From: an uncultured Cyclobacteriaceae bacterium
GTDB taxonomy: Bacteria > Bacteroidota > Bacteroidia > Cytophagales > Cyclobacteriaceae
Assembly: GCA_937958005.1 (NCBI GenBank)
Contig: CALGOB010000040.1
Location: 62,001 to 126,000, forward strand
DNA length: 64,000 bases
Direction of reading: 5' to 3'
The position numbers and the translations under genes are program-made. The notes below the pieces were generated by a model. The model did not search any database and had not been told where the DNA came from. It was given only the letters and a program-made list of their open reading frames with translations. How positions within the stretch are numbered: position 1 is the stretch's first letter; each line of letters opens with the position of its first letter. Below, piece by piece: positions 1 through 64,000 of this stretch.

Positions 1-9267: not shown

Positions 9268-10189
9268 AAAAATATACAGGACAAGCAGGGTCTTTTTTAG
9301 CATTCCTGATTTTTATCCTATAATTAAGAAGTATTTCATGAGAACCAGGAGTAAATCCAGTTAAATCATTTGTTTCAGTGTCATAGGCGTACCCTGCCCT
9401 TAGATTGTCGTTCAGAATTAGCTGAAACAAGAAAGTAAGCGCATTATTACTTCTGTAAGAAATCCCTGCATAGGCTATATCTTGAAAGATTAGATTAGCA
9501 TTGATGTCAAAAGCAGGTTTTGCATTCTCTTGAAGCCTAAATAATACAGAAGGATTTAATTTTAGATCTGGATTAAGGGTAAGAACACCTCCCGCAGTAG
9601 CATAATAAAACCTAGACTCTCTTGAGTCTTCGGAGAAAGTGTTATTGGTAATCCTATTTTCAAGTATAAAAGGAATAGAAATTCCTGCGAAAAAATTTCT
9701 ATTAGCCAAATAAACCCCAGTACCAAAATTTGGTGTCATTCTTGTTTCAACACCAGTAAAAGCTTGATCATTTTGATTAAATAGGTCAAGTCTTGAAAAA
9801 TCTGCAGTTCTATTATCAAAACCTCCTTGTATTCCCATTGATAGAATAGCTCCACTTAACCTTATTTTATAAGCATAACTTAAGAATAAACCACTTTGAT
9901 CCCTAATGCCCAGTCCATCCCTGTAAGCTTGTAATCCAACACCAATTCTATTCTTTTTCAACGAAGTATGAGCCGTAAATGATTGGAGTGTTGGTGCTCC
10001 ATCAATGTTTGCCCATTGCTCTCTATGAACCAAAGTAGCACTGAATAGATTAAGACTCCCTGCATAAGCAGGGTTAATTGTCAATCCATTGAATACATAT
10101 GTACTTGTAAGTGGCCGTAACTGGGCTTGAGCAGTAAAACTCAATAACCCAATTATGACAGTACTTAAAATTATCTTTATCTTATTCAT
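9266..10189 (-). CDS. PorP/SprF-family outer-membrane protein, partner of the giant adhesin
   Basis: This 307-residue protein has a signal peptide (MNKIKIILSTVIIGLLSFTA, cleavage after QAQ) and the family start LRPLTSTYVFNGLTINPAYA. The core motif GSLNLFSATLVHREQWANID is typical of PorP/SprF barrels. In Flavobacterium johnsoniae, SprF is needed to export the adhesin SprB and is encoded just after sprB. Here too the gene follows the giant adhesin by 13 nt in the same orientation. The conserved partnership strongly suggests it anchors or exports that protein through the type IX secretion system. Confidence 0.92.
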   Translation of the reverse strand: MNKIKIILSTVIIGLLSFTAQAQLRPLTSTYVFNGLTINPAYAGSLNLFSATLVHREQWANIDGAPTLQSFTAHTSLKKNRIGVGLQAYRDGLGIRDQSGLFLSYAYKIRLSGAILSMGIQGGFDNRTADFSRLDLFNQNDQAFTGVETRMTPNFGTGVYLANRNFFAGISIPFILENRITNNTFSEDSRESRFYYATAGGVLTLNPDLKLNPSVLFRLQENAKPAFDINANLIFQDIAYAGISYRSNNALTFLFQLILNDNLRAGYAYDTETNDLTGFTPGSHEILLNYRIKIRNAKKDPACPVYF

Positions 10190-10202
10190 TACAGCTTGTT
10201 TC

Positions 10203-10500
10203 CTATTCTTGATTTTCTCCTTTTACTAGTTCTAGGAATCCTTGAATTTGTTTAGAACCATCTCCTTTGTCTATCACATAATAGTAAGTACCAGCTGGTA
10301 GCCCACCATTTCCTAACGTAATTCCTACATTCGCATTGCCATCAAATCGAATGTTAGCATTATTATATCCGTCAACATCATATACTCTCTGTCCAGCTCT
10401 ATCAAATATTTGAACTCTATTACTCGGGAAGTCTTCGATACAGCCTATTCTAAAGAAATCATTAGCTCCATCTCCGTTTGCAGAGACACCATTGTAAACT
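10203..10500 (-). other. T9SS type-B (gliding-motility) C-terminal sorting domain of the adhesin
   Basis: The last 99 residues contain NGVSANGDGANDFFRIGCIE, VQIFDRAGQRVYDVDGY and LPAGTYYYVIDKGDG. This is the pattern of the gliding-motility-associated C-terminal domain (TIGR04131 type) that directs type IX secretion and surface attachment of SprB-class proteins. Confidence 0.93.
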
Positions 10501-13500
10501 ACGATATCAGAATCTACTCTAAAGTCTGCTCGATAATCACAACCATTAGCACCGAAGAAGATAACACTATGTATTCCGGCTGGTGCGTTGATCCATTGTA
10601 AATCATTTGAAACTGGAGTTAAATGTATGCTATCAGTAGTAACCCCTGCTTCAACAAACCAAGCAATACTGTCTATATCAATAGCAATCGAGAAGTTTAA
10701 GAACGCTCTACCATTATAAATTAAGCCAGTAGAGTCTGCATTATTAGGATTCCTTTGCGCAATAGCAAATTGTTCTTCGGTAAAGACACAATTATTTGTT
10801 ACAGTTTCCACAACAAACTCAGGATTTGTGATATCAAAGCCTATATCTATTGAACTTCTTCCTGATACACAACCAGTAGCAAGCTCAGTAGCTATTACTT
10901 CATAAGTCAACGTATCTAATCCACTAATATTAGGCCCAGTTGCGATGACTGTATTTGGGTCTCCTTGAACAAACCATTCGAAGAAGAAATCAGAAGTATT
11001 TCCAGATATAGAGGCTGTTGCTGCGCCATTTGCTATGACACAATTAGTTCTATTGGCAACTACTGCTACAAATGGATCTGGAACCGGAACCTGTTCATTT
11101 GGTAATACGATTGATTGAAGGTTTTGACAACCTGTAATTAGATCGGTAACCAGTACTGAATAAGTAACATCAGTTAATGAATCTGCTTCAAGCCCTGTGA
11201 AGAATGGTACTTGACCTAAAGTATCTGTGCCAACATACCAATCAAACTCAAAGTTTGCGATATCTCCTGAAGGAGAAGTTACAGCAATACGTCCATTTGG
11301 TCTATTTACATCACAATTAGTAAGCGCTTGCTCAACAGTGAATTCAATTTCAGGAGTAGCTGTTTCATCTTCTACTGTGACCCCTAGAATTGTGGCTAAA
11401 CAAGCTGGATCTATATTATCTATTACTACAATGGTATATTCACCTGCTTCTAACCCTTCTACTAAAGTTCCAGTGAAATCAGGAGCTGTTACATCAGGTG
11501 ATCCTTGATCTCCAATAAACCATAAATAACTGTAGTCATTAATTGTTCTTCTAGAAGAGAGTGAGATAATAGATACCCCCACACTTCCATTTGGATCTAA
11601 ACAATTAAAGTTTGGAGAAGAAGATACATTCAGATCCAATGGAACTGGTATATCTTCACCTACTTGGAACGTATCCTCAGTGAAACAACCAGTAATAATG
11701 TTAGTAACAACTATTCTATAGTCTGTAAAGGCTAATAAACTATCAGCAGTTGGATCATTGAATTCAATCTGATTACCATTTGGATCAAACCAATCGAAGC
11801 GGAAGACTGATGGGTCTACAGAACCGCCAGCAGATACAGTCAAAGAACCAATAGGATTAGCAGGATCACAATTTCTTTGTTGCTCGAAATCCTCTAATAC
11901 TATTTCAGGGAATACAAGGTCTGCTTGGTCAATAGTGATTTGGAATACACCAGTTGTACAGCCAGTTATATTACTAGTGCCAGTAATAAAATAGGTCCCA
12001 ACATCAACACCTGTTAAGATCGGATCCGTTGCGCTTTGAAGCGGAGTAGGAGCCGGAATAACAGTAGGATCAACATCATAAAAGGTGAATGTATAATCCG
12101 AGAGCGTTGCTTGACTTACCATGGTTACTTCTATACTTCCATTTACTGGAACACAAGTAGTAGGGTTAGTAGCTACAGCGTTTAAGATCTGCGGCGTAAC
12201 ACTCACATTATCAAGAGTAGCTGTTGCTGTAATAGTACAACCTGTCAAGCTATTTGTTACCTCTACTAAGTAATCTCCTGCAAATTGATCCCTTAAGCTA
12301 TCAGATGATACGATTAATCCATTGGTAGTACCAGCGATGTAATCATTTTCTCTAAACCATCTGAAACCATAATCACTGTTTGCACTAGTTTCTCCATCAG
12401 CAGTAGCTAAAAGGAAGCCATTAGGTAATCCTGTTAAACTACAAGTTGAATCAGCCTGTACCTGTGTAATAACGATCTCAGGGAATATTATTGAATTATC
12501 GATCACAAACATTGCCGACTCAGAGATACAAGCACTTTCGTTTTGTTGTACTGTTAAGTAAACTCTGTCTCCTTCAGATAAGCTATCTAAGATTAAAGGT
12601 GTAGAAATATCAAGATCCTGAATTGGAGTTGTCAACCCAAAATCGCTAAACCATTCGATCGTATAGTTATCACTTATGTCAGTTCCAGTAATAGCCACAC
12701 CATCCAATTGAATTTCAACTAGCTCGATACTTCCATTAGGTATACAAGTAGTTTGGTCAGTCACGATTGTACTGCTGATAACAGGCATTACATTTTCTGT
12801 AGGGACATTAAATGTTTGTATGGTCTCACAACCAGTAACAGTGTTGGTGATTTGAACTGTGTAATTATCACCGATCAAACCGCTTATAGTAGTTTCATTA
12901 TCTACAGTAACTAATGGTAAACCACCTGTTCCATCATAAACATTACCTACTTCACGTCCCGCTAGAGCTTCTGTTCCTACAAACCATTGGATATTGGTAT
13001 TTGCTGGATTTGCTACTCCATCTATTAGGATTTCTATTTCTCCCATGGCAACAGTACCTCCACAATTCACATTGCTGATAATACTTTCTACAGTGATTTC
13101 AGGCAGTGACTGAACCTCTTCAATATTTACCCTCACTGGTGAAACGCTACAACCTGTAGCTACCAAGGATGCACTTACCCAGTATTCTATAGAAGGATCA
13201 AGATCAAATACTTCAATCTGAGTTGATGTAGAGGCAGGGAAGAAGTTTACAGTATCTTCACTTCCTACACTATTTCTTTCTATTAAAATGTTATAAAGGG
13301 TTAAATCATTAGGAGTTAGATCTGTATCGTTGATAACCAACATTCCATTAAAATCACCAGGTCTACACAAGGTACTTGGAGAAATATTGGCAGAAGGTAT
13401 TACCAAGTTAGGAATACTTAAATCATCACCAATTAGGAATGTTCTGGTAACATCACAACCTGCATTAGGGCTGGTAGCTGGATCTTTAATTGCTCTAACC

Positions 13501-16500
13501 GTGTATGAACCACTACTTAAGCCAGTCAATTCAAAACCACCAGCAGCAGTTATAGCTGCAGAACCTCTTAAATCTACGGTACCTTCATTAGGGAGAATTT
13601 CATTCGCATTGCTAGTATCTTCTCCTCTGTACCAGATGAAGCTGTAGTCATCTAAATCTCCCGCTACTCCATTTTCTAAAATACTGATAGACAATGTTCC
13701 GTTTCCAACATTCACTTCATCACATAACGTGTTGTCAGTGGAAGAAACTAACTCAACTATAGGGTCTGCATGGACATCAAGTATTTCAACTCTAATTGGA
13801 ATACCATCACTAACTTCAGGACAACTAGTCGTGTTATCAAATACATTCACTTCATAAATACCAGCTGCTAGATTCTCCGCTCTATTATTGGCAGTGGCTC
13901 CCCCACCAATTGTTCTTAAGTCTATAGGATCTCCTACAGCTACATTTGGATCATTGGATACTTCTCTGCTCCAAGTAAAGGTAAATCTATCTGCAGCACC
14001 TACAGGAGTAGAAACACCATCAATTAAAACGGCATCTACTTGAATAAATCCATTTGGATTATCACAATTTTCATTATCACTGCTCATTACATCAGCAATT
14101 AAATCAATTGAAATGACAGGCTGATCATTCTCAATAGTAATGATGGCAGTATTTGTACAACCGGCATTCGGAGATACAGTTCCATCTTTCATAGTTACCA
14201 CAGTATATGTACCCGTACTTAATCCAGTTAAGGTATAACCATTTACTCGATTTATTGTACTACCTCTTACTAAAGCGTTAGGTCCAGGTGTGCCATCAGC
14301 AGCAAATAATAAACTGTCTGTATCTACTTCAGAACCTCTGTACCAGACGAAAGTAAATGGACTACTAGGATCAGTTAGATCAACAATGTTATTTCTACCA
14401 TCTTCAATCCCTAAAGTAACTGTACCATCACCTACGAATCCTGGGTTATCACAGAAAGAGTCATCAGTTTGATCAGTAACTTGAATGATAGGATCAACAC
14501 TTATATCATCAATTGAGATGGTGATTCTACCTGAAGCACAACCTGTTACATTGTTAGTCGCGATTACTTCATAATCTCCACCGCCAGCAAGTCCAGTTAA
14601 GTTATCAATCCTATTTCCAGTAACTGCAATAGGAGCAGTAGGAGTAACTGTTAAATCAAACCATTGGAAAGTGTAATTAGCAGGGCTAGCTACAGAGTCA
14701 TTGCCATTCTCCATCACTGTAAGAATTTCAATAAATCCGTTAGGATTTACGCAATTTGTATTGTCTTGAGAGCTGATTCCTAAATCTAAGTCTATTTCAA
14801 ATATGGTCTCTTCTTGATCCACATTAAATGTAGAGATTGAGACACACCCACTATTAGGGGAGATAGATCTAGTAACCATTACCGTATAATCTCCAGATAT
14901 GAGACCTGATAGACTTAATGAATCAGCTGATGCAATTGCACTTCCTCTATTGCCACCATCTGTTGGGAAAATTCGATTAGCAGCATTTGTGTCATTACCT
15001 CTGAACCATGAGATATCAAAATCTGTTAGGTTAAATCCATCAACAGAAATTTCTAAAGTTCCATTTCCTACGCCTGGTGTACAGAATTGATTATCTCCAC
15101 TAGCTACGAGTTGAATTGTTGGATTTTGACTTAAATCAAGTAATTCAACCCTCAATGTATCACTTGAACATCCTGTAACACCTTCTGTAGCGATTACTCC
15201 GTAAATACCAGCTGCTAGGTTTTCTAACCTATTGGCAGTACCTATTCCGTCGATAGCGCTTCCAGTTAAAGGTGTTCTTGGTGTAACATTTAAATCGAAC
15301 CATTCAAAGTCGAAGTTAGTTGGATCAACCGCAATAGCAGGTGATCCATTATCGATTGTCACTTCAACTACTTCTATGAATCCATTAGGATTTACACAAT
15401 TCAAATTGTCTTGCGTATCAACACCAGCAGTTAGATCTATAGAAATAATTGTTTCATCACTTCCTATTACAAATGTGCTTACAACTTCGCAACCGGCATT
15501 TGGTGAAACTGCATCTGATTTTTCTGCCATGATTGTATAGGTACCAGCACTTAAATTCTCTAATGCTAAAATACTACCAGCAATAGTTGCTGTTCCTCTT
15601 AAGGTATTAGCACCTTCAGTCGGGAATATTTGATCAGCAGCATCAGTTGTATTTCCTCTGAACCAAGTGATCGTATAATTACCAAGCACTCCATTTACAC
15701 CAGCTTCTAATAACTCAACCTCCAGTGTTCCATTACCGCTATTTCCAGTATTATCACAGAAAGTATCGTCAGAAGTCCCAGATGCCACCGCATTAATGAT
15801 TGGGTTGATGCTTACATCATCTATAATGGTGATCAATTCCTCAGTAGTACATAAGGTAGTACTGTTGGTGGCGACTACTTGGTATGAACCAGCAGCAAGG
15901 CTAATCAAAGCATTATTTGTTGCACCTGCACCAATACTGGTAATGTTTGCCGCTGGAACTGCTACAGGGCTAGTTGCATCCGTAACATTTGTCCAAACAA
16001 AAGTATAATCAGCCAGTGTTGCTGTAGGTACATCATCCTCTAGAATTTCACTGACTGTTATCGTACCATTAGGGTTCTCACAATTTTGATTATTAGTTGA
16101 TGCCAAACTTGGAGATATTGCTAATATCGCTTGATCAGAGTCTACAGTAAAGGTCGCAGTGGTCGTACATCCTGCATTAGGAGTAAAGGCCAATCCGCTG
16201 TTCTTAGTAGCCACTACTGTGTAAGTGCCAGCCCTTAAATTAGCTAAGGCCAATAAATTGGTTTGAGTTGCAGAACCCACGGGTGACCCACCAATAGTAG
16301 GGAAGATCTGGTTAGCAAGAGCATCTGTACTTCCTCTATACCAAACAATACTATAATTACTGATAATGTCTGCAATTGAAATATCTGTACCGTTTTCAGA
16401 AATAGTTACATTCAGCGTTCCATTACCATCATTGATCGTTGCTGGGGTAGGGCAGAAGGTATCGGCATCAGAAGATGTAAACTGAATAACTGGATCCAGT

Positions 16501-19500
16501 TGGGTATCATCTACTATTGTAATGATATCTGAAGTAAAGCATCTTGAGCCAACAGCATTCGTGTCTGTTGCAACTACACTATAAGATCCTGCTGCAAGAT
16601 TCACTAAAGCATTTTCTTGGCCACCACCAACATTCGTTATGTTAGCTACAGGGACAGCTACAGGGGTAATTGGATCTGTAACATTCATCCACACAAATGT
16701 GAAATTAGTAGCTGTTAATGGGAATCTTACATCGTCTACAAATACAGCATCTATAGTAATAGAGCCATTTGGATCTGTACAGTTTTGATTATCAGTTTTA
16801 GAAATATCTGCTTGAGCTATCGTTACGGTTGCTGGTTCAGGATCTATTGTATAAGTAGTCGTTGAACTACAGGCAGCATTAGGAGTATCCGCATTGTTCT
16901 TACGAACCACTACTGTATAATTTCCAGATCTTAATCCAGTTAATTCTTGACCACCTGATGTAATCAATACAGTACCAACACCACTCACTAAAGGAGGAGC
17001 AGTCGCATCATTTCCACTAAACCAATTAATCGTGTAATCTCCTATGCTAATAGGATTCCCGTCTTCTGTAACCTCAAGTGTAATACTTCCATTGCCTCTA
17101 GGGCTTGCAACAGTTCCATTGTCACAGAAGACATCAGGACTGATATCCATTAAGTTTATGATTGGATCTACCTGAGTATCTTCAATCTCAATCTCTACAT
17201 TAGCGACCTCGCATCCAGTATTGTTATTAACTGCTGTCACAGAATAAGTATCTCCAGACAAACCTTCAATTCTATTACCTACAGCATCCGTAGCCACTAC
17301 AGGATTAGTTCCATCCGTCCAGGTAAATGTATAATTGGTAAGTGTGGCATCTGGAGTTCCATCTACATTGATAGAATTAATTTGAATAAACCCATTTTCA
17401 ACAGGAGAACAATTTTGATTGTCCTGGAAAGTAAAGTTTACTGTTGGTTCAATCGTTAATACTGGTTCATCAGATCCTATAGTAAAGGAAGCTGTTGTAG
17501 AACAACCAGCATTACGTGTTGTACCAGTGTTTTTGCTAACTATTGCCGTGTAAGTTCCCTGACTTAAACCATTTAAGGCGAATAAGGAAGGAGTACTTAC
17601 AAGATCAGCGGAACCTCTAGTTCCACCATCAAGTGGGAAAATTTCATTTACAGCATTGGTTACTGTACCTCTGTACCAAGTAATGCTGAAATCTCCAGGA
17701 GTTGCTGCAAGCGCACCATTTTCAAAGATCTCAATTGTTAACTGACCATCCCCTTGATCATTATTGATTCCATTTTCACAGAAAGTATCATCCCTTAGTA
17801 AAGAAGCATTAATTACAGGATTGACTTGTTCGTCTTCTATTTCAACATCAATAGGTGCTGTGAAACAACCTGTATCATCATTGGTAATGACTACTCTATA
17901 AGTGCCACCAGCAAGGTTTTGTATTCTTGGTCCATTTGGCGTAGTAGGAGTGACTGTTCCACCGGCAGTTACATTTGTCCATACAAAAGAATAGTTGCCT
18001 GTAGAAATATCAATTCTTGTATCATCCTCTCTGATATGTGTGACTTCCACAAAACCAGTTAAGTCAGCAGGATCTGTATCACAATTGATATTATTACCAC
18101 TTGCTACATCTGCTGTAATATCTAAAGTTAATTCTGGTGTATCAGTCTCTATTCTTATGGTACTGGTCACTTCACAACCAGCATTTGGACTGGTGCCATT
18201 TTTAACAATCATGACTGTATAATCATCAGCACTTAGTCCATCTAATAAAAGTAAAGAAGCACCAGGTTGATTAGCCGTTCCTCTATCACCGCCATCAACA
18301 GGGAATATTTCATTTGCTGCTATTAAATTGGTTCCTCTGTACCAAGTGATCGTATAATTAGCTTCGTTGAATACCGCATTGGTTTCTGTGACTGCTAAAG
18401 AAATCTCACCATTTCCATTGAAAGTTGTAGGAAGAAAGCACAAAGTATTGTCATCATTGCTAATAACAGAGATAGCAGGATCTACTTGTACATCCTCAAC
18501 AGTAAATACTGTAGCTGCAGTTACACAACCGGTTTCTGTATTTGTAGCGATTACTTGATAACTACCGGCAGATAAATTGCTAAGTCCATTGCCAATTCCT
18601 CCTAAAACATCTACACCTACTAATGGTACAGCTGGTGAATTGGTAACATTACTCCATTCAAATGTATAATTTGGAGTTGGTAAGGTGTTATTGACTCGTA
18701 CTTGGACACCATCCTCTAAAATGTCTCTTACAACAATGCTTCCATTAGGACTTACACAGTTTTGATTATCGCTTACTGCATTGTCAACATCCGCTTGATC
18801 AATTGCTAATACAGCTTCATCTCTTCCTACTGTATAAGTAACTATTGTGCTACAACTCAGATTAGGTGCAGTTGCCCCTGCTCCATTTTTGATGATTTCT
18901 ACCGTGTAGTTGGCATCATTTAATCCAGTTAATTGAGTTCTGTCAGCACTAATAACTAAATCACCTTCTCCACTTACTAGGGCAAGCGTACTATTATCAT
19001 CTCCTCTATACCAGTTAATAGTATAATCACTATTTAAAGTTGCTGAAGAAAGGGTAGACCCACCTTCTGAAATACTAATAGTGATATTACCGTCCCCTAA
19101 GAAGTCTCTACCTGCTGGTGTGACTGGACCATTCTCACAGAAAGTATCATCGTTTATATCAACTAATGAAACTACTGGATCTACTTGTAGGTCATCGATA
19201 AATATTTCAACATCAGTCACGTTACATTGCGTAGCATTATTTACCACATTTACCGTATAAGTGATATCACCTTCAAGGTTCTCTATACGATTCCCAACAG
19301 CGTCGGTAGCAGCCACTGGATTTCCATTTCCATCAACCCAAGTAAAGGTGTAATTCCCTAATGTGGCATCTGGAACTCCATTTACTGAGACAGAATTTAC
19401 CTGGATAGAACCATTGAAGCTTCCAGCACAGTTTTGGTTATCAGTTGCTACAAAATTGACTACTGGATCCAATGTTAATACATCTGGATCAGAACCAATG

Positions 19501-22500
19501 GTGAAGGTAGTAGTGGAAGTACAACCCGCATTTGGTGTAAATCCTGGTGCCCCATCCATTTTAGTAACGACTACTGTATAATCTCCTTGACTTAATCCCT
19601 CTAAAGCTGTTAAGGAAGGGCCGCTAGATAGTGCTGCTGTACCTCTATTAGTTCCTGGATCGTTAGGGAAAATTTCATTGGCTACAACTACACTAGGACC
19701 TCTATACCAAACAATATCGAAATTTGCTTCTGGAGAGGCACTTGTTAGGTCGTTTTCAAATATTTGAATTTCCAATGCCCCATTTCCAGCATTTCCTGTA
19801 TTATCACAGAAAGTATCATCCATTACTGAAGAAGCAATTAAATTGACCGTAGGGTTTACCTGTATATCATCTATGGTAATTTCTATAGGAGTCCCCGTAT
19901 CACAATCCGAATTATCATTGGTGGCCACTACTGAATAAGTTCCGCCTTCTAATGTTTCAATTCTATTTCCAGTCTCAGCTCTTAAACTTCCGTTAGGGTT
20001 TCTCCATGCAAATGTATAATCACCAACTAGCTCTTCTACGGCTCCATTGACCAGTACATCATCAATTTCGATAAACCCGGTAAACCCAACACAATTTTCA
20101 TTATCGCCTGTCTGTATGTCTGATAAGGCAATTGTAAGAGCTGGTTCGCTTGTTCCAATACTGAAGGTACTGATGATTTCACAACCGGCATTAGGAGCAA
20201 AAGCAACCCCAGTCATTTTAGTTATTCTTACTGTATATTCCCCTTCACTTAAACCTGTTAATGCTAGGTCATTAGTTTGTGCTGCAGTAGGACCTCTTAA
20301 AAGATTTACACCATTATTTGGGAATATCTCATCATCTGGATCTGTACTGTTTCCTCTGAACCATGTGATGTCGTAGTTTCCTACTGCAAAAGGAGAACCG
20401 ACAGTCTCAGTAACTTCAATAGATAGCATACCATTACCTCGTAGTGTACTGGCGTCAAAACATAATGTATTGTCTACATTAGTTAAAGGAGTGATGGTTG
20501 GATTCACCTGATCGTCCTCAATCTCAATCTCAATTCTCTGGCTGATACACTGAGTTTCGTTGTTAGTGACTATTACTTCATAAGTACCACCTACTAAAGA
20601 ACTGATCTGATTACCAATTCCAGATCCATCATCGGTACCTACAATACCCGCTCCAAGTGGATCAAACCATTGGAAAGAATAGTTTGGAGTAACTCCATCT
20701 GCCAATAGACCTAATGCTACATTGACTCCATTTTCTCTGACACTGTTAATTGTTATCTGACCATTTGGCCCTACACAATTCATGTTATTAATGTCAGTGA
20801 AATTAGCTTCAATTAATGAAGGAGGTGTTAAAATCTCATTTAGGAAGGTGGTAGATAATACAAAGCAAGTATTGTTTGGATCACTGATGTCAATAATTTC
20901 AACCGTATAACTTTGGTTTCCATTCACACCTTCTAAGGTAACGGAGTAATCAGCTAATGTTGCACCGTTTACAACACCAACTGCGCCAGCAATAGGAGCA
21001 CCATTGGCCAATGCATTAAGTGGATTATTATCTGTTCCTGCATACCATTGATAACTATATGGACTGTTTAATGCCGGATTAGTTATGCTAAATGAAATTT
21101 GACCGTTTCCTTCATTAGGATCAGTGTCGCAACTATTATCATCTCTTACTACAGCTAAAGTAACCGCAGGGTCTTCTGTATCTTGTATGATTTCAACTCT
21201 AAAAGGAGCAGTTTCACAACCATTGTTACTATTTCTGGCAGTTACAAAGAATTCACCAGTAGCATCTGTGATAGTTCCTCCAACAAATAAGGCACCTATA
21301 TCTAATGTTGCCCCTGTCTGACCAGCAATTACATTAGCAGGATCAAAAGCATCATCATACCAAGTGAAAACATAATCGCTGACATCCTGTGTAATAGATC
21401 CATCTGATAACATAGTTCCATTTATTGTTATTCCAGCATCTACGATGCTAATGGCTGGGTTTCCTGCAATTGGTGTACAGTTAGTTAATTGTTGTACACT
21501 AGCAGCAATTACTTCATGCACTTCAGGAATTTCTTGTACAGTTAAGATGATAGAACTTACACATCCGTTTAAGACACCTGTAGCATCGTTTCTACGGAAT
21601 ATTTCTACTAAATAACGTCCTGCGTCTAATGGATCAGTAGTTGGATCACTAGTATAGGTTGCAGTAGCAGTGGTGAATGCTTCTCTGTCCAATTCAGTAT
21701 CGCTGCTCAATTCTCCATCATACAATACAAATTCAAAACCAACCCCTTGAGTAGTAGGGAATGTGTCCGCAACATCTTGTATAACCGATACAGACACTGA
21801 CCCACTTGCATCGAAATTCACTAAATCACAAACCGTATTAGGAGTGGTAGAACTAGCTGTTATTACAGGTTTGTGCGCTCTGTCTTCTATAATCTGATCT
21901 ACAGAAGCCCTAGTGAAACATCTATTGTTTGATCCAAAGTTAGTATTTGGTATTTCTCTAGCTATAGCTGTATAAGGACCTGCTGGTAAGAATATGAACT
22001 CTGCTTCCTCCCCTTCTTCCAATGGGTCAAGAGGAGGTAGACTTAATCCAATATTTGCAGGATCGTTCGGATCATTTACTACAATTGTACTGTCCCCATT
22101 GAATAATTGACCAGTTACTGGATTGAATGAATAAGGGAATATTAATCCTTCGAAAATATAAGGAGTAAACCTATCCGCAGGGACACCATTTCCGGCATAT
22201 AGGTAAATTGTGTATTGAGTAATGTCATCATTTTCATCGGCAATAAAACCAATTGTAGTTGCTGGATCTCCATCTAAACCAGTTGGGTCATTATCTGCTA
22301 AACCTACTCTAGCAATACCATTATCAGGACATGCTTCCACGTGTTCAATGGTTAGGGTTGTTGTAGTTTGCTGATCATTGAATGGTAGATCAAATACTTC
22401 TTGGTATCTACACTCAGTATCTTCATCAATAACGACTAGCGTGTACAAACCACTTATTAGATTCCCTAAACTTGCAGTACCAGCAGTTCCAACACCTGGG

Positions 22501-25500
22501 TTGGTTACTACAGAAACAGGTACTCCAGGATTAGAAATCAATTCATCGAGGTCATTAAGGAAAGTTCCAGCACTAGGGCCATTTGCAAAGTCGTCTGATC
22601 CTTCATACCATTCGAACCTAAAACTATGACCAGCAACGGCAGCAGGAACTGCTGTTATGGATCCAGCAATTGCTCCATTAGATTGTGCACAATCACTAGG
22701 GATATTCGTCGGTATTATTGAAATGGTAGGTCTTAAGGCAGAAATTTCATCATTTATAGTAATAATAGTTGGGTCACTGGTACAACCAGAATTGGTTTCA
22801 GTCACAACCACAGTGTACTGACCCGCTAGTAAACCATTCACTCTACTTATATTAGGACTTGGATTACTGATAACTCCATCAGTTAAAGTAGTTACAGCTG
22901 TATTTCCATCAAACCATGCAAAGGTGAAATTAGGAGTAAACCCATCAGGTGTTGTCCCAGTAAATAAAGCTACTAAATCTACAGATACTTCTGCTATACC
23001 ATTTGGAGAACAATCTGATTGAGCCGTAGGATTCCCGATCAAATTGATCTCAGGAACAACTCTTTCAATTTCGCCAGTGAAAGTCATGAAACAGGCAGTA
23101 GCAGTATTAGTTACTAATACGGTATAGTTTCCATTGCTTACGTCTGTCAATGTACTACTGGTAGCACTGCTAGTAATTCCAGTTGCAATTGCTGTTCCAG
23201 AAGCCGTACTTCCATTAAACCATTCGAAAGTATAGCTACCTGCACTTGTGGCATTAACTGTCAAACTACCTGTTGGAGTGGTTGAATCACATGAGAAATC
23301 ATCATTATTCACACTAATGGTTCCAGTAACACCAGGTGCAGCATCATTTATTTCAAAATTCTCAATGGCAGATGTACAGCCAGTTAATGCATCCACTACT
23401 CTGAGCGTATAATCACCAGGATCAAGACCAGAGATTGTTGAATTAGTAGCTGCAGAATCAATGTCTACTGCAACACCTGTGACAGTAGTGGCAGGATCTT
23501 TTTGAACCAGTATACTTTGCACATTGTCATCAACTATTAAATTAGCAGCATTTACGGTAGTACCAAAATACCATTCATAACTATAATTTCCAGCACCAGA
23601 ACCACCAGCTACAGAGGCAATGCTGATCGCACCATCTGGGTAGGTAGTTGCACCTACACAAACGGTAACATCTGTTACAGGAGTAGCTCCTCTTGTTACT
23701 ACTGGAATGTCAGTTAATTCATCAGTAATGGTTACTTCTAAGGTAGAAGTACAATTGGTTGCATTACTTCTGATTAATACCGTGTAAGTTCCCCCTGGTA
23801 TTTCAGAGAGGATATGATTACTAGCATTGGCAGTAGTTACTTCATTGGTAGGAATCTCATTGGCAGCGTCAGTATTTTGACCTAAGTACCAAGTATAAGT
23901 GTAATCACTAACTGTTAAATCTGTGGTAGCTAAAGTAATGCTACCATTATAATCTCCTATTAACGCAAAATCACAAACTGTATTATTTACTGGGGTAAAA
24001 GTGAAAACAGGATCAACTTGATTTTCTTCAACAGTTACCGAAGCTGGTAGTGATTCACAACCAGTTGTTAGGTTAATTACAGATACAGTATAATCTCCAT
24101 CATCTACCCCTCTTAGGCCAATGACATCACCATTGGTTACTTGAGTCACTAATCTACTAGTCAATGGTTCTTGATCAGCTGTTCCTGCAAATGCAGCTTT
24201 TTGTACTGAGATAGTACTTGAACCACTCGTATTAAGCAAATTAGAAGCAACCACTGAATTACCCACATAATATCTGACTAGGTAGTCAGTTGGATCACCT
24301 GTATAATCAACAAGATTGCCTAAGTCTACATTTACTTCTCCATCAGGGTAATCAGCTACAGCTCTAGGGGTAGTAGTTGCGTCATAACACAATGTTACAT
24401 CCTCAGCAGTGACTCCAATTGTAACGCTGGCGAATTCTGGGTCCTCTGTGTCATTGATAATAGTTCCTTGTAAAGTGAGCGTACAATTATTAAGATTACT
24501 TGTTATCACCACTGTGTAGGTGCCTCCATCAAGATTATCTAGTACGGAGGCGGTACCACCTGGCGTAATGTCATTTGTTGTATTAGCGCCATCGAACCAT
24601 TGGAAAGTATAATTAGCATCTATATCAGTCCCATCCGTAGTTACTAACATTAATCTACCATTGAAATTAGAAGGACCGGTAGTTCCATTAGGATCACAAA
24701 CCGTATTGTTATTACTTCCGCTTCCAATGGCTACTATTTCAACAGGTAAATCTGCGATCTCTTCAATAACAGTGACCGTAATTGGTGCAGATTCACAACC
24801 CGAACCAGTATCTACAATGACAATGGTATAGTTACCTGCATTAAGTCCTCTGATAGACGCTGAATTTGCACCTGTTACATCAAGTGCATTAGGAGCAGCG
24901 GTAATATTCTTTTGAACAAAAATATTATCGTTGTTATCCAGTAAGCTATCTACTACTACAGAGTTACCAATGTAATATCGATAATCATAATTGCCTGTTC
25001 CACCTACTATTTGTGATTCAATTACATCTATTCCTCCATTAGGGAAAACTGGAGTGCCTAATGCATCAGTGTCCGCACAGAAGGTTACATTAATAACATT
25101 TGTACCTGCAGCTAAAGAGGATAGAGAAGGAGGGGTAGCATCATTCTGAATAGTCCCTTGAAGAATTAATGGACACTGTGTAGCAATATTAGTAACGATT
25201 ACCGTATAAGTACCTCCATCTATATTATCTAATGTACTGGCAGTACCTTCAGGTGCCGCAATGGCATCAGCTGCATCAGTTGAGGCTCCTTCATACCATT
25301 GGAAAGTATAGTCAGCAAGATCTGAACCATCTGTTACAGAGGCAGTGATTCTACCATTAAATCCATCTGTTGCTAAAGTTTCGTCACAAACCGTATTATT
25401 ACTTGTTAAGGTAGCAACTGTACTTATTTCAAAAGCTGGTGTAGTAGGCGTTTCTACTACTTCTCTCGTTATAGGATCAGATTGACAACCTGTTACTAAA

Positions 25501-28500
25501 TCAAATACGACTACTGTGTAATTACCTGCGCTTAATCCAGTTATAGTACCTATAGGATCAGCTAATACATTTTGATTTACTGTACCAGCATCAGGTACTA
25601 CTGGAGGATCCATTTGAGCAAATATGTTTTGCGTATTATCTGTAGAAGTAATTAGGTTACTGGCTACTGCTGAGGTTCCTATGAAATACTGAATTAAATA
25701 AGACCCAGAGCCATTGGTGATACTCGTAGTATCTACTACAATCCCTCCATCAGGATAACCTAAACCACCTGGGCAATCCGTAATGTTTTCAGGAATCACA
25801 TCTACAAGTACATTAGTAAAAGTAAGTGTTGTAGAATTGTTATCTAAAATAGTATGCTCTATCAGAGATTCGCAATTGCTATTGATATCAATTATTCTAA
25901 CAGTATAAGTACCACCACCGATATTATTTAGGATATTATCATTATCCGCAAGGGCATTTGCTGGTGCAGTACCACTTCCTTCAAACCATTCAAAAGTGAA
26001 ATCACCTAAATTTCCTACGTTTGGTAGTACAGTTATTTGACCGTTAAAAGTAGTTGGCCCTCCTGGTACTGTAATGTTACAGACCGTATTGTCTCTAGTG
26101 TCATTTCCTATTGCTGATACAGAGAAATCTGGATTAGTAGGGACTTCATCTACAGTAACAGTTACTGGTAACGAAATACATCCAGTGACCAAGTTTGTCA
26201 CAGTGATCGTATAATCACCATCATCTAGACCAGTAATACTTGCAACATCTCCAGTTGAATTATCTCTAACGACACTTCCGTTTGCTGACTCTACTTGAGG
26301 AGGTAAGCCAAATATATTTTCTTTGATATCAAAAATGTCATCCCCAAAATGTGGATTCAGTAGATTAGCTGTTGCAGAAGTTCCTACATAATAGTTAACT
26401 AAGTAATCACTTGGTGTGCCTGTATAGCTTACTAGGTCAGCTAAATTAACAGCCACTCCACCATTAGGATACCCTGCAGATGCTGCAGGAGAAACATTTG
26501 GATTAAAACAAATAGTCACATCATTGGCCGTTACATTGGCAACAGGATCTGTAAATTCTGGATTGTTAGTATCATCAATGATGGTTCCTTGTAAAGTCAA
26601 GGTGCAGTTATTAAATCTATCCGTTACAATGACGGTATAATTTCCACCTGCCAAATTAGAGAGCACGGAACTGACACTGCTCGTGTTTTCTTCTGTTGGA
26701 TTAGTTGTCAATCCATTAAACCATTGGAAGGTAAAGTTAGAAATTGGGGTAGTCGCAGGGTTGGTGATCACTTCTAAACGGCCATTAAATGTTCCAGTCG
26801 CAAGGGTTTCATCACATACGGTATTATTCAAACTACCGGATCCTATTGCAGCAATCTCTACTGGCAACGGAGCAATTACCTCATTGATAGTCACTGTAGC
26901 AGGTACTGATCTACAACCAGTTACTTGATCGATCACTACCACAGTATAATCTCCAGAATTTAACCCGGTGATAGAGGAGGTAGTAGCACCTGATACATTG
27001 ATGACTGGTGAAGCAGAAGGTGGAGTGCCACCTTTTTGAATGAAGATATTAGTACCATCACTTATTCTATTGGCTGCTACTGTAGTATTACCAAAATAAT
27101 ATTCATAACTATAAGAACCTGATCCATTGATGGATGATTCAGTAACATTAATTCCTCCATTTGGAAAACCTGGTGTATTTCCATCGCAATTAGTTACATC
27201 TACTTCTACTATGTCAGCCTCTATATCAGTGAAAGTAGGAGGGGTAGTTTCATCGTCAATGGTATGTTGTAATTCTAACATACATTGAGTGGCAATGTTA
27301 GTAGCTAATAAGGTATAAGTACCTCCAGCTACTCCTGTTAACACAGAAGTGGTAGCACTAGCAGCAGTTTCAGCTGTGGTATTAGGAGTAGCAATTGTAA
27401 TGGGGTTACCAGTACCAGTACCTACATGCCATTGGAAAGTATAATCGGTTAAACTGGTAGCATCATTTAAAATGGCTGTAATCTGACCGTTAAATCCTCC
27501 AGTAGCAACTGCTACATCACAGACTGAATTATTAAAGGTCATAGCAGGATCTCCATCTACAGAAAAATCTGGAGTAGATGGATTTTCATCAACTACTACG
27601 GTAACTGGGGCTGATTGACAACCGGTTACTAAGTCAATAGCGACTACCATATAAGTTCCCTCATTTAGACCCGTTAAAGATCCAACAGTCTGTTCATCCA
27701 CATTTCTGTTTACCAAAGCTGGGTTTATCCCTACTCCTCTAATATCAAATATATCCCTACTGTTGTCTACTTCATCAATCCTAGTAGATACATTAGTTGC
27801 TTCATTCACAAAGAAATAGTCAATTCTATAATTGCCAGATCCGTTGGTGATATTCGTAGTATCTACCGTAATTCCACCATTTGGATAGTTAGCACCACCT
27901 GGACAATCAGTTAAATCTATGGCACTTACATCTACTGTGAAATCATCAAATGTTAAAATTTCTGAATCATCAAAAATGGTGTGTTCTATCGTTGTTTCGC
28001 AAAGGGTGGTTGAATTGGTAATCAAGACGGTATATGTTCCACCATTTATACCTGTGAGTATGTTGGTGACCGCACTTGCATTAGCAGCACTTGCAATAGG
28101 AGTGCCAGTTCCAGATCCTGTATGCCATTGGAAACTGAAATCAGCAATGTTGGATGATCCAAGCGGATCAGGTACTACCGTAATTTGACCATTAAATTGA
28201 GAAGGTCCTCCACTTACTAAGATATCGCAAACTGTGTTGTCAAAGGTTTCAGAATTCACACTTGAAACTACAAAGGCTGGATTGGCTGGGTTGTCGTTTA
28301 CAAAAACCGTTACTGGATCAGAAACACAACCACTTGATTGTTCTACTGCAACCACTGTGTAAAAACCTTCATTAAGTCCTCTTATTGAATTGCTGGTAAA
28401 CCCTGTCACAGCAACAGCAGAAACAGGCGATACAGGGTCACGGTGAACAAATATATTATCTCCATCATTAATTAAACTGTCTGCATCTACAGAAGGACCC

Positions 28501-31500
28501 GAATAATACCTAAAGACGTAGGTTCCTGTGCCAGCAACTCCACCTAAAGTGATAACGGCATCATCAACGTCTATCCCACCATTAGGGAATCCCGTACCAC
28601 CATCACAAATGGAGTTATCTACTGCAACTACGTCTGTGGCAACATTTGGTATAACAGGTAAAACTTGCTCATCTATAATCGTGTGAACAATTAGGGTATC
28701 ACATTGGCTGCTATTATTTCTAATCTGAACTGTATAAGTACCGCCAGCTACATTGTTAAGAACGTTATCATTATCAGCAGGTGACACTGGAGATCCAGTA
28801 CCATTTCCTTCAAACCATTCAAAAGTGAAGTCAGTTAAGTTAGCAGACCCATCGGTTAGTGAAACGGTTATTTGTCCTGTAAACTGTGAAGTGGGTAAGG
28901 TATCATCACAAGTACTATTATTGACAGTTTCACCAGCCACACTCGACACTTGGAAAGGAGGGTTTGCTGGATTGTCATTTACAAAAACAGTGACCGGATT
29001 GGATTCACAACCGCTAGATTGTTCTACTGCTACTACGGTGTAAGCACCTTCATTTAATCCCCTAATGCTACTGGTGCCAGCACCTGATACAGCTACAGCC
29101 GTTACTGTTGAAGCTGCGTCTCTGTTAATAAATATGTTATCACCATCTTCAATTAAGCTGTCTAATATGACAGAAGTTCCTGAATAATACCTGAATATGT
29201 AAGAACCAGTGCCTGCAGTACCATCTAAAGTAATACTAGCCTCGGTTACATCAATACCTCCATTAGGGAATCCTGTACCTCCATCACAAATCGAATTATC
29301 AACTGGAACTACATTGGTAGTTACATCAGGGATAACCGGTAAAATTTGCTCATCAATGATTGTGTGAACAATTAAGGTATCACAATTGGTAATGCTGTTC
29401 GTTATTTCAACTGTATAGGTACCACCTGCTACATTATTTAAAACATTATCTGTATCAGCAGGTGAAACTGCATTTCCCGTACCATTTCCTTCAAACCACT
29501 CAAAAGTAAAATCCGATAAATCGGTAGACCCATCAGCTAATGAAACAGTTATTTGTCCTGTAAACTGGGAGGTTGGGAGTGTACTATCACAGGTGCTGTT
29601 ATTGATTGTTTCTGTACCTATTCCAGCAACTAAAAAGTCAGGGTTAGCTGGTACGTCATTAACAAAAACGGTAACAGGATTAGAAATACAACCTGTTGTT
29701 TCTTCAATGGCAATAACTGTATAGAATCCACCATTTAAACCGCTAATACTACTAGTATTAGCACCCGTTACCCCTACAGAAGTAACTGTAGAAGCAGGAT
29801 CTCTATGAGTAAATAGGTTGTCACCATTTTCAATTAAACTATCTAAAACAACTGAAGTTCCAGAATAGTATCTAAATACGAATGTTCCTGTGCCAGCAGT
29901 ACCATCTAAAGTAATACTAGCATCATTTACATTAATTCCTCCATTGGCAAAACCTGTACCACCTTCACAGATAGAATTATTTACAGGAACCACATTAGCT
30001 GTTACATCTGGAATGATTGGATCCACTGTGCTATCTAAAATGGTAAACTGGAATTCCCTATCACAACTGGTATTGGTATCTACAATACTAACTGTATACG
30101 TTCCACCCGCTAATTCAGAAATGACATTACCGATTCCTGTGAAAGGAACAGGTGCTCCATTTGCATCGTTGACCCACGAATAGGTATAGTCTGCTGGATC
30201 CGTTCCGTCATCAGGTAAAATTGTAATTTGGCCATTATTTGTAGTGGCGGTAGCAGTAGACAGATCACAAATAGTATTGTTCAGTGTATTCACAGCATCA
30301 GCCGTAAAATCTACTACTTCTCCTAAGTCTTCTATTCTGTAAGTGAAAGGATCAGATAGACAACCCGTGGTATTATCTATAACTCTTAAGGTATAGAAAC
30401 CTTCAGATAACCCACATAAGAATGGTTGACCCTCAGCTCTTAAAGAGTCTGGGTCTACACTAGTACCATCATACCATTCGTAGGCAAACCTGTCAAAATA
30501 AGGAGAAATGATCACTCTTTGATCATTTCTAGCCCCACCAGTGGAAGCAGTAAAACCAGCTAATACTTGAGTTTCACCTCCAAAAACATCATTTACAAGA
30601 TCTCCTATATACTCGAATCTCATAGACTCATTAATGAATACTTGTAATTGCTGGCCTGCTGGAATTTGCCTTAAAACGATTGTTACGTTTAAAGTATCTC
30701 CATTCTCGGCATCGTTTTCTCCTTCTAGAATTTGAACAGGAGCAGTAGTTTGAACTGAAATATCTCCATTTAAGAATAGGTTAGTATGATCAAAGGATGG
30801 ATCACTTAAATCCCCATTTCTAAAAGTGTCAAACTCAACAGATACTGAAGGTTCAATTCTATCAAATGTAGCAAAAGCTCCACCACCACTTGATTGAGTA
30901 TCTCCAACGCCTAAATCTCCACCAACTCTTCCCCTAGCATCAAACCCTCTAGTGTCTCTGTGCATAGTAAAAGCGATACCATCTGCACCATCTGTATCCC
31001 TTTCACCCAAGTATAATCCAAAGTCAAACCTTAAAGGTCTACTGAGGTCTAGCGTATCTCCGAGCCAAATTCTCCCAAATTGATCAAAATCATCAGCTGT
31101 CAATTGGAATCCATTTTCACCTATTGGATTAGCATCATCTAATACAATTGTGTTACAAGAGGAAACTAATTGGAAATCTTCATCGTTGGTTACTCCATTA
31201 ATTTCAATGCCATCAAGATCTAATGCTGCGATGATAGATCCATTGCCAGGAACCTCACAGGTAGTATTATTATTAACTTCAGAATTATCTCCATCTATAA
31301 TTGGAATGATGGCATTATCATCAATAATAGTGAAATCAAATGTATTTTGACAACCTGTTAGGTTATTAACCATTAATAATCTATAGGTACCACCAGGTAT
31401 ATTACTTAAGGAAACATTTACAGCTCCAACCGCAGCTAAAGAGTTCGCTATATTTGAGACAAGCTGTCCTGGATCTGTCGTTTGACCTTGGAACCAAGTA

Positions 31501-34500
31501 AATGTATAATCTGTAATACTTAGGCCAGTAGGTATGACTGGAATCACCCTAATACGTCCATTAAAAGTATTATTAGCAAATGCTAGATCACAAACCATAT
31601 TATTGTCAGTATCTAGTAAGTTTACCTGAGGTACTTCTAAGTTAGGTGTAATGGTCACCGTAGCAGGAGCGGATTCACAATTTGTTAGTGGGTTAGTTGC
31701 CACTACTGTATAAACTCCATCTTCTACACCACCAGGAATATTATCAAGTACGTTATCAGTATCGGAAAGCAGAGTTCCTGTAACATCACTTCCTGTGTAC
31801 CAAGCAAAAGTATAACCTGAAAAATCAACAGATGAACCATCTATTGTAATAGATTGGACTGTTGCCACTCCATTAAAGTCAGTAATGCTGTTGTCACAAA
31901 TTGTATTTTGTGCTGTTTCTACTACTGATGTAATTACCGGGAATACTCTACCGTCTGTTATTTCTGTTGTTGCTGAATTGCTACAACCGAATGCATCAAC
32001 TGTAACTTCTACAAAGTAGTCTCCTGCATCTTGGTTGGTAATTGTTAAGGTGTTTCCACCAAAAGTATTGGGGACAGGTGTTCCTGCGTTTGATGTGCCT
32101 TGATACCATTGTATGGTTAAGTCGCCAACTGGTAAGTCTAATGTAGGGTTAGTTGGGTCAGTCACCGAAATAGTTAATGAACCGTTGGCATTTCTACAAT
32201 CAGTCAAAGCTACTTCCGGGTCAAAGCTAATATTTGGAAAGAAAGGTTGGTCTACAACGGTTACTGTTTGTGGTAAACTGATACAACCAGTTCTTATATT
32301 TTCAATGACTACTGTGTAATTACCATCATCTAACCCAGTTAAAGTTTGACCAGTTTCAGCTCTTAATACACCAGGGGTAACATCGTCAATGATGTCACCA
32401 TTGTACCATCTAATATTGAAGTCGGCTACAGCCCCTGGTAGTTCAACAAACGCTTGGCCATTTAAAGTAGCATTACAAGAAGTATTAGGGAATGGAATTG
32501 CACTTACAATTTCAGGTAATGTTTCATTATTCGTTACAACAACATCCACTGTTGCAGAACAGGTTAAATCATCATTGATCACTTGCACTCTATAAGTACC
32601 ATCAGTTAAGCCTGTAAAGTTAAATCCAGTTGCTCCGTTAGTCACTGTTCTTTCTTGGGCTGCAGGTAAAGTTGTGTTGGTGCCTTCAAATAGCCTAAAA
32701 GTATAAGAAGCAGGCTCTTGTATACTGCCATTCCTTATCGTATTACTGGTTGCCGTTACTAAAATCTCCCCTAAGCCAGTGTCATTACATCCTTCATCAG
32801 GAGTTGGTGTTGCGGTAATATTAGGTAAATCTTGTTCTAAAGGAACTACAACTGTTTCGGGAGCACTTGTACAAAAAGTATTGTCATTTTGCACAGTTAC
32901 TGTATAAGTAGCATTAGTTAATCCAGTAAAAATACCAGTGCTATTATCATCCAGTAAATCAGCTGTCGCAGTAGAAAATCCAGAATAAACTCTATAGGTA
33001 TAATCTCCAGAAGCAGGCGTAACGCTACTAATGTCAATAATTCCATTATGCCTGTCTGTGTCAATGTCGCAACTCGTATTAGAAGTAATGACAAAAGCAG
33101 TTTCATTGAAATCTGGGATTGTGGTATTATCCGTAATTTCAACTACTTCTATTCCAAAACATCCCGTGGCGGTCTCAGTAACTACTACCGTATAAAATCC
33201 GCTAGGTAAGTTACTGGCAGTTGCACCATCTCCTGAGATAGTAGACCCAGCAACTGCTCCGGGTAAAAGGTTTGCAGAAACTTCATTGGTATTAGAACCT
33301 AGATACCATTCAAAGCTTAATCCAGCAACTGCTGGTCCTGCACCTAGGTCACCGGTTGCTGTTGCAACACCGTTTCCTCCAATACAAAGAGAATTAGGAG
33401 TTACTTCATTGGCAGCTGCTATAGGCGCACCTGTATCGTCCGGCAGTGTAATGGTAGATATACTAAAGCAATTTGATACGTCAAACCTTGCAATAACTGT
33501 ATATTGTCCAGGAGGGATTCCGCTATAAACATTTCCGACAAAATCAGGCGGGAGACCTTGATCAGGTACGTTTCCATTATACCATGAGAAAGTAACTGGT
33601 TCAGGATCATTTGAAGTAGCTGTAAGAGCTCCAGAATTCAAATTAGTACATGAGGTTACTGTTGAGGTTACACTGACAGTGAAATTTGGTTCAGGTAAAC
33701 CATTTGTAGTAATATTAACCGTTCCAGTTACATCACAGCCTGTTTGTAAATCAATTGCAGTTACTTGATATTCTCTTCCTTCCAAATTACCAATTACAGG
33801 ACCAGTACCTACAAAGTTTACATCGTCAAACCTAGTTGTAAATTCATAGCCTACAGTAACTGTATCAGTTGTAATGCCATCGTTATCTCTATCAAAAACA
33901 TCGATAATACCAGCGGTTAATTCTCCATCAGGTACATCGCAACTAGTATTAGGACTTGTCTGAAATAGTACTAGGGTGGGTGGGGTCATTATTCTATCAA
34001 TCGTAACAGTAGCCGTATCAGATCCACAACTACCGGCTGTGAAGAAGCCAATTACGTTATAAGTTCCCTCAGCCATGTTTGGATAAGTATCTCCTGTGAA
34101 TAGAATGTTACTGAAATCATTTTCTTGATACCAGTTAAAAACATAACCATCTGTGAATTCTCCAAAAGTAGGGGCAGGAGTACCTTCAACCCTAATGTTA
34201 TCAGCTCCGTAAAACTCACCCTCTGCCGAATTGAAGCCTCTAATCTGAATAATGATATTTGTCCCTACTAAGCCAGTAGTGGAAGCCCTTTCAAATCCAA
34301 AGTTTCCTACATGCCTTCCATTATTTAATTGAATAAAGTTACTACCGCCATCTAAAGAATAATAGGCTTCTACATAATCTTGATTTTCCTCTAAACTACC
34401 TCCAGATAAAAAGTCAACGAATATATCTATATTTTCAAACCCATCAATATCAATGGTTTCAGAAGTCCAGACTACTTCTTCATCTGTATTAAACATCACG

Positions 34501-36860
34501 AAGGAATTTCCTCCAAAAGAACCAGCTACGCCAGAAAATGGATTTAGGTTAGCGCCATCATGAAGTGAGTGAGTTCTTGTCCAAGCTGTTTCGCCAGTAT
34601 CCTCTGTTGCAGCAAAATCTAAATCCGTAAAATCTTCTAACCAAACAACTTCAGTTACTGCAGGGATTTCACCTCTGAAGAATGCTCTAGCAGCTCCATT
34701 ATCTGGTAGATTGTCATCGCATAAGTCGTTGTCACGTAATTTTTCTACGGTAATTGTAAAAGGATCACTGGTTACTTCTACTGATGCTTTGTTATTTCCA
34801 ATCTCACATTCTGTAATAACAGCAATAAGATCCAAATCTATTGGTGGATCAAAAGTCCCTGCATCATTGATTACGATAAATAACGTAAAGTTTCCTCCAG
34901 GGCCTTGTACTGTTTGATTAATTGCAATGGTTTGGCCAGGATTAAAATCAGATAAAGTTTCAACAACAGTATTTAATCTGATAGATCCTGCAATTTCAGG
35001 ATCTCCACTATAAAAGGTAATGGGTAGGTTTCCACTTAAGTCAATATCACCAGCGTTGCTAATTGAGAAACTAACTTGAAATTCAGTGTCTGGACATTGA
35101 GAAGGAGTGAAAGTAATATCGTTCCCGAGAAGAAAATCAGGAGTGGCAAATTCCGTACACCCATTTTCATTTAAGAAGGGTGCTTGGTTTAGAAATGAGT
35201 TAAGAGACCTTACTTCTAAGAACTCTGATGTAGTGCCATCTGGTAAAGGACAACCTCCATTACTAAAAACAACTGTGTGATCTTGTTGCTGAATAGGGAC
35301 TGTAAGATCATCATTGATATTTACATTAAAATAACCATGTTGATTCCATACTTCCCTAGCAGGCTGCCAGCTTTCCCCATTGGCTGCTTGATAAACTCTT
35401 ACTTGGGAATTAAAAGAGTTTGAGAAAGGCTCAAAGTTTGCATTGTCATTAGTTGAACAGGTAGTTAACATCTCACTGGCACCATCACCATCTATATCTG
35501 CAACCAATGGATATTCATAATAGGTTCTTGATTGACAAAAAACAGAATTTCTTGTGGAACCATCTGTTCCATCCAAAATATGAAGAGTACTTTCACTTCT
35601 GTAGATTACTTCAGTTTCGCCATCTCCATTGAAATCAAAAACACTACAGCCAGTAAAACCAGATGAACCTTCTAAGATTCCTCTTTCCCATAACAAATCC
35701 ATATTTTCATCCAAACAATAAAGTGTCTGGTTAGATACATAGGATAAATTGAGTTGACCATCACCATCCATGTCTGCAATGTTGATTCTACCAGTTCCTC
35801 TAGGGTGGTTATTGGCAACATCCGCAAAAGTAGCAGTACTATCGTTTGCTACATCCCAGAAAAAGACTGTTGTTTGATCATCCACAGAGTTTCCTTGTGC
35901 ACCAGAAACAACAACATCCATATTACCGTCTAAATTGTAATCTGCTACAGAAGTAAAAGTGAACTGTATATTCCAATCAGCATAAAACTTAGGGATAAAC
36001 CTCGCATTGTTTGGCAATAAGTCATTAATATTTTTGACAAGTGTCTTTGTTCCAGCAGCAATATTTATAGCATATATAAAACCACCATCTACTAATTCAA
36101 GACCACTACAATCAGCACATTCTGAATCTGCTAAAATATCAGCAGCTATACTACCGAAAGTAGATTCAGTTTCCCAAGCGCCTGTGCCTGGAACTATAAT
36201 AGCACCAGTCTCAGCATTTAAAATTTCATTTGCATGATATAATTCTGCAACACCATCGCCATTGAAATCAGCAAGAGATAGGTTACCCACCCTACCTAAG
36301 TTTGAAGTTGCTGTCCAATTTACTGCAGTCACATCACAATTGATTGATTGTATGGTTTGAGTTACAGGATTTCCGTCGAAATTAAGAACTGATCCTTGTG
36401 CAACAAAAATTTCAGCACAATCATCATCATTGATGTTACCTATAGTGACTGTCTGTTGTGGAGAATAGGAGAGTCTTCCTGATGATAACCATTCTCCAGT
36501 TTGACCATTTATGACATTGAGTCTGTTATCTAAGAAGTTAGTAGTAACCACCTCAGGAATCCCATCATTATCTAGGTCTCCCACTACAACAGAAGTACTA
36601 CTCTGTACTGATGTATTAGGTGAAGCCCATTGCAAGTCAAATGCGAACTCCTGAGCGTCAGGATCATTTTCACAGAGGACTGGGTTTCCAAAGAAAAAAT
36701 CTGTACATGATCCACTCCCAGAACAATCAGGATCGAAACAATCTACAAGGCCATCACCGTCGTCATCGATTCCATTATCGCAAATTTCTTGTGCCATAGC
36801 CGAAACACTGAAACTTAAAAAGAAAACACCGATAATGGTAGCTCTTATAAAATTAGTCAT
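10203..36860 (-). CDS. Giant SprB-like surface adhesin (8,885 residues), T9SS type-B substrate
   Basis: An uninterrupted 26.7-kb frame. Residues 1-23 are a signal peptide, followed by a Cys/Asp motif (CDNGIDDDGDGLVDCFDPDC). Residues about 85-470 hold FG-GAP repeats such as VADYNLDGNMDVVVSG, probably an integrin-like propeller. Next come a CARDB-like segment (about 580-700) and a MAM/concanavalin-like segment (about 735-900). From about 905 to 8785 lies an array of SprB-type repeats, each with NNTxCD near its start, a central YTFxWYxG, then GGTYTV and TxC. An L-type lectin interrupts one repeat. Residues 8787-8885 are the gliding-motility-type sorting domain (NGVSANGDGANDFF to LPAGTYYYVI). The chain is acidic with very little lysine. 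With the sprF-like gene behind it, this is best read as a mobile or anchored adhesin; gliding itself is inferred. Confidence 0.93.
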   Translation of the reverse strand: MTNFIRATIIGVFFLSFSVSAMAQEICDNGIDDDGDGLVDCFDPDCSGSGSCTDFFFGNPVLCENDPDAQEFAFDLQWASPNTSVQSSTSVVVGDLDNDGIPEVVTTNFLDNRLNVINGQTGEWLSSGRLSYSPQQTVTIGNINDDDCAEIFVAQGSVLNFDGNPVTQTIQSINCDVTAVNWTATSNLGRVGNLSLADFNGDGVAELYHANEILNAETGAIIVPGTGAWETESTFGSIAADILADSECADCSGLELVDGGFIYAINIAAGTKTLVKNINDLLPNNARFIPKFYADWNIQFTFTSVADYNLDGNMDVVVSGAQGNSVDDQTTVFFWDVANDSTATFADVANNHPRGTGRINIADMDGDGQLNLSYVSNQTLYCLDENMDLLWERGILEGSSGFTGCSVFDFNGDGETEVIYRSESTLHILDGTDGSTRNSVFCQSRTYYEYPLVADIDGDGASEMLTTCSTNDNANFEPFSNSFNSQVRVYQAANGESWQPAREVWNQHGYFNVNINDDLTVPIQQQDHTVVFSNGGCPLPDGTTSEFLEVRSLNSFLNQAPFLNENGCTEFATPDFLLGNDITFTPSQCPDTEFQVSFSISNAGDIDLSGNLPITFYSGDPEIAGSIRLNTVVETLSDFNPGQTIAINQTVQGPGGNFTLFIVINDAGTFDPPIDLDLIAVITECEIGNNKASVEVTSDPFTITVEKLRDNDLCDDNLPDNGAARAFFRGEIPAVTEVVWLEDFTDLDFAATEDTGETAWTRTHSLHDGANLNPFSGVAGSFGGNSFVMFNTDEEVVWTSETIDIDGFENIDIFVDFLSGGSLEENQDYVEAYYSLDGGSNFIQLNNGRHVGNFGFERASTTGLVGTNIIIQIRGFNSAEGEFYGADNIRVEGTPAPTFGEFTDGYVFNWYQENDFSNILFTGDTYPNMAEGTYNVIGFFTAGSCGSDTATVTIDRIMTPPTLVLFQTSPNTSCDVPDGELTAGIIDVFDRDNDGITTDTVTVGYEFTTRFDDVNFVGTGPVIGNLEGREYQVTAIDLQTGCDVTGTVNITTNGLPEPNFTVSVTSTVTSCTNLNSGALTATSNDPEPVTFSWYNGNVPDQGLPPDFVGNVYSGIPPGQYTVIARFDVSNCFSISTITLPDDTGAPIAAANEVTPNSLCIGGNGVATATGDLGAGPAVAGLSFEWYLGSNTNEVSANLLPGAVAGSTISGDGATASNLPSGFYTVVVTETATGCFGIEVVEITDNTTIPDFNETAFVITSNTSCDIDTDRHNGIIDISSVTPASGDYTYRVYSGFSTATADLLDDNSTGIFTGLTNATYTVTVQNDNTFCTSAPETVVVPLEQDLPNITATPTPDEGCNDTGLGEILVTATSNTIRNGSIQEPASYTFRLFEGTNTTLPAAQERTVTNGATGFNFTGLTDGTYRVQVINDDLTCSATVDVVVTNNETLPEIVSAIPFPNTSCNATLNGQAFVELPGAVADFNIRWYNGDIIDDVTPGVLRAETGQTLTGLDDGNYTVVIENIRTGCISLPQTVTVVDQPFFPNISFDPEVALTDCRNANGSLTISVTDPTNPTLDLPVGDLTIQWYQGTSNAGTPVPNTFGGNTLTITNQDAGDYFVEVTVDAFGCSNSATTEITDGRVFPVITSVVETAQNTICDNSITDFNGVATVQSITIDGSSVDFSGYTFAWYTGSDVTGTLLSDTDNVLDNIPGGVEDGVYTVVATNPLTNCESAPATVTITPNLEVPQVNLLDTDNNMVCDLAFANNTFNGRIRVIPVIPTGLSITDYTFTWFQGQTTDPGQLVSNIANSLAAVGAVNVSLSNIPGGTYRLLMVNNLTGCQNTFDFTIIDDNAIIPIIDGDNSEVNNNTTCEVPGNGSIIAALDLDGIEINGVTNDEDFQLVSSCNTIVLDDANPIGENGFQLTADDFDQFGRIWLGDTLDLSRPLRFDFGLYLGERDTDGADGIAFTMHRDTRGFDARGRVGGDLGVGDTQSSGGGAFATFDRIEPSVSVEFDTFRNGDLSDPSFDHTNLFLNGDISVQTTAPVQILEGENDAENGDTLNVTIVLRQIPAGQQLQVFINESMRFEYIGDLVNDVFGGETQVLAGFTASTGGARNDQRVIISPYFDRFAYEWYDGTSVDPDSLRAEGQPFLCGLSEGFYTLRVIDNTTGCLSDPFTYRIEDLGEVVDFTADAVNTLNNTICDLSTATATTNNGQITILPDDGTDPADYTYSWVNDANGAPVPFTGIGNVISELAGGTYTVSIVDTNTSCDREFQFTILDSTVDPIIPDVTANVVPVNNSICEGGTGFANGGINVNDASITLDGTAGTGTFVFRYYSGTSVVLDSLIENGDNLFTHRDPASTVTSVGVTGANTSSISGLNGGFYTVIAIEETTGCISNPVTVFVNDVPANPDFLVAGIGTETINNSTCDSTLPTSQFTGQITVSLADGSTDLSDFTFEWFEGNGTGNAVSPADTDNVLNNVAGGTYTVEITNSITNCDTLIVHTIIDEQILPVIPDVTTNVVPVDNSICDGGTGFPNGGIDVTEASITLDGTAGTGSYIFRYYSGTSVILDSLIEDGDNIFINRDAASTVTAVAVSGAGTSSIRGLNEGAYTVVAVEQSSGCESNPVTVFVNDNPANPPFQVSSVAGETVNNSTCDDTLPTSQFTGQITVSLTDGSANLTDFTFEWFEGNGTGSPVSPADNDNVLNNVAGGTYTVQIRNNSSQCDTLIVHTIIDEQVLPVIPNVATDVVAVDNSICDGGTGFPNGGIDVDDAVITLGGVAGTGTYVFRYYSGPSVDADSLINDGDNIFVHRDPVSPVSAVAVTGFTSNSIRGLNEGFYTVVAVEQSSGCVSDPVTVFVNDNPANPAFVVSSVNSETFDNTVCDILVSGGPSQFNGQITVVPDPLGSSNIADFSFQWHTGSGTGTPIASAANASAVTNILTGINGGTYTVLITNSTTLCETTIEHTIFDDSEILTFDDFTVDVSAIDLTDCPGGANYPNGGITVDTTNITNGSGNYRIDYFFVNEATNVSTRIDEVDNSRDIFDIRGVGINPALVNRNVDEQTVGSLTGLNEGTYMVVAIDLVTGCQSAPVTVVVDENPSTPDFSVDGDPAMTFNNSVCDVAVATGGFNGQITAILNDATSLTDYTFQWHVGTGTGNPITIATPNTTAETAASATTSVLTGVAGGTYTLLATNIATQCMLELQHTIDDETTPPTFTDIEADIVEVDVTNCDGNTPGFPNGGINVTESSINGSGSYSYEYYFGNTTVAANRISDGTNIFIQKGGTPPSASPVINVSGATTSSITGLNSGDYTVVVIDQVTGCRSVPATVTINEVIAPLPVEIAAIGSGSLNNTVCDETLATGTFNGRLEVITNPATTPISNFTFQWFNGLTTNPTEENTSSVSSVLSNLAGGNYTVIVTDRFNNCTLTLQGTIIDDTNNPEFTDPVANVTANDVTICFNPNVSPAASAGYPNGGVAVNLADLVSYTGTPSDYLVNYYVGTSATANLLNPHFGDDIFDIKENIFGLPPQVESANGSVVRDNSTGDVASITGLDDGDYTITVTNLVTGCISLPVTVTVDEVPTNPDFSVSAIGNDTRDNTVCNITVPGGPTTFNGQITVLPNVGNLGDFTFEWFEGSGTAPANALADNDNILNNIGGGTYTVRIIDINSNCESLIEHTILDNNSTTLTFTNVLVDVIPENITDCPGGLGYPDGGIVVDTTSITNGSGSYLIQYFIGTSAVASNLITSTDNTQNIFAQMDPPVVPDAGTVNQNVLADPIGTITGLSAGNYTVVVFDLVTGCQSDPITREVVETPTTPAFEISTVATLTSNNTVCDETLATDGFNGRITASVTDGSDLADYTFQWYEGASTDAADAIAAPEGTASTLDNIDGGTYTVIVTNIATQCPLILQGTIQNDATPPSLSSLAAGTNVINVTFCADTDALGTPVFPNGGIDVIESQIVGGTGNYDYRYYIGNSVVVDSLLDNNDNIFVQKNITAAPNALDVTGANSASIRGLNAGNYTIVIVDTGSGCESAPITVTVIEEIADLPVEIVAIGSGSNNNTVCDPNGTTGPSNFNGRLMLVTTDGTDIDANYTFQWFDGANTTNDITPGGTASVLDNLDGGTYTVVITSNLNNCTLTLQGTIINDTEDPEFASVTIGVTAEDVTLCYDATTTPRAVADYPDGEVNVDLGNLVDYTGDPTDYLVRYYVGNSVVASNLLNTSGSSTISVQKAAFAGTADQEPLTSRLVTQVTNGDVIGLRGVDDGDYTVSVINLTTGCESLPASVTVEENQVDPVFTFTPVNNTVCDFALIGDYNGSITLATTDLTVSDYTYTWYLGQNTDAANEIPTNEVTTANASNHILSEIPGGTYTVLIRSNATNCTSTLEVTITDELTDIPVVTRGATPVTDVTVCVGATTYPDGAISIASVAGGSGAGNYSYEWYFGTTVNAANLIVDDNVQSILVQKDPATTVTGVAVDIDSAATNSTISGLDPGDYTLRVVDALTGCTSAIENFEINDAAPGVTGTISVNNDDFSCDSTTPTGSLTVNATSAGSYTFEWFNGSTASGTAIATGITSSATSSTLTDVSNGNYTVLVTNTATACFMTFTGEIERVVPEINLIGNPTAQSDCSPNGIAEVSVDLVALFTGTTPDGFTPNFTFAWFDGNTAVTTLTDGVISNPSPNISRVNGLLAGQYTVVVTETNSGCTSDPTIITINDEISALRPTISIIPTNIPSDCAQSNGAIAGSITAVPAAVAGHSFRFEWYEGSDDFANGPSAGTFLNDLDELISNPGVPVSVVTNPGVGTAGTASLGNLISGLYTLVVIDEDTECRYQEVFDLPFNDQQTTTTLTIEHVEACPDNGIARVGLADNDPTGLDGDPATTIGFIADENDDITQYTIYLYAGNGVPADRFTPYIFEGLIFPYSFNPVTGQLFNGDSTIVVNDPNDPANIGLSLPPLDPLEEGEEAEFIFLPAGPYTAIAREIPNTNFGSNNRCFTRASVDQIIEDRAHKPVITASSTTPNTVCDLVNFDASGSVSVSVIQDVADTFPTTQGVGFEFVLYDGELSSDTELDREAFTTATATYTSDPTTDPLDAGRYLVEIFRRNDATGVLNGCVSSIILTVQEIPEVHEVIAASVQQLTNCTPIAGNPAISIVDAGITINGTMLSDGSITQDVSDYVFTWYDDAFDPANVIAGQTGATLDIGALFVGGTITDATGEFFVTARNSNNGCETAPFRVEIIQDTEDPAVTLAVVRDDNSCDTDPNEGNGQISFSITNPALNSPYSYQWYAGTDNNPLNALANGAPIAGAVGVVNGATLADYSVTLEGVNGNQSYTVEIIDISDPNNTCFVLSTTFLNEILTPPSLIEANFTDINNMNCVGPNGQITINSVRENGVNVALGLLADGVTPNYSFQWFDPLGAGIVGTDDGSGIGNQISSLVGGTYEVIVTNNETQCISQRIEIEIEDDQVNPTITPLTNVDNTLCFDASTLRGNGMLSIEVTETVGSPFAVGNYDITWFRGNSTDPDDEIFPNNGVNLLRGPTAAQTNDLALTGLSEGEYTVRITKMTGVAFAPNAGCEIISTFSIGTSEPALTIALSDIQTGDNENCVGFTGFIEIDDVLVNGAVEELVGDYTFAWRNPNGSLRAETGNRIETLEGGTYSVVATNDNSDCDTGTPIEITIDDIQVNPTVNLIASSVMDDTFCDNTGNAGNGALEIQIFENDLTSASPEANFDIVWYRGPSVVVANEIFPNDPGTNRGTAALSSGPSLTALEGLSQGDYTVVVTKMDGAPGFTPNAGCTSTTTFTIGSDPDVLTLDPVVNFVATDNQNCAGSFNGSIQVNSVSVNGVPDATLGNYTFTWVDGNGNPVAATDAVGNRIENLEGDITYTVNVVNNATQCNVTDVEIFIDDLQVDPVVSLVDINDDTFCENGPVTPAGRDFLGDGNITISISEGGSTLSSATLNSDYTINWYRGDDNSTLALVSGEGDLVISADRTQLTGLNDANYTVEIIKNGAGATAPNLSCSTIVTYTVGRDEAVLAIDQADVDNAVSDNQNCVSPNGSIVVRDILEDGVQVRVNNTLPTPNYTFEWSNVTNSPAVPLVGVDVLGGIGNGLSNLSAGSYQVIATNTETGCVTAATVFTVEDVQVDPAISVISNDDNTLCFLPTTFNGNGEISLAVTETNAVFNEANYTITWYRGTNLIAANEIFPVDGGDRGTANQPGASLLLLDGLSADDYTVMIVKNGTSPNAGCEVTSTIRIETDTPELTLDITADVASGNNINCDTDPADLTGFVEVTHIREDDTRIDISTGNYSFVWTNVTAGGTVTPTTPNGPRIQNLAGGTYRVVITNDDTGCFTAPIDVEIEDEQVNPVINASLLRDDTFCENGINNDQGDGQLTIEIFENGALAATPGDFSITWYRGTVTNAVNEIFPLDGGTRGSADLVSTPSLFALNGLSQGTYTAIVSKNTGTTRNAGCSTTASFTIGSDEPVLTIEPTVNFTFQDNQNCSPVENGFIQINSINVDGTPDATLTNYTFTWTDGTNPVVATDAVGNRIEGLSGDTYSVTAVNNNTGCEVANVEIEIEDTQVDPIINLMDISPDVFCDNGTVASPRGNGSITLEVTEDGNPISIGDYTINWFSGNDATAPPLVSGVGTVLITSGGQELTGLRSGNYTVVVRKNNADTPNAACSSTTTYTIDPEPATVTIAQADISKTDNQNCTDPNGSITIDAVFVDDVRFPLTATNFTFVWMNVTDPITPVAVPVANITNVGGGQENALVNLAAGSYSVVATDTNAVGSRCFTSDIITIVDDTQLDPVIQFTSSDADTFCPTPATINDGNGTLNVTISENGTDISIADIISNYSIVWYRGSTDALANQIFPTIGGSPVGSATQTNLLALANLRAGTYTVVATKNSGLAFTPNAGCTTTATFTVDSDQAILAISPSLASTNNQNCENPNGTITVSEILEDDVPTATLADYTFVWTNVTDATSPVAVPAANITSIGAGATNNALISLAAGSYQVVATNSTTLCTTEELITIIDDVSINPIINAVASGTSDDTFCDNTGNSGNGTLEVELLEAGVNGVLGNYTITWFRGNTTDAADQIFPTEGANTLRGTATIAGSILALENLSAGTYTIMAEKSDAVSPNAGCEVVSTFVIGSDETIISIDLTAGVDTQDNLNCVNPNGFIEVVEVTIDNGSPAIAVDPTNFDFEWFDLNVTPRTPLTGSAIDGIGTANRLENLAAGIYGVIATEGVTGCSSDTLRVELLDLSQNPTIQLVASGDNQFCTPGVGNGTLEISVDGFNLTDFDISWFRGNDTNAANRIFPTDGGNRGSAIASADSLSLSGLISGDYTVMVTRSISPNSGCVSISTFNVDQEETIFEIDLDLGISSQDNTNCVNPNGFIEILTVMENGNDSVASPANYTFQWFDLTVTPTAPIAVTGNRIDNLTGLAGGGDYEVIATNNVTGCASGRITISIDDISVDPIIQVTDQTDDSFCDNPGFVGDGTVTLGIEDGRNNIVDLTDPSSPFTFVWYRGSEVDTDSLLFAADGTPGPNALVRGSTINRVNGYTLTGLSTGTYTVVTMKDGTVSPNAGCTNTAIITIENDQPVISIDLIADVMSSDNENCDNPNGFIQVDAVLIDGVSTPVGAADRFTFTWSREVSNDPNVAVGDPIDLRTIGGGATANNRAENLAAGIYEVNVFDNTTSCPEVSDGIPIRVEILDVHADPIVELVSSTDNTLCDEVNVGNGTLSISILENGVAGDLDDYSFIWYRGEDTSNANEILPNEGTVDLRGSAAITAAGGFELTGLSSGSYTVRAIKDPATSPNAGCDVTRTFLIGDDLSIPNLVIPSANISPSTLCRPGDFNGMLVINDTDLTPNDLTLYNILIERNSVGSEDTVNFFPASTSTQIEVFDLDPSIEYWVSASLVATGCSVSPVRVNIEEVQSLPEITVESIISNVNCGGTVAMGEIEILIDGVANPANTNIQWFVGTEALAGREVGNVYDGTGGLPLVTVDNETTISGLIGDNYTVQITNTVTGCETIQTFNVPTENVMPVISSTIVTDQTTCIPNGSIELVEIQLDGVAITGTDISDNYTIEWFSDFGLTTPIQDLDISTPLILDSLSEGDRVYLTVQQNESACISESAMFVIDNSIIFPEIVITQVQADSTCSLTGLPNGFLLATADGETSANSDYGFRWFRENDYIAGTTNGLIVSSDSLRDQFAGDYLVEVTNSLTGCTITATATLDNVSVTPQILNAVATNPTTCVPVNGSIEVTMVSQATLSDYTFTFYDVDPTVIPAPTPLQSATDPILTGVDVGTYFITGTSNITGCTTGVFQITIDQADLVFPEIVLEDFEQQRNCDPANPIGSLTVSAGGSVDPSVFRFDWFDPNGNQIEFNDPTADSLLAFTDYRIVVTNIITGCFTEDTFQVGEDIPVPLDLNVSSSPNFNCLDPNGSVGVSIISLSSRRTINDYSYLWFIGDQGSPDVTAPDFTGTLVEGLEAGEYTIVVIDNIDPACLATILGVTVEDETATPEIEFTVEQALTNCDVNRPNGRIAVTSPSGDIANFEFDWYVGTDTLGQVPFFTGLEADSLTDVTYSVLVTDLITGCQNLQSIVLPNEQVPVPDPFVAVVANRTNCVIANGAATASISGNTSDFFFEWFVQGDPNTVIATGPNISGLDTLTYEVIATELATGCVSGRSSIDIGFDITNPEFVVETVTNNCVFTEEQFAIAQRNPNNADSTGLIYNGRAFLNFSIAIDIDSIAWFVEAGVTTDSIHLTPVSNDLQWINAPAGIHSVIFFGANGCDYRADFRVDSDIVVYNGVSANGDGANDFFRIGCIEDFPSNRVQIFDRAGQRVYDVDGYNNANIRFDGNANVGITLGNGGLPAGTYYYVIDKGDGSKQIQGFLELVKGENQE
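13340..20840 (-). repeat. Block of about eleven composite two-repeat units in the adhesin
   Basis: The protein alternates a repeat headed by DNQNCxxPNGSI and one headed by DDTFCDNxxxxGNG. The second contains YTIxWYRG, then ANEIFPxxG, RGSA, GLSxGxYTVxxxK and PNAGC. Eleven second-type heads are found between about 20460 and 13720, so the mean spacing is about 674 bp (about 225 residues). The regular alternation indicates growth of the gene by duplication of a two-domain unit. Confidence 0.85.
28270..30020 (-). repeat. Composite repeats with an exact 681-bp period in the adhesin
   Basis: The same anchor (CCATTAGGGAAT or its variant, encoding the PNGGI motif) starts at 28580, 29261 and 29942 (anchor bases from the shared CATT), exactly 681 bp or 227 codons apart. 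Encoded motifs such as NNSTCD, TSQFTGQITVSL, DFTFEWFEGNGTG and LIVHTIIDEQ recur with few changes. DNA similarity is also visible, so this is among the youngest duplication in the gene. Confidence 0.88.
30490..31190 (-). other. L-type (legume-like) lectin domain inside the adhesin
   Basis: Residues about 1891-2124 show the L-type lectin pattern: DGADGIAFTMH, then GGAFATF, then SVSVEFDTFRNGD followed by SDPSFDHTNLFLNG. The Glu-x-Asp, Asn and Asp-His positions match the Ca/Mn-binding residues of this fold. The SprB-type repeat is split around it: its head (NNNTTCEVPGNGSI) precedes the lectin and its YEWYDGTSVDPDSL core follows. The domain probably binds glycans at the cell surface. Confidence 0.85.
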
Positions 36861-37084
36861 ACTTATGGGTAAAATTATTTTTTTTCTTTAATTAATACTA
36901 TCAATGAAGGAAATGTAACCCTTAAAATAAAAATTATCATAGAATTCTTCATTAAAGTATTCAAAAGGTAATATTTAAATATAACCTTTTTTTTGCAAAT
37001 GTACTTAAATAATAAAAAATTGAAATAATCTAAGTCATTTCTTGGACTATTTCAAAGAAATTTAAATAGGTTTAGTTGTTACTT
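36861..37084. other. Intergenic region upstream of the adhesin gene
   Basis: This 224-bp very AT-rich spacer separates two minus-strand units. It should hold the promoter of the adhesin operon. The clearest signal is TACATTTG on the minus strand at 36996-37003. No hairpin terminator for the upstream gene (stop at 37085) is evident. Confidence 0.5.
36996..37003 (-). promoter_or_regulatory. Candidate -7 element for the adhesin operon
   Basis: TACATTTG on the minus strand matches the Bacteroidota -7 consensus TAnnTTTG exactly. It implies an untranslated leader of about 130 nt before the ATG at 36860. No strong -33 element was found at 19-21 bp upstream. Confidence 0.4.
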
Positions 37085-40000
37085 TTATCTTGCTAACAAG
37101 ATACTTCCAGTGCTGTTAAATTCACTTTGGTTACATTTCAGCACATAGTAATAAGCTCCCTCAGGCACAGTTCTTCCATTTGAAGTTCCATCCCAAATAC
37201 AATTATTACTATCAAAAGGAGCGCTTGATTCATGCACAATTAATCCTTTACTATCAAATATATAAATAGTACAACCTTGCAAGATCTGGGCATTAAGTAT
37301 TTCCCAACACTCAAAACCAAAGCCATCTCCATTTGGGGAAAAAGTTTTTCTTGGAACAATTGAATTATTCACTATTACAATTGTGTCTGTTTCTCTACAA
37401 TCATTAGAAGTAGTGGCTGAGAGAGTAACAGTGGTAAATGCTGCAGAAGGAAAAACTGTTACTTGATTGCTTGTATTGTTTTCAACTACCTCTTCAGGTC
37501 CCCAGATAGGGTTTGTGCCCGCTGTTATAAATAGATCAATAGACACTTGATCTTCAGTTAATCTAATCGTATCCATTTCAATGACTGAATTGGATTCTAT
37601 TACCAGTTCTGAATTTGGGAAATTAGTTATTTCTACTTCAGAACTGGCCTCACAACCTGCATCATCAGTATAACTTACCGTAATTAAATTACTACTTTCG
37701 TTAGGTTCAGTACCTGCAAGTGTTTCAAAGCTAGTATCTCCAGTTGACCAAAGGTAATTTTGAAAATTTTCAGGAAGCTGTAAAACTAATTCTTCACTAG
37801 GACACTTTACTAACCCAGAAGGAGTTATGATATCAAAACTTTGAGGAGTCCTCACGGTTACTGTTTGTGTAATTGGAGAGGAGCATCCAGGTAAATCTGC
37901 ATATTCAGCTGTTAACTGAGTTTCAAAAGTACCAGCTGTAGCAAAAGTATTACTGGGTTGGGTGCCTGTATCTGTATTGCCATCCCTGAAGTCCCATGAA
38001 TTGACAATAGCCAAGTCACCAAAACCAGTGGAAGTAGCATTAAATTCAACTGGTAGTCCCACACAGGTCAATGGGTCTACTGTAAAGGAAGGTACAGGTC
38101 TAGTAACCAGGGTAAGGCTAGTTGGTGGAGTTTCAAAGTCACACCCAGTTTCATCTGTTATCATTAAGCTATATAAACCAGGGTCTATAGCATCTAAAGT
38201 AGTAGACGTTTCACCTGGTATATCGATATCATTGAGTCTCCATTGGTAACTAAATCCATCAAAAGAAGGTACGGATAATCTTCTACTATCTCCAGCACAA
38301 ATTTGGTTGAACCCACCATTGTCTATTTGTATAAATGGGACATTCCTGGCTCCAACTACTATAGAGCCTACAGGGCTTCTACATGAGGAAGCAGTGATAA
38401 TAACCAATTCATATCTTCCCGCAAAACTAGGTTTAAAATCGGGTCTTCTAAACTCTGGATCATCGGAGGTTTCTCCATCTGGTGCTGTCCATTCATATAT
38501 TATGGATCCATCATTCACTATGTTAGAACTCAAAACCAACTCATCTCCAGGGCAAATGTTGTTTCCATTTGGTAAATTTAGGATAGGAGTAATCGCATCA
38601 TTTCCATCTACAATAATTGTAGAGTTGTCTGAAGTATTTTCACAAGCACCACCATCTGAAATCAATGAAACCCTGAAGATCCCAGTTTCATTCATATTCA
38701 CAAAACTCCGAACATCAATTACAGAACTATTTGATTCTTGAACAGTGGTGAACCCCGCACCATTTAAATTTAAGTCCCACCTATAGGTAGCACCCCCAGA
38801 TTGGGTCGCTTGCAATTCTAATGGGTTGTTTGAGCAAATAGTAATTGTTTGGTTTTGTACCGGACTGATTTCAGGAATGACACAATTTTGGTTTAAAAAA
38901 ATTGAGATATCACCAAAACTACTGCCTCCAACGTTATGTGTAAAAGCGATATCTGGTCTACCATCCCCATCTATGTCATTTATCCTGATGTTACGGGAGT
39001 TGGTAGTTGTTGGTATTTCAAATGAATTAAATGAAAGGTTGCTCCCTGTACTATTGTTGATCAATATAGAGATTCCTGTACCTGGGTTTGAACTTAACGA
39101 GGTAGTTACAATATCAAGTCTACCATCACCATTTAAATCACCTAAGTCAATGCTTCCTGGGTTTACATTAACCAAAACATCTGAATCTTTAGTAAATTGA
39201 ATTTGTCCACCAGGAGAAGTTGTTGTATTTAAAAAGATATTAGCAACGTCAGTTGAACCTGTACTTCCTAGAATCCCACCATCTATGCTTATTAGATCAG
39301 CCATTCCGTCATTGTTAAAATCTCCTGCTTTCACAGCAGTTAAATTACCAGCTTGTGGGATAACGATAAAATCATCAAACATAATTTCTCCTACGTTACT
39401 TGAATTTGGTAAAATGTAGATGTTATCATTTCTAGAAGGTGTAAGAATAATTTCATCAAATCCATCATTATTTAAATCGTAACTATCAAGTCCAGAAGTG
39501 TTAATACCATCTGCTAGTTGAATTTGCAATGGAGTAGGGGTGAAGGCAATATTATTTGAGACACCTATATTTTTGAATATATCTAAAACATTATTACTTG
39601 TATTGGTTGTAATAATATCTTGACGGCCATCTTTATCTAAGTCTTGCATCATGATTCTATCAACATTTTTAATATCTCCATTCGCTTGAATTGGTAATTG
39701 TAAAACTTGACCCTGATTAAATGAAATAATACCTCCAGCACTTGTATTTTCAAAAGTATAGATTCTAATATTTTGGGCACCACCTTCTGCAAGGATAAGA
39801 TCAGCTAACCCATCACCGTTCAAATCCCCGCAATCTGTAAAAATAGTCTCATCTAAGGAAATATCAGTTGCTGATAAATTGATACTCCCTACTGTGCTGT
39901 TATTAGAGAAAATAGTGACAATTCCTAATTGTCCAGTTTCAGAATTATTACTGGTTGCTGCAATATCAGAAGTTCCGTCATTATTGAAATCACACAAGCA

Positions 40001-40405
40001 AAGATCAAACACGCTTCTTTGTCCAGTGGTATTTATAGATTGGGCAGAAAAGCTGTTAATATCAAAGTCACCCCCATTATGACTTATGAAAAAGCGATCA
40101 CTAGAAGTAACGTGTGTATCATTTACCAGATTAATTACACTTATGTGATCAAAGGATGCATTTGCAGGAATTTGAACTTCTAAAATAGTAGTTGAAGCTG
40201 AAATAATATTTGCTTGGGCTCCACCAAAATAGACTCTTAAATTATTGATATTATCGTCAAAACCATTACCGTTTATGGTAACGATTTCATTGAGAGAGCC
40301 AGATTGCTTATCAATACTACTTATGAAAGTATTTTGCGAATATCCTTTCTGCAATAGTATTATGTTTAATATGACTAACGTTGTTAGTAAATATATTCTC
40401 TTCAT
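37085..40405 (-). CDS. T9SS-secreted FG-GAP/Ig/PKD surface protein
   Basis: This 1,106-residue protein has a signal peptide (MKRIYLLTTLVILNIILLQK, cleavage after GYSQ) and an IPT/TIG domain (about 25-110; IDKQSGSLNEIVTINGNGF). Seven FG-GAP calcium-loop repeats (LCDFNNDGTSDI, CGDLNGDGLADL, MQDLDKDGRQDI, SYDLNNDGFDEI, AGDFNNDGMADL, LGDLNGDGRLDI, INDIDGDGRPDI) predict a seven-bladed propeller. Ig-like segments, one PKD domain (VNSWDFRDGNTDTG) and a gliding-type sorting domain (SPNGDGFGFECW to EGAYYYVLKC) follow. ATG 40405 has AAGG 8 nt upstream; a TTG at 40423 would overlap the preceding gene. It follows the PorP-SPOR gene by 10 nt and is probably its exported partner. Confidence 0.9.
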   Translation of the reverse strand: MKRIYLLTTLVILNIILLQKGYSQNTFISSIDKQSGSLNEIVTINGNGFDDNINNLRVYFGGAQANIISASTTILEVQIPANASFDHISVINLVNDTHVTSSDRFFISHNGGDFDINSFSAQSINTTGQRSVFDLCLCDFNNDGTSDIAATSNNSETGQLGIVTIFSNNSTVGSINLSATDISLDETIFTDCGDLNGDGLADLILAEGGAQNIRIYTFENTSAGGIISFNQGQVLQLPIQANGDIKNVDRIMMQDLDKDGRQDIITTNTSNNVLDIFKNIGVSNNIAFTPTPLQIQLADGINTSGLDSYDLNNDGFDEIILTPSRNDNIYILPNSSNVGEIMFDDFIVIPQAGNLTAVKAGDFNNDGMADLISIDGGILGSTGSTDVANIFLNTTTSPGGQIQFTKDSDVLVNVNPGSIDLGDLNGDGRLDIVTTSLSSNPGTGISILINNSTGSNLSFNSFEIPTTTNSRNIRINDIDGDGRPDIAFTHNVGGSSFGDISIFLNQNCVIPEISPVQNQTITICSNNPLELQATQSGGATYRWDLNLNGAGFTTVQESNSSVIDVRSFVNMNETGIFRVSLISDGGACENTSDNSTIIVDGNDAITPILNLPNGNNICPGDELVLSSNIVNDGSIIYEWTAPDGETSDDPEFRRPDFKPSFAGRYELVIITASSCRSPVGSIVVGARNVPFIQIDNGGFNQICAGDSRRLSVPSFDGFSYQWRLNDIDIPGETSTTLDAIDPGLYSLMITDETGCDFETPPTSLTLVTRPVPSFTVDPLTCVGLPVEFNATSTGFGDLAIVNSWDFRDGNTDTGTQPSNTFATAGTFETQLTAEYADLPGCSSPITQTVTVRTPQSFDIITPSGLVKCPSEELVLQLPENFQNYLWSTGDTSFETLAGTEPNESSNLITVSYTDDAGCEASSEVEITNFPNSELVIESNSVIEMDTIRLTEDQVSIDLFITAGTNPIWGPEEVVENNTSNQVTVFPSAAFTTVTLSATTSNDCRETDTIVIVNNSIVPRKTFSPNGDGFGFECWEILNAQILQGCTIYIFDSKGLIVHESSAPFDSNNCIWDGTSNGRTVPEGAYYYVLKCNQSEFNSTGSILLAR

Positions 40406-40415
40406 CCTAAATACC

Positions 40416-42056
40416 TTATTCAACAGTTAATAACCATAATTTAGATAAGCCATTCTTGACTTGAAGGGCTTTCCTACGTTCCTTAGCCATTTTTAAATTC
40501 TTGGATTGAAATATTACAGTGTAATAAAGATCCGTTTCGGTAACATACCCTACAATTACGTCTCTATAACCTTTTTCAAATAATTGATCACTGAAATCTT
40601 CCGCTCTGTCAAAGACTTTGAAGGATCCTGCTACTACATAGTTCCCAGTTTCAAGTTCTAAGATATTGTCTCCTTTTTTTACTTTTTTAGGTACGTTTGA
40701 CCTAGAAAGCTGAGCTATGCTTCGCTGATCATTTGTATGATCAACCACTTCGTTTTCTATATATATAATAGGGGCATTATCATCTAAACCTAGTTCTTGA
40801 TTATTAGGTTGCTTACTGACTTTAGAATTTTCGTTGTTTTGGTTTTTGCTAGGATCTTGGGTTTTAATTTGGGAATCGTTTCTAATATTTTTAATTCTAT
40901 TTTTTAAAGCATCTGCTCGCTCTTGCCTTTTTTCTTCTGGGGTTTTTTCTATTACTTCGTCATTTTTAGGATTGTCATCAGGTGAATTAACTTCTGTTTT
41001 GTTAACTTCCACATCCTTGTTTCCTTCTTTTTCTTCTAGATCATTATTTTGATTTTGCAAGGCAATTTGCTTCTCTTTTTGCAATTTAAGTGCTTCTGCT
41101 TTTGCTTGCCTTTCTTCTGCTGTTAACCTATGACTTTTAATAAAAGAAGATACATGCTCTGCATGTTCTTTTCTTGTACCTAGATGGTAGCCAATATGCA
41201 CTTCAAGAGTAGGGCCTAATAAATCACTGAAATTACTGTTGCCTAAATCGTAAGCAAAGCCGACTCCTATTTTTTCTTTGATCTTTGTACCAAAAAGTGC
41301 AATAAAACCTGCATCTTGTCTAAAAGAAGCTCCTACCCATACAATGTGTTTCAGGTGTGTTATTAAAGCAGCCTCAAACTGATTTCCTAAATTTTTATCT
41401 AATCTATATAATAAGTGTGGCTCAAATGCAAAATCATCAGAGACATGGCCTCTATAATTAATTTTGAGTAATGCTTCATCTAGAGGATCCACTCTTATTT
41501 GAGAGAAACTTTCTGAACCAATTATTTCATAACCAATTAGATTAGGGAGGGCGACACCAAAATTAAAATGCCCAAAATGATAGGTGGCTCCAAATTCTGC
41601 GAGTGTGAAGGTGGCTGATTCTGATAAGGAAGCAAAGGCAGGATCTGCGGGAGAATCAAAACCATCAGTATTGATAGATCTAGTGCCAAAACCTAAAGAT
41701 AGACCAAACCTTAAATAATGCTTTCTGTCCAGAGCAAGTAAATAACTAGCACTTCCTCTTACAGAAGTAGTATTTATAAATTGTTCTTGTTCATTAAAAA
41801 AAGAACCACCAACGGCAATCCCCCCTTTTAGCGGAGTATGGAAACTTAAGTGGGATATAGCTGGAGCGCCATCAATATTACTCCATTGTTTTCTATAAGC
41901 AGCAAAAAAAACAGAGTGCCCCTCAACACCTGCGTATGCCGGATTATACACAAATGGATTGATGAAAAATTGACTCAATACGCGAGATTGTTGTGCTTGA
42001 GATTCCATCCAAGGAAATAGCACCATCGCAACAATTAGATAGACTAATTTTTTCAT
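40416..42056 (-). CDS. PorP/SprF-family barrel fused to a C-terminal SPOR domain
   Basis: This 546-residue protein has a signal peptide (MKKLVYLIVAMVLFPWMESQ, cleavage near QAQ). A PorP/SprF barrel of about 290 residues follows (FFINPFVYNPAYAGVEGHSV, YRKQWSNIDGAPAISHLSF). A charged coiled or disordered linker (about 290-460) contains two copies of a motif like EERQAKAEALK/EKRQERADALK. The last 75 residues (GNYVVAGSFKVFDRAEDFSD to SKLWLLTVE) are a SPOR domain, a fold that binds denuded peptidoglycan. Ordinary SprF proteins of about 310 residues lack it. ATG 42056 was chosen because it gives a clean signal peptide; a GTG at 42077 is in frame. It is followed by the T9SS substrate at 37085-40405. 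Confidence 0.9.
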   Translation of the reverse strand: MKKLVYLIVAMVLFPWMESQAQQSRVLSQFFINPFVYNPAYAGVEGHSVFFAAYRKQWSNIDGAPAISHLSFHTPLKGGIAVGGSFFNEQEQFINTTSVRGSASYLLALDRKHYLRFGLSLGFGTRSINTDGFDSPADPAFASLSESATFTLAEFGATYHFGHFNFGVALPNLIGYEIIGSESFSQIRVDPLDEALLKINYRGHVSDDFAFEPHLLYRLDKNLGNQFEAALITHLKHIVWVGASFRQDAGFIALFGTKIKEKIGVGFAYDLGNSNFSDLLGPTLEVHIGYHLGTRKEHAEHVSSFIKSHRLTAEERQAKAEALKLQKEKQIALQNQNNDLEEKEGNKDVEVNKTEVNSPDDNPKNDEVIEKTPEEKRQERADALKNRIKNIRNDSQIKTQDPSKNQNNENSKVSKQPNNQELGLDDNAPIIYIENEVVDHTNDQRSIAQLSRSNVPKKVKKGDNILELETGNYVVAGSFKVFDRAEDFSDQLFEKGYRDVIVGYVTETDLYYTVIFQSKNLKMAKERRKALQVKNGLSKLWLLTVE

Positions 42057-42095
42057 AACATTCAATACCCTATTCACCTATGTCTCAAATAAACT

Positions 42096-42103
42096 CAAAA
42101 TTA
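42096..42103 (-). promoter_or_regulatory. Candidate -7 element for the PorP-SPOR operon
   Basis: TAATTTTG on the minus strand matches TAnnTTTG exactly and lies about 40 bp before the ATG at 42056, in the divergent spacer 42057-42244. A good -33 box is not obvious. Confidence 0.4.
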
Positions 42104-42244
42104 CCCAAAAAACCCTAAAAAATTGATTTTCTTAGACCAAACAATGTTTTTTTTAGACAATTCGACTTAAAATAACTAAATTTAGAAGGAAACTGACTAT
42201 TTTTGATTGTAACTTGTAAATATTGAATTGTAATTTTTCTTGAA

Positions 42245-43087
42245 ATGGTGTTAAGAATTTGCTGGTTTATGTGCCTTTTATTAATGTCTAATATGGCAAT
42301 GGCACAATTTTGGTTTGGTGCAAGAGTGGGTTTTCACAGAAACGATTATAGATATCAGGATAATGAAACACGTTTTGTTGAATTGAACGGAGGAGACTTG
42401 TTTCAAAATGAATTGTACGCGCCTGTAAGAGCTGACTATAACTTTGAGTTTGGTGGTACTGCTACTTATACAGCAACAGATATATATTCAGTTCACGTAG
42501 AGTTGAATTTTGAGCGCTACAAAAAAAGTGTTAGTAGTTTGGAAGGTGCTTTTCAAATTGACAATTCATTTACTTACAATTACCTTTCTTTACCTCTATT
42601 AATGAGAATTAGTTTTGGTAGGGGGCCTATTCATTATTACGGTAATCTAGGCCCTAAAATAAGTTACTTGACTGTTGCGACCGGTACGGTATTTAATCAG
42701 AATTTTGTTGAGAATAGATTAGGCCCAAGAGATGTTAGGTTTGTTTTTGATGCTAATGATGCTTTGAACGATGCTTCAAAAGTAGTTTTGGAAGAGCCGA
42801 ACAGAATACAATATTCTTTGAATTTTGGAGGAGGGGTATTAGTAGATTTAAGTACAGGTGGCAGATTAATGATAGACCTTCGTTATAGTTGGGGACATTC
42901 TAATTTAGGTTTAAATAGAGATTCACAGCTTTTTGGATTAGGTGAAAACGTAGAGGTTTCGAATCAAAGCATTTCATTTTCAGTTGGTTATGCAATTCCA
43001 TACAACCCTGCTGAATTGCTGAAAGGCAGCTCTACTAATGAACTATTAAATAGTTCAAGAAAGAAGCGAAAAAGAAAAAATAGGTAG
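42245..43087 (+). CDS. Outer-membrane beta-barrel protein, PorT-like fold
   Basis: This 280-residue protein has a signal peptide (MVLRICWFMCLLLMSNMAMA, cleavage before QFWFG). A series of alternating hydrophobic strands follows (WFGARVGFHRND, YSVHVELNFERY, YNYLSLPLLMRISF, HYYGNLGPKISYL, SLNFGGGVLVDL, LMIDLRYSWGHSN, SISFSVGYAIPY), typical of the Bacteroidota OMP_b-brl families. The very basic C-terminal tail (SSRKKRKRKNR) is unusual. It could be PorT-like or simply an unassigned porin-type barrel; the call to PorT itself is not supported. The next gene overlaps its stop by one base. Confidence 0.75.
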   Translation: MVLRICWFMCLLLMSNMAMAQFWFGARVGFHRNDYRYQDNETRFVELNGGDLFQNELYAPVRADYNFEFGGTATYTATDIYSVHVELNFERYKKSVSSLEGAFQIDNSFTYNYLSLPLLMRISFGRGPIHYYGNLGPKISYLTVATGTVFNQNFVENRLGPRDVRFVFDANDALNDASKVVLEEPNRIQYSLNFGGGVLVDLSTGGRLMIDLRYSWGHSNLGLNRDSQLFGLGENVEVSNQSISFSVGYAIPYNPAELLKGSSTNELLNSSRKKRKRKNR

Positions 43088-43989
43088 TGTTTAAAGTTGC
43101 TTGGTCACCTATTTATAAGTTAGATCTACCTCCAAAACATAGGTTTCCGATGGAAAAATATGAGTTATTACCTAAACAACTTATTTACGAAGGAACATTA
43201 AATGAGAGTAATTTTTTTGAACCTGGAACTTTAGATGAGAAGGATATCTTAAGAGTTCATAGCCCAAACTATTGGAGTAAACTAGAAAATCAATTATTAA
43301 CAAAAGCTGAAATAAGAAGGACAGGTTTTCCTTTATCTAAACAATTAATAATCAGAGAGACTGTAATAGCTAAAGGAACTATAGAATGTTCACTTTATGC
43401 CCTTAAGTATGGGGTTTCAATGAATATAGCAGGAGGTACTCATCACGCTTATCCAGATAGAGGAGAAGGGTTCTGTTTGTTGAATGATATTGGAATAGCT
43501 GCATCCTATCTTTTAGAAAAGAAATTAGTGAAGAAAGTTTTGGTTATTGATTTGGATGTGCATCAGGGAAACGGTACTGCTTCTATGTTCAAGGGAAATA
43601 AGGAAGTCTTTACTCTAAGCATACATGGAGAAAATAACTACCCTTTGAAAAAAGAATTGTCAGACTTAGATGTTGCTTTACCAGACCATACGGGAGACAG
43701 TTTTTACTTAGAGAAACTTTACAAATCTTTAGAATTTGTCTTTAATGAATTTTCACCCGATTTTGTATATTACCAATCTGGAGTAGATGTTTTACGGAGT
43801 GATAAACTGGGGAGGCTTGGAATGTCTATTGATGGGTGTAGAAAAAGAGATCATTTAGTCTTGAATAAATGTTATAGTCATTCAGTTCCTTTAGTGGCAT
43901 GTATGGGGGGAGGATATTCAGAAAAAATTTCTATTATAGTAGATGCACATGCCAATACTTACAGAGAGGCAGTTAGTATTTTCTTTTAA
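43087..43989 (+). CDS. Histone-deacetylase-superfamily amidohydrolase
   Basis: This 300-residue zinc enzyme is of the HDAC/acetylpolyamine-amidohydrolase superfamily. The catalytic His pair is in GGTHHAYPDRGEGFCLLNDI, and the zinc ligands are the Asp and His of DLDVHQGNGT and the Asp of SGVDVLRSDKLGRLG. A closing CMGGGYS motif is also present. In bacteria such enzymes remove acetyl groups from small amines or proteins; the substrate is not readable. The GTG start shares its first base with the TAG of the preceding barrel gene, so translation is coupled. It has no signal peptide. Confidence 0.92.
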   Translation: MFKVAWSPIYKLDLPPKHRFPMEKYELLPKQLIYEGTLNESNFFEPGTLDEKDILRVHSPNYWSKLENQLLTKAEIRRTGFPLSKQLIIRETVIAKGTIECSLYALKYGVSMNIAGGTHHAYPDRGEGFCLLNDIGIAASYLLEKKLVKKVLVIDLDVHQGNGTASMFKGNKEVFTLSIHGENNYPLKKELSDLDVALPDHTGDSFYLEKLYKSLEFVFNEFSPDFVYYQSGVDVLRSDKLGRLGMSIDGCRKRDHLVLNKCYSHSVPLVACMGGGYSEKISIIVDAHANTYREAVSIFF

Positions 43990-44000
43990 GTCTAGTCAAA

Positions 44001-44648
44001 ATGGATAAGGAACAGAATAATCTGCCCCAGCTAAACAAAGTTATCAGAAAAGTGTTTTTTTTGATTTCATTAATTTTCATTCTTTTTTTTATAGAATTAG
44101 CCTTTAATCAAGAATGGTATTGGTTGGGTTTGAGGCCAAGAAGAATAATTGGTTTATTAGGTATTTTAACTTCTCCTTTTAAGCATCATGATATAAGTCA
44201 TTTACTCAATAATAGCCTACTGTTGATTGTGCTGCTTTTTGGGTTCTTTATTCATTTTTTTCACCAAAAACCATATGGTAAGATTTTGACCATTTCAATT
44301 ATTTGTAATATATGGTTATGGATAATTGGTAGGGATGCTTGGCATTATGGAGCAAGTGGAGTGGTTTATGGTTTATTCTTTTACATGTTATATATAGCGA
44401 TTTTTCATAAAAGGAAAGAACTGTTTGTTTATCTGCTTAGCTGTTTAATGCTTTCTATTGGTTTTTTTGCAGGACTATTTCCTGGAAAACCCAATATTTC
44501 TTTTGAATCTCATGTTCTAGGGGGGATTTCTGGATTATTGGTGGCTTTTTTTGAGAAAAAACGAAAGAAGTTTAAAAATCCCACTAATAATATTAGCTTT
44601 ACAAGCGAAAAGGATTACCACTACGAGTTTAAGGAAAATACTAAATAA
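44001..44648 (+). CDS. Rhomboid-family intramembrane serine protease
   Basis: This 215-residue inner-membrane protein has about six hydrophobic segments. Rhomboid landmarks are HDISHLLNNSLLL (the HxxxN region of helix 2), the nucleophile motif YGASGVVYGLFFY on helix 4, and the catalytic His in ESHVLGGISGLLVA on helix 6. It would cleave membrane proteins within the bilayer; the substrate is unknown. It follows the HDAC-family gene by 11 nt and ends the 42245-44648 operon. Confidence 0.92.
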   Translation: MDKEQNNLPQLNKVIRKVFFLISLIFILFFIELAFNQEWYWLGLRPRRIIGLLGILTSPFKHHDISHLLNNSLLLIVLLFGFFIHFFHQKPYGKILTISIICNIWLWIIGRDAWHYGASGVVYGLFFYMLYIAIFHKRKELFVYLLSCLMLSIGFFAGLFPGKPNISFESHVLGGISGLLVAFFEKKRKKFKNPTNNISFTSEKDYHYEFKENTK

Positions 44649-44840
44649 ATAATTTTAGTATGATTTAATGATATTTTAAGAAGAAGTCATGTCTGCTTAG
44701 CGCATGTTTTTTATTGATTATTAGCTATATTACGATTAAAGATTCAATTTTACTCAGTTATAGTTATGTGTTAATGATGCATATAGACTAATTTTCTTAA
44801 AAAATTAAATTGATTTAAAGGGGGGGTAAACGAATAGTTT
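44649..44840. other. Intergenic region before the TIR/STAND operon
   Basis: This 192-bp AT-rich spacer probably contains the promoter of the five-gene operon. A TAATTTTC at 44789-44796 is one base off the TAnnTTTG pattern. A run of seven G at 44820-44826 lies 14 nt before the GTG start, standing out in AT-rich sequence. No strong terminator for the rhomboid gene was seen. Confidence 0.5.
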
Positions 44841-47800
44841 GTGATTAAATCTTTATTAAAATTTCTCGGAGGTGAGCCAGGTGAAGAGAAACCAATGTTA
44901 TTACTGTTAGGTAAAGGTTTTTTTATGGGTATTTTTTTGGCTAGCTATCAGATAGGTTCTGAAGAGTTTTTTTTGAAGAGCCTTATTGGAGTTGATGAGC
45001 AGCTGAAAGAGTCCTACATAACATACTCGTTATTTATTACGGGACTTCTAGGTATCATTACTACTTCATTGTTTGTAACCTTACAAAAGAGATTGAAGTT
45101 CTCCACGTTAGCCGTGTCTAATGTTTTTATAATATTAGTAGCGGTCATATCTATCAGGTTTTTTTATGATGATCTAAGTAATATTTATGTATTAGAAAAT
45201 CTTCCTTTGCTCCCTTTTGTCCTTTTTAGTTTAATTGGCCCTATTAGTGCTGTAACTCTACTTGGTTTTTGGGGCGTTTTTGGTAGAATGTTTAACTTAA
45301 AACAATCCAAAAGAATTATAGGAGGTATTGATACAGGGCAGTTAACGGCAACAATTATTGCTTTTTTTTCCATCCCATTACTTTCTAGTGAGCAATTTAA
45401 GATAATAGGAAAATCATATGATTTAATCACACTGTCTGCCATAGCAGCGGTAGGAATGATGATATTTGTGGTGCTGATTATAAGAAACTATAACTTAGAT
45501 AAATCTACCTATATAAATAATAAATTTACTAAGGTTAAAAGCTCTGAAAGTAAGCAATCTGTTTCCTACTTGCAGATCTTTACAAATCCATATATGAGGC
45601 TCATGTCACTTTTCATTGTTTTTTCGATGGGTGCAAGTGTTTTTGTAGAATTTACATTTATAAGTTCCACCACTATTATGATGGAAGAAAATGAAGGTGC
45701 TCTTAGAAATTTTTTAGGATATTTCAATGGGACTATTATGATTTTTAGTTTTATTATTCAGAGTTTCGTGAATGATAGAATCATTAATGACTACGGCTTA
45801 CGCGTTGCATTGATGGTGATGCCGCTAGTACTCATTTTATTCATTGTAGCAGCTGTAATATCAGGGCATATTTATGGTTATGAAATAAAAACTGAGAATT
45901 ACATTTATTTCTTTTTGTTTACATCTGTTGGGAAGTTGCTGACAGCCTCTTTGAAAGACGCACTTGAAAACCCTGCATTTAAAATGTTTTTCCTTCCATT
46001 GGATGTGAAAATTAGGTTTGATGTACAAACAAGGGTAGAAGGTGTAATTAGTGAGGCAGCAACGCTTATTGCAGGTGCCATGCAGATTGGTATGGCTGCC
46101 TTGGTGTTTTTTAAATTGATACATTTCAGCTATTTTATCCTTCTGCTAGCAGTTGTTGTAATTTATTTAGCACACAGGTTATTTTTACAATATAAAATTA
46201 CTTTGAAGAATACACTGGAAATCCAGAAAATTAACTACAAAGACCAAAGTATTAGAACAGAGACCAATGTTATTAATGCATTAAAAGCTGAAACATTAAG
46301 TAATAATCCTACAGAGGTTATTAATGCCTTGAAAATACTGGAAAAGGTTGATCCAATTCAACTAGAACCTACCCTCATTACAACTCTACAATCTGAGAAA
46401 AAAAGAGTTAGGCTTTATTCGTATAAAAGATTGAACGACCTTTTATGTTTTGATCAGTTAGAACCTTTAATAGAGGAAGTTAAATTTGAAGATGATCCTA
46501 AACTATTAGAACTTTCATCTAAAGTCATTGAAAACTTGAAGAAGGCGGAAAACCATGAGTTGAAGTTTTCTTCTATAAAAAAGTTAAGTCGTTCCATAGA
46601 CGCTACGGATCGAGTATTAGGGGCTAGATTGCTTGCAAAATTAACTCAAGAGAGGTTTGTTCCTCTTTTGATGGATCTTATTAAAGATATCAATCCCCAA
46701 GTTAGGACTGCGGCTATGATTTCTGCAGGGAAGCTTAAAAGACCTGAGTTTTGGCCTGTTTTTATTGAAAACCTTCATTTGGCTACATATGGAAATATTG
46801 CTATGGCAGCTTTAGTAGAGGCAGGAGAATCTGTCCTTCCATTAGTTGACACAGCCTTTTACAAGACTAACCAACACCACCTAACTATGCTTAGGGTCAT
46901 TCAAATTACTGGTAGAATAGGAGGTTATAGGGCTACCGAATTATTATGGAAAAAAATAGATTACCCCAATAAGCAATTAGTATCAGAAATTTTACAAACC
47001 CTTAGTTACCTAGGATTTAAAGCTAAGGATTTTCAAGCTGCAAGGATCAAATTATTTATAGATACGATTATTAGGAATCAAACTTGGAACCTAAAAGCAC
47101 TTGAAGAATTGCCAAGAACAAGTAAAAATGATAGGCTGCTTAGAAATGCCCTACTAGAGGAGAATAAGCAAAATTATAACGACATATTCATGTTGTTGTC
47201 TATGATTTATGATCCTCAAAGTATAGAATTGATTAAAGATAATATCGATTTAGATACAAGTGATAGTATTACTTTTGCTATTGAAATGCTCGATGTTTTT
47301 ATAGAAGACGAACTAAAGCCAACTTTATTTGCGGTACTTGAAGACGCTAAAGTAGAAGATAAACTAGCGAAATTACACCTACATTATGCACCAGAGAGTT
47401 TTGAGAATAATGAAGATCTATTGTTACAGATATTAAATAGGGACTATAATTTTATCAATAGATGGACAAAGGTTTTAGCTGTCAATAGGTTAGGATATTT
47501 AGATAATGAAGAGGTTTCTATGAGCCTTATAGCTAATATATTCAATCCTGATATGTTCATTTTAGAAACAGTCTTTGCTTCTATTCATAAGAAAAATGAA
47601 GAACAATACTTTTACCATAGTAAAAGAATTAAACCTAATTTAAAAGCTGAAATTGATAGATCGATCATTCCACCTGTTTATAAAAATGAAGATGATTTTT
47701 ATCATCAACGTAGACTGATGGTAGACAAAGCAATATTTTTGAAGGAAACCCCTTATTTTGAAAAATTGAATGGCATTGTTTTGATGGCTATTGCTGAAAA

Positions 47801-48155
47801 TTCTGATGAGGTTGTACTTGATAAGGATATTGCCATAATAGAAAAAGGGGATAACGGAAATACCCCAATTTATATTATTTTGGATGGAGAGATTGAAGTG
47901 ACAGATGAGGAAGGAAAAGTAAAAAAATTGAGGAGTGGAGATATTTTAGGAGAAAAAATTATTCTTGAATCTAGTGAATATGATTTTGAAGCTGTGGTTA
48001 CAAAGAAGAGCATTGTGCTAATGATCCGAAAAGAGGAGTTTTTTGACGCATTAACTATATATAAAGATCTAATATTTACTCAATTAAATATAATGACTGG
48101 TAAACAGCAAACTGGAAAAGGAGAAGAAGAAATTGACTTCTCCATATTTGGTTAA
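44841..48155 (+). CDS. Nucleotide-transporter-like membrane protein with HEAT repeats and cNMP-binding domain
   Basis: This 1,104-residue protein has three parts. Residues 1-440 are about 12 transmembrane helices resembling the Npt/TLC ATP:ADP antiporter superfamily or a wider MFS relative (KPMLLLLGKGFFMGIFLASY, SVGKLLTASLKDALENPAFK). Residues about 465-930 are helical HEAT-type repeats (RVLGARLLAKLTQERFVPLL, INPQVRTAAMISAGKLKRPE). Residues about 980-1085 are a cyclic-nucleotide-binding fold (ILDGEIEV, then LRSGDILGEK). The Arg usually found in the phosphate-binding cassette after GE is missing (ESSEYDFEAVV), so the ligand may differ or be absent. The GTG start is preceded by a G7 run. First gene of a five-gene operon, 3-18 nt before the next. 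Confidence 0.85.
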   Translation: MIKSLLKFLGGEPGEEKPMLLLLGKGFFMGIFLASYQIGSEEFFLKSLIGVDEQLKESYITYSLFITGLLGIITTSLFVTLQKRLKFSTLAVSNVFIILVAVISIRFFYDDLSNIYVLENLPLLPFVLFSLIGPISAVTLLGFWGVFGRMFNLKQSKRIIGGIDTGQLTATIIAFFSIPLLSSEQFKIIGKSYDLITLSAIAAVGMMIFVVLIIRNYNLDKSTYINNKFTKVKSSESKQSVSYLQIFTNPYMRLMSLFIVFSMGASVFVEFTFISSTTIMMEENEGALRNFLGYFNGTIMIFSFIIQSFVNDRIINDYGLRVALMVMPLVLILFIVAAVISGHIYGYEIKTENYIYFFLFTSVGKLLTASLKDALENPAFKMFFLPLDVKIRFDVQTRVEGVISEAATLIAGAMQIGMAALVFFKLIHFSYFILLLAVVVIYLAHRLFLQYKITLKNTLEIQKINYKDQSIRTETNVINALKAETLSNNPTEVINALKILEKVDPIQLEPTLITTLQSEKKRVRLYSYKRLNDLLCFDQLEPLIEEVKFEDDPKLLELSSKVIENLKKAENHELKFSSIKKLSRSIDATDRVLGARLLAKLTQERFVPLLMDLIKDINPQVRTAAMISAGKLKRPEFWPVFIENLHLATYGNIAMAALVEAGESVLPLVDTAFYKTNQHHLTMLRVIQITGRIGGYRATELLWKKIDYPNKQLVSEILQTLSYLGFKAKDFQAARIKLFIDTIIRNQTWNLKALEELPRTSKNDRLLRNALLEENKQNYNDIFMLLSMIYDPQSIELIKDNIDLDTSDSITFAIEMLDVFIEDELKPTLFAVLEDAKVEDKLAKLHLHYAPESFENNEDLLLQILNRDYNFINRWTKVLAVNRLGYLDNEEVSMSLIANIFNPDMFILETVFASIHKKNEEQYFYHSKRIKPNLKAEIDRSIIPPVYKNEDDFYHQRRLMVDKAIFLKETPYFEKLNGIVLMAIAENSDEVVLDKDIAIIEKGDNGNTPIYIILDGEIEVTDEEGKVKKLRSGDILGEKIILESSEYDFEAVVTKKSIVLMIRKEEFFDALTIYKDLIFTQLNIMTGKQQTGKGEEEIDFSIFG

Positions 48156-48173
48156 TTATTGAAATATGAAGGA

Positions 48174-49676
48174 ATGAGATTTGAATTTGATATAATACTT
48201 AGTTACGCTACTGAAGATGATCAGCCTCTATCAGGTACTGATAAAGGGTGGATTTCAAATTTCAAGAAATTTTTGATTACTCTTTTTTCTCAAATATCAA
48301 AAGACAAGCCTAAAATCTTAGAAGTTACAGAGCTTGACGAAATTGAGTCTATTGAGAATAAATCTATGGTTTATATTGCTATTCTTTCAGAATCTTTTTT
48401 TCGACACCAAGAATTAACTGAACTTTTAGATGTTTATGCTAAAAATGCAGTGAAACAGGGTAACCTTGAGCTATCAGGTATTGGAAGACTTTTTAAAGTT
48501 GTAAAACAACCGATCAATATTGATAATTATTTACCAGATTATGAAGATCTAATCCCTTACGATTTTTATCAAGTAGATCCACGTACGGGTGAGGCTACAG
48601 AATATGAACGTTTTTTTGGAGATCAAGCAGAACGAGCATTTTGGATGAAACTTGTTGATATGGCATATGATATATCTGAATATGGCCAGTCATTCAAAGA
48701 GCACGATGAAGAGCAGAGGAAAAAGGAAGTTGATAAAGAAAAAACCGTTTACCTTGCTAGTACCGGAGTGGATATGATTATCAAGCGTGATATCATAAAA
48801 CGGGAATTAATACGGCATGGTTATAAGGTATTACCTGATCATTCTCTACCTAAAGAAATGGGTGCATTGTCTCATAATGTAGAGGAAGATCTTAATAGAT
48901 GCCGTTTATCCATTCACTTAGTAGGGGAGGATTATGGTTATAAATGTAAAGGGTCAGACTTGTCTGTAGTAGAGATTCAAAATAAGATTGCATCTGAATA
49001 CAGTCAAAAGATGGCAAAAAGAACTGTTGATGAGAAATCAAATGATCCATTTAGTAGATTAATATGGCTTTCGCCAAATTTGAAAAATGTGACCGAAAGA
49101 CAGCGGTTGTTTATAGAAGGTTTGAAAACAGATGCTGCTATGTTAGATGAAGCTGAAGTTTTAAAAATAACTTTGCAAGAGTTTAAATCTATCATTAGAT
49201 CAGAATTGGTAACGGGGGGTAGATTTAATAACCAAAGAGAAATCAAAGGGTTTTCACCTGATCCAGAAAACTTGAATAATCCATTGATCTACTTGATTTG
49301 TGATAAACCAAACATAGATTCTGTAAGCCCAATTAAAAAATGTTTAGAAAAGAAAGGGTATAGGGTTGTTTTGCCAACCTATGAGGGTGATTTGGTGGAT
49401 TTGAGATACATTCATCAAGAAAATTTAAGGAGATGTGATGCCTCGTTGATATATTGTGGAAATTCATCTGAAGATTGGGTAAATGCAAAATTACAAGACT
49501 TATTAAAAGCACCAGGTTTTGGTAGGCAAAAACCTATTTTGGCTAAAGCTTTATATACCAATAGTCAAAACGAAATATACCAGCGAAAAGCTGCTCAGAA
49601 TAGAGCAATTATTTTAGAGGGGGGAGTAATTTTTGAGGAAAAAGAACTAGACCCTTTTCTAAGTAAATTGAAGTAA
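48174..49676 (+). CDS. TIR / DUF4062 / TIR-like three-domain protein
   Basis: This 500-residue soluble protein has no signal peptide. Domain 1 (about 1-165) begins RFEFDIILSYATEDDQPLSG and has a TIR-like layout, with SESFFRHQELTELLDVY where TIR NADases carry their catalytic Glu. Domain 2 (about 190-280; KTVYLASTGVDMIIKRDIIK, then EEDLNRCRLSIHLVGEDYG) matches DUF4062, itself TIR-related. Domain 3 (about 368-480; LIYLICDKPNIDSVSPIKKC, RRCDASLIYCGNSSEDW) is another flavodoxin/TIR-like fold. The ATG at 48174 is used; a TTG at 48159 is in frame. The stop is 1 nt before the nSTAND gene, implying joint action. NADase activity is possible, not shown. Confidence 0.8.
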   Translation: MRFEFDIILSYATEDDQPLSGTDKGWISNFKKFLITLFSQISKDKPKILEVTELDEIESIENKSMVYIAILSESFFRHQELTELLDVYAKNAVKQGNLELSGIGRLFKVVKQPINIDNYLPDYEDLIPYDFYQVDPRTGEATEYERFFGDQAERAFWMKLVDMAYDISEYGQSFKEHDEEQRKKEVDKEKTVYLASTGVDMIIKRDIIKRELIRHGYKVLPDHSLPKEMGALSHNVEEDLNRCRLSIHLVGEDYGYKCKGSDLSVVEIQNKIASEYSQKMAKRTVDEKSNDPFSRLIWLSPNLKNVTERQRLFIEGLKTDAAMLDEAEVLKITLQEFKSIIRSELVTGGRFNNQREIKGFSPDPENLNNPLIYLICDKPNIDSVSPIKKCLEKKGYRVVLPTYEGDLVDLRYIHQENLRRCDASLIYCGNSSEDWVNAKLQDLLKAPGFGRQKPILAKALYTNSQNEIYQRKAAQNRAIILEGGVIFEEKELDPFLSKLK

Positions 49677-49677
49677 A

Positions 49678-52600
49678 ATGGCTGAAGAAGAAGTTAAAAT
49701 TCAAGAAACACACCAGTTTGAAATTGCGGATTTAGTGAATCCATTTCCTGGTCTTAGACCATTTGGGATCGAAGAGAGTCATTTGTTCTTTGGAAGAGAG
49801 GGTCAGAGTGACGAAGTGTTGGTTAAGCTTGCTGAAAACAAGTTTGTATCTATTTTAGGTGCTTCTGGTAGTGGTAAGTCCTCTTTAATGTACTGTGGTT
49901 TAATTCCTACCCTATATGGTGGGTTCATGACTTCAGCGGGTTCTAATTGGAGAGTGGTTGTTACAAGACCGGGAGGTGGCCCAATCGAGAATTTAGCAGA
50001 GGCTTTATTACAAAAGAATAAAGAATATCAGCAACTTGGTACTGAAGATAAACTGATCAAAAAAACCATTACAGGAACTGTATTGAGAAGTAGCTCCTTG
50101 GGTTTAATAGAAGCTGTAAAACAATTAAAGTCATCCGATAATGAAAATTTCCTGATCCTAGTAGATCAATTTGAAGAATTATTTAGATATAAAAAAATAG
50201 AAGCAGTCAATTCTGAATCTGATGAATCATCTGCTTTTGTAAACCTCTTACTGGAGGCTATCCATCAATATAAAGAACCTATTTATATCGCTTTGACTAT
50301 GCGATCAGATTTTATAGGGGAATGTGCTCAATTTCCAAATTTGACACAGATGATTAATGACTCGCATTATTTGATTCCTCAAATGACACGTGATCAAAAA
50401 AGGTTAGCCATAGAGGGACCAGTTGCTGTAGGTGGTGGCATAATTACTGGTAGGCTCTCACAGCAACTTTTAAATGATGTAGGTGATAACCCAGATCATT
50501 TACCAGTATTGCAGCATGCATTAATGCGTACTTGGCAGTATTGGGTAGATAATAGAAAAAGTGACGAACCATTAGATTTAGATCATTATAATGCGATTGG
50601 GACGTTAAAAGAAGCACTCTCACAACATGCAAATGAGGCTTATGATTCCCTGTCTAAAAGGGAGAAGCAGATTTGTGAGGTGATGTTTAAGTCTCTTACA
50701 GAGAGAGGTTCTGAAAACCAGGGTATCAGAAGGCCAACAAAATTACATACCATTGCAAAGATAGCAGGGGTAACAGAAGATGAAGTTATTCATGTAATTG
50801 ATAAATTCAGGGAGCCAGGTCGTTCTTTGTTAATGCCTCCCTATGGAGTTGCATTGAATTCAGATTCTGTTGTAGATATCTCACATGAGAGTTTAATGCG
50901 TATATGGACTCGCCTCAAGCAATGGCTTGATGAAGAGTCTAAATCTGCAGAAATGTACCTAAAACTCTCAGAGTCAGCAGAAAGATATCAAGAAGGTAAA
51001 TCAGGTTTATGGCAGATGCCTGATTTACAACTTGCACTGAATTGGGAAGAAGAAAATAGACCGACTTTAGTATGGGGACAAAGATATAACCAAGCATATG
51101 AGCGGACACTCGTATTTCTGGAGACTAGTAAGAAAGCTTATGCGACAGAACAACGAAATAAAGATATACTTCAGAAAAGACAGATTAAGCGATCAAAAAT
51201 AGTTGCGGGTGTCCTTTCTGTTTTGGCTTTATTCTTACTGACTTTCGTAATATATGCTTTTCAACAGAAAGCAGATGCTGAGAGACAGGAACAAGCAGCA
51301 ATTAGTGCCTTGGAAAGAGCTGATGAACAGACTAGAATAGCAGGTGAACAAGCAGCTAGGGCGATAGATGCAGAAGCAAATGCAAAAACTGCCTTAAAAC
51401 AGGCTGAAAGAGCATATGGCGAGGCAGCAAAAGCAGCGGTTGCTGCACAGACAGCAAAGGAATTAGCTGAACGTCAATCTGTACTAGCAAAACAAAATGC
51501 AGCAAGGGCAAAAGAGCAAGAAGAAAAAGCAACAAAAGCAGCCAAAGATTCCAAATTAGCTCAAATAGATGCGAAGAATGCTGCTGATAGAGCGGAAGCA
51601 GAAAGAAGAAGTGCAGAAAACTTAAGATATCAAGCAATTGCACTTTCAATGGCGATTAAAGCTAAAGGAATAAAGGATGTGGAATTAAAAGGACTGGTGG
51701 CAAGACAAGCTTATACTTATTGGAAAGAGTTTAAATCGTTGAACCAAGTCTTTAGTGGAGATATTTATAGTGGGATATATTATGGGTTGAAAGGCTTTAA
51801 AGGAGATTCTCTTAATCATTTAGAAGGGCATGAAAATGCGGTTAGGTCCGTTGTTTTTGATAAAAATGGTACCAAGCTATTTTCAGCAGGAAGTGATGGG
51901 AAGATTTTGAAATGGGATATGGTCGATAATTACTCAGAGGTCGTTTTCCAGAATGATAACGTGAGTCGAGTTGTAGGAATTAGTGCTGATGAGAAATACC
52001 TTGCTTTAGGTTCTGATGACGATGATATATTTTTATTCTTGCTGAACAGACAGAGTCAAGAACCTGTAAGAATTGCGGGGCATGGGGGAGCTGTTTATGA
52101 CTTAAAATTCCTTCCTGATAACTCTGGGTTTATTTCTACTGGAGCTGATAACGCTTTAAGATTCAGTGATTTTGTTAATTCTAGGGAGATTGCTAGTGTG
52201 AAAAATAGAATAAAAACTCTTGCCATAGATCCAAACGGAAAGTACTTGGCAGGGGGTACCGATAATGGAGAAGTATTCTTATATGATTTGAAAAATATGG
52301 GTGAAGAGCCCATACTTTTGATTGAGGATGTAGTTAACCCAGTAAATGCGATTACTTTCAATGCCAAGGGTGATAAAATAGCATTTGGGAAGTATAATGG
52401 AAATGTTATTTTGTGGGATGTAATTAACAATGAACAATTTGGACCAATACTTACCGGTTTTGATGGCCCTGTAACTGATATAAGTTTTGATAAAGAAGAT
52501 CGCTTTTTAGGAGCTAGCAGCACTGATAAAACTGCCAGAATTTGGTCTTTAGACAGAATTTTTGATTTACCAATCATTTTGGATGATCACACAGAATGGG

Positions 52601-52797
52601 TTTTTACTTTAGACTTTCACCCAGATGGGGGTTATTTAGTTACTGGGTCAAAAGATGGTATCATCAGGAAATGGCCATTACAACCAGATGAAATGGCTGA
52701 GGAACTTTGTACTTTACTGACAAGAAACATGACTTCCACAGAATGGATTCAATATGTTGGCGAAGACATTGAAAGGGAAGAAACTTGTAATAACTAA
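49678..52797 (+). CDS. nSTAND ATPase with transmembrane helix, coiled coil and WD40 propeller
   Basis: This 1,039-residue signal-transduction NTPase begins its core with NPFPGLRPFGIEESHLFFGR (21-40), a hallmark of the nSTAND1/Hat-like class. It continues with Walker A GASGSGKSS (61-69), Walker B FLILVDQFEELF (about 157-168), a region with LPVLQHALMRTW, and the winged-helix end DISHESLMRIWTRLKQWLDE. A single transmembrane helix lies at about 510-530 (VLSVLALFLLTFVIYAF), then an Ala-rich coiled coil (about 535-650). Seven WD40 blades (about 715-1005; e.g. HENAVRSVVFDKNGTKLFSA) complete it. With the ATPase in the cytoplasm the propeller would be periplasmic. Third gene of the operon. Confidence 0.9.
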   Translation: MAEEEVKIQETHQFEIADLVNPFPGLRPFGIEESHLFFGREGQSDEVLVKLAENKFVSILGASGSGKSSLMYCGLIPTLYGGFMTSAGSNWRVVVTRPGGGPIENLAEALLQKNKEYQQLGTEDKLIKKTITGTVLRSSSLGLIEAVKQLKSSDNENFLILVDQFEELFRYKKIEAVNSESDESSAFVNLLLEAIHQYKEPIYIALTMRSDFIGECAQFPNLTQMINDSHYLIPQMTRDQKRLAIEGPVAVGGGIITGRLSQQLLNDVGDNPDHLPVLQHALMRTWQYWVDNRKSDEPLDLDHYNAIGTLKEALSQHANEAYDSLSKREKQICEVMFKSLTERGSENQGIRRPTKLHTIAKIAGVTEDEVIHVIDKFREPGRSLLMPPYGVALNSDSVVDISHESLMRIWTRLKQWLDEESKSAEMYLKLSESAERYQEGKSGLWQMPDLQLALNWEEENRPTLVWGQRYNQAYERTLVFLETSKKAYATEQRNKDILQKRQIKRSKIVAGVLSVLALFLLTFVIYAFQQKADAERQEQAAISALERADEQTRIAGEQAARAIDAEANAKTALKQAERAYGEAAKAAVAAQTAKELAERQSVLAKQNAARAKEQEEKATKAAKDSKLAQIDAKNAADRAEAERRSAENLRYQAIALSMAIKAKGIKDVELKGLVARQAYTYWKEFKSLNQVFSGDIYSGIYYGLKGFKGDSLNHLEGHENAVRSVVFDKNGTKLFSAGSDGKILKWDMVDNYSEVVFQNDNVSRVVGISADEKYLALGSDDDDIFLFLLNRQSQEPVRIAGHGGAVYDLKFLPDNSGFISTGADNALRFSDFVNSREIASVKNRIKTLAIDPNGKYLAGGTDNGEVFLYDLKNMGEEPILLIEDVVNPVNAITFNAKGDKIAFGKYNGNVILWDVINNEQFGPILTGFDGPVTDISFDKEDRFLGASSTDKTARIWSLDRIFDLPIILDDHTEWVFTLDFHPDGGYLVTGSKDGIIRKWPLQPDEMAEELCTLLTRNMTSTEWIQYVGEDIEREETCNN

Positions 52798-52817
52798 TAT
52801 TTGCATTTTGAATACAT

Positions 52818-53897
52818 ATGAAAGTGATCAATAGATATACTTTAATAATTTTTTTTGCTCTCATTTCTTTCAATCACATAGCAATAGCGCAATGTACGAA
52901 AGCTTTGAAAGATGCTGAAAATGAGTATGAAAAAGGAAGGTTACTAGATATTCCTAATAACCTCGAGTACTGCTTAAACAGTAATTCATTTTCTAAAGAG
53001 GAAACAATAAGAGCTTATAAGTTATTAACCTTGGTTTTTATTTTTTCTGATCAAGAAAAAAAGGCTGAAGAAGCATTGATTAAATTATTAAAAGCAGATC
53101 CAGAGCATGAATTGCAAGAACAGTTTGATCCTGCAGAAATTTTTTACTTATATGACAAGTTTAATGTTGATCCCATCTTTAGAATAGGCGGGAGAATTGG
53201 ATTAAATAGTTCAAGAGTTAATGTAATAGATGAATTTAATGTTTTTAGTACAAACCAGGTCACAAGATCATATGCTAATAGATTAGGCTTTACAGGCGAG
53301 TTGTCAATAGAAAAATACTTAAAAAAAGGGATTGAAATCAATGCAGGATTTCAGGCATCTATTTCAAGTTTCAATGTCGTCGATATAGCCACAGATTTTA
53401 ATGCTTTTGGTGAAAGAACAGTTATTTTTAGTACAGATATTTCCGAAAGTCAACTTAGTTTAAAACTACCTGTTTTTGTAAGATATAATTTGAATTATGA
53501 ATCAAAAGAAGGGATTACTCCTTTCGTTTTAGCAGGTACAGCATTTAACTACTTATTAGATGCTAGGTTAATTGACTCTCAAAGACAGGGAGGTACATCA
53601 AGAACAGCAAATAATGTCTCACTTCTAGTTAATAATGAAAGAAAGCAATATAATGTTTCGGCTTTTTTAGGGGCAGGTGTAAAATTTAGAAGTAAAAGAG
53701 TTCATTTTTTTTCTATCGAAGCGCGGTATGAGATTAGCTTCTTAAATTATGTTAATCCCGAAAATAGATTTTCTTCAAGTTTAAGCACATTTGGTTTAAC
53801 TTATGTGCCAGATAACCTAAGCTTGAATCATTTATCTATTTTATTCGGATATACAAGATCTATTTATAATCCTAAAAAGAAAAAGGAATACTTATAG
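52818..53897 (+). CDS. Outer-membrane barrel protein with helical N-terminal region
   Basis: This 359-residue protein has a signal peptide (MKVINRYTLIIFFALISFNH, cleavage after IAIAQ). Residues about 25-100 are a TPR-like helical region (CTKALKDAENEYEKGRLLDI, SKEETIRAYKLLTLVFIFSD). An outer-membrane barrel (about 115-350) has strands such as IFRIGGRIGLNSSRV, GIEINAGFQASISSF, LSLKLPVFVRYNL and LSILFGYTRSIYN. The combination of helical head and barrel recurs in Bacteroidota surface systems, though no specific family was recognised. It is 20 nt after the nSTAND gene and 1 nt before the lipoprotein gene, so it probably belongs to the same envelope complex. Confidence 0.75.
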   Translation: MKVINRYTLIIFFALISFNHIAIAQCTKALKDAENEYEKGRLLDIPNNLEYCLNSNSFSKEETIRAYKLLTLVFIFSDQEKKAEEALIKLLKADPEHELQEQFDPAEIFYLYDKFNVDPIFRIGGRIGLNSSRVNVIDEFNVFSTNQVTRSYANRLGFTGELSIEKYLKKGIEINAGFQASISSFNVVDIATDFNAFGERTVIFSTDISESQLSLKLPVFVRYNLNYESKEGITPFVLAGTAFNYLLDARLIDSQRQGGTSRTANNVSLLVNNERKQYNVSAFLGAGVKFRSKRVHFFSIEARYEISFLNYVNPENRFSSSLSTFGLTYVPDNLSLNHLSILFGYTRSIYNPKKKKEYL

Positions 53898-53898
53898 C

Positions 53899-55215
53899 AT
53901 GAAATTTAATTACACACATATTCTTTTAAATTTAGGAGTGGTTCTTTTATTGAGTTCTTGCTTTATAAGAGACAAATCTAGTCCAGAACCGGAAGACATA
54001 TTTTTAAAAGTTTTTGGAGGAATAGGTACAGAAACTACAAGTGATTTAGGCATTTCAGCAGATTCAGATTTATATTATATTTTAGGAACTTCTACTAGTA
54101 ACCCTATTAACTTGGTGCCTGGCTTAAGTGATCTATACTTAATACAAACTGATGTAGGTGGAAATAAATTAAAAGAGATTTATTTAAATATTAGTAATAA
54201 TGATGATACTGAAGAGATAGCCTCTTCGATGAAAGTATTAGAGGATGAGATTATTGTAATTGGTCAAACTAGAACCATTAATTCATTAGGTGTATTTGAC
54301 AATAGGAATATCTTTTACAGTTTTACAGATTTAAATTTAAATATTACAAGAACGGATTCAATAGGTGTATTTAGTGCATTCGGAATTGTTGATGAAGATA
54401 TTGTAGGGAATGATATTATAAGAACATCAGATGGTAATTATGTGGTTTTAGCAACAATAGGTGACCCAGGTAACCAAAATAGAGATATTGCTTTTATGAA
54501 GATTACTAATGATGGAAATATACTATGGACTAGAAGAATAGATTTGCCAGATGATGACGCAGGTGTTTCCGTTATTGAATTTCCTAATGGAAATTTAGGA
54601 ATTTGTGGAGAAACAAGTAGAAGGTCGGTCAATGGAAGAGGAGGCCAGAATGTATTATATATAGTTACCAGTGAAATAGGTCTCTTAAAAAATTCTTTAG
54701 CTTTTGGCAGCATAGTCGCAGATAATGATCTAATAAATGATATACCCACAAAAATGATCAATGATGGGAATGGCGCGATTATCATAGGTAATTCAGATGT
54801 TACTGCACAGATTACTAGCAGATTTTCCTTTTCAGTATCTCAAAACGGAAGAGTTGGCGATTTACCTGAACTTTTAAATATTAATGAAGAACTAGAATCC
54901 GGATTTACTTCTGTTATTTTTAATGATGTAGCAAGAGCAACTAATGGTGAATTGATATTTACTGGTAGGGGAGTGTCGGCAAATGATGGTACTAATACAG
55001 GACTTCAAGATCAAGTCTTGGTTGGTAGAGCAAATCAAGCAAGTCAAATTCTATTTCTATTAAATAATTTTGGTGATGATAATAGTGAATCAGGAGAAGG
55101 AATTATACAGCTGCCAGATGGAGATGTATTAATCGCAGCGACCATTGGATTTGGTAATAACAATAACAAAATTGGATTATTTAAGCTCAATGGAGATGGT
55201 CAATTAATGAAATAA
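53899..55215 (+). CDS. Predicted lipoprotein with beta-propeller-like repeats
   Basis: This 438-residue protein starts MKFNYTHILLNLGVVLLLSS followed by the acylated Cys (lipobox LLSSC). The acidic/charged run after the Cys (FIRDKSSPEPED) could favour surface export in Bacteroidota. The body has repeats of the kind FGGIGTETTSDLGISADSDL, DIIRTSDGNYVVLATIGDPG and GEGIIQLPDGDVLIAATIGF, which resemble the blades of secreted SBBP/Kelch-like propellers. No enzyme residues are visible. It is the last gene of the operon and lies 236 bp before the second giant secreted protein. Confidence 0.75.
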   Translation: MKFNYTHILLNLGVVLLLSSCFIRDKSSPEPEDIFLKVFGGIGTETTSDLGISADSDLYYILGTSTSNPINLVPGLSDLYLIQTDVGGNKLKEIYLNISNNDDTEEIASSMKVLEDEIIVIGQTRTINSLGVFDNRNIFYSFTDLNLNITRTDSIGVFSAFGIVDEDIVGNDIIRTSDGNYVVLATIGDPGNQNRDIAFMKITNDGNILWTRRIDLPDDDAGVSVIEFPNGNLGICGETSRRSVNGRGGQNVLYIVTSEIGLLKNSLAFGSIVADNDLINDIPTKMINDGNGAIIIGNSDVTAQITSRFSFSVSQNGRVGDLPELLNINEELESGFTSVIFNDVARATNGELIFTGRGVSANDGTNTGLQDQVLVGRANQASQILFLLNNFGDDNSESGEGIIQLPDGDVLIAATIGFGNNNNKIGLFKLNGDGQLMK

Positions 55216-55451
55216 AAGTATATTTATATGATATTTTTTCTTGAAATAGTGAAAAAAATATCGGAAATTTATAGGATAACAACTTAGAAACGAAAATGTG
55301 TAGGAGATCAAAAGTTGATAAATTCGATTTTTTAAAATTACCCCCAATTAGTTATGATTGTGGGCACACAAAAATACATGCCTTTTTAGGCACCCCAGCC
55401 AAAACAGTTTACTCTTTTTATTATTCAAGAATTTTACAGAAAGAAACACCC
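55216..55451. other. Intergenic region between the lipoprotein and the second giant protein
   Basis: This 236-bp AT-rich spacer has only a short hairpin, TGCCTTTTTAGGCA at 55379-55392, with a 5-bp stem. It is too weak to call a terminator. There is no clear TAnnTTTG promoter. Whether the giant gene belongs to the preceding operon cannot be decided from the sequence. Confidence 0.45.
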
Positions 55452-58400
55452 ATGATTAGATTTTTATTTACTCTTTTCCAGCTTGGCCTTGTTGGTAAAC
55501 GGAGTAAGGCATTGCTCTTTTTAGTTTTAGGATTGTCATTTTCATTGACATTGAATGCTCAGATAATTGACTTTGAAACTGAACCAAGTTGGGTAGATGG
55601 TTCAACACATGAAAATGGAGCTGTCTATACAAATGGAAATATTAGACTTACTGACAATGGATCTAGTTGGTTAGAAGATATAAATACAGCCAACGGAACT
55701 AATGTGATCATTAGCCAAGCATCTGCAGATGGATCTACAATTACTGTAGAGACAATAGACGGAACTGAACTTGATTTTCAAAGTTTTACTACAAGAGATT
55801 TTGGGGGTGGAGATATAGTCCAAATAGAAGGCTTTAGAGATGCGCTATCTACAGGAGTTCAGACCATGAGTGTTTCCTCTGGTGGTGCAGAATCATTGAT
55901 TTTCTTAGACAATTCAATTTTTAATAACGTAGATCAGATGGTGATTACTTCTGGAGTAGGGGGATTCCAGCAGAGTTTTGATAACCTTACCTTTGGTCCG
56001 GTACCAACCCCTCCAACTGTAAACTCTAATGCCGCTACAAATGTAGAAGAGATTACAACCACTTTAAATGGTGAAGTAGTCAATGATGGTGGGAGCACTA
56101 TCACTGAAAGAGGGTTTCTCTATGCTTTAACTGCTGATGATGCTGACCCTATGATTGGTGATACTGACGTAATTCAACAAACTGTTGCTGGAACTACTGG
56201 TGTTTTTAGTTTAAATGCCACAGGCCTTGCTGCTGCCAGTGGCTATTCATTCCGCGCCTACGCTATAAACAGTGAAGGAACCACCTTAGGAACTGTTCTT
56301 ACGTTTACAACTATAGCAATCACCAATCCTACAATTGATACCAATTTAGGCATTAGTCTAAATGAAGGGTTAACAGCTAATATTACTATTACACAACTCT
56401 CAAGTTCAGATGCTGCACAAGGGGCAAGTGAGTTATCCTATACTGTTCAAGCTTCCTCCATTGTTAATAATGGTACTTTATTTATAGATGGTGATAGTGA
56501 TGGTAGTTTTGATGGAGGGGCTTTAGATACTGATATTTCTAGTGCAAACAGTACATTTACAGAACAGAACATAATAGATGGTGATATTTATTATGAACAC
56601 GATGGAACCGAAACTATTTCAGACGGTTTTGATTTTGTTGTAAGTGATGGAACAGGTGGAACTACTGGAAGTACTTCTTTTGTAATTACAATTACACTCC
56701 AAAATGATGTGCCAGTAATTGCTGATTTAAATGGTGATGCCTCGGTTTACGATGAAGGTGATGGCCAAGTGATTGTCGATCAAGGTACATTGGCGACACT
56801 AAGTGATGATGATCTGCCAACCGATTTTGATGGAGGAAATTTAACAGTAACAGTTTCATCTGGAGGCAATGCTGCGGAAGATTTATTGTCTTTGTCCACA
56901 GCTGGGAATGTTACCTTAGATGGCACTAATGCGACTGATGTAGTACGTGTTTCTGCTGTTTCTGTTGGTACGTTAATGAATACAATTACTGAAGGGAATG
57001 ATTTGATTATCAACTTTAATGCAGGTGCTACCTTGGCACGTGTTGAAGAATTGATTCAAGCTATAACCTATGAGAATACTAACTTAGGAAACCCAACTAC
57101 CGGTGCCCATACCTTTAGGATTACGGTAGATGATGGTGATGGAAGTGGACAATCAGCTGATAATGAAGTGATTTTTACAGTTCAAGGGATTAATGATAAT
57201 CCAGTTGCTTCAGTCAATGCTGGTTCTTCCTTAAATCAGGGGGCAACAGATATTGTACTACAAACGGAATTAGAATTTACAGATGCAGAACAAGCAGCTG
57301 CTAATGTTACTTATACGTTAGATAACACAACTTCTAATGGGACACTGAGAAATAATGTGACTACCTTAATAGCAGGCAGTACATTTACACAAGCAGATAT
57401 TAATGCTGGAGATATAAACTATGAACATGATGGTGTGGGAAGTACTACTGATAGCTTTCAGTTTGATGTGACTGATGGAGTTGGCGGAGCAGTTAACAAT
57501 GTAGTATTTAATTTCACCATTAGTGATGTAACGGCAGCAAGTATTTCTGAAGCACAATATTTAGATATTGATAGTGATGGTCAGATTGATCGTGTAGATG
57601 TAACTTTTAGTGAGTCAATAGCTGGGTCTACTTTTGATGCAAGTGATTGGAATTTTGCAACCAATCCCGATGGATTAACAGTAATGAGTGGTGTGATTGT
57701 AGGAACTGATGTTCAAATTACAGTAGGAGGTACAGTGGCAAACACAACGGTTATAGATCCTACTACTACTGTGCAGTATACCAATAATGCGAATAGAATT
57801 ACGGACGGAACAAACCCTTCTGTTACCAGTGGCGAAATTGTTTTGGATGATGGTGCAGTACCCTTGTTTTTAAATGCGATTCAATTGGATACAGATGGAA
57901 ATGGTGATATTGATGAAATAGTGGTAGAACTAACTGAACCTTTTAATAATACGACTTTAGATCAAGGTGACTTTAATTTGCCTGTTGGATCTACTGTTGA
58001 TGGAATTTTTGATAATGATGTAGTTAATACTGGAAATACAATTGATAATGATAATGATCGATTCTTTACTTTAGAAGTATCTGTACTAGGTACTGGGGCT
58101 GTTATTTTAGCTCATATCTCTGATGGTGATTTGCTCATATTAGAAGATGCTAGTGGAAATGCGGCAGCAGACAATGCCGGAATTAATTCAACCGACCAAG
58201 CAGATCCAATTATTATTGCTACTTCTGCGTTAGATGCCAGTAATTCTTTTCTGGATATTACTTTTTCTGAAGGTATATTTAGTAGTGCTGGTGGCCCAGT
58301 ACTAACAACAGATTTTGATCCAGGGTTTGTTGTAAATACAGGAACAGCTTTGGGGCTTGATATTATCTTTTTAAATACTTTAGCAGGAGCTGACCTTGTA

Positions 58401-61400
58401 GGAGGTGAGTCACAGATTAGGTTTGGCCTGGGGCAACAAGGCAGTTCAAATGGTAATGAAACTATTCAAATAAGCCCTAATGCGAGTGCCATTGAAGATG
58501 CTGCAGATAACCCGCTGGATGCTGGGCAAATGACTCAAATGAGAACACTAAATGCACTTAATATCCTAACAATAGTTGATGTAAGTATAGATGCTAATAA
58601 TGCCTTTGTAGACGTTACATTTTCTGAATCTGTAGAAAGAAACCGAGATGCGCCTAATGACAATGACCCAGTAGGTTATGCAAATAACCTTGAATTTTTT
58701 GCTATGGATTTTAATGATCCTGATGCGATAGGAGCTGTTACTTTTAATCCAAATGTCATTACTATTACTAATCAAGCTGGCGGTACATTGACAAATGCTG
58801 ATAATATCTTAAGATTTAATTTCAATGCTGCCTTTACAGGTGTGCCAAGTGGGAATGAGACATTTAATATCTCCAATAGATTGACTGATAGGGTAAGAGG
58901 CTCTGTAACCAATGTTTTATTACCAGCCGGGACTGATATACCCATTACTCTAAATGATGAAAGAACAATGATACTTTCTGCAAGGTATCTTGATACAGAT
59001 GGAAATGGCAACATTGATAAGGTAGTAATAGAAGCCGACCAAAATATTGAAGACGCAAGAATAAATTCTAATATTCCTAATTTTACCTTTGAAGGGTCAA
59101 GCCCTTTAGCTCAAACAAATAACGCAGTAGTTGCTGCTTTTGTAGACTTTCCAGATCCAGGAGTGGCCAATGATGAATTTATTACTTTTGATGTAAATAT
59201 TACAGGTACTGAGACTAACCTAATAGCGTCTTATACACCTGGTGACTTAAGAAATACTTCATTAGGGCTGGTTGCAGCAAATGCGGATATTACTAGAATA
59301 GATTTAGCTTCTCCGGTAATTGAAAGTGCTGTGGCTTTAAGTAATACTATGATTCGTTTACAGTATGGTGAAGATATCCAGGCACCCATTTTGTTTAATG
59401 ATGGATTCTCTATTAGTGGAGCTACAGTGACCAATGTTGCTTTGAATGGTAGTGACCCGTCCATAGTGGAAATTACAGTAAGTGGATTGGGGGCTACAGA
59501 TTATACTGGAACATTATCAATTGTGATAGATGGAAATGATTTATTGGAAGATGCAGCAGGAAATGATATTGCTGATTTGGTTGGGTTTGCAGTTGGTGAT
59601 GGACAGTTGCCTACAGTTCTCAATGTTGTTTCAATAGATGCAAATGCGGATGGAAATGTAGATGGATTAGAAATTGAATTCAGTGAACCCATAGATGATA
59701 GCGATATTTCTGGTGGAGATTTAAGTGATTGGTCAGTATCAACAGATAATTTTGCGATTGAAATTGATGCGATCAATGCTTTTACTACCTCAGTAGGGGG
59801 GACTAATGTAGTAGATGATGAATTTGTCACTTTAAGCTTTACACCCAATTTAACTAGTGGAACTGGTGTATTTGAATTTAGGTACCAGAATGATGGGCCT
59901 AATGATATTACTGATTTATCAGCGGCTAGTGTAAACGTATTGCAGGACATTAATATTACCCCAGCTACAGATGGTGCAAATCCTGTATTTACTTTTGTGA
60001 ATCCCATCGATGGAGCTACAAATGTTACAGTTGCTTCTGTTTTAAATGTTTTAACTTTTGAATTAAGTGAACCGGCGACAGCTAATGCTGGAACCTTTAT
60101 CAATTTATTTGCAAACGCAGCTCCATTAGAAAGTATAGAATTAAATAGTTCTGCTATAGATGTTACTGGGACTACTGTAAATGTTTCATTATCCAATCTT
60201 TTACAAGAAGGGATTTCTTATAACGTAAGCATTGATGAGAATGCATTTTCTGATGCTTTATTGAATAATTCAGCAATTGATGCTAGATGGAATTGGGATA
60301 TGGAACCAGTTGGTCAACCTAATATTGTCGCTGGCTTCCCGACTGGTGCAGATGTACCACTTAATTCTTTAGTCCAAATAATTTTTGATGAATCTGTAAG
60401 GTATGCCAATTTTGATGAAAGTACTGGTAACCCCAATTTTGATGCTACAGTTACTATTTCTGTAGTTTCAGGTATAGATGGTAATTTCCCGAGGACATTC
60501 AGTACACTAAGTGGGAACAATGGATTAGAGGATCCAGTGTTTTTTCCTCGTTCAAATACAGAATTGACGAATGGGGCAGGTAGTGAGGACGTAGATAATA
60601 CTACTACAATCAATGATACCATTACAATTGATTTAAGTCAATCTATCATGCCGGTTTCTTTTGCTTCTAATGTTACTTATGAGGTGACTATTGGTGAAGC
60701 AGCTTTTGAATTTGCAGGTAGTTCTACAGATACTCAGCCATTTAGTTTTCAGTTTTCAACTGTAAATGATGGAACACCTCCAACATTAGTTGGAAATGGA
60801 ATTGTATCTTTTGAACCGGATGACCAAGCAGATGGTGATTTTACTGGTAATGTAGACCCAGCTACAACTAACTTTTTAGATGTCTTTTTTAATGAAGATA
60901 TAGAAGCTGGTACAGGAAATATTCAGTTGTTCCTTGATAGTGACAATGATTTAACAGCTGATGCAATAGTATTTGATATCCCTTCAAATGATCCTTCAGT
61001 CTCATATGATTTAACCAATGATAGATTAAGGATAGATCTGACAGTGACAGGGTTGGATATCTCTTTAACTGGTAATGTGACTTATTATATAAATATTGAG
61101 AACGGTGCAGTACAGGATTTATCAGGGAACTCTTTTGCTGGATTCAATGATGCAACTACTTGGAATTTTTCAACTCAGATTGAAACTATTGCCCAAGGTA
61201 ACGAACCCGTTTTAGAATCATTGAACCCAGCTGATAATGCTAATAATGTGGCAGTTACTTCAAGTTTTGTTTTGGAATTTGACGAACCAATAACAGTAGG
61301 TACTACTGAAGAGGTTCGATTTCTATTATTTAACAATGATGCATTAATTGAGACAATACAAGCTTCTGCACTGAGTGTAAATAATAATTTAGTGACCATA

Positions 61401-64000
61401 GATTTTCCAGGAGATCTTTCTGGAGGAACTAATTATTATATTACTGTTGAAGAAGGTGCTATAAGGGATTTTTCAGGAAACTTATATGACGGGTTTACTA
61501 GTAAGATAGCTTGGAATTTTAATACAGAGGTAGGTAATGACATGATTGATCCTATTATCACTGCTATAGACCCTATAGATGGAGCTACTGCAATTTCACT
61601 TTCTCCTACTATAACCATTACTTTTGATGCACCTGTTTTTGCAAATACTGGGGATTTTCGAATAACTGATGGAGCTATATTTAATGAGTCTATTGATGTG
61701 AATTCTTCTGAGGTTGTAATTGATGGGAATGAATTAACCTTTACACCTACCTCTAGTCTTACATCCAATACCACTTACAACATAGATTGGGATCAAGATG
61801 TAGTTACGGATGCTGCAGGCAATGGACTTAATTTAGCAGCAACCTATATAGGAGTGATTACAGGAGGTGTTTGGGATTTTACAACTGTTCAAGATTTGGA
61901 TGCTCCTCAAATCCTTGTATTAGACCCAGAAAATGATGAGTTAAATGTAACAGCAGATGGTACATTTACAATGACCATAGATTTTAATGAGCCTGTAAAT
62001 TTAGGGGCAGGAAACATACAAATTTTTTATAACGATGGTAGCACCTTAGTAGAAGGTCAAACTTTTAATGTATTGACAGATGTTACTCTATCAAATGGGA
62101 ATACAAGGGCAGAACTTACAGTTGGCCCATTAGATGGGAGTACGGAGTATTTTGTTGGAATTCCTGCCAATAGTTTTGTTGACTTGGCTTCCACACCTAA
62201 TAACTTTTCTGGAATTCTACCAAATGGAATTTATTCTTTTGTAACTACGGGAGATGCAAGTTTGCCACTGTTGGTGAATAATTTTGTTAGTGCCACAGAC
62301 CCGACTGGCAACATTAATTTAGTATTTGAATTCAATGAACGAGTGACTGCTATACCGGGTGGAGATGTTTTCATTGAATTTGATGATGCAGATAATACAG
62401 AAGTCTTCAGAGTGGCAAGTACTTCTGTAACTCCTAATAACAATACGAATGAAGAAGGGTCAACTTTTACTTTTTCAATCCCTGCTAATACTTTAAAAGG
62501 AGGTAATACTTACAACATTGGAATAGAAAATGTTGCTTTTGAAGATGCTTCTGGAAATAATTATGCTGGTTTATTGGCGGATGGTACATTTTCTTTTACA
62601 ACCACTGATGATAACACTGCACCAATAGTAGATTTATTTGATCCATTAGATGGTGAACCTAATGTAGCCTTGAACAGTAATCTAACGATAACTTTTGATG
62701 AGCCTGTTACCCCTGTCGTAGGAGGTATGTTGAATATATTGTTTGCCTCAAGTGGACAAATAGTAGAAGCTATTCCGGTAGGAAGTGCTGTTGCATCAGT
62801 TTCAAATACAGTATATACTTTTAATCCAACAAATGATTTTGAAGGGAATACTGAATTGATTGTACAAGTTACTGCAAATGCATTTGAGGATAATGATGGA
62901 ACTCCCAATGGATTTGCTGGAATTTTAGATCAGACTACTTGGAATTTTACAACATCAGGTGGTGGAAATATCCCAACCGCAACCCTTTCCCCTTTAGATG
63001 GAGCTACAGGTTTTGATTTAAGAGGTAATTTAGTATTGACATTTAATGAGCCTGTTTTTGTTAATACTGGAAATCTAACAATTGCTGGTGGTGCAAATGG
63101 TGATGTTGTAATTCCAATAACAGATGTGACCCAAATTACTGGAAATGGGACTACCACTATTACTGTAGACCCAGTTGAAGATCTTTTTGGTGGAGTAGTT
63201 TATACTATTACTTTAGATATTGGAGCACTAATAGATGCTTCTAATAATAATTACGATTTATCCGCTGTGGGTGAAGCAGGTGTAGACGGGTGGACATTTA
63301 CTACTCAGACAGGGATTTTGATAAATAATGGAACAATTGGTGTTTCACCAAGCTTTTCAACATGTATTGATCAAGAATTTATTTTACAGGGAACTAGTCA
63401 AGATGCCATAATTATTGGAGAAAGCAATGTGGATGATATAAGAGATGTAGGAAGTACTGAAACGATAGTACTTTCATTGGGTAGTGGCTTTTTATTCAAT
63501 ACACTGACAGCACCTTCTATCAGTAATTTAAATGCAACTGGTGATTTATCAGGTTTAGGTATAGCGATTACGGATGCATCAACCTTACAAATATCTTATA
63601 CATCTGATGCAGTTGCTGATGAAATAGATAGAATACGTATAAGTGGACTAGAAATTAGGAATACTACGGGCGATTTAACCACTACAGCAACATTAATTAG
63701 ATCGGGAGGTTCAGCAGATTTATATGGTAATAATGTGAGTCATGAAATAAGCCATTTAAACTTAATGGTAGAAAGTGTAGATGCACCGTTACTTGGAAAT
63801 GGCATTACAGCTGGTACTTTTAATTTAGTGAATGTAACAGTTTGTGAAGATAATAGAGTTTCTGGAACAGCTAATGCAATCACTGATTTTGATATAGATG
63901 CTATTCCTCTTTCCGCAAATCATTCTTTTAGGTGGTATGCAGCTGACGGAACTACAGTTTTGTTAACACAAAATAATAATGTTGGGCCTACTTTTGCTCA
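55452..64000 (+). CDS. Giant secreted multidomain protein, N-terminal 2,849 codons (cut by window edge)
   Basis: The frame is open from ATG 55452 to the window end. A long signal sequence (MIRFLFTLFQLGLVGKRSKA, hydrophobic to about residue 35, cleavage near NAQ) precedes a beta-rich domain and an FnIII-like domain (about 195-295; TTLNGEVVNDGGSTITERGF). CSPG/cadherin-like repeats (about 295-700; YYEHDGTETISDGFDFVVSD, NYEHDGVGSTTDSFQFDVTD) follow. From about 700 to 1500 are domains opened by calcium-type loops (YLDIDSDGQID, QLDTDGNGDIDE, YLDTDGNGNIDK). From about 1510 to 2620 are around nine Big_5-like Ig domains (PxDGATNV ... ITFDEPV ... WNFTT). The end, from about 2620, is a different region with Cys (FSTCIDQEFILQG). 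A T9SS sorting domain is expected beyond the edge but unseen. Confidence 0.88.
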   Translation, partial: MIRFLFTLFQLGLVGKRSKALLFLVLGLSFSLTLNAQIIDFETEPSWVDGSTHENGAVYTNGNIRLTDNGSSWLEDINTANGTNVIISQASADGSTITVETIDGTELDFQSFTTRDFGGGDIVQIEGFRDALSTGVQTMSVSSGGAESLIFLDNSIFNNVDQMVITSGVGGFQQSFDNLTFGPVPTPPTVNSNAATNVEEITTTLNGEVVNDGGSTITERGFLYALTADDADPMIGDTDVIQQTVAGTTGVFSLNATGLAAASGYSFRAYAINSEGTTLGTVLTFTTIAITNPTIDTNLGISLNEGLTANITITQLSSSDAAQGASELSYTVQASSIVNNGTLFIDGDSDGSFDGGALDTDISSANSTFTEQNIIDGDIYYEHDGTETISDGFDFVVSDGTGGTTGSTSFVITITLQNDVPVIADLNGDASVYDEGDGQVIVDQGTLATLSDDDLPTDFDGGNLTVTVSSGGNAAEDLLSLSTAGNVTLDGTNATDVVRVSAVSVGTLMNTITEGNDLIINFNAGATLARVEELIQAITYENTNLGNPTTGAHTFRITVDDGDGSGQSADNEVIFTVQGINDNPVASVNAGSSLNQGATDIVLQTELEFTDAEQAAANVTYTLDNTTSNGTLRNNVTTLIAGSTFTQADINAGDINYEHDGVGSTTDSFQFDVTDGVGGAVNNVVFNFTISDVTAASISEAQYLDIDSDGQIDRVDVTFSESIAGSTFDASDWNFATNPDGLTVMSGVIVGTDVQITVGGTVANTTVIDPTTTVQYTNNANRITDGTNPSVTSGEIVLDDGAVPLFLNAIQLDTDGNGDIDEIVVELTEPFNNTTLDQGDFNLPVGSTVDGIFDNDVVNTGNTIDNDNDRFFTLEVSVLGTGAVILAHISDGDLLILEDASGNAAADNAGINSTDQADPIIIATSALDASNSFLDITFSEGIFSSAGGPVLTTDFDPGFVVNTGTALGLDIIFLNTLAGADLVGGESQIRFGLGQQGSSNGNETIQISPNASAIEDAADNPLDAGQMTQMRTLNALNILTIVDVSIDANNAFVDVTFSESVERNRDAPNDNDPVGYANNLEFFAMDFNDPDAIGAVTFNPNVITITNQAGGTLTNADNILRFNFNAAFTGVPSGNETFNISNRLTDRVRGSVTNVLLPAGTDIPITLNDERTMILSARYLDTDGNGNIDKVVIEADQNIEDARINSNIPNFTFEGSSPLAQTNNAVVAAFVDFPDPGVANDEFITFDVNITGTETNLIASYTPGDLRNTSLGLVAANADITRIDLASPVIESAVALSNTMIRLQYGEDIQAPILFNDGFSISGATVTNVALNGSDPSIVEITVSGLGATDYTGTLSIVIDGNDLLEDAAGNDIADLVGFAVGDGQLPTVLNVVSIDANADGNVDGLEIEFSEPIDDSDISGGDLSDWSVSTDNFAIEIDAINAFTTSVGGTNVVDDEFVTLSFTPNLTSGTGVFEFRYQNDGPNDITDLSAASVNVLQDINITPATDGANPVFTFVNPIDGATNVTVASVLNVLTFELSEPATANAGTFINLFANAAPLESIELNSSAIDVTGTTVNVSLSNLLQEGISYNVSIDENAFSDALLNNSAIDARWNWDMEPVGQPNIVAGFPTGADVPLNSLVQIIFDESVRYANFDESTGNPNFDATVTISVVSGIDGNFPRTFSTLSGNNGLEDPVFFPRSNTELTNGAGSEDVDNTTTINDTITIDLSQSIMPVSFASNVTYEVTIGEAAFEFAGSSTDTQPFSFQFSTVNDGTPPTLVGNGIVSFEPDDQADGDFTGNVDPATTNFLDVFFNEDIEAGTGNIQLFLDSDNDLTADAIVFDIPSNDPSVSYDLTNDRLRIDLTVTGLDISLTGNVTYYINIENGAVQDLSGNSFAGFNDATTWNFSTQIETIAQGNEPVLESLNPADNANNVAVTSSFVLEFDEPITVGTTEEVRFLLFNNDALIETIQASALSVNNNLVTIDFPGDLSGGTNYYITVEEGAIRDFSGNLYDGFTSKIAWNFNTEVGNDMIDPIITAIDPIDGATAISLSPTITITFDAPVFANTGDFRITDGAIFNESIDVNSSEVVIDGNELTFTPTSSLTSNTTYNIDWDQDVVTDAAGNGLNLAATYIGVITGGVWDFTTVQDLDAPQILVLDPENDELNVTADGTFTMTIDFNEPVNLGAGNIQIFYNDGSTLVEGQTFNVLTDVTLSNGNTRAELTVGPLDGSTEYFVGIPANSFVDLASTPNNFSGILPNGIYSFVTTGDASLPLLVNNFVSATDPTGNINLVFEFNERVTAIPGGDVFIEFDDADNTEVFRVASTSVTPNNNTNEEGSTFTFSIPANTLKGGNTYNIGIENVAFEDASGNNYAGLLADGTFSFTTTDDNTAPIVDLFDPLDGEPNVALNSNLTITFDEPVTPVVGGMLNILFASSGQIVEAIPVGSAVASVSNTVYTFNPTNDFEGNTELIVQVTANAFEDNDGTPNGFAGILDQTTWNFTTSGGGNIPTATLSPLDGATGFDLRGNLVLTFNEPVFVNTGNLTIAGGANGDVVIPITDVTQITGNGTTTITVDPVEDLFGGVVYTITLDIGALIDASNNNYDLSAVGEAGVDGWTFTTQTGILINNGTIGVSPSFSTCIDQEFILQGTSQDAIIIGESNVDDIRDVGSTETIVLSLGSGFLFNTLTAPSISNLNATGDLSGLGIAITDASTLQISYTSDAVADEIDRIRISGLEIRNTTGDLTTTATLIRSGGSADLYGNNVSHEISHLNLMVESVDAPLLGNGITAGTFNLVNVTVCEDNRVSGTANAITDFDIDAIPLSANHSFRWYAADGTTVLLTQNNNVGPTFA
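59985..63310 (+). repeat. Array of about nine Big_5-like Ig domains
   Basis: Units of about 105-155 residues recur with the pattern P-x-DGAT-x-V, then TFDEPV, then YxVxI, then AFxDxxGNxFxG and WNFTT. Clear starts are near 59985, 60302, 60770, 61198, 61548, 61908, 62265, 62610 and 62970. Sequence identity between neighbours is moderate, so these are older duplications than those in the SprB-like adhesin. Such domains act as stalks in secreted adhesins. Confidence 0.75.

Follow-up and report, generated by a model that had tools for sequence, protein, structure and literature searches.

The analysed window, a stretch of 64,000 nucleotides on contig CALGOB010000040.1 of an uncultured Cyclobacteriaceae bacterium, contains an operon of six plus-strand genes (g1 to g6), the last of which extends past the window end. 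Plus-strand coordinates of the genes and their main features are as follows:

44841..48155, plus strand: g1, NTT-family membrane part (residues ~1-465), HEAT repeats and C-terminal cNMP-binding-fold domain (residues 993-1071)
48174..49676 (ATG; possible TTG start at 48159), plus strand: g2, pseudo-TIR (residues 1-175), DUF4062/DNPH1-like (189-350) and TIR/receiver-like (368-500) domains
49678..52797, plus strand: g3, nSTAND1 ATPase, one transmembrane helix, alanine-heptad rod, WD40 propeller and C-terminal Cys pair
51196..51267, plus strand: transmembrane helix of g3 (residues ~507-530), basic residues on its N side
51277..51621, plus strand: alanine-heptad rod of g3 (residues 534-648)
51775..52788, plus strand: WD40 propeller of g3 with the conserved Cys pair C1011/C1037; the apparently swapped outer half begins here
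52818..53897, plus strand: g4, signal peptide, TPR-like domain (C26 and C52 conserved) and 8-stranded OmpA-like barrel
53899..55215, plus strand: g5, lipoprotein with propeller-like repeats and acidic residues after the lipobox Cys
55296..64000 (ORF; likely start ATG 55452), plus strand, continuing beyond the window: g6, giant secreted protein with Big_5/Cadherin_3/Ig_7 repeats and a Por_Secre_tail T9SS domain

The intergenic gaps from g1 to g5 are 3 (TTG start of g2) or 18 (ATG start), 1, 20 and 1 nt. The initial annotation of this DNA had described five plus-strand genes with exactly these positions and spacing, and the domains it assigned to all five proteins were confirmed by Pfam and profile matches and by an invariant lipobox Cys. 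Its five-gene boundary has to be moved, as a sixth gene encoding a giant T9SS cargo closes the operon. The Bacteroidota promoter pattern was not found within the window.

A PorP_SprF protein is encoded beside the operon (40416-42077), and a PorP/SprF neighbour is also present in many relatives. The upstream genes encoding PorP/SprF, a small outer-membrane protein, a histone-deacetylase-like protein and a rhomboid protein are common to the closest relatives. On the minus strand, the regions 10203-36860 and 37085-42077 contain an 8885-aa ORF, a 1112-aa FG-GAP/PKD protein with a CHU_C T9SS signal and the PorP/SprF protein; these genes appear to form a second, divergent T9SS adhesin locus adjoining the operon.

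Predicted components of the operon

The g1 protein matches HEAT_2 (1e-8) and cNMP_binding (2e-10) in Pfam, and its N-terminal membrane part is assigned to the NTT family by a family profile that matches solved ADP/ATP carriers (9j3n, E 5e-20; 9j3j, E 1e-14). Charged residues essential in ATP/ADP transporters are K155, E245, E385 and K527 of AtNTT1 (PMC4256464). In g1, E245 is replaced by Gly/Leu/Val and K527 by Thr/Ser/Gly, E385 is mostly retained as Asp/Glu, and the K155 region, which is unaligned to AtNTT1, has no Lys in the window. In 125 orthologues, the columns where the Arg of the cNMP phosphate-binding cassette would be expected do not have Arg as one of their commonest residues. With these key charges and the phosphate-binding Arg lost, a nucleotide-responsive transporter effector, as initially suggested for g1, is not supported, and the losses may leave room for transport of a different substrate. 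NTT-HEAT-cNBD fusions are a known bacterial architecture, described without function (PMC5381601). The g1 protein shares this three-part architecture and differs by the loss of the key charges and the cNMP Arg and by its fixed place in a STAND operon, which the passages considered from that source do not mention.

The g2 protein matches DUF4062 (3e-5), with TIR_2 below threshold. No TIR_2 match at the Pfam cut-off was obtained in the entire genome, and the TIR domain of g2 is evident from predicted structure only. An AlphaFold model (pLDDT 82) contains three domains of TIR/DNPH1/receiver type with a VIA Z of about 12.5 per domain; residues 1-175 adopt a TIR fold (VIA Z 12.8 to the SNC1 TIR, 2.6 A over 130 residues). 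Searches of PDB sequences with the g2 and g4 profiles found no relative. At the column of the TIR catalytic Glu (WCxxE), the window protein has Leu, and Glu was found in 11 of 80 g2 sequences, five of which are of a short stand-alone type. TIR-based signalling, the role initially proposed for g2, is not supported, given this lack of conservation in the operon proteins and the absence of g2 from paralogous g1-g3-g4-g5 operons. Short stand-alone g2-g3 pairs without g1, g4 and g5 were identified at six loci (L062, L063, L064, L070, L104 and L110). Most of these pairs retain the catalytic Glu, which lies in a SEWCxxE context in L062, L063, L064 and L070, and no WD40 match was found in L062 and L063. 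These pairs resemble ordinary TIR-STAND conflict pairs and are possible relatives of the operon's ancestor.

The g3 protein matches nSTAND1 (PF20703, 4e-98) and WD40 in Pfam. Its Walker A and B motifs are intact (GxSGSGKSS and DQFEE conserved, nearly all motif columns invariant), and the STAND domain is the most conserved part (67% vs 25-32% outside). Given these intact motifs and the losses of the TIR Glu, the transporter charges and the cNMP Arg, the STAND ATPase is, judging by sequence, the only clearly active enzyme.

The rod region following the membrane helix of g3 has low identity (25%), and one of its heptad positions is Ala in 87%. Among 141 orthologues, the length from K500 to R650 is only 130, 144, 151, 158 or 165 residues, values that are all equal modulo 7. 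This length changed at least 25 times on a tree built from the STAND part, although some of these changes may reflect recombination instead of indels. In contrast, the length of the WD40 region, which served as a control, varies freely and follows no modulo-7 rule. At 0.15 nm per residue, the rod helix is calculated to measure ~17-18 nm, a plausible length for a periplasm, which it may span. The Cys residues of the pair C1011/C1037 are kept in 132 and 133 of the 141 orthologues. Together with the conserved Cys residues of the g4 TPR-like domain, it would suit an oxidising compartment, and topology, Cys pair and rod suggest that the WD40 part of g3 is periplasmic.

For g4, the only Pfam match is OMP_b-brl_2, with none to PF11751 (PorP_SprF). 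Its AlphaFold model (pLDDT 93, pTM 0.80) consists of a TPR-like domain and an OmpA-like barrel (barrel VIA Z 15.6 to OmpA). The WD40 part of g3 and the g4 TPR-like domain covary (0.63 with the barrel controlled, 151 pairs), but adjacency on the DNA alone gives the same pattern, and a contact between the two domains is not claimed from this confounded signal. The lipobox Cys of g5 is invariant, and two or more acidic residues are present at positions +2 to +6 in 14 of 16 sequences, which may represent a signal for export to the surface.

Directly 3' of g5 on the same strand, the contig encodes g6, a protein of 5221 aa with a Por_Secre_tail match (PF18962, E 6e-12); this Pfam domain was confirmed in three g6 proteins. 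A YPNP-type T9SS tail closes every complete g6 that was read, comprising seven plus further ones including that of the window, and an N-terminal signal peptide was recognised by eye only. Most g6 N-termini are linked via repeat domains and 11 stand alone, and no common docking domain is claimed for them. The genome also encodes the SprA translocon and about 60 other T9SS CTD cargoes. Among 131 distinct informative loci, in most of which only the first part of g6 was read, g6 is present in 113 of the 125 with g5 and in none of the six without it (p 3e-6). As g6 follows g5 in 113 loci and the genome contains about 60 other cargoes, chance adjacency is not credible. About 10% of the g5-bearing loci lack g6, which is either dispensable or located elsewhere in these cases.

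Conservation of the operon and exchange of its outer half

Gene neighbourhoods were compared at about 110 loci and an additional 80 named loci located with g3, the genomes of which partly overlap. In most of these about 190 loci, which represent many Cytophagales families, the gene order g1-g2-g3-g4-g5 is kept with short gaps and 22-69% identity, and the operon usually occupies one chromosomal locus. Among the named organisms with the operon are Ekhidna, Reichenbachiella, Marinoscillum, Imperialibacter, Fulvivirga, Chryseolinea and Dawidia. Of 148 genomes of the family, 83 carry a g2 relative; such relatives extend to many further families of the order but are rare in the remainder of the class. 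Both g2 and a full-length g4 are encoded in 75 of the 148 family genomes, g2 only in 8, g4 only in 5 and neither in 60 (Fisher p 2e-26, an indicative value given that the genomes are related). Conservation across genera and families and the co-occurrence of g2 and g4 rule out a chance gene order. As envisaged in the initial annotation, the gene families stay together across Cytophagales; their members are not scattered, and barrel and lipoprotein genes do co-occur with the nSTAND gene. In the genome of the window, searches with g2 and full-length g4 identified a single such operon, compared with about 60 other CTD cargoes.

Variants of this arrangement include paralogous operons missing either g2 alone or g1 together with g2, and in some genomes g1 is unlinked from the operon. 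The g2-less operons of Fulvivirga are second operons in genomes that also carry a g1-g2 pair. At L258, L265, L266 and L270, g3, g4, g5 and a giant-protein gene form a paralogous operon that has neither g1 nor g2; in several genomes this operon lies behind thrS-infC-rplT-like genes. L042, L049, L186 and L193 contain a second, mostly shorter g2-like gene immediately upstream of g1. In L068, a frame break splits g1 and also g3, with g2 and g4 intact, which could represent decay or an assembly error.

In close pairs of loci, the cytoplasmic parts are 95-100% identical, whereas the outer parts (WD40, barrel, lipoprotein and giant protein) share as little as 25-66% identity. In L211/L220, for example, g1 (96%), g2 (97%) and STAND (99%) contrast with WD40 (48%), barrel (25%) and g5 (27%), and in L083/L084 WD40 (66%), barrel (46%) and g5 (36%) diverge despite near-identical cytoplasmic parts. 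The outer parts of other pairs stay alike, with 93% (WD40), 93% (g4) and 92% (g5) identity in L199/L205 and 99% in L033/L213. In sliding windows, identity falls just beyond the membrane helix for L211/L220, and for L043/L100 it falls between the g4 TPR-like and barrel domains. The pair G100/G028, made up of a named isolate of Imperialibacter and a genome on a single contig, shares 91-99% identity in the flanking genes on both sides and only 46, 32 and 33% in g4, g5 and g6, with identity recovering in the sorting tail of g6. Several of the swap loci are metagenome-assembled; as far as the records tell, G100/G028 is free of that doubt. Furthermore, the cytoplasmic part of L215 is closest to that of L227, and its outer half is closest to that of L036 (WD40 89%, g5 72%). 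Discordant relatedness of cytoplasmic and outer parts was detected in 9 of 54 loci, compared with 0 of 54 in a control of g1 against g2/STAND. The discordant loci, the L215 mosaic and the sharp, flanked identity drops indicate allele replacement beyond fast drift, and the outer half (WD40, g4, g5 and most of g6) is, on these sequence comparisons, replaced as one unit between relatives.

Proposed function and alternatives

We propose, with a probability of about 0.5, that the six genes encode a trans-envelope machine linked to the T9SS, in which a module conferring specificity can be exchanged and which would either sense via or control a giant surface protein. In this machine, g6 would be exported, as suggested by its T9SS type A tail, and displayed on the cell surface, where the lipoprotein g5, putatively surface-exposed, and the small g4 barrel would hold or read it. 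Within the periplasm, the g4 TPR-like domain would meet the WD40 propeller of g3, carried by the quantised heptad rod found in the sequence, which would cross the periplasm from the single inner-membrane helix. In the cytoplasm, the nSTAND1 ATPase of g3 could switch or assemble in an ATP cycle, with g2 as its putative, catalytically dead TIR-family scaffold and g1 working with g3, potentially as the output. The exchangeable outer specificity module (WD40, g4, g5 and most of g6) would be mounted on a constant cytoplasmic half, and the direction could be either outside-in (contact or kin sensing) or inside-out (adhesin control). The trans-envelope sensor suggested in the initial annotation is thereby retained as a device, comprising the membrane helix, rod and WD40 propeller of g3, the TPR-like domain and barrel of g4, the g5 lipoprotein and the linked genes, but without TIR signalling or a transporter effector.

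We tentatively consider a more specific reading, in which the machine is a receptor for self/non-self or partner recognition. Here, an NLR-like STAND ATPase would read a polymorphic outer cassette via the periplasm-spanning rod of quantised length, and the cassette of WD40, barrel, lipoprotein and giant T9SS protein would pass between lineages as one allele block.

It is doubtful that g3-g5 only export, anchor or mature g6 in the manner of PorP/SprF partners, without any signalling. The common loss and common exchange of g5 and g6 and the PorP/SprF gene adjoining the operon in the window and in many relatives are compatible with such an accessory role, as is the fact that PorE, a T9SS component, has propeller and TPR domains in the periplasm (PMC5053529). 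However, the STAND switch, the pseudo-TIR protein and the NTT protein would be superfluous, the STAND domain is the most conserved part, and the genome contains one such operon for about 60 other CTD cargoes. Uptake or exchange of nucleotides, in which barrel and lipoprotein would bind nucleotides or nucleic acids, g1 would transport them and g3 would regulate the process, is highly improbable. The profile matches of g1 to solved ADP/ATP carriers and its NTT-HEAT-cNBD fusion, an architecture known from bacteria (PMC5381601), would fit this role, but the E245 and K527 equivalents and the cNBD Arg are lost, g1 is unlinked in some genomes and the barrel is small and OmpA-like.

Anti-phage or anti-predator immunity, with surface proteins detecting an attack and STAND/TIR proteins triggering cell death or NAD depletion, is unlikely. 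Conflict systems typically contain TIR, DUF4062, STAND and WD40 modules (PMC7159879, PMC8195603), the TIR Glu persists in the short relatives at L062, L063, L064 and L070, and the outer parts diversify. Contrastingly, the operon's own g2 proteins have lost this Glu, and the operon is tied to a T9SS cargo and sits at one conserved place in the chromosome, flanked by conserved genes. PADLOC finds no system, just partial cNMP, HEAT and WD40-type matches. A mobile defence island was rejected on account of the conserved locus, the absence of phage matches and the few plasmid matches (5/6 non-mobilizable). The initial annotation had held a non-defence role to be equally open; defence is now disfavoured, and a recognition role, even one directed at phages or predators, is still conceivable.

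Relation to known systems

SprB/RemA-type adhesins are giant T9SS repeat proteins encoded alongside an outer-membrane barrel gene (PorP/SprF partner). The operon shares the giant T9SS protein and the barrel, but g4 combines TPR and OmpA-like domains instead of PorP_SprF, the tail is of type A and STAND and NTT genes are included. The Lap system of Pseudomonas governs a giant surface adhesin from the inner membrane, with LapD/LapG acting by c-di-GMP and proteolysis. The trans-envelope control of a giant adhesin proposed here would be alike, although the two systems have no homologous parts. STAND ATPases are established cytoplasmic switches that govern immunity and cell death. Like nSTAND1 conflict systems and NLR-like receptors (PMC8195603, PMC7159879), the operon combines an nSTAND1 ATPase and WD40 sensor with a TIR/DUF4062-type partner; it differs in the degeneration of the TIR partner, the membrane-anchored STAND protein with a rod of fixed length, and a barrel, lipoprotein and T9SS cargo as usual neighbours. 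TPR and propeller domains are shared with the T9SS protein PorE/PG1058, in which they are periplasmic near the outer membrane (PMC5053529). PorE is a single lipoprotein with an OmpA-like peptidoglycan domain, whereas the operon encodes TPR and propeller domains in two different proteins, with the propeller joined to a cytoplasmic ATPase. A search of the open-access literature found no paper on both T9SS and nSTAND.

If the proposed trans-envelope machine exists, it would link a STAND ATPase through the two membranes with a giant protein on the cell surface, and immune-type enzymes would have become scaffolds. Such a mode of signalling across the envelope, or of controlling an adhesin, would be new and would occur in a large environmental order. 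The machine would also hint at what the uncharacterised NTT-HEAT-cNBD fusions do, at least those of this branch, and provide a natural allele-swap system for probing recognition specificity. Furthermore, the rod implies a distance rule, according to which cutting or adding heptads should break the machine.

Relatives of g1 and g3 were also identified beside or within extracellular contractile injection system clusters at L257 (4292-18001) and on plasmid pPP2 of Persicobacter psychrovividus (L293, 4152-24058), which contain sheath, Pvc16_N/DUF4255, GH18, baseplate and tape measure genes. The STAND-NTT pair may also control injection machines, and the presence of g1 and g3 alone within an injection-system cluster suggests that the pair is not tied to adhesins only.
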